From an uncultured SAR324 cluster bacterium (GTDB lineage Bacteria; SAR324; NAC60-12): DNA of 21,467 nt. Shown in pieces: positions 1 through 21,467 of the stretch. Position 1 is the first letter of the stretch; each line of letters starts with the position of its first letter. The notes beneath the pieces are model-generated. The model saw only the letters and a list, made by a program, of their open reading frames with translations, had not been told where the DNA came from and searched no databases. The stretch spans positions 1-21,467 of the forward strand of contig CABXOR010000030.1 in assembly GCA_902513935.1 (NCBI GenBank). The letters are read 5' to 3'. The translations under genes and the position numbers were made by a program.

Positions 1-83
1 GTGGCAATGGCACCATGGGTTCCTAGAAGTTGAGGGTAGAAGGTGTTTTTTTGGGTGGTGTTTTGACGAAAAGCTCGGCTCAT
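1..83 (-). CDS. Possible N-terminus of a gamma-glutamyltransferase-family protein (partial, cut by window edge)
   Basis: An ATG at 83-81 opens a minus-strand frame that runs off the left edge after about 27 codons. The last visible residues, LLGTHGAIAT, resemble the stretch just before the start of the conserved core in gamma-glutamyltransferase-family proteins (typically a G-T-H/R-G-M-V-A pattern followed by an HxLA-type motif). Only this short match supports the call, and there is no good Shine-Dalgarno sequence in front of the ATG. The gene would follow the FAH-family gene in the same direction after a gap of about 220 bases. It could equally be a chance open frame. Confidence 0.28.
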   Translation of the reverse strand, partial: MSRAFRQNTTQKNTFYPQLLGTHGAIA

Positions 84-305
84 TCTGGTTTCATGATTAA
101 GTTTAGAAAAATAGAGACAACTAAATAAATTCTGTAATCCAACAAAAAATCAATCCTAGCTATGTGGAGTTGAGTTTTTTTAAATTTTTTAAAATCTATC
201 ACCATAAGTTTTATTTTAAGAGAGATGGTAAGGATAATGGAGACTCAGTTCCTGTTTGATTAACTCCACTAAATCTTCTCAGTTATAGTTCCTGACAAAA
301 TTCTA

Positions 306-1085
306 CTATCCTGGTAAGTCGTCAAATGGATTGCTAAGCTTTCCAATCCCGGGAATTACGATATCAATACTTGTACCAGGCTTCATGGTGCGGGCACCGA
401 CTGACGTCCCACAACAGATTAGATCACCCGGAAGTAGTGTATGGTAGTGCGACATCAGAGAGACGATCTTCATTGGAGAAAAAATCATGTCACTAACTGG
501 GTAATCTTGTCGTACCTTATCTCCCTGTAACGCCATGACCTGAAGGCTGCCTGGATCGAGTCCAGTGGTTATCCAAGGCCCCAACGGTGTAAACGTGTCG
601 AACCCCTTACAGCGAGTCCATTGCTGGAATGCTTTGTCCTCAAAAAGAAACTCAATTGCTGTAACATCATTGACACAAGTATAGCCAAAAATACATCGGC
701 CAGCCTCCTCTTCGCTGATCTCTCGGCAGGTCGAGCCGATAACAATACCCAATTCAGCCTCAAATATTACCCGTCCCTGATGTCCGCGGGGACGATAGAT
801 AGTTTGCCCAGGACCAATCACGCTTGTTATCGGCTTCATGAAGTAAAGTGGTACATCGGGAAGCGTCTGGCTCTCTTTTTGGGCACGTTCGTGAAAGTTA
901 TTCCACAATGCAAAAATGGAATGCGGTATTAGCGGGGCTTTCAACTGGACATCTGAAAGTGGCATTGAACGGCCTGTAGGCTGGGGACTATCAAAAAGTC
1001 CTCCTTTGTATTCTGAGACAGTATCGCCAGTCAGTGTCCCGATCGCTGTCTTTTCCTGATAATCAAAACGTATCCATTGAGTCAT
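306..1085 (-). CDS. Fumarylacetoacetate hydrolase (FAH) family protein
   Basis: A 259-residue protein with the FAH C-terminal catalytic fold from about residue 50 to the end. The metal-binding acidic residues are visible as the ExE pair in FEAELGIVIG (E109, E111) and the Asp of CVNDVTA (D140), and the conserved Lys lies in CKGFDTF (K160). Family members hydrolyse or hydrate C-C bonds of 2-oxo or acylpyruvate-type acids, or decarboxylate them, using Mg2+ or Mn2+ in the cytoplasm. The substrate cannot be read from the sequence. The start is supported by an AAAAGGAGA ribosome-binding site at 1096-1104, about 10 bases upstream. The ketopantoate-reductase-family gene lies upstream on the same strand after about 290 bases, so co-transcription is possible but not shown. 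Confidence 0.9.
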   Translation of the reverse strand: MTQWIRFDYQEKTAIGTLTGDTVSEYKGGLFDSPQPTGRSMPLSDVQLKAPLIPHSIFALWNNFHERAQKESQTLPDVPLYFMKPITSVIGPGQTIYRPRGHQGRVIFEAELGIVIGSTCREISEEEAGRCIFGYTCVNDVTAIEFLFEDKAFQQWTRCKGFDTFTPLGPWITTGLDPGSLQVMALQGDKVRQDYPVSDMIFSPMKIVSLMSHYHTLLPGDLICCGTSVGARTMKPGTSIDIVIPGIGKLSNPFDDLPG

Positions 1086-1374
1086 TTGTGTTAAGTCTCC
1101 TTTTAGTGTAAAAAACCAAAAATTCCTATTGCCACAGTCGGCACATTACCAAATCGTATATAGAGTAAAGTTCGTTTAGCAGTCTAAATTTGAACACCAA
1201 GGATATACAAACACCAGCAAGATGCCGTAATAGATTTGTATGTAGTTACTCAGACCGCTGGATCTAGGTAGCAAACAATCGTCTAATCAAGTAGTTGAAA
1301 ATATCGAGTACTTAGTTGATGGAAAAACGAGTAACCTTGTTTTTTGACAACTTATTTATTAAAAAAATTTAGGT

Positions 1375-2382
1375 TTATTTTTTCGATATCCCTTTGATTA
1401 AGATTTTTTCTTGACTCAGTGTTTTGTCGAGTAAGCTTACGCAAGCGTAAATAGCCTTCAAGGTAGGGGTTTGCACTCCTGTAACTTCAGCCAACTCAAT
1501 CACAGCACCTAGCATGCTTTCTATTTCCATGGGTTTCCCAGCCTCCACATCCTGGAGCATTGAGGTCTTATGCTTGCCGACACTCTCTGCACCGGCAATG
1601 CGTTTTTCCATGGGTATGCGGAAATGAGCGCCCAGGCGTTCTCCGACAGTCTGCGCCTCGGTCATCATTGTGGCAGACAATTGTCTGGTCAACGGGAACT
1701 GACATATGTCGACAAGCGTTGAATGGGAGAGAGCGCTGATTGGATTGAAAGTCAGATTTCCCCACAATTTCAACCAGATTTCAGACCGAATATCATCGAG
1801 AATTCTAGACTTGAATCCTGATTCAGTGAATAAGTCAGACACCATTTGAACTCGCTCTGTTTTCATGCCGCATAGTTCTCCCACTGGAAAACGATTGCCC
1901 TCAATATGCTGGATCACTCCTGGTTTAGAAATAGTTGCGGCCGGATAGGCTATGCAGCCAATCAAGCGACCCGGATCGATACTCTTAAACAGCAAACCGC
2001 CATGATCAACAGTTTCCACTACCCGATTGGCATATTCACCAACTAAATTTTGGAAATACCACCATGGAATCCCATTCTGAAGAGTGACAATGACAGTGTT
2101 GGGGCCAAGAAGTACAGTCATGTCATTCACAATAGGGGCTATCTGATGGGCTTTAAGTGCCAAGAGAACCACGTCCATTGGTCCAAGTTCCCCTACAAAT
2201 TCAGTAGCGGTCAAATTCTCAGCTACAAATTCATCGTTCTCCTCGATCAACTTCATCCCTCTGGATTTTATAGCAGCCAGATGAGGACCACGTGCTATTA
2301 CCGAAACATCATGTCCGGCATTTGCAATGTGAACGGCCATGTAACCACCGATGGCTCCGGCTCCAACAATACATACCTTCAT
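1375..2382 (-). CDS. Ketopantoate reductase (PanE/ApbA) family 2-oxoacid reductase
   Basis: A 335-residue protein starting directly with the NAD(P)-binding Rossmann motif GAGAIGG (residues 7-13). QNG at 102-104 carries the conserved Asn. The C-terminal helical domain has EIWLKLWGNL (catalytic Lys about K205, Asn N209) and the SMLQDVEAGKPMEIE segment whose acidic residue near 287 matches the substrate-binding Glu of E. coli PanE. True PanE reduces 2-dehydropantoate to pantoate with NADPH. This protein is somewhat longer than E. coli PanE and no pantothenate genes are near, so a catabolic 2-oxoacid/2-hydroxyacid reductase is as likely. An AAGGA ribosome-binding site lies about 9 bases before the ATG. 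Its neighbours (FAH family, TTT transporter) suggest organic-acid metabolism. Confidence 0.88.
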   Translation of the reverse strand: MKVCIVGAGAIGGYMAVHIANAGHDVSVIARGPHLAAIKSRGMKLIEENDEFVAENLTATEFVGELGPMDVVLLALKAHQIAPIVNDMTVLLGPNTVIVTLQNGIPWWYFQNLVGEYANRVVETVDHGGLLFKSIDPGRLIGCIAYPAATISKPGVIQHIEGNRFPVGELCGMKTERVQMVSDLFTESGFKSRILDDIRSEIWLKLWGNLTFNPISALSHSTLVDICQFPLTRQLSATMMTEAQTVGERLGAHFRIPMEKRIAGAESVGKHKTSMLQDVEAGKPMEIESMLGAVIELAEVTGVQTPTLKAIYACVSLLDKTLSQEKILIKGISKK

Positions 2383-2678
2383 GCTGTAAATTCCTTATGA
2401 GATTGATAAGTCAAGCTTTGCCCTGCAATGAAACAATCTAACAATTATTCTCGATTCGCTGAATGAGAGAAGTGAACGTTGGAACAAGTTTAAGTAACTG
2501 TAAGACTGAGGATTATAAGCTAACCGATTTTAATCATTTATTATTGCAATAAATAGGATGAAGGTCATCTACAAAATAGATTTTCTCTTGATATTTATTA
2601 AGCAAGAGACAGAAATGATCGTCTCATACTCCGAAAGGCTGATTTCCAATTACCGCTGCACTGTTGTGCATAGACTTT

Positions 2679-4457
2679 CTAATTGATCTGGTACCGTTCT
2701 GGATAGACTCTAACACTGGGGACTTTACCCACACGTAGTTCATTCTGAATACGCTCATAGTAATCTACTTGCAGCAAGTCACCATGTACCTTCCTAAACA
2801 ATTGTCGAAGAGAGCGATTGGGTATTCTAAGGCCAGATTCTATTTCCTCGGGCAGGAATATCACACCGTCCTCAAAGAACCACTCTGGAATATCTTCTTC
2901 TCCTTCGAACTGGTTCTGATTAGTGCGGATCTTAACTTCAGTAAACTGTTCCAGAGCGTCGTAATCAAACAAGTAAACTCCTCCGAATTTACCGACACCA
3001 TAGTTTCTGGCATCGAGGTCCTTATTGAATATATTGGCAGCCATATTGTTTTTGATGCAGTGCCCAAGATTGATTATTGCGGCCTCGCTTTCAGCCTGAG
3101 ATGAGTTTTCGAGGTAGACGGGCAAAGGGATCAATTTACTCTGTACGATAAGGTGTCTGAAAAATAGAGATTCACCTTGCAGTGTCACACACTCACTCGC
3201 GTCGTTCAAAAGTTCTTGCAGTAGTGCATTGGTGAACCAAGCTTTTTCAAGTTTAACGCGATAGAAAATAATGTTGTCCAGCATACTGCCTGTCCGATTA
3301 ATAACGTGGACACGACCGTATTTTTCCAGCACAGAGGGAACTCCTTCAAACATTCCCCACTTATATTGCTCAGTAGGTGTATTACGAATAACTTTAAGAT
3401 TGTACCCCGATTGAGGGGACTGGAAACCTATTGCAACAGTACCCTTAAAACCTATAGCAAAATCAAGTTTCTCACCAGTAGATAAGAGTTCTTCCTTCAA
3501 TTCTTCCATTACTGCAACTTTACCAAAATGATTAAATCCAATTGTAGAATAGGCTAGCCCCAGAGATCGTTTTGGTATAATACTGTGAAGAAATTCTGAA
3601 AGTTCGTGATAATAATCGTTGTTAACATGAAAGTTTGCCCGGGTTGTACTGAAAATATTGAAAGTGGCAGACTCTGAAGTGAGAATCGCATCAACATAAA
3701 TCCCTTTCTCATCATTCAGCAAGGCGATGACAAGTGGCACCTTTGCATGATTATCAAGTACAATTCTTCCGACGATGTAGGCACCCCGATTACGGTAAAA
3801 CTCTCCTTTAATGACTTCGATTTTATGAATTTTATATGTGCTGAATCTGTCATCCAGATCAACTTTAACTCTTTGTGCTGCCAATATTGCGTCCACCTTC
3901 AGTTCACGATACTGGGCTTTGAATCCAGGGACACGGAGTATATTAATAAGAAGGTCAGTGGTGATTAATTCCGTTTGAAAAGTTTCGAACAGAAAGTTAG
4001 AAAAGTTTGTATTGGCCTTTCTTGGGGTATCGAAGGAATACGCTACGGGGCTCCATTCTCCTAGGAAGAGCGACCTACGAACTGAATGAATATATGCCAG
4101 AGCAAGGTCCCCTTCATAACGGTTTCTAACAAGCTGACGATATTTTTTTTCAATTACTTCCCATAGTGCCTGATCTCTCGAAATAGGAGAGAAAGCATCC
4201 GCAAGCTTTTCTCCCAATTTGAACATACTGTCACTGTATAGAGACAGTCGTTTCCTGCTAATTGTCAGCGACGCTTGGTATTCGCGAGTTTCGAATGCAG
4301 TCTTTGCTGATTCTGTTATCGTCTTGAAGCTGGAATAAAAAAGATCAAATTCCCAAAGAGCCCATTGAGCCAGAAGATCTGTTTTTTTGTTGTCGGAGGC
4401 CTTTTCAATTAAACCTTTAAAGTGAGTGTTATCTGATTGAGTCATGTAGCTGGTCAT
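2679..4457 (-). CDS. aceK: Isocitrate dehydrogenase kinase/phosphatase (AceK)
   Basis: A 592-residue protein, close to the usual AceK length, recognisable along its whole length. The N-terminal regulatory half includes GEFYRNRGAYIVGRIV (219-234), matching the ELFYRNKAAWLVGK region of E. coli AceK. The kinase half has the ATP-binding Lys in YNLKVIRN (K355), the conserved Asp in SMLDNIIF (D394), the catalytic loop NIFNKDLDARNYGV (D480, N485) and the metal-binding FDYD (D498, D500), followed by FTEVKIR. AceK phosphorylates and dephosphorylates isocitrate dehydrogenase, steering isocitrate between the TCA cycle and the glyoxylate bypass. In enterobacteria it sits in aceBAK; here no aceA or aceB is adjacent. 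It is divergent from tctC over a 311-base gap. There is no strong Shine-Dalgarno; the ATG at 4457 is kept, with an alternative ATG four codons later (4445). Confidence 0.93.
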   Translation of the reverse strand: MTSYMTQSDNTHFKGLIEKASDNKKTDLLAQWALWEFDLFYSSFKTITESAKTAFETREYQASLTISRKRLSLYSDSMFKLGEKLADAFSPISRDQALWEVIEKKYRQLVRNRYEGDLALAYIHSVRRSLFLGEWSPVAYSFDTPRKANTNFSNFLFETFQTELITTDLLINILRVPGFKAQYRELKVDAILAAQRVKVDLDDRFSTYKIHKIEVIKGEFYRNRGAYIVGRIVLDNHAKVPLVIALLNDEKGIYVDAILTSESATFNIFSTTRANFHVNNDYYHELSEFLHSIIPKRSLGLAYSTIGFNHFGKVAVMEELKEELLSTGEKLDFAIGFKGTVAIGFQSPQSGYNLKVIRNTPTEQYKWGMFEGVPSVLEKYGRVHVINRTGSMLDNIIFYRVKLEKAWFTNALLQELLNDASECVTLQGESLFFRHLIVQSKLIPLPVYLENSSQAESEAAIINLGHCIKNNMAANIFNKDLDARNYGVGKFGGVYLFDYDALEQFTEVKIRTNQNQFEGEEDIPEWFFEDGVIFLPEEIESGLRIPNRSLRQLFRKVHGDLLQVDYYERIQNELRVGKVPSVRVYPERYQIN

Positions 4458-4651
4458 TATATATTTTCATTGTGTATTCGCCATAGAATTAAAGTAAAGG
4501 TCAAAAATGTTTTCATCTAGCAAGCTCAAAAAGTGGTAATCGGTTTGTTCAAAAAGAGTTTAAAATCCTTCTCGATTCACTTTTCTTTAAATGACGAAAA
4601 AGAATTAAATCTGAATATTTGCGAAATCGTCAAAATATTAGAAAATAATCC

Positions 4652-4680
4652 TTGACATGTCTTTAAACATAGCATAAATT
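4652..4680 (+). promoter_or_regulatory. Putative sigma70-type promoter for tctC
   Basis: A perfect -35 box TTGACA (4652-4657) is followed after 17 bases by TAAATT (4675-4680), a four-of-six match to TATAAT. Transcription would begin near 4687, leaving a leader of about 80 bases before the tctC ATG. This leader holds the repeats listed at 4692-4740. Predicted from sequence only. Confidence 0.45.
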
Positions 4681-4691
4681 TTATTCGAGTA

Positions 4692-4740
4692 GTACTATTC
4701 TGGTACTATTTCCGGTTCCTGGAGCAAACTGTTTCAGGAA
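4692..4740 (+). promoter_or_regulatory. Direct repeat and inverted repeat in the tctC leader
   Basis: GTACTATT occurs twice in tandem (4692-4699 and 4703-4710), 11 bases apart, about one helical turn. It is followed by an inverted repeat TTCCTG (4715-4720) / CAGGAA (4735-4740). Both lie just after the predicted transcription start and before the ribosome-binding site. They could be an operator for a regulator or an RNA hairpin. No regulator gene is visible in the window. Confidence 0.3.
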
Positions 4741-4768
4741 AATCCTAACCTCTAGTCAGGGAGTCAAT

Positions 4769-5755
4769 ATGATAAAAATGATAAAAAAACATTTTGGTCT
4801 TTGGTCATTCATTTTCGCAGGCCTTGCGATGTTACTCATGCCTATGTCAGTATCGGCATGGAAACCTCAAAAACCGGTTGAGTTTGTGATCATGGCCGGG
4901 GCGGGAGGAGGAGCCGACAAGATGGCGCGTCTGATGCAAGTGCTCATTGAGAAAAAAGGATGGTCCTCCATGCCACTTACTCCGATCAATAAGCCCGGTG
5001 GCTCTGGAGCCGAAGCCTTGGTGCATCTGAAAAACAGAGCAAATTCGGATCCTAACCACACCATCATGGTAACTCTGAACAGTTTCTATACGACACCTCT
5101 AAGACAGCCTAAGCTTGGTGTCGATATCTTGACCTTCACCCCTGTTGCACGTATGGCCGAGGACACTTTTTTATTGTGGGTCCACAAAGATACAGGGATT
5201 ACTAACGTTGATCAGTTCGTGAGCGCGGCCAAGTCAAAGGGCAGTGGCTGGATCATGGCTGGAACAGGAAAGTTGCAGGAAGATCAGTTGCTGACTGACT
5301 TCCTGAATGCGGCATACGGTCTGAACATGAAGTACGTTCCCTATAAGGGTGGTGGTAAAGTGGCCAAGCAGCTCGCCGGCAAGCACGCCAACTCTACGGT
5401 TAACAACCCTTCCGAGCAGATGGGTTTCTACGAGGCTGGGACCACGGTTCCGCTCGCAGCCTTCACTGCAAAGCGATTGCCGATGTTCCCCAACGCACCA
5501 ACCTTTAGTGAATTGGGCAAGGACTATGTATACTACATGCAGCGCAGCGTTGTCGGTGCTCCCGGCATGAGCTATGCGGCAGCGTCGTATTACCAGAGAC
5601 TATTCAGAAAAGTCTTCGATTCTGATGAGTGGCAGAAATATCGCAAGAAAAAAAGCCTCATGGGGGATTTTATGACTGGTACTGAGTTACAGGACTACTG
5701 GCAAAAAGAGCGTGATATTCATGAAAACATCCTCAAGAAAATGGGAGCATTATAA
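4769..5755 (+). CDS. tctC: Tripartite tricarboxylate transporter substrate-binding protein (TctC family)
   Basis: A 328-residue periplasmic binding protein of the TctC/Bug family. Residues 1-30 form a classical Sec signal peptide (basic start, hydrophobic core, cleavage predicted after SVSA). The mature part shows family signatures: VEFVIMAGAGGGADKMAR near residues 37-54, INKPGGSG at 73-80, and YVPYKGGGKVAKQLAGKHA in the second lobe. TctC proteins bind carboxylates and deliver them to the TctA/TctB membrane complex. The ATG at 4769 is chosen because AGGGAG (4758-4763) lies 5 bases upstream; the ATG at 4778 would be 14 bases away. It heads the plus-strand cluster. The membrane genes expected next survive only as a scar (5799-6075); intact tctB and tctA lie 5-7 kb away on the other strand. 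The ligand is unknown; the lyase and CoA-transferase downstream suggest a 2-hydroxy acid or oxalate-like acid. Confidence 0.92.
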   Translation: MIKMIKKHFGLWSFIFAGLAMLLMPMSVSAWKPQKPVEFVIMAGAGGGADKMARLMQVLIEKKGWSSMPLTPINKPGGSGAEALVHLKNRANSDPNHTIMVTLNSFYTTPLRQPKLGVDILTFTPVARMAEDTFLLWVHKDTGITNVDQFVSAAKSKGSGWIMAGTGKLQEDQLLTDFLNAAYGLNMKYVPYKGGGKVAKQLAGKHANSTVNNPSEQMGFYEAGTTVPLAAFTAKRLPMFPNAPTFSELGKDYVYYMQRSVVGAPGMSYAAASYYQRLFRKVFDSDEWQKYRKKKSLMGDFMTGTELQDYWQKERDIHENILKKMGAL

Positions 5756-5777
5756 GAATCGTCTGGGAAAAAACTAG

Positions 5778-5843
5778 GATCAGAAAAGTTTCACGGGTAT
5801 GAGGCATGCCGAAATAGTAGCAGCTATTCTGCTGGCAGTTTTA
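5778..5843 (+). repeat. Inverted-repeat copy A: tctB 5' end plus leader
   Basis: This block matches 12561-12625 on the opposite strand. It covers about 20 bases of leader (GATCAGAAA then a pyrimidine-rich tract and GGGT before the ATG) and the first 15 codons of tctB; 40 of 45 coding bases are identical when aligned by eye, and the leader has two or three differences and one gap. Conservation upstream of the start codon shows that this is homologous operon DNA and not just a conserved protein motif. Confidence 0.8.
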
Positions 5844-6075
5844 CCCTAGATTACTTTTCTGGTTCCCCAGATGGGCGCGATCGGATTCTTCATAATATTT
5901 TATTATGGATTTAAGTATGGGTGAGAAAGTAGCTCAATCATACTTGAAATTCTATTTGATTGTAAAACAGAAGCACGTTGAGGCCCTAGTCGCAAATATA
6001 GTAAATATCCAGTTGATCCTGCCTGAGGTTAAGACCCTAAATAATCCATATTTACCGCTAATTAACATCAAATAA
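5799..6075 (+). pseudogene. Scar of tctB and tctA (fused remnants with internal deletions)
   Basis: An ATG opens MRHAEIVAAILLAVLP, nearly the N-terminus of intact TctB (MRRAEIVAAILMAIL), then hits TAG at 5847. Reading on in the same frame gives ITFLVPQMGAIGFF, then a segment with FYYGFKYG, a TGA at 5922, and SSSIILEI. These match TctA residues about 51-85 (MTFLVPPASAIIFL, LYYGAMYGG, ISSIMLGI). Further on, 5992-6075 reads IQLILPEVKTLNN and ends at TAA, matching the TctA C-terminus (ILLILPAVKPLKR). So the start of tctB, a piece of early tctA and the end of tctA remain, with two large deletions and several stops and shifts. The scar lies between tctC and the lyase gene and shows the ancestral order tctC-tctB-tctA-lyase. 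No functional product is expected. Confidence 0.85.
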
Positions 6076-6100
6076 TAACTATCAATAAATTAAGGACTAA

Positions 6101-7840
6101 ATGAGAGGCCAACCTGCATCTAAAACAGCTACAGACACCTTAGCAAAAAAAAGTAAATCTGAAGATGTAATTTCTGGAGGACATCTGGTCGCAAAAGCTT
6201 TGAAAAACGAGGGAGTTGATACCATCTTCACACTCTGCGGCGGACACATTATCGATATCTACGACGGATGTCTCGATGAGGGGATACGCATTATTGACGT
6301 ACGGCATGAACAGACGGCCGCACATGCTGCCGACGGCTATGCCAGGCAGACTGGTAAGCTCGGCTGCGTAGTCACTACCGCAGGTCCTGGATGTACCAAC
6401 GCCATGACTGGTGTCGCTACGGCTTTTCGCTCAGAAAGTCCAATTCTTCATATCGGTGGTCAAAGTTCACTTACACAGCATAAGATGGGGTCTCTACAGG
6501 ACCTGCCACACGTGGATATTATGACCCCAATCACCAAGTTCGCAGCTGGTGTCATGTCCACGGAACGGGTGGCGGATATGGTATCAATGGCTGCGCGTGA
6601 ATGTTTTAATGGAGCTTACGGCCCAAGCTATCTTGAAATTCCTCGTGACGTACTTGACAGGGAAGTTCCCGTAGAAACAGCTGTTATTCCAGAACCAGGC
6701 TGCTACCGAGCCTCTGTCAAAGCTATTGGAGACCCTGTCGATGTAGAGAAACTTGCAGACATTCTGGTGAGTGCGGAACGTCCGGCAATGCTGGTAGGCT
6801 CACAGGTGTACATGTCTCGAGGACATCAGGAAGCCATCGACCTAGCCCGCAAGCTGAACATAGCCCTTTATATGAATGGAGCGAGCCGTGGTATTCTGCC
6901 TCCTGGTGACCCGCACTACTTTAATCGCACTCGTTCTAGTGCATTTAAAAAAGCGGATGTGATAGTCATTGTTGGTACCCCCTTCGACTTCCGGATGGGA
7001 TATGGCAAACGCATAAGCAAAGAAGCAACTCTTATTCAAATCGATCAAGACTACCGTACTGTAGGGAAGAACCGGGACATTGCGCTGGGATTGGCTGGTG
7101 ACCCGGGAGCCATCCTTGCAGCAGTTCTTCAGGCCACGACAGGTGGAAAAAACAATGGTGCTAAAAGCCGTCAGTCTTGGTTAAATCTACTCAGAGAAGA
7201 GGAGCAAGAGAAAACGAAAAAAATCATGACCATGTTCCAGTCGAATGCTAATCCCATACATCCCTATCGACTTGCTTGGGAAATCAACGAGTTCCTTACG
7301 GATGACACCATCTACATAGGCGATGGAGGAGACATTGTAACCATTTCTGCTCAAGCCGTGCAACCACGTAAGCCAGGGAACTGGATGGACCCTGGAGCAC
7401 TCGGATCTCTCGGTGTAGGAACCGGATTTGCAATGGCGGCAGGGCTTGCCCACCCGAAAAAAGAAGTGGTTTGCCTTTATGGAGATGGTTCCTTTGGTAT
7501 GACTGTTTTCGATATGGAAACTGCTAACCGGTTTGGTGCACCATACATTGCCATTGTCGGCAACAACTCACACATGAACCAAATCCGCTATGGACAGATC
7601 ACCAAGTACGGGGAGGAACGAGGTAATATAGGAAACAAACTTGGCGATGTTCCATTTGGGTCGTTTGCGGAAATGCTTGGAGGTTTTGGGGCAGAGGTTC
7701 GTGAACCAAATGATATTCAACCGACATTACAGCAAGCCCGAGAATCTGTAAAGTCGTCTGGGAAATCGGCGGTGATAAACGTTTGGGTTGATCCGAATGA
7801 ATACGCCCCTGGCACCAAGGCTCAGACCATGTATAAGTAA
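6101..7840 (+). CDS. ThDP-dependent 2-hydroxyacyl-CoA lyase-like enzyme (oxalyl-CoA decarboxylase/HACL family)
   Basis: A 579-residue ThDP enzyme with the three usual domains: N-terminal Pyr domain with the catalytic Glu in RHEQTAAHAADGYAR (E70), a central domain (about 215-345), and a C-terminal PP domain with the ThDP/Mg motif GDGSFGMT...NN (GDG 461-463, NN 488-489). In oxalyl-CoA decarboxylase the active site has Tyr120-Glu121 (Oxalobacter numbering); aligned by eye, the equivalent here is Leu132-Gln133 (GSLQDLP), which fits 2-hydroxyacyl-CoA lyases better. The RYGQITKYGEERG segment and the C-terminal GTKAQTMYK tail also resemble, from memory, actinobacterial 2-hydroxyisobutyryl-CoA lyases. 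Such enzymes cleave 2-hydroxyacyl-CoA to a carbonyl compound and formyl-CoA. An AAGGA site (6092-6096) lies 4 bases before the ATG. The next genes handle formyl-CoA and folate-bound formyl groups. A decayed second copy lies at 10290-10480. Oxalyl-CoA decarboxylase remains an alternative. Confidence 0.82.
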   Translation: MRGQPASKTATDTLAKKSKSEDVISGGHLVAKALKNEGVDTIFTLCGGHIIDIYDGCLDEGIRIIDVRHEQTAAHAADGYARQTGKLGCVVTTAGPGCTNAMTGVATAFRSESPILHIGGQSSLTQHKMGSLQDLPHVDIMTPITKFAAGVMSTERVADMVSMAARECFNGAYGPSYLEIPRDVLDREVPVETAVIPEPGCYRASVKAIGDPVDVEKLADILVSAERPAMLVGSQVYMSRGHQEAIDLARKLNIALYMNGASRGILPPGDPHYFNRTRSSAFKKADVIVIVGTPFDFRMGYGKRISKEATLIQIDQDYRTVGKNRDIALGLAGDPGAILAAVLQATTGGKNNGAKSRQSWLNLLREEEQEKTKKIMTMFQSNANPIHPYRLAWEINEFLTDDTIYIGDGGDIVTISAQAVQPRKPGNWMDPGALGSLGVGTGFAMAAGLAHPKKEVVCLYGDGSFGMTVFDMETANRFGAPYIAIVGNNSHMNQIRYGQITKYGEERGNIGNKLGDVPFGSFAEMLGGFGAEVREPNDIQPTLQQARESVKSSGKSAVINVWVDPNEYAPGTKAQTMYK

Positions 7841-7910
7841 CTGATAGGGTGAGCAATGTTTACCTTTCTCAAGGTAAAAACTATAAAAATATTCTGATAT
7901 AAAGGCGATA

Positions 7911-9155
7911 ATGGAAAAAGCTCTGGAAGGTGTCCGTATTTTGGACATGACCCATGTTCAATCTGGACCGACCTGTACCCAACTGCTCGCATGGTTTGGA
8001 GCTGATGTAATAAAGGTGGAACGACCTGGTGTTGGAGACGCTACGCGAGGTCAATTGCAAGATATTCCGAACGTGGATAGTCTCTACTTTACGATGCTGA
8101 ACCACAACAAGCGCAGCCTCACGCTGAACACCAAGAATGCCAAGGGTAAAGAGATCTTTGCCAAGCTCATCAAGCATTGTGACGTGATGGTCGAAAACTT
8201 TGCTCCCGGTGCCATCGACCGTATGGGATTTCCCTGGGAGAAGATTCAAGAAATTAATCCGCGAATGATTTACGCCTCAGTTAAGGGATTTGGACCTGGT
8301 CCATTTGAAGATTGCAAAGTCTACGAAAATGTTGCCCAATGCACTGGAGGTTCTGCCTCTACTACAGGTGAGCTTGACGGATTCCCTATGGTAACAGGTG
8401 CGCAGATCGGCGATTCTGGCACTGGGTTGAACTTAGCGTTTGGGATTAGCACTGCCCTGTTCCACCGGGAAAAAAGCGGCCGCGGCCAGCGTATTACATG
8501 CTCCATGCAGGACGGAGTGTTGAACCTATGCCGGGTCAAACTGCGAGACCAGCAACGCCTGGCACATGGACCATTGAAAGAATACCCGCAGTACCCGAAC
8601 GGTGAATTCGGCGAGGCGACTCCTCGCTCAGGCAACGCTTCAGGGGGAGGCCAGCCCGGTTGGATTGTGCGATGCAAAGGCTGGGAAACCGACCCGGATG
8701 CTTACAGCTATGTAATTACTCAAGCGGCAGCTTTCCCTGCACTTGCCAAGACCATTGGTCACGAGGATTGGTTGGAGGACCCGGAATGGTCTACTCCGGA
8801 AGCCCGCCTGCCTAAGCTCGATAAAGTCTTTGAGGAAATCGAGAAGTGGACTAAGACCAAGACCAAGTTCGAGGTTATGGACATCCTCAATCCACTCAAC
8901 GTCCCCTGCGGTCCTATTCTCAGTATGAAAGAGTTGGCGGAGGAGCCTTCGCTTAGAGCGACCGGTACCATTGTCGAGGTCGATCATCCTGAGCGCGGCA
9001 AATACCTGACGGTTGGAAACCCTATCAAACTTTCGGATTCGCCGACAGACGTTCAACGTTCACCGCTATTGGGTGAACATACGGATGAAGTCCTGACGGA
9101 GATTGGACTCAGCGGTGCCGAGATTGCTGCTGCTAAGGAGGAAAATGCGGTGTAA
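7911..9155 (+). CDS. Formyl-CoA:oxalate CoA-transferase-like protein (class III CoA-transferase)
   Basis: A 414-residue family III CoA-transferase, closely resembling Oxalobacter Frc and E. coli YfdW (slightly shorter, mainly in the loop near residues 220-240). Matching stretches include [59 protein letters not shown] and [11 protein letters not shown]. The catalytic Asp that forms the acyl-aspartyl anhydride is D168 (IGDSGTGLN). Position 48 is Gln (RGQLQD), as I recall for YfdW, where Oxalobacter Frc has Trp48. The glycine loop over the active site reads SGGGQ instead of GGGGQ. The likely reaction is transfer of CoA from formyl-CoA to a carboxylate, giving formate and an acyl-CoA substrate for the lyase upstream. 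The start has AAAGG (7901-7905) 5 bases away. It lies 70 bases after the lyase gene and 30 before the formyl hydrolase gene, so these are probably one operon. Oxalate is the default substrate, but a 2-hydroxy acid is equally possible here. Confidence 0.88.
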
Positions 9156-9185
9156 CTTGTTCAGAAAAGGATGTGAATTTTTTCC

Positions 9186-10103
9186 ATGCGACTGATCATC
9201 ATGGGCCAGCAGGCCTTCGGCAAAGATTGCCTGGAAGCAGTCTTGGAAAAAGGCAAGGACGAAATCGTTGCTGTCTACTGTGCGCCCGACAAAGAGGGTA
9301 AGCCGGTGGACCCGATCAAGGAGTTCGCGCTGGAGCAGGGACTTCCAGTCGTCCAGCCACCCAACTTCAAGGACAAGAAGGTTTTGGACGAGATACGTGC
9401 GCTCCGCGCCGATCTCTGCGTTATGGCCTATGTGACGATCTTCGTACCCGAAGCAGCCCGTGACATTCCGACCCACGGCTCCATCTGCTTCCATCCGTCA
9501 CTGTTGCCCAGGCACCGAGGTCCAAGCTCCATCAATTGGGCACTCATCGGAGGCACAACCAAGACGGGACTGACATTTTTTTGGCCGAACGACGGCCTGG
9601 ACGAAGGAGAAATACTTTTGCAGAAGGAGGTTGTAGTTGGTCCGGACGACACGCTCGGCACCATTTATTTCCAGAAAATCTTTCCTTTGGGAATCGAGGC
9701 CGCTTTGGAGGCGATTGACCTTGTGCGCTCCGGAAACCCGCCACGCATCCGGCAGGACGAATCTCAGGCAACTTACGAATCTTGGTGCAAGCATGAGCAT
9801 GCCGAAATTGACTGGTCACAGCCGGTTGATGAGGTGTATAATCTGGTTCGGGGGACCAATCCGCAACCGGGTGCATGGACTATTCACAATGGCGATGTGC
9901 TGAAAATTTTTGATTGCTCCAGAGTCGAGGTAACCGGTACTCCCGGTGAAGTGGTACAGGTAACAGAGGCTGGTTTCTCAGTAGCCGCCTATGGAGGCGG
10001 AATCCTGGTGCACCGAGTTCGTCCTGTCAACGACAAGAAAATATTGGCGGCTGAATTTGTATCAAAGAGTGGTCTTTCAGCTGGAGTTATTCTAGGAAAC
10101 TGA
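9186..10103 (+). CDS. Stand-alone formyltransferase/10-formyl-THF hydrolase-like protein
   Basis: A 305-residue protein with an N-terminal formyl_transf domain (about 1-185) and a C-terminal domain (about 205-300). It resembles the hydrolase domain of ALDH1L1 (10-formyltetrahydrofolate dehydrogenase) more than methionyl-tRNA formyltransferase: MRLIIMGQQAFG aligns with its N-terminus, and FHPSLLPRHRGPSSINW, FFWPNDGLDEGEILLQKE, ATYESW and RGTNPQPGAWT all have close counterparts there. Catalytic His103 and Asp139 are present with the same 36-residue spacing as His106/Asp142. The residue two before the His is Cys101, where Fmt has Asn and ALDH1L1 has Ile. Expected chemistry is release or transfer of the formyl group of 10-formyl-THF; transfer from formyl-CoA to THF is a speculative alternative suggested by the neighbours. 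The AAAAGGA site (9165-9171) is 14 bases from the ATG, rather far, but the homology starts exactly here. It is the last gene of the plus-strand cluster. Confidence 0.85.
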   Translation: MRLIIMGQQAFGKDCLEAVLEKGKDEIVAVYCAPDKEGKPVDPIKEFALEQGLPVVQPPNFKDKKVLDEIRALRADLCVMAYVTIFVPEAARDIPTHGSICFHPSLLPRHRGPSSINWALIGGTTKTGLTFFWPNDGLDEGEILLQKEVVVGPDDTLGTIYFQKIFPLGIEAALEAIDLVRSGNPPRIRQDESQATYESWCKHEHAEIDWSQPVDEVYNLVRGTNPQPGAWTIHNGDVLKIFDCSRVEVTGTPGEVVQVTEAGFSVAAYGGGILVHRVRPVNDKKILAAEFVSKSGLSAGVILGN

Positions 10104-10289
10104 ACGACTAAACGTAATGGAAATTCTACTGGAGGATTTGCGATTAAATCAATACGGATAACCTAGTCCGGAGCTTGATGGCACAAGGACAGTTGTTTCC
10201 CAATCCACTGATTTTCAGGTTTAACTGTAACTGAGTACCATACAGCTACCGGCGGGAATAAGATCAATAAATATGATGTACTAACCTCT
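10104..10289. other. Convergent gap after the formyl hydrolase gene, no recognised feature
   Basis: This stretch lies between the 3' end of the plus-strand cluster and the recognisable end of the lyase pseudogene on the minus strand. It may hold more decayed operon sequence (remnants of the lyase, CoA-transferase or formyl hydrolase), but I could not align any part with confidence. No clear hairpin-plus-T-run terminator is visible on either strand. Confidence 0.4.
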
Positions 10290-10480
10290 CCTTAGGCTTC
10301 GTGCTCCTCCATCTGTTCATTCCGCACGTCAATGATGCATACTCTTTCGTCAAGACATCAGTCTTAAATGTTGATTATGTGTCTTTTGCAGAATGTGGAG
10401 ACAGAATCAATGCCTTGGTTCTTTAAAGCTTTTGAGGCAAGATGCCCCACCTAAAATGATATCTTCTTATCGGCTTTTCT
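10290..10480 (-). pseudogene. Decayed N-terminal fragment of a second 2-hydroxyacyl-CoA lyase gene
   Basis: Read on the minus strand, 10444-10291 translates with two in-frame stops as LASKALKNQGIDSV, STFCKRHIINI, CLDERVCIIDVRNEQ. The intact lyase at 6101 has LVAKALKNEGVDTI, FTLCGGHIIDI and CLDEGIRIIDVRHEQ at residues 29-71; 28 of 49 positions are identical by eye. The first part (to about 10480) also aligns at the DNA level after a one-base shift in the GGAGGACAT region. It starts right after the tctA stop codon, so this copy had the order tctB-tctA-lyase. After about 10290 I cannot recognise further homology. It cannot make a functional enzyme. Confidence 0.85.
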
Positions 10481-10490
10481 CTATAATATG

Positions 10491-12011
10491 TTAGGATGTT
10501 TCACTGTCAGTTCCTGGGAAGAAATGCCTTTTCAGTGGCTTGACAGCCGGCAGGATCAACAGGATGATTGCTATAATCGTGATGGGACCTGCAATGGGCC
10601 GGGTGAAAAAAACAGAAAAATCCCCGTTTGATATAAGAAGCGACTGGCGTAACGCAGGCTCTGCAATAGGTCCTAACACAATGGCAAGCACTGCTGGGGC
10701 AAGTGGATAATCCAGCTTGCGTAGCATGTAAGCCCCTACTCCAAAGATTAGCATGAGCCAGACATCATGCATGTCCTGGGTAGGTGCGTAGCCACCTACG
10801 AGGCAAAGTACAAAGATTATAGGAGCCAAAACGGTGAATGGCATTTTTAAGACCCATAAGAAAACAGGAATAAATGCCAAATTGATTAAGACTGCGAAAA
10901 AATTTGCTACATAAAGAGAGCCAATCAATCCCCAGACAAACTCCTTTTCCTCGACGAAAAGCAGTGGTCCCGGTGTCAAGCCCCAAATGACCATTCCCCC
11001 CAAAAGAATCGCCGTAGTCGGAGAACCAGGAATACCGAGGGTGAGCATAGGCAAAAGTGATCCTGTCGAAGCGGCGTTGTTAGCAGATTCAGGTGCTACC
11101 ACTCCAGCCACTTCTCCCTTGCCGAAATTACCAGGTTCTTTGGATGTCATTTTAGCTACTCCATAGGCCATGAGAGAACCTGGAGTTGCGCCGGCAGCCG
11201 GAAGAATTCCTACAAAAAATCCCAACACGGATCCTATTGTCCACGAGAACCACGTGCGCCCCATGTCTCGTATACTGTCTATAATCCCGCTTATGGAAAT
11301 TACAGCTTTAGACATGGCGCTGTCCTCACGGTTGCTCTCAATTGTCCACATCATTTCACCTATTCCGTAGATGCCAATCGCCAAAACTAGAAAATTGATT
11401 CCATGCATAAACCCGATTATATCGAAAAATATTAGTCTTGGCTCTCCCGACATAATATCCAGGCCCACTGTACTAAATACTAAACCGATACAGATAGAAA
11501 AAATGGTTTTTGGGATATCATCTCCGCTGAGGCCAACAAAGGTTGCAAATGCAAGGAGCATCAACGCGAAGATCTCTTGGTCTCCAAAGTCCAGGGCAAT
11601 ATTGGCAAGCATGGGAGCGAAACCGGTAAAAAGTAATATGGAAATGGTACCCCCAATGAAGGAAGCCATCGCTGCGGTAATCAATGCTTTATCGGCTTTA
11701 CCTTTAAGGGCCAGAGGTCGACCGTCAAAGGTTGTTGCTACGGCTGTGGAAGCACCAGGGATTCCAAGCATGATTGAGCTGATTGCTCCACCATACATTG
11801 CTCCATAATAAAGTGCTGCAAGAAAGATAATCGCACTCGCAGGTGGAACCAGAAAAGTCATAGGCAGTAATATTGCCACTCCGTTCACAGATCCCAAACC
11901 TGGCATGGCTCCAATGAACAATCCGACAATTACCCCGACTATTATTACTAAGAGGTTGAGCGGCTGGAACGCGATGATAAAACCATCCAGAAGAAGTGTT
12001 ATTATATCCAT
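10491..12011 (-). CDS. tctA: Tripartite tricarboxylate transporter large membrane subunit (TctA)
   Basis: A 506-residue, very hydrophobic protein with the usual TctA length and motifs: GLFIGAMPGLGSVNG (30-44), YYGAMYGGAISSIMLGIPG (68-86), TTFDGRPLALKGKADKAL (93-110), a repeated GILPAAGATPGS motif in the second half, and TLGIPGSPTTAILLGGM. About ten to twelve transmembrane segments are expected. TctA is the channel-forming subunit that couples carboxylate uptake to an ion gradient, working with TctB and the periplasmic TctC. It follows tctB after 96 bases on the same strand; its ribosome-binding site is weak (TAAGAA just before the ATG). The cognate tctC is probably the one at 4769 on the other strand. 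Pieces of a second tctA lie in the scar at 5850-6075. The stop codon is followed at once by the decayed lyase fragment. Confidence 0.95.
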   Translation of the reverse strand: MDIITLLLDGFIIAFQPLNLLVIIVGVIVGLFIGAMPGLGSVNGVAILLPMTFLVPPASAIIFLAALYYGAMYGGAISSIMLGIPGASTAVATTFDGRPLALKGKADKALITAAMASFIGGTISILLFTGFAPMLANIALDFGDQEIFALMLLAFATFVGLSGDDIPKTIFSICIGLVFSTVGLDIMSGEPRLIFFDIIGFMHGINFLVLAIGIYGIGEMMWTIESNREDSAMSKAVISISGIIDSIRDMGRTWFSWTIGSVLGFFVGILPAAGATPGSLMAYGVAKMTSKEPGNFGKGEVAGVVAPESANNAASTGSLLPMLTLGIPGSPTTAILLGGMVIWGLTPGPLLFVEEKEFVWGLIGSLYVANFFAVLINLAFIPVFLWVLKMPFTVLAPIIFVLCLVGGYAPTQDMHDVWLMLIFGVGAYMLRKLDYPLAPAVLAIVLGPIAEPALRQSLLISNGDFSVFFTRPIAGPITIIAIILLILPAVKPLKRHFFPGTDSETS

Positions 12012-12107
12012 TTCTTAGTTAATTAATGTTTTTGTAAATGAATCAAATAAAATCAATAAAGCCAAAATCACTAAGCGCCTGTGGTTATTTCAGAAACAAT
12101 AAAAATC

Positions 12108-12605
12108 CTAAAGGAAAAAACTGTACAGCGGAAAGAAAAGAGGTTCCAAATACCCCTTTGGCAAAACAATTCTCAGAGCAATGTCGAAGAAGAAGAAGAT
12201 TATGACAGGTGCAAAGAGTCCAACCAAAATCGTGATGATCCAAGAATGGCCACCCAAAAATCTGAGATAAAACAACAGAAATAACGGAATGCTCCCATAC
12301 ATCCCTATAATATGAACCAAACCAATCATCACTGTTAACGCACCACCAACCAAAATAAACATCCTTAATGCGTAGGCATCCATGAATGAATTTTGCGAAT
12401 TGGATGGCGGAGTTAAGTGGCGATACCAGTTGACCATCGTCCACAGGCAACAGACCAACATTATGGCTGCAAGCCAGAAAGGGAATGCTCCTCCTCCTGG
12501 CCCTTCATCAGCGATCCAGCCGATAGGCAATTCAGCGCTCTTCCACATCAGATAAACCGATAAAATTGCCATCAGTATAGCTGCAACTATTTCGGCACGC
12601 CTCAT
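12108..12605 (-). CDS. tctB: Tripartite tricarboxylate transporter small membrane subunit (TctB)
   Basis: A 165-residue membrane protein of TctB size. It has hydrophobic segments at about 7-20, 41-58, 82-101, 103-117 and 122-145, and the family-typical GPGGGAFPFW stretch (36-45) before the second segment. TctB is the small subunit needed for TTT transport, with no known catalytic residues. Sequence conservation in this family is low, so the call rests on length, topology, the glycine-rich motif and the position directly before tctA. The first 15 codons and about 20 bases of leader are repeated in inverted orientation at 5778-5843. The ATG overlaps the stop codon of a small upstream frame (ATGA). 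Confidence 0.88.
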   Translation of the reverse strand: MRRAEIVAAILMAILSVYLMWKSAELPIGWIADEGPGGGAFPFWLAAIMLVCCLWTMVNWYRHLTPPSNSQNSFMDAYALRMFILVGGALTVMIGLVHIIGMYGSIPLFLLFYLRFLGGHSWIITILVGLFAPVIIFFFFDIALRIVLPKGYLEPLFFPLYSFFL

Positions 12606-12625
12606 ACCCTTGAACCTTTCTGATC
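12561..12625 (-). repeat. Inverted-repeat copy B: tctB 5' end plus leader
   Basis: Partner of 5778-5843 on the opposite strand. It comprises the 5' end of the intact tctB and about 20 bases before its start codon. The differences from copy A are mostly at third codon positions, so the two copies diverged some time ago or came from related but different sources. Confidence 0.8.
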
Positions 12626-12826
12626 TATCTGCGTGTTGAGATGCGAAATTTGTTTCATTATCATTGAGAACTGACCATCTTTAGCTATATAGGATTTGGC
12701 GAGATGTGCGCCCTCAACCAAGCTTTCGTGCTTAATGTTTTCAAAAGCGGATTCGTTGGCAAAATGATGAATTTTGTATTTTTTTGGATCTTTCACGACA
12801 ACTCTTTTGGGAATCGTAATCCACAT
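12602..12826 (-). CDS. Small hypothetical open frame upstream of tctB
   Basis: A 74-codon frame whose TGA overlaps the tctB ATG (ATGA), which would allow translational coupling. I do not recognise the product; it is mixed-charge, without a signal peptide or membrane segment. There is no Shine-Dalgarno sequence before its ATG. Its last six or so codons lie in the leader block that is conserved, but non-coding, upstream of the scar at 5799. This argues against a real gene; the frame may be chance. Confidence 0.22.
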   Translation of the reverse strand: MWITIPKRVVVKDPKKYKIHHFANESAFENIKHESLVEGAHLAKSYIAKDGQFSMIMKQISHLNTQIDQKGSRV

Positions 12827-13129
12827 TACTCAATAAATATGAACCGGATTTCATCGTAATCCACTTTTTACATGAAAATAGCGATTCTTGAAAAACGACT
12901 AAGGGATACTGAATACGAACGTGCATTTTTCCACAAGCTGGAAAAGATAGCAATAAAATATTTGCTGTCTTCCTTAAATAGCAGTTAAACCATGATTTTA
13001 AAAATATTATTAAAATGCTCCTTTTTTTTAGTGCCGCTCAAACAAAAATTAGTTGTATAAAACCGAGGAAGATGGGAGAAAATAAATTATGCACGTTATA
13101 TTTTTATATTCACATTTTCACTTTTACCA
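12827..13129. other. AT-rich gap between tctBA and the YheT-like hydrolase
   Basis: About 300 bases between the small frame upstream of tctB and the 3' end of the hydrolase gene. It should contain the promoter for tctBA, but I see no convincing -35/-10 pair on the minus strand. I looked for a remnant of a second tctC, as predicted by the operon order, and found none that I could align. Confidence 0.4.
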
Positions 13130-14098
13130 TTAATTTAGATTGCCCAATTGTTTTTTAAAAAATTCTGGAATTCTGGTTTCTATCCAACCATAATTTTTCC
13201 AAAGATTTCCATTGATGAATCCAGCATGACCACCCTTTGGAAGGAATTCAAGTTCTACCGTGTCCGATACTTCTTTTGGACTGGGGAAAGTATTTTTATC
13301 CAGGAAAGGATCATCCAGTGAGTTCATAATGAGTGTTGGAACACAGATTTTATTGAGGTATTGTCTACAGGATGATTCAGAATAATAGTGATCAGCATTT
13401 CCGAATCCATGTAAAGGAGCCGTAACCCTTTCGTCAAACTCTCGTAAAGTCTTTATTTTATTCAAATCACCTGGATTAAACAAAGGTGGTAGATCCCGGA
13501 ATTTTCGTTTTGCTGATTTACGTAACAGATTGACAAAATGACTCTGGTAAATCCTTGAAAATCCTTTCTCCAGGATGGAAGTTGAAGAAGCAAGGTCGAA
13601 AGGTGTAGATACCGCGGCAGCAGCACTTATTCCAGCGCTATTCCCTTTTTCTCCAAGCCATTTCAATAGAGTATTCCCGCCAAGTGAGTATCCGTAAACC
13701 ATCAATGGAATATCAGGGTATCGTGTTTTTACCAGATTGACGACCAAGTCCAGGTCACCAGTTTCACCAGCATGATAGGTCCGCTGAAGCCTGTTTGAAA
13801 ACCCGCCACAGTTTCGGTTAAGCAGAAGGACTCCATTCCATCCTATTTTGCTAATAACTCCAAACATGGCTTTGACATTATTAGAGGAAAAATCTCCTTC
13901 CAAACCGTGAACTATTATTACAATCGGCCCGTTCCCTTCAGTTAACCAGTACAAATTAATGAAATCTCCATCATCAAGTTCTATTTGCTCTTTCTTGGTG
14001 TCTGGAGAAGGAAGGGATCTAAATCTGGAAGCCCAAATGGTTTGCCAGTGTGGGCCTGGCAACCAACAGCTCGGACGAAATACTGATTTCACTTTCAT
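13130..14098 (-). CDS. YheT-family alpha/beta hydrolase
   Basis: A 322-residue alpha/beta hydrolase of the YheT/EMB8-like group. Diagnostic features are LPGPHWQTIWAS near the N-terminus (13-24), the oxyanion-region HGLEGDFSSN (64-73), NRNCGGFSNR (95-103), the nucleophile elbow YGYSLGGN (S138), the acid in LDDPFL (D262 or D263) and the catalytic His in KGGHAGFI (H291). Members are predicted esterases or hydrolases; the physiological substrate of the bacterial proteins is not established. No signal peptide is seen, so it is probably cytoplasmic. The ribosome-binding site is weak. It is on the same strand as the dienelactone-hydrolase-family gene, about 280 bases away. Confidence 0.88.
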   Translation of the reverse strand: MKVKSVFRPSCWLPGPHWQTIWASRFRSLPSPDTKKEQIELDDGDFINLYWLTEGNGPIVIIVHGLEGDFSSNNVKAMFGVISKIGWNGVLLLNRNCGGFSNRLQRTYHAGETGDLDLVVNLVKTRYPDIPLMVYGYSLGGNTLLKWLGEKGNSAGISAAAAVSTPFDLASSTSILEKGFSRIYQSHFVNLLRKSAKRKFRDLPPLFNPGDLNKIKTLREFDERVTAPLHGFGNADHYYSESSCRQYLNKICVPTLIMNSLDDPFLDKNTFPSPKEVSDTVELEFLPKGGHAGFINGNLWKNYGWIETRIPEFFKKQLGNLN

Positions 14099-14376
14099 TT
14101 AGATAATTTACTGGAATTGAGTATTAATCTTTATTTTAGTCCGTACAGGATTAATTTGTATAAAATTATACGTTGTCAAATATGGAGATACAAGGAGCTA
14201 AAAGCAGGATCTGTGTTATATAAAATACTTTCTGAATTGAATTGAAAATTATTAGTTGATAGTGGCTTTGTATGAATTAGCCGGGAGAAATGGGATTTAC
14301 TTTTATGGGGATAATTTTGAACAGTAACAAGTGGCATTGTGGAGAGCGCAGGATTCGGATCCGACTACTCTTCCAT

Positions 14377-15105
14377 TTACTTAAGATTCCTTTCAAACAA
14401 GGTCAAGATTCTATACCAGTGCCTTTCTGCAGAAGTCCTGTGATATTTTTCCTTTCTATCTGGGAATACGAACCCGTGTTCGGTCCCTGGATACCATTCT
14501 ATTCGATAATTAATGTCTGTTTTAGCAAGATGTTTTTTCAGGGATTCAATCATTTCCCTGGGAACCCACACATCGTTTTCAGCACAGCCAAAATAAATTT
14601 CTCCCTTTATTTTATGGGAACTTAGATGAGGTGATTTCTCTGAGTCTGTGAAAAGTTCAACACCATGAATGCTCGCGGTGGCTCTGATTCGATCATTGAT
14701 TTCAGCTGCTGCCGCAAATACGAATTGTCCGCTCATGCAGTAGCCCAGACAACCCACTGGCCCTTGAGAAGCAGTTTCATCTTTAAGTGCCTCTTTTAAG
14801 AGATGTCTACAATCTTTTACTACCATCTCATTACTAAGACTATTCTTGTGCTCAAACATGATCTCCCGACTTTTATCTGTTCCATCTGAAACAAATTCTG
14901 TGACACGACGATAATAAAGATTTGGCAGCATGACCCAATATCCACAGGCAGCAATTCTTCTCGCCATTTGGTGGAGTTCTTCCCTCTTTCCCGGTGCGTC
15001 CATCAAAAAAAGAATTACGGGATGTGGACCATCTTCGTCCGGATGAACAATGAAGGTGTTCATTTGACCTTCACCTGTATCAGTGGTTATTTCTTTTTCC
15101 TGCAT
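14377..15105 (-). CDS. Dienelactone hydrolase family protein
   Basis: A 242-residue alpha/beta hydrolase with the Cys-Asp-His triad of dienelactone hydrolases: GYCMSGQ (C123), ENDVWVP (D178) and GTEHGF (H210). The N-terminal strand and oxyanion region (PVILFLMDAPGKREE, 29-43) are also typical. Classical members open dienelactones in chlorocatechol breakdown, but most genomic members have unknown ester or lactone substrates, and no aromatic-degradation genes are nearby. It is cytoplasmic, with no signal peptide. The start ATG has no strong ribosome-binding site. The 278-base gap downstream, to the YheT-like gene, holds nothing I recognise. Confidence 0.88.
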   Translation of the reverse strand: MQEKEITTDTGEGQMNTFIVHPDEDGPHPVILFLMDAPGKREELHQMARRIAACGYWVMLPNLYYRRVTEFVSDGTDKSREIMFEHKNSLSNEMVVKDCRHLLKEALKDETASQGPVGCLGYCMSGQFVFAAAAEINDRIRATASIHGVELFTDSEKSPHLSSHKIKGEIYFGCAENDVWVPREMIESLKKHLAKTDINYRIEWYPGTEHGFVFPDRKEKYHRTSAERHWYRILTLFERNLK

Positions 15106-15290
15106 AATTGATTAGATTTTTTAGTGTGTCAGAAAATGATTAAATATATATTAAATCAAAAAATTATTTGTCACATTCAGGACTCTTTTTTATTCAAAAT
15201 ATTTATTCTTTTTGGGAATATAATTACTAAAAGGTTCTCAAATTTTTTATATTGAATATTCTGTCAATAATTTCAAACTGGACTAGAAAT

Positions 15291-15310
15291 AATGGGGACA
15301 GGTTTGTAAT
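15291..15310. repeat. Short GGGACAGG-type repeat, copy 1
   Basis: AATGGGGACAGGTTTGTAAT lies just after the 3' end of the first cyclase gene. Related versions occur at 18290-18317 and 19795-19809. Such AATGGG(G)ACAGG words recall remnants of REP-type or IS200-like elements in other genomes, but no transposase is present and the copies are short. Confidence 0.3.
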
Positions 15311-15324
15311 AGACCTCTAATTGA

Positions 15325-17226
15325 TTATTGATCAGGCATTCCCAATGATTGAAGTACTTTAACGTAATCATTCATAAATTCTTTTGGTCGTGAATTAACG
15401 AAATCAAAATTTTCTATCCACCATTTAGTAATGCTGTTTTTCATGGTTTTTTGCTTTTCAAAATGAACTTTTGCTAATTTTACATCGCCCTCTTTGTGGT
15501 ATATGTATGCTAAAACTGTATGAAAAGTTTCTCTGGCACCGGCATAAACATAATCTTTATTAGATTGCTCTAAGGCATATTTTTTTGCTTTTTCATAATC
15601 TCCACTTTTCTCCTCGAATGTTTTCATCATTATAGCAAAGAGATAATATACTTTTACCCATGCAGAGTAATGAGGAGCAATTCTATGAACTTTCTCATAA
15701 GTTTTAATTGAACCGTCGTAATCACCGCACGAGCGCTGCGTATCTGCTACCATTGCGATGTCGAGAACTACTTCACTTAATATACTCATCTTATCTATTC
15801 TTCCGCAGGCAGCATCAAAATCTCCAAGTGTTTGTTCAATCATGGCTGCAATGGACATCGCACCTACATAATCAGGATCTTTTTCAAGAACACCTAATGC
15901 TAATCTGAGAGCTTTTTTTAAGTCCTCCTGAGGTTTCTTTGATATTCCCAACCACGTTTTTTGTACAAGTTGCCACGCTCTATTTACATCAAGATAGAAG
16001 TTATCTGGTTCAAGTTTTTTATTAATTTCCCATAACTCTTCAGCCCTATAATGGCCTTCAGGAGTCATTAGTTGGAATGCTGTGGTACCTAATAAATTAT
16101 TTTTATAAACTTCTGGGGTAAAGAGTCTTTTTAAAGCAGTAGATTCAACGCCTCCTAGAGTAATTTCTATCTGTAAATGACTAAGAACAGAACTTCCTAC
16201 TTGGTCCTGGATATTAAAAATATCATCCTCTGAAAAATCATAAATTTCAGACCAGATTATGTCATTCTTAGCAAGATCTTTGAGTTCTACATTTATGCGA
16301 GTTTTGTTTCCAGAGACTTGTATTCCTCCTCCTAAAACAAACTGAACACCATATGTTTTTACAATGTCCTCATCGGAAACCTGATTCTTTTGTAAGTATT
16401 CACCGGTACTTTTCCCGAGTACCAATAATTGTTCATGCTGAGACAAAGTTGTAATCAGATGACTGGTCATGCCATTTCCAATATAATCATTTTCTTTCTT
16501 TCCTGACTGATTGGCAAACGGCATGACTAGAATCGCCGGACGATCTGAAGAAGTCTCAACAATTTTTATATTTTTTTGATCAGTTTTTTTAATTGAGAAA
16601 TTATAATAAGCAAAGCCACCAATGCCCAGGACAAGAATTCCAACAATTGCCGTGATAAGAGGTACTTTTGATTTCGATTTAGTTTTTACTGTTCGTTTGT
16701 GTGAATCATCTATAACAACATCAAAGGCATGAAATATATTGTCCTTTACAGTTTGCTCACCCAAATCATTAAATAAGAAGTCCATCTTTTTATTAATAAA
16801 CTCATGAACACTCCTTGAAAGACATACTCCATTTGGTTGAGCAAGAGCTTCTAGACGTGCGGCAATGTTGACACCATCACCATAGAGATTATCTCCTTCT
16901 ACAACGACATCTCCCATGTTAATGCCAATACGAAATTCCATTTTCAGATCAGATGTCTCTGACTCGTTCCTTTCCTGAATAAGCCTCTGGAATTCTGTTG
17001 CACAGATGACTGCAGATACGGCACTCGAAAATTCGGCTAGTACAGAGTCTCCGGCGGTATTAAAAATTCTGCCATCGTGTTCTTTAAAAAGATCTTCAAG
17101 GATTTTTTTGCAGGCTCTAAAATTCTTGATGGTCTGATCTTCGTTTTTCTCAACAGATTTGCTGTATCCAACAACGTCAGTTGCAAAAATTACTGCAATC
17201 TTACGTTCAATCTCTTTAGTAGCCAT
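15325..17226 (-). CDS. Class III adenylate/guanylate cyclase with TM anchor, TolB-like domain and TPR region
   Basis: A 633-residue protein. The class III cyclase domain spans about 8-175: metal-binding Asp in FATDVVGYS (D17), second metal Asp in FNTAGDSVLAEF (D60), and transition-state residues in DGVNIAARLE (N120, R124). The position often held by the adenine-recognising Lys reads Asn in this subgroup, so nucleotide specificity is open. A basic linker (178-187) leads to one membrane segment (about 188-207). Residues about 229-355 form a TolB/FlgO-like domain (RPAILVMPFANQSG, YGVQFVLGGGIQ), followed by helical TPR-like repeats to the end. It probably makes cAMP or cGMP in the cytoplasm in response to a signal sensed by the periplasmic C-terminal part. 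The module from residue 98 to 204 is nearly identical in DNA to the paralogue at the right edge. No cognate receptor is visible. Confidence 0.9.
   Translation of the reverse strand: MATKEIERKIAVIFATDVVGYSKSVEKNEDQTIKNFRACKKILEDLFKEHDGRIFNTAGDSVLAEFSSAVSAVICATEFQRLIQERNESETSDLKMEFRIGINMGDVVVEGDNLYGDGVNIAARLEALAQPNGVCLSRSVHEFINKKMDFLFNDLGEQTVKDNIFHAFDVVIDDSHKRTVKTKSKSKVPLITAIVGILVLGIGGFAYYNFSIKKTDQKNIKIVETSSDRPAILVMPFANQSGKKENDYIGNGMTSHLITTLSQHEQLLVLGKSTGEYLQKNQVSDEDIVKTYGVQFVLGGGIQVSGNKTRINVELKDLAKNDIIWSEIYDFSEDDIFNIQDQVGSSVLSHLQIEITLGGVESTALKRLFTPEVYKNNLLGTTAFQLMTPEGHYRAEELWEINKKLEPDNFYLDVNRAWQLVQKTWLGISKKPQEDLKKALRLALGVLEKDPDYVGAMSIAAMIEQTLGDFDAACGRIDKMSILSEVVLDIAMVADTQRSCGDYDGSIKTYEKVHRIAPHYSAWVKVYYLFAIMMKTFEEKSGDYEKAKKYALEQSNKDYVYAGARETFHTVLAYIYHKEGDVKLAKVHFEKQKTMKNSITKWWIENFDFVNSRPKEFMNDYVKVLQSLGMPDQ
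16614..16936 (-). repeat. Direct repeat copy 1: cyclase catalytic/TM module
   Basis: This stretch matches 21145-21467 on the same strand with about 9 differences over 323 bases counted by eye, all synonymous in the shared frame. It encodes the second half of the cyclase domain, the basic linker and the transmembrane segment. Similarity stops abruptly at the codons after GIGG. On the other side it is limited only by the window edge, so the repeat is probably longer. Confidence 0.9.
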
Positions 17227-17385
17227 TTAGGGATTCTTATTGATAAGGGAATAAAATTTTGATTCTTAAGTTAAAAAAATAATTTATACTCTCAATCTGA
17301 AATAAAAACAATATTTAATTACTGGATTAATTGATGAATTATTAATTGCCGTTTGAAAACATGTTATTAAGCACAAAACAAATTT

Positions 17386-18219
17386 TTAGAAAACATTTTT
17401 ACCTTTTTCCCAAACAACAGGGTACTGTTTACTGTCAAGACGATCTCCATCTTCCAATTCAGGATTTCTTAGATCCAGGTGTGATCCCTTTTCTGTACAA
17501 TAAAAAACATCATTTCCTGTATATCTAACGGCATATCCTCTCCTTCTACGATCCTTGCTGTTATTCCCGGCTGATCCATGAACCACAAGAGCATGAAAAG
17601 CTAAAAGATCACCCGGATTCATATCAAAAGAAATAATGTCGTATTTATCACGATTTGAATCTATGTCGGGAATCTTTTCAAATTCAGGGTTTTGCTCGTA
17701 TGCTTTACTCGCACCAGGTGCAAAATGCTCAGGTTGATACCATTTTCCCCACTTGTGTGACTTCCTGATGAATTCCAGGGGTCCATTTTCTTTTGATATT
17801 GGATCTAATGATGTCCAGAAAGATATAACAGGCCAGCCACGAATTGGCCAGTAAGGTTGATCATTATGCCATCTGATGTGATTGTTTGTTTCAGGTTCCT
17901 TTACAAATAATTGATCGTAAAATAAATTTATTTTATTTGAATTTAATAACTGTGCGGCAAAATAAGGTAAAGGAGAATTTAAACAATAATCTTTAAGCCC
18001 TTGAGAATGTTCCCATATTCTCAAGTTTCCGTGGAAGTTCCCTTTGCCTTTTTCAGTTTTGTATGCATGAAAAAAAGGACCAGGCTTTTTGATATCTTCC
18101 TCAATTGCATCAAGTAGTATCCTTTGCCATTTGTTTTCGATTATGTTTTTGAGAAGGACGACTCCGTTTTTTTCAAAAACTGAAATAATATCACAGTTTA
18201 AGATAAAATCATTACTCAT
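17386..18219 (-). CDS. Phytanoyl-CoA dioxygenase (PhyH) family protein
   Basis: A 277-residue Fe(II)/2-oxoglutarate oxygenase of the PhyH group. The iron ligands are visible as HxD in IRWHNDQPYW (H118, D120) and the distal His in VVHGSAGNN (H214); basic residues in RRRRGYAVRYTG are candidates for 2-oxoglutarate binding. The family hydroxylates very diverse small molecules, and I cannot assign a substrate. I start at the ATG at 18219 because GGAGAG (18227-18232) lies 7 bases upstream; the frame can be extended six codons to a TTG at 18237, but that would place the ribosome-binding site inside the gene. It is AT-rich and lies between the outer-membrane barrel gene and the first cyclase gene, all on the minus strand. 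Confidence 0.88.
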   Translation of the reverse strand: MSNDFILNCDIISVFEKNGVVLLKNIIENKWQRILLDAIEEDIKKPGPFFHAYKTEKGKGNFHGNLRIWEHSQGLKDYCLNSPLPYFAAQLLNSNKINLFYDQLFVKEPETNNHIRWHNDQPYWPIRGWPVISFWTSLDPISKENGPLEFIRKSHKWGKWYQPEHFAPGASKAYEQNPEFEKIPDIDSNRDKYDIISFDMNPGDLLAFHALVVHGSAGNNSKDRRRRGYAVRYTGNDVFYCTEKGSHLDLRNPELEDGDRLDSKQYPVVWEKGKNVF

Positions 18220-18289
18220 TACTTTTCTCTCCACCAAATTTTCTGCAAAACTTTTAAATAATTAGTTTTTATTGAACTAAAACAACACT

Positions 18290-18317
18290 AATGGGACAGG
18301 TGTAATGCGACAGGTTC
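18290..18317. repeat. Short GGGACAGG-type repeat, copy 2
   Basis: AATGGGACAGGTGTAATG is followed immediately by a partial second GACAGGTT word. It lies about 60 bases past the stop codon of the outer-membrane barrel gene. It resembles the sequence at 15291-15310. Confidence 0.3.
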
Positions 18318-18376
18318 GTTTTCTGCCAACAAATTGGATTCAATCAGAAATATAATAAAGCCCTTAGACTATGAAA

Positions 18377-19663
18377 TTAAAAAGGATAACCCCAATAAGC
18401 TGTAGTAGCTCCACCTTCATCAGAAAAACCGAAGTCTAATCTTCCTACGGCTGATCCAGTGATAAATCTTATACCTAATCCATAGCTATCTTTAAAATTT
18501 TTCCAAAAGTTTTTTCCTAAATCAGGTGAAACTGTCCCTTGTTCATAAAATCCAGCTAATTGAAATTCTGCTAAAATACCTTTTGCAAAAAATAAATCAA
18601 AATCAAGATCTACAGAATCAAAATAATATCTCAATTCAATCGCTCTAAAATTTGTGTGCTCATCAAAAAATCTTCCTTCAGGATAACCTCTAAGTCTTTC
18701 AAATCCTCCTAGTGCAGTTGCTCTACCTTTTTTAGAATTGTCTAAATCCCTTTTGTAGGCTTCATCTATAATTATCTGACATTTTGGGTAAAGTAATAAC
18801 TGTTGATCAGTACAGGTATATTTTTCCACCTTACCTGGATTAATAACTTTAGAAGTACTTAGATATTGGGTAAAGACCAAAATCATTTTCATTTCGATTA
18901 TGGGCATGTAACCAGTAGTTTGTAAATCATATTGAATCCAACTACTTTCTTGAGGAGTCCTATTAGGCCACTGCCATCTATCAATTTTTACAAAATAGCC
19001 AATTCTTGGATCTCTTCTAAAATCAGTATCATCTATTAACATCCCCCATCTCTCAGTCCATTTAGATGTTCCTGATCCGAAACCTTCTACATCCTTTAAA
19101 CTTACAATATTTCCATCAAAATCTTGGTAACCGTAAAAATCTACTTCTGAATTAATAAAAGTATAAAATAACTCAATTTGTCTATCTAAAAAATAATATG
19201 AAATTTCTCCGACATTTTGTGCGACCCTGTCAGCCATTAAAGTAAACTTTCTTTTAGGGTCGGAATCAATTCCTCTCTCATAAAAGGAATAAGAAAATTT
19301 TGTGGCAGATAATCTTGCTGGGCTAAAAGTAAAATTATTGGAAAATATAGGGAAGTCAATTATTGTCAAACCATAGGCGTCAATGTCTTCTCCTTCAAAT
19401 TCATTTTCTCCCTTACCTTTCCCAAATCCACCAATTAAATTAAATCTTCCATCTTCAATCCAAGGCACTGGGATATTATTTACTATTGAGCCAATAGTAA
19501 TTAAACTGCCGAATCCAGGTCTTTCTAATGGAGCTACTAAAAAATAATATTCAAAAATATCATCTTTGAACGATTTTCTTCTTTCAAAAACTATTGCATG
19601 TAAATCACATGTTGTATAAAGTAAAAAAAATACAATTAGGCATAGTTTTTTATTTTTTATCAT
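18377..19663 (-). CDS. Omp85/BamA-type outer-membrane beta-barrel protein (surface antigen family)
   Basis: A 428-residue protein with a signal peptide (residues 1-23, cleavage predicted after DLHA) and alternating beta-strand-like segments throughout. Residues 323-332 read RLRGYPEGRF, the conserved loop-6 motif of Omp85 barrels, and the chain ends in a strand with aromatic C-terminal Phe (AYWGYPF), typical for recognition by the Bam complex. No POTRA domain precedes the barrel, so this is a short family member, not BamA itself. Two cysteines (C284, C295) flank a short segment that could be a disulfide-closed surface loop. The function is unknown; small Omp85-like barrels may export or anchor partner proteins. 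It is strongly AT-rich, like its neighbours, and sits between the two cyclase paralogues. Confidence 0.82.
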   Translation of the reverse strand: MIKNKKLCLIVFFLLYTTCDLHAIVFERRKSFKDDIFEYYFLVAPLERPGFGSLITIGSIVNNIPVPWIEDGRFNLIGGFGKGKGENEFEGEDIDAYGLTIIDFPIFSNNFTFSPARLSATKFSYSFYERGIDSDPKRKFTLMADRVAQNVGEISYYFLDRQIELFYTFINSEVDFYGYQDFDGNIVSLKDVEGFGSGTSKWTERWGMLIDDTDFRRDPRIGYFVKIDRWQWPNRTPQESSWIQYDLQTTGYMPIIEMKMILVFTQYLSTSKVINPGKVEKYTCTDQQLLLYPKCQIIIDEAYKRDLDNSKKGRATALGGFERLRGYPEGRFFDEHTNFRAIELRYYFDSVDLDFDLFFAKGILAEFQLAGFYEQGTVSPDLGKNFWKNFKDSYGLGIRFITGSAVGRLDFGFSDEGGATTAYWGYPF

Positions 19664-19704
19664 AGTTATAAATTGTAATTAAAAGAAGATATTGTAATCA
19701 AGGC

Positions 19705-19740
19705 TGGTGCCTAGGGGGCGACTCGAACCCGCACCTCCAA
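19705..19740 (-). other. Decayed tRNA 3' end (tRNA-Leu-like fragment)
   Basis: On the minus strand the sequence reads GCGGG-TTCGAGT-CGCCC, then CCTAGGC, A and CCA. This is the layout of a T arm, acceptor 3' strand, discriminator and CCA end. The acceptor strand and TTCGAGT loop suit tRNA-Leu, but two of the five T-stem pairs do not form; CCCGC in place of CGCCC would restore them. No matching 5' half (GCCTAGG) is seen upstream. It is best read as a tRNA gene remnant, such as is left by integration and excision at a tRNA 3' end. No integrase is in the window. Confidence 0.5.
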
Positions 19741-19794
19741 ATGGTCTGTAAATAGTGGGAATAATAAGATAATATTAATCCCCAATAAACACTT

Positions 19795-19809
19795 ATTGGA
19801 CAGGGTTAG
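19795..19809. repeat. Short GGACAGG-type repeat, copy 3 (weak)
   Basis: ATTGGACAGGGTTAG lies about 65 bases past the stop codon of the second cyclase gene. It is a weaker relative of the words at 15291 and 18290. Confidence 0.2.
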
Positions 19810-19873
19810 ACTGTTTATTTATTACTTCAAAATTATTTCGCAAAAAATTTATCAAAAGTTGATGATTGCTAGG

Positions 19874-21467
19874 TTAATCGTTGGAAGTCGGTTCATAATC
19901 CACCGTGGAATCCCCAAGTGCCCCTAAAGTTTCTAAAGATTTAGTAAGCCTTGCTGCAGCTTCTTTATTTCTTAACACTCCAAATATCCATTTTCCCCGA
20001 GCACCATTATTTCTACCTCGCTCGAAAAGCTCTTTGGCTTTCTCAGTATTCCCATTTTCTAATTCCATTGATGCATAGATCCAAAGTATCATGCCAAACA
20101 TATCCACATTGTTTATTTTATCTCCAATAAAGGCTTTTATTTCTTCCGTTCTTCCCAGAATATACAAATCTGCAACTAACATGTGAGAAACCATATATCC
20201 TGTATCAACTGGAGCGGAACGTAAGGCTTTACGGAAATATGGAATCGATTTATCATGATCTCCACAAGCATGATAAATAAACCCTGCTACGATTAAATTG
20301 GTTCTGATATTACTATTATCTATCGACTTCGGAATATTACTTTTTGCTACAGTACAGTCTTTGGACAAATGCTCAAACTCCATAAGAGCTCTTAGGGAAT
20401 AGTCTCTTTCAGTTCCTCTATTTTTTAAAACAGAATTAGATAAGTCATCTAATTTTTTAATATCTTCGGCTTTTTCATTTTGTGATAAACCCATAAATAA
20501 TCCCTCGTGTATAATCCATGCCTCCACGTAATCAATTACATTTTTCTTTGTATTCAATGACTTTAATTTATCCAAAATTTCCAGGGTATTATCATACCCT
20601 TCTTTAGTATATTTGCTCCACTCTGTTTCATAATTCAAAAACAATTGATATTGTTCAAAAGTCTCAAATTCTGACATCCATTTTTTTTCTTCCTGACCTC
20701 CCACTGCGGCGATATGAAGATGCCCCAGTATTTTATTCCCAATCTCGTCTTGAACTTTAAAAATATCATCCAGCAGAAAATCAACTTTATCCGACCATAC
20801 AACCTTACTTTTTGAAAGGTCATTAAGTTCGATTGTAAGTCTTGTATTTTTTCCAAAGGATTGAACAGATCCCTGAATAGCATGTTTTACCCCAAATTTT
20901 TCAGCAATTTCATTATCAGGAAGATTGGTCTCATGAATATGAAAGCTTGTGCTACTTGACAACACGGAAAGCATATTGTATCTGGATAAACTGGAGATAA
21001 GGCTTTCCGTTATGGCATTACTGACCGAAGTGTCTTCACTTCCCAAATTCTTAAAAGGTTTAACTAAAATTATAGGTAAGTTATCTCTTGCAACCTTCCT
21101 TTCTTCTTTAGTCGGTTCAGTTAGGATATTGTTATAAAAACCATAGCCTCCAATGCCCAGGACAAGAATTCCAACAATTGCCGTGATAAGAGGTACTTTT
21201 GATTTCGATTTAGTTTTTACTGTTCGTTTGTGTGAATCATCTATAACAACATCAAAGGCATGAAATATATTGTCCTTTACAGTTTGCTCACCCAAATCAT
21301 TAAATAAGAAATCCATCTTCTTATTAATAAACTCATGAACACTCCTTGAAAGACATACTCCATTTGGTTGAGCAAGAGCCTCAAGACGTGCAGCAATGTT
21401 GACACCATCACCATAGAGATTATCTCCTTCAACAACTACGTCTCCCATGTTAATGCCAATACGAAAT
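19874..21467 (-). CDS. Second class III cyclase paralogue with TolB-like domain and TPR region (partial, 5' end outside window)
   Basis: The frame stays open to the right edge, so about the first 97 residues, including the first metal-binding Asp, lie outside. The visible part begins FRIGIN, then DGVNIAARLE with the transition-state Asn and Arg, a basic linker and a membrane segment. All of these are identical in protein sequence to the cyclase at 15325-17226 up to GIGG. After that the two differ strongly: here follow a TolB-like domain (LPIILVKPFKNLGS, FGVKHAIQGSVQSFGKNTR) and helical TPR-like repeats (for example GDHDKSIPYFRKAL). The stop is at 19874. An internal ATG at 21448 (MGDVVV) is within the catalytic domain and is not a plausible start. 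It probably makes a cyclic nucleotide in response to a different signal from its paralogue. Confidence 0.9.
   Translation of the reverse strand, partial: FRIGINMGDVVVEGDNLYGDGVNIAARLEALAQPNGVCLSRSVHEFINKKMDFLFNDLGEQTVKDNIFHAFDVVIDDSHKRTVKTKSKSKVPLITAIVGILVLGIGGYGFYNNILTEPTKEERKVARDNLPIILVKPFKNLGSEDTSVSNAITESLISSLSRYNMLSVLSSSTSFHIHETNLPDNEIAEKFGVKHAIQGSVQSFGKNTRLTIELNDLSKSKVVWSDKVDFLLDDIFKVQDEIGNKILGHLHIAAVGGQEEKKWMSEFETFEQYQLFLNYETEWSKYTKEGYDNTLEILDKLKSLNTKKNVIDYVEAWIIHEGLFMGLSQNEKAEDIKKLDDLSNSVLKNRGTERDYSLRALMEFEHLSKDCTVAKSNIPKSIDNSNIRTNLIVAGFIYHACGDHDKSIPYFRKALRSAPVDTGYMVSHMLVADLYILGRTEEIKAFIGDKINNVDMFGMILWIYASMELENGNTEKAKELFERGRNNGARGKWIFGVLRNKEAAARLTKSLETLGALGDSTVDYEPTSND
21145..21467 (-). 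repeat. Direct repeat copy 2: cyclase catalytic/TM module
   Basis: Partner of 16614-16936, offset by 4531 bases and in the same orientation. It is truncated by the window edge. Confidence 0.9.

Follow-up and report, generated by a model that had tools for sequence, protein, structure and literature searches.

A catabolic operon in a SAR324 lineage very probably underwent inverted duplication followed by complementary loss, which left a tripartite transporter and its associated enzymes distributed over two convergent units. This explanation is drawn from the homology of gene relics, their decay, the dN/dS ratios of the intact genes, the gene order of relatives, and a sister group shared by the transporter genes. 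The window, the whole 21,467-nt stretch of uncultured SAR324 cluster DNA that was analysed, contains the following features (G001, G002, G014 and G016 denote relatives).

4652..4680, plus: candidate promoter of the sigma-70 type for the plus copy (TTGACA-17-TAAATT, agreeing with the consensus at 10 of 12 positions; consensus match only)
4769..5755, plus: tctC, periplasmic binding protein, 328 aa, intact (Pfam TctC, 72.7 bits)
5778..5843, plus: outer repeat arm, 21-nt tctB leader and first 15 tctB codons (88% to the reverse complement of 12561-12625)
5844..5976, plus: decayed tctA start in the plus scar, boundaries approximate (blastn 5833-5950 against the reverse complement, 11878-11761, E 5e-8)
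5997..6041, plus: decayed tctA end in the plus scar (reverse complement, 10575-10531, E 0.004)
6101..7840, plus: thiamine-diphosphate lyase, acetolactate-synthase-like, 579 aa, intact (Pfam TPP_enzyme N, M and C)
7911..9155, plus: type III CoA-transferase, formyl-CoA transferase family (TIGR03253, 694.6 bits, cut-off 504.2)
9186..10103, plus: formyltransferase-like protein (Formyl_trans_N and _C; dN/dS 0.077)
10309..10478, minus: decayed beginning of a further lyase gene, immediately following tctA (73% to 6161-6317, E 1e-21)
10491..12011, minus: tctA, large membrane subunit, intact (Pfam TctA, 481 bits; dN/dS 0.062 against G001)
12108..12605, minus: tctB, small membrane subunit, intact (Pfam TctB, 60.6 bits; dN/dS 0.094 against G001)
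12561..12625, minus: other outer repeat arm, tctB start and 20-nt leader (blastn match to the plus arm)
12602..12826, minus: small ORF cut at the tctB leader, the right breakpoint of the minus copy (74% aa to G016:C5:36806-37012)

All three subunits of the tripartite tricarboxylate transporter, TctA, TctB and TctC, score above their Pfam cut-offs and are under purifying selection, as in tctCBA operons, but here tctC lies approximately 6.4 kb from tctB and on the opposite strand. For tctC, dN/dS is 0.085 against G016 and 0.079 against G002, and for the lyase it is 0.049 against G001. The closest solved relative of the lyase by sequence, a matter of similarity only, is the 2-hydroxyacyl-CoA lyase 7pt3, and the protein falls below the equivalog cut-offs for 2-hydroxyacyl-CoA lyase (NF058623, 361.6 bits, cut-off 600) and for oxalyl-CoA decarboxylase (TIGR03254, 220.3 bits, cut-off 739.4). 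The CoA-transferase (Pfam CoA_transf_3; dN/dS 0.048) passes the equivalog for formyl-CoA transferase (Frc). In the putative pathway, a 2-hydroxy or related acid would be imported and activated with CoA by the formyl-CoA transferase, after which the TPP lyase would cleave it and the formyl group would be removed. The candidate promoter is one of 8 sites with 10 of 12 consensus positions among 20 found, where shuffles yield 12.1 in all, and no promoter-like site was found on the minus strand of 12339-13000, which counts against the favoured explanation. The G016 homologue of the small ORF adjoins other genes, and DNA homology to G016 starts at about 12624.

Relics of both copies in the window

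Comparison by blastn of the plus stretch 4700-10290 with the reverse complement of 10104-13129 yielded four inverted matches, all co-linear, with E values up to 0.004. These correspond to the leader and codons 1-15 of tctB (5778-5843 and 12625-12561, 88%, E 9e-18), the start of tctA (5833-5950 and 11878-11761, 70%, E 5e-8), the end of tctA (5997-6041 and 10575-10531, 76%, E 0.004), and the start of the lyase gene (6161-6317 and 10466-10309, 73%, E 1e-21), and the same four pairs were recovered, as I1-I4, in a separate repeat search. The score of the plus scar against the window's tctBA was reached by 0 of 200 dinucleotide shuffles, and that of the minus spacer against the plus lyase-to-formyl stretch by 0 of 60. 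The first-pass annotation had described the plus scar as the start of tctB and the start and end of tctA, had placed a decayed lyase start directly after minus-strand tctA, and had extended the homology to the non-coding tctB leader, 21 nt of which lie within the first match; all of this is borne out by the alignments. In the remaining minus spacer (10104-10308), no trace of the later lyase, the CoA-transferase or the formyl gene is detectable (z 0.4; 77 of 200 shuffles as good), and no tctC trace is found in 12606-13129, upstream of minus-strand tctB (99 of 200 shuffles as good); both absences count against the favoured explanation.

In the relics, gaps shift the reading frame and changes affect every codon position, whereas the intact genes differ almost only at third positions. 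In the lyase relic, which has a one-base insertion, the differences by codon position are 16/7/23, as compared to 2/0/15 between the intact lyase genes of the window and G001, and the tctA-end relic of G001 contains two in-frame stops. Genes retained in either copy are under purifying selection, with dN/dS of 0.02-0.09 for operon genes on both strands (computable pairs; some dS above 2).

Relatives and the ancestral order

The G001 contig (locus L001) has the same layout from the scar to tctB, with tctC not on the contig. The tctA scar is common to the window and G001 (whole-scar score 273, 0 of 200 shuffles), and the G001 counterpart of the tctA-end scar matches tctA residues 473-505 (58% aa, E 7e-5). 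The full tail-to-tail arrangement is found in G002 (L113), where a decayed tctC start and promoter region lie upstream of minus-strand tctB (299 nt, 75.6%, E 1.6e-49); the tctC relic scores 293, reached by 0 of 200 shuffles, and this scar is absent from the window. The duplicated unit therefore included the promoter and extended at least as far as the beginning of the lyase gene. The G002 counterpart of the window promoter, TTGACA-17-TATTGT, occurs twice, at 6104-6132 on the plus strand and 14076-14048 on the minus strand, both being among the three of 22 sites found that agree with the consensus at 10 of 12 positions (consensus match only), and the second copy may drive tctBA. Furthermore, tctC of G002 is followed by a tctB-start scar, with z 6.5 in comparison with the tctBA of that genome. 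Two results count against the favoured explanation: tctBA of the window or of G001 gives no recognisable match to the G002 plus scar (12 of 200 shuffles as good, each), the middle of which is too decayed for a deletion junction to be compared with that of the window lineage, and no lyase relic is detectable in the minus spacers of G001 and G002. Different fragments have thus persisted by genome: the lyase start in the window, the promoter and tctC start in G002, and the tctA scar in the window and G001. The loss is reciprocal, as had been proposed, with tctB and tctA relics on the plus strand and, on the minus strand, a lyase relic in the window and a tctC relic in G002.

G014 retains an intact tctC (dN/dS 0.077 against G002) with no close tctB or tctA found behind the gene, so tctC can persist alone, a point that counts against the favoured explanation. 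G016 carries window bases 1-5842 and parts of 12624-15127; nothing of window 5843-12560 was found in it, and its contig ends there. No tctA relative was found in viral contigs.

Of 83 loci examined, 34 have all four genes, a set that misses widely spaced genes and those truncated where contigs end, and in 24 of these the order is tctC-tctB-tctA-lyase on one strand; tctC stands apart from tctBA on opposite strands in one, that of G002. Both scars agree with this majority on the ancestral order that the first-pass annotation had put forward. In the trees of tctC, tctB and tctA alike, the SAR324 genes, which today lie on opposite strands, have L039 as their sister, and the sister of the lyase, unlike that of the transporter, is L002, which makes the operon a mosaic. 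The order in L039, the nearest transporter relative, is different, with the lyase first, and this too counts against the favoured explanation. In seven of eight comparisons, the highest score of a relic is that against an intact SAR324 copy; the eighth, of the 78-nt tctB scar of G002, scores at noise. For the tctA scars of the window and G001, the best scores are against tctA of the window and G001, ahead of 83 other loci, with the lead of the window tctA-end scar being clear only through the window gene itself.

Origin of the divided operon

Under inverted duplication and complementary loss, an ancestral operon with the order promoter-tctC-tctB-tctA-lyase, then the CoA-transferase and formyl genes, would have been copied inverted and tail-to-tail within a SAR324 lineage. 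As long as both copies were there, a gene could be lost from one or the other. Internal deletion and decay would have removed tctB and tctA from the plus copy, and the minus copy would have lost tctC and the lyase, as well as the later enzyme genes if these were ever included. The result would be one complete tripartite transporter and its enzymes in two convergent units, and the outer arms, consisting of the tctB leader and start, seem to have gone on exchanging sequence. The co-linear relics, the tctC and promoter scar of G002, and the contrast of decay with purifying selection uphold the original suggestion of one operon split over two strands. TctC would likely still deliver substrate to TctBA, as the first-pass annotation predicted, and purifying selection on all parts supports this indirectly.

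It is very unlikely that two operons of separate origin came to be adjacent in opposite orientation and each lost parts with no duplication. The differing sisters of lyase and transporter do point to an operon assembled from more than one source, but plus-strand tctC and minus-strand tctBA have the same sister, the relics are closest to intact SAR324 copies, and the non-coding leader (window) and promoter region (G002) are common to both copies; a separate origin and order for tctBA, which would have undone the initial interpretation, is not what the shared sister L039 and the affinity of the scars to window and G001 tctA indicate. A simple inversion of tctBA within one intact operon, with the scars as chance matches or breakpoint duplications, would by itself produce the convergent layout, but this can hardly account for separated, co-linear internal tctA pieces in the plus scar, for a lyase start on the minus side, or for scores of scar and spacer that beat shuffles. 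Assemblers evidently struggle at the repeat arms, as three contig ends in two assemblies lie at their inner edges (both G001 ends, that at the minus arm corresponding to window base 12560, and one G016 end), and the window's right junction at 12625 is found in none of the other assemblies examined. An assembly artefact is nonetheless most improbable, because G002:C46, a contig of 28,411 bases, covers the locus from end to end and G001:C244 holds the scar, lyase, frc, fmt, tctA and part of tctB on a single contig.

Independent inverted duplications in the window and G002 lineages, reaching the same final division of genes, are unlikely but merit consideration. The G002 tctC relic groups with the G002 tctC to the exclusion of its G014 positional counterpart (bootstrap 85), a grouping not expected from a single old duplication unless conversion followed it; trees of the other relics give weak placement (bootstrap 55-75). 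The outer flanks also differ, with the small ORF beside tctB in the window and a GGT gene beside tctC in G002, and aceK-panE faces tctC in the window but tctBA in G002. However, the same convergent layout and the same division into tctC plus enzymes and tctBA are unlikely to have arisen twice, and the affinities could have come from gene conversion between the inverted copies. A larger duplication that included aceK, panE and the GGT gene is unproven, as no relics were found at the expected places and the small ORF is in the wrong orientation for such an event in G016. Such a duplication would explain why aceK-panE adjoins tctC in the window and tctB in G002.

Bacterial gene order changes fast, and to our knowledge a copy that loses its genes is usually erased; at this locus both such copies have left fragments, and the steps from one operon to two opposed units are directly readable. 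The locus resembles tandem inversion duplications of bacteria, which yield inverted adjacent copies of a segment and are typically young amplifications under selection, but its copies are decayed and its layout is present in several genomes. Among the titles and abstract openings listed, in literature with few subscription journals covered, none described an operon copied in inverted form in which both copies retain relics. Of the proposals for how gene order changes, one invokes duplication and then differential loss, and in outline the SNAP model (Brandis and Hughes 2020, PMC7055797) has a segment duplicated and different genes lost per copy, with a consequent change in gene order. The present case shares with that model, a hypothesis with modelling, duplication and then different losses from both copies; it differs in that decayed remains of both copies are readable, that the duplicate is inverted, and that one operon is divided over two strands. 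Asymmetrical loss after duplication was also proposed for operon clusters of Gammaproteobacteria and Bacilli (Brandis 2021, PMC8046335), where, according to that account, exactly how the changes came about could not be established, in contrast to the steps that scars make readable here. Two further matters become testable at this locus: an importer that depends on a binding protein, with that protein and the membrane subunits separated while selection maintains each, and a possible exchange of sequence that still goes on between the inverted copies.

The repeat arms

The plus arm of G016 has a 36-nt run in common with the minus arm of the window, and only 14 nt with its own orthologue. The outer arms look to have been homogenised recently, after the scars they flank, and the copies may therefore not simply have decayed apart. 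Greater conservation of the window arms than of the relics is suggestive only (p 0.08, Fisher, on hand counts from alignments). The two arms of the window share no exact run longer than 12 nt, so flipping is not favoured now in the strain that the window comes from. It is doubtful that the arms are inverted repeats that let the 6.7-kb inside segment flip, as an active recombining pair kept alike by conversion. If they were, the tctC promoter would read tctC-lyase-CoA-transferase-formyl gene in one orientation and an unbroken tctC-tctB-tctA in the other, and complementary decay would have made of the duplicated operon a heritable arrangement with two states. Among the matches listed (120 of 7882 for the lyase and 120 of 7997 for tctA), 14 distinct contig sizes fall at 6.35-6.75 kb, as compared to counts of 7 and 4 for the adjacent bins of 400 bases, an excess that is weakly consistent with assemblies breaking at the arms.

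Inverted copies and their decayed remains

Six operon genes lie in the window as a plus unit and a minus unit that are convergent:

4769-5755, plus strand, tctC
6101-7840, plus strand, TPP-dependent lyase
7911-9155, plus strand, formyl-CoA-transferase family protein (CoA-transferase)
9186-10103, plus strand, formyltransferase-like protein (formyl gene)
10491-12011, minus strand, tctA
12108-12605, minus strand, tctB

Decayed gene remains, or scars, sit in the 345-nt gap between tctC and the lyase gene and in the 387-nt spacer between the formyl gene and tctA. By blastn, the two units share four co-linear inverted matches (tctB leader and start, tctA start, tctA end, and lyase start); the same four pairs were returned as inverted repeats I1-I4 by a separate repeat search of the window, and the scores of scar and spacer were never matched by dinucleotide shuffles. 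These matches bear out the proposal of the first-pass annotation that two inverted copies each carry scars of the opposite copy, and that their homology takes in the non-coding tctB leader, which is part of the blastn match. The tctB remnant of the plus scar is still a 16-codon ORF ending in TAG (5799-5849).

The scars are pseudogenes. Differences between the lyase relic and the window lyase number 16/7/23 at codon positions 1/2/3, against 2/0/15 over the same stretch between the intact lyases of the window and G001, a relative from the SAR324 phylum; for the tctA start the relic differs by 10/15/15, against 1/0/23 between intact genes. The window lyase relic also carries a one-base insertion, and the tctA-end relic of G001 has two in-frame stops. 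Between species, purifying selection acts on each of the six operon genes, with window-G001 dN/dS values of 0.049 (lyase), 0.048 (CoA-transferase), 0.077 (formyl gene), 0.062 (tctA) and 0.094 (tctB). For tctC, of which none was found in the G001 assembly, the value is 0.085 from the pair of the window and G016, another relative. In comparisons with the relative G002, synonymous changes are saturated in both pairs for two genes, lyase and CoA-transferase, and between the window and G002 for a third, the formyl gene; no ratio is therefore given in these cases.

Relatives and the ancestral order

Among the 120 database matches listed for each of lyase and tctA (of 7882 and 7997), several named proteins belong to SAR324 or Deltaproteobacteria genomes. 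Among 52 SAR324-phylum genomes, a full lyase at ≥75% identity was found in G001, G002 and G021, and part of one, truncated where a contig ends, in G012; G016, from the same set, is 93% identical to the window over 5.8 kb (bases 1-5842). The G001 locus, a 6,466-base contig, has the convergent layout of the window from the scar through part of tctB and shares its tctA scar, while a lyase relic on the minus strand was not detectable there. In G021 the order differs, the lyase coming first, on one strand. A single 28,411-base contig of G002 carries tctC, scar, lyase, CoA-transferase and formyl gene, followed by tctA and tctB on the opposite strand. Of the G002 plus scar, only the leader and tctB start can still be recognised, by comparison with the tctBA of G002 itself (z 6.5); comparison with the tctBA of the window or of G001 does not reveal the scar (z 2.0 each). 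Ahead of tctB, the G002 minus copy retains a decayed tctC start and promoter region (299 nt, 75.6%, E 1.6e-49; score 293, with shuffles averaging 29). The pattern TTGACA-17-TATTGT occurs in both G002 copies, in a promoter-pattern scan that was noisy overall (22 sites against 15.3 in shuffles). Together with the inverted matches and the pseudogene decay, this tctC relic upholds the earlier reading of a duplicated, inverted operon with complementary loss.

Gene order was examined in 83 loci, comprising 79 of the best 80 of 594 confirmed genome loci, the G001 locus (the eightieth), and L113 (the G002 locus), L114 and L127. Complete reading frames for tctC, tctB, tctA and lyase were present in 34 of the 83. 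The order tctC-tctB-tctA-lyase on one strand, suggested earlier as ancestral, is kept in 24 of these 34, which favors it; the lyase precedes tctC-tctB-tctA in seven, the transporter genes are on the other strand in two, and only G002 is split as in the window. In trees, SAR324 tctC, tctB and tctA each fall beside L039, from a Kiloniellaceae bacterium (support 89/83, 98/93 and 99/95), and thus tctC and tctBA travelled together. The SAR324 lyase groups instead with L002, from a Rhodospirillales bacterium (100/100), and the operon is therefore a mosaic of transporter and lyase. When relics were compared with intact SAR324 genes and 83 other loci, an intact SAR324 gene scored highest in seven of eight comparisons, the eighth, a 78-nt G002 piece, being uninformative.

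The locus is a well-preserved inverted pair in which duplication was followed by reciprocal loss. Duplication with reciprocal loss is a process already known (SNAP model; PMC7055797, PMC8046335); here it takes an unusual form whose intermediates are still readable.

Repeat arms and the number of events

The outer arms of the inverted repeat (tctB leader and start; 5778-5843 and 12561-12625) are 88% alike, compared with 70-76% for the other scars. An exact run of 36 nt is common to the G016 arm and the window minus arm, against only 14 nt for the G016 arm and its orthologue, the window plus arm. In window coordinates, the G016 contig stops at base 5842, and the G001 contig runs from 5844, a start placed by extending the alignment without gaps, to 12560. 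Such a set of three ends, each at the inner edge of an arm, would be expected if the arms are near-identical repeats in G001 and G016. A modest reading is that the arms undergo gene conversion. A bolder one is that the segment between them flips, but the window's own arms lack an exact run longer than 12 nt, those of G002 are only 75% alike, and a window-only test of the arms was not significant (p 0.08).

G001 and the window share a scar that spans the two tctA pieces and reaches to the lyase start, and that loss therefore predates their split. Evidence from G002 on whether there was one event or more conflicts. The G002 tctC relic clusters with the tctC of the same genome, apart from that of the relative G014 (support 85; support is weak in trees of other short relics). 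Nor are the flanks alike: tctC is next to aceK-panE-faa in the window but next to a GGT gene in G002, where a second faa-type gene and aceK-panE lie on the tctB side. G014 has an intact tctC and a few tctB codons on the panE side (L178 9738-10724), the rest being cut off by another gene; this tctC is a binding-protein gene left alone. Gene conversion and inversion between copies could account for these patterns, and so could a second duplication.

The ORF that follows in G014 resembles, by eye, a chemotaxis receptor. A small ORF at 12602-12826 is cut off at the tctB leader, has no Pfam match, and has relatives in only two of the 52 genomes, G016 and G002. Its G016 counterpart lies left of a GGT gene on the same contig and adjoins ORFs resembling, by eye, succinate-dehydrogenase/fumarate-reductase subunits; the right flank of the window is therefore in a different place. 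An alpha/beta hydrolase gene (13130-14098) is intact in the window, and an internal deletion breaks its G016 counterpart.

Putative pathway and neighboring genes

The lyase scores below the curated cut-off of all 25 NCBIfam models listed, out of 52 matched; the best of the 25 is PRK05858 (443 against 587), with 2-hydroxyacyl-CoA lyase at 362 (cut-off 600) and oxalyl-CoA decarboxylase TIGR03254 at 220 (cut-off 739). By sequence, its closest relatives with a solved structure are 2-hydroxyacyl-CoA lyases, and the CoA-transferase exceeds the formyl-CoA transferase cut-off. On these grounds we propose a pathway in which the transporter would import a 2-hydroxy or similar acid as candidate substrate class, the CoA-transferase would move CoA from formyl-CoA to that acid, and the lyase would cleave the product to formyl-CoA and a carbonyl product, the formyl group presumably being released or transferred last.

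The genes faa, panE and aceK (306-4457) recur near the operon in Pseudomonadota, with aceK in at least eight of the best 80 of 594 loci (L007, L013, L020, L023, L025, L027, L035 and L046), a lower bound since many loci are cut. This recurrence hints that the genes share a pathway linked to the glyoxylate shunt. Elsewhere in the window, two adenylate-cyclase-type genes have 300 nt in common at 97% (16601-16900 and 21132-21431), and similar stretches in G002 (87-94%) suggest that these genes belong to a repeated family, in which conversion may occur.
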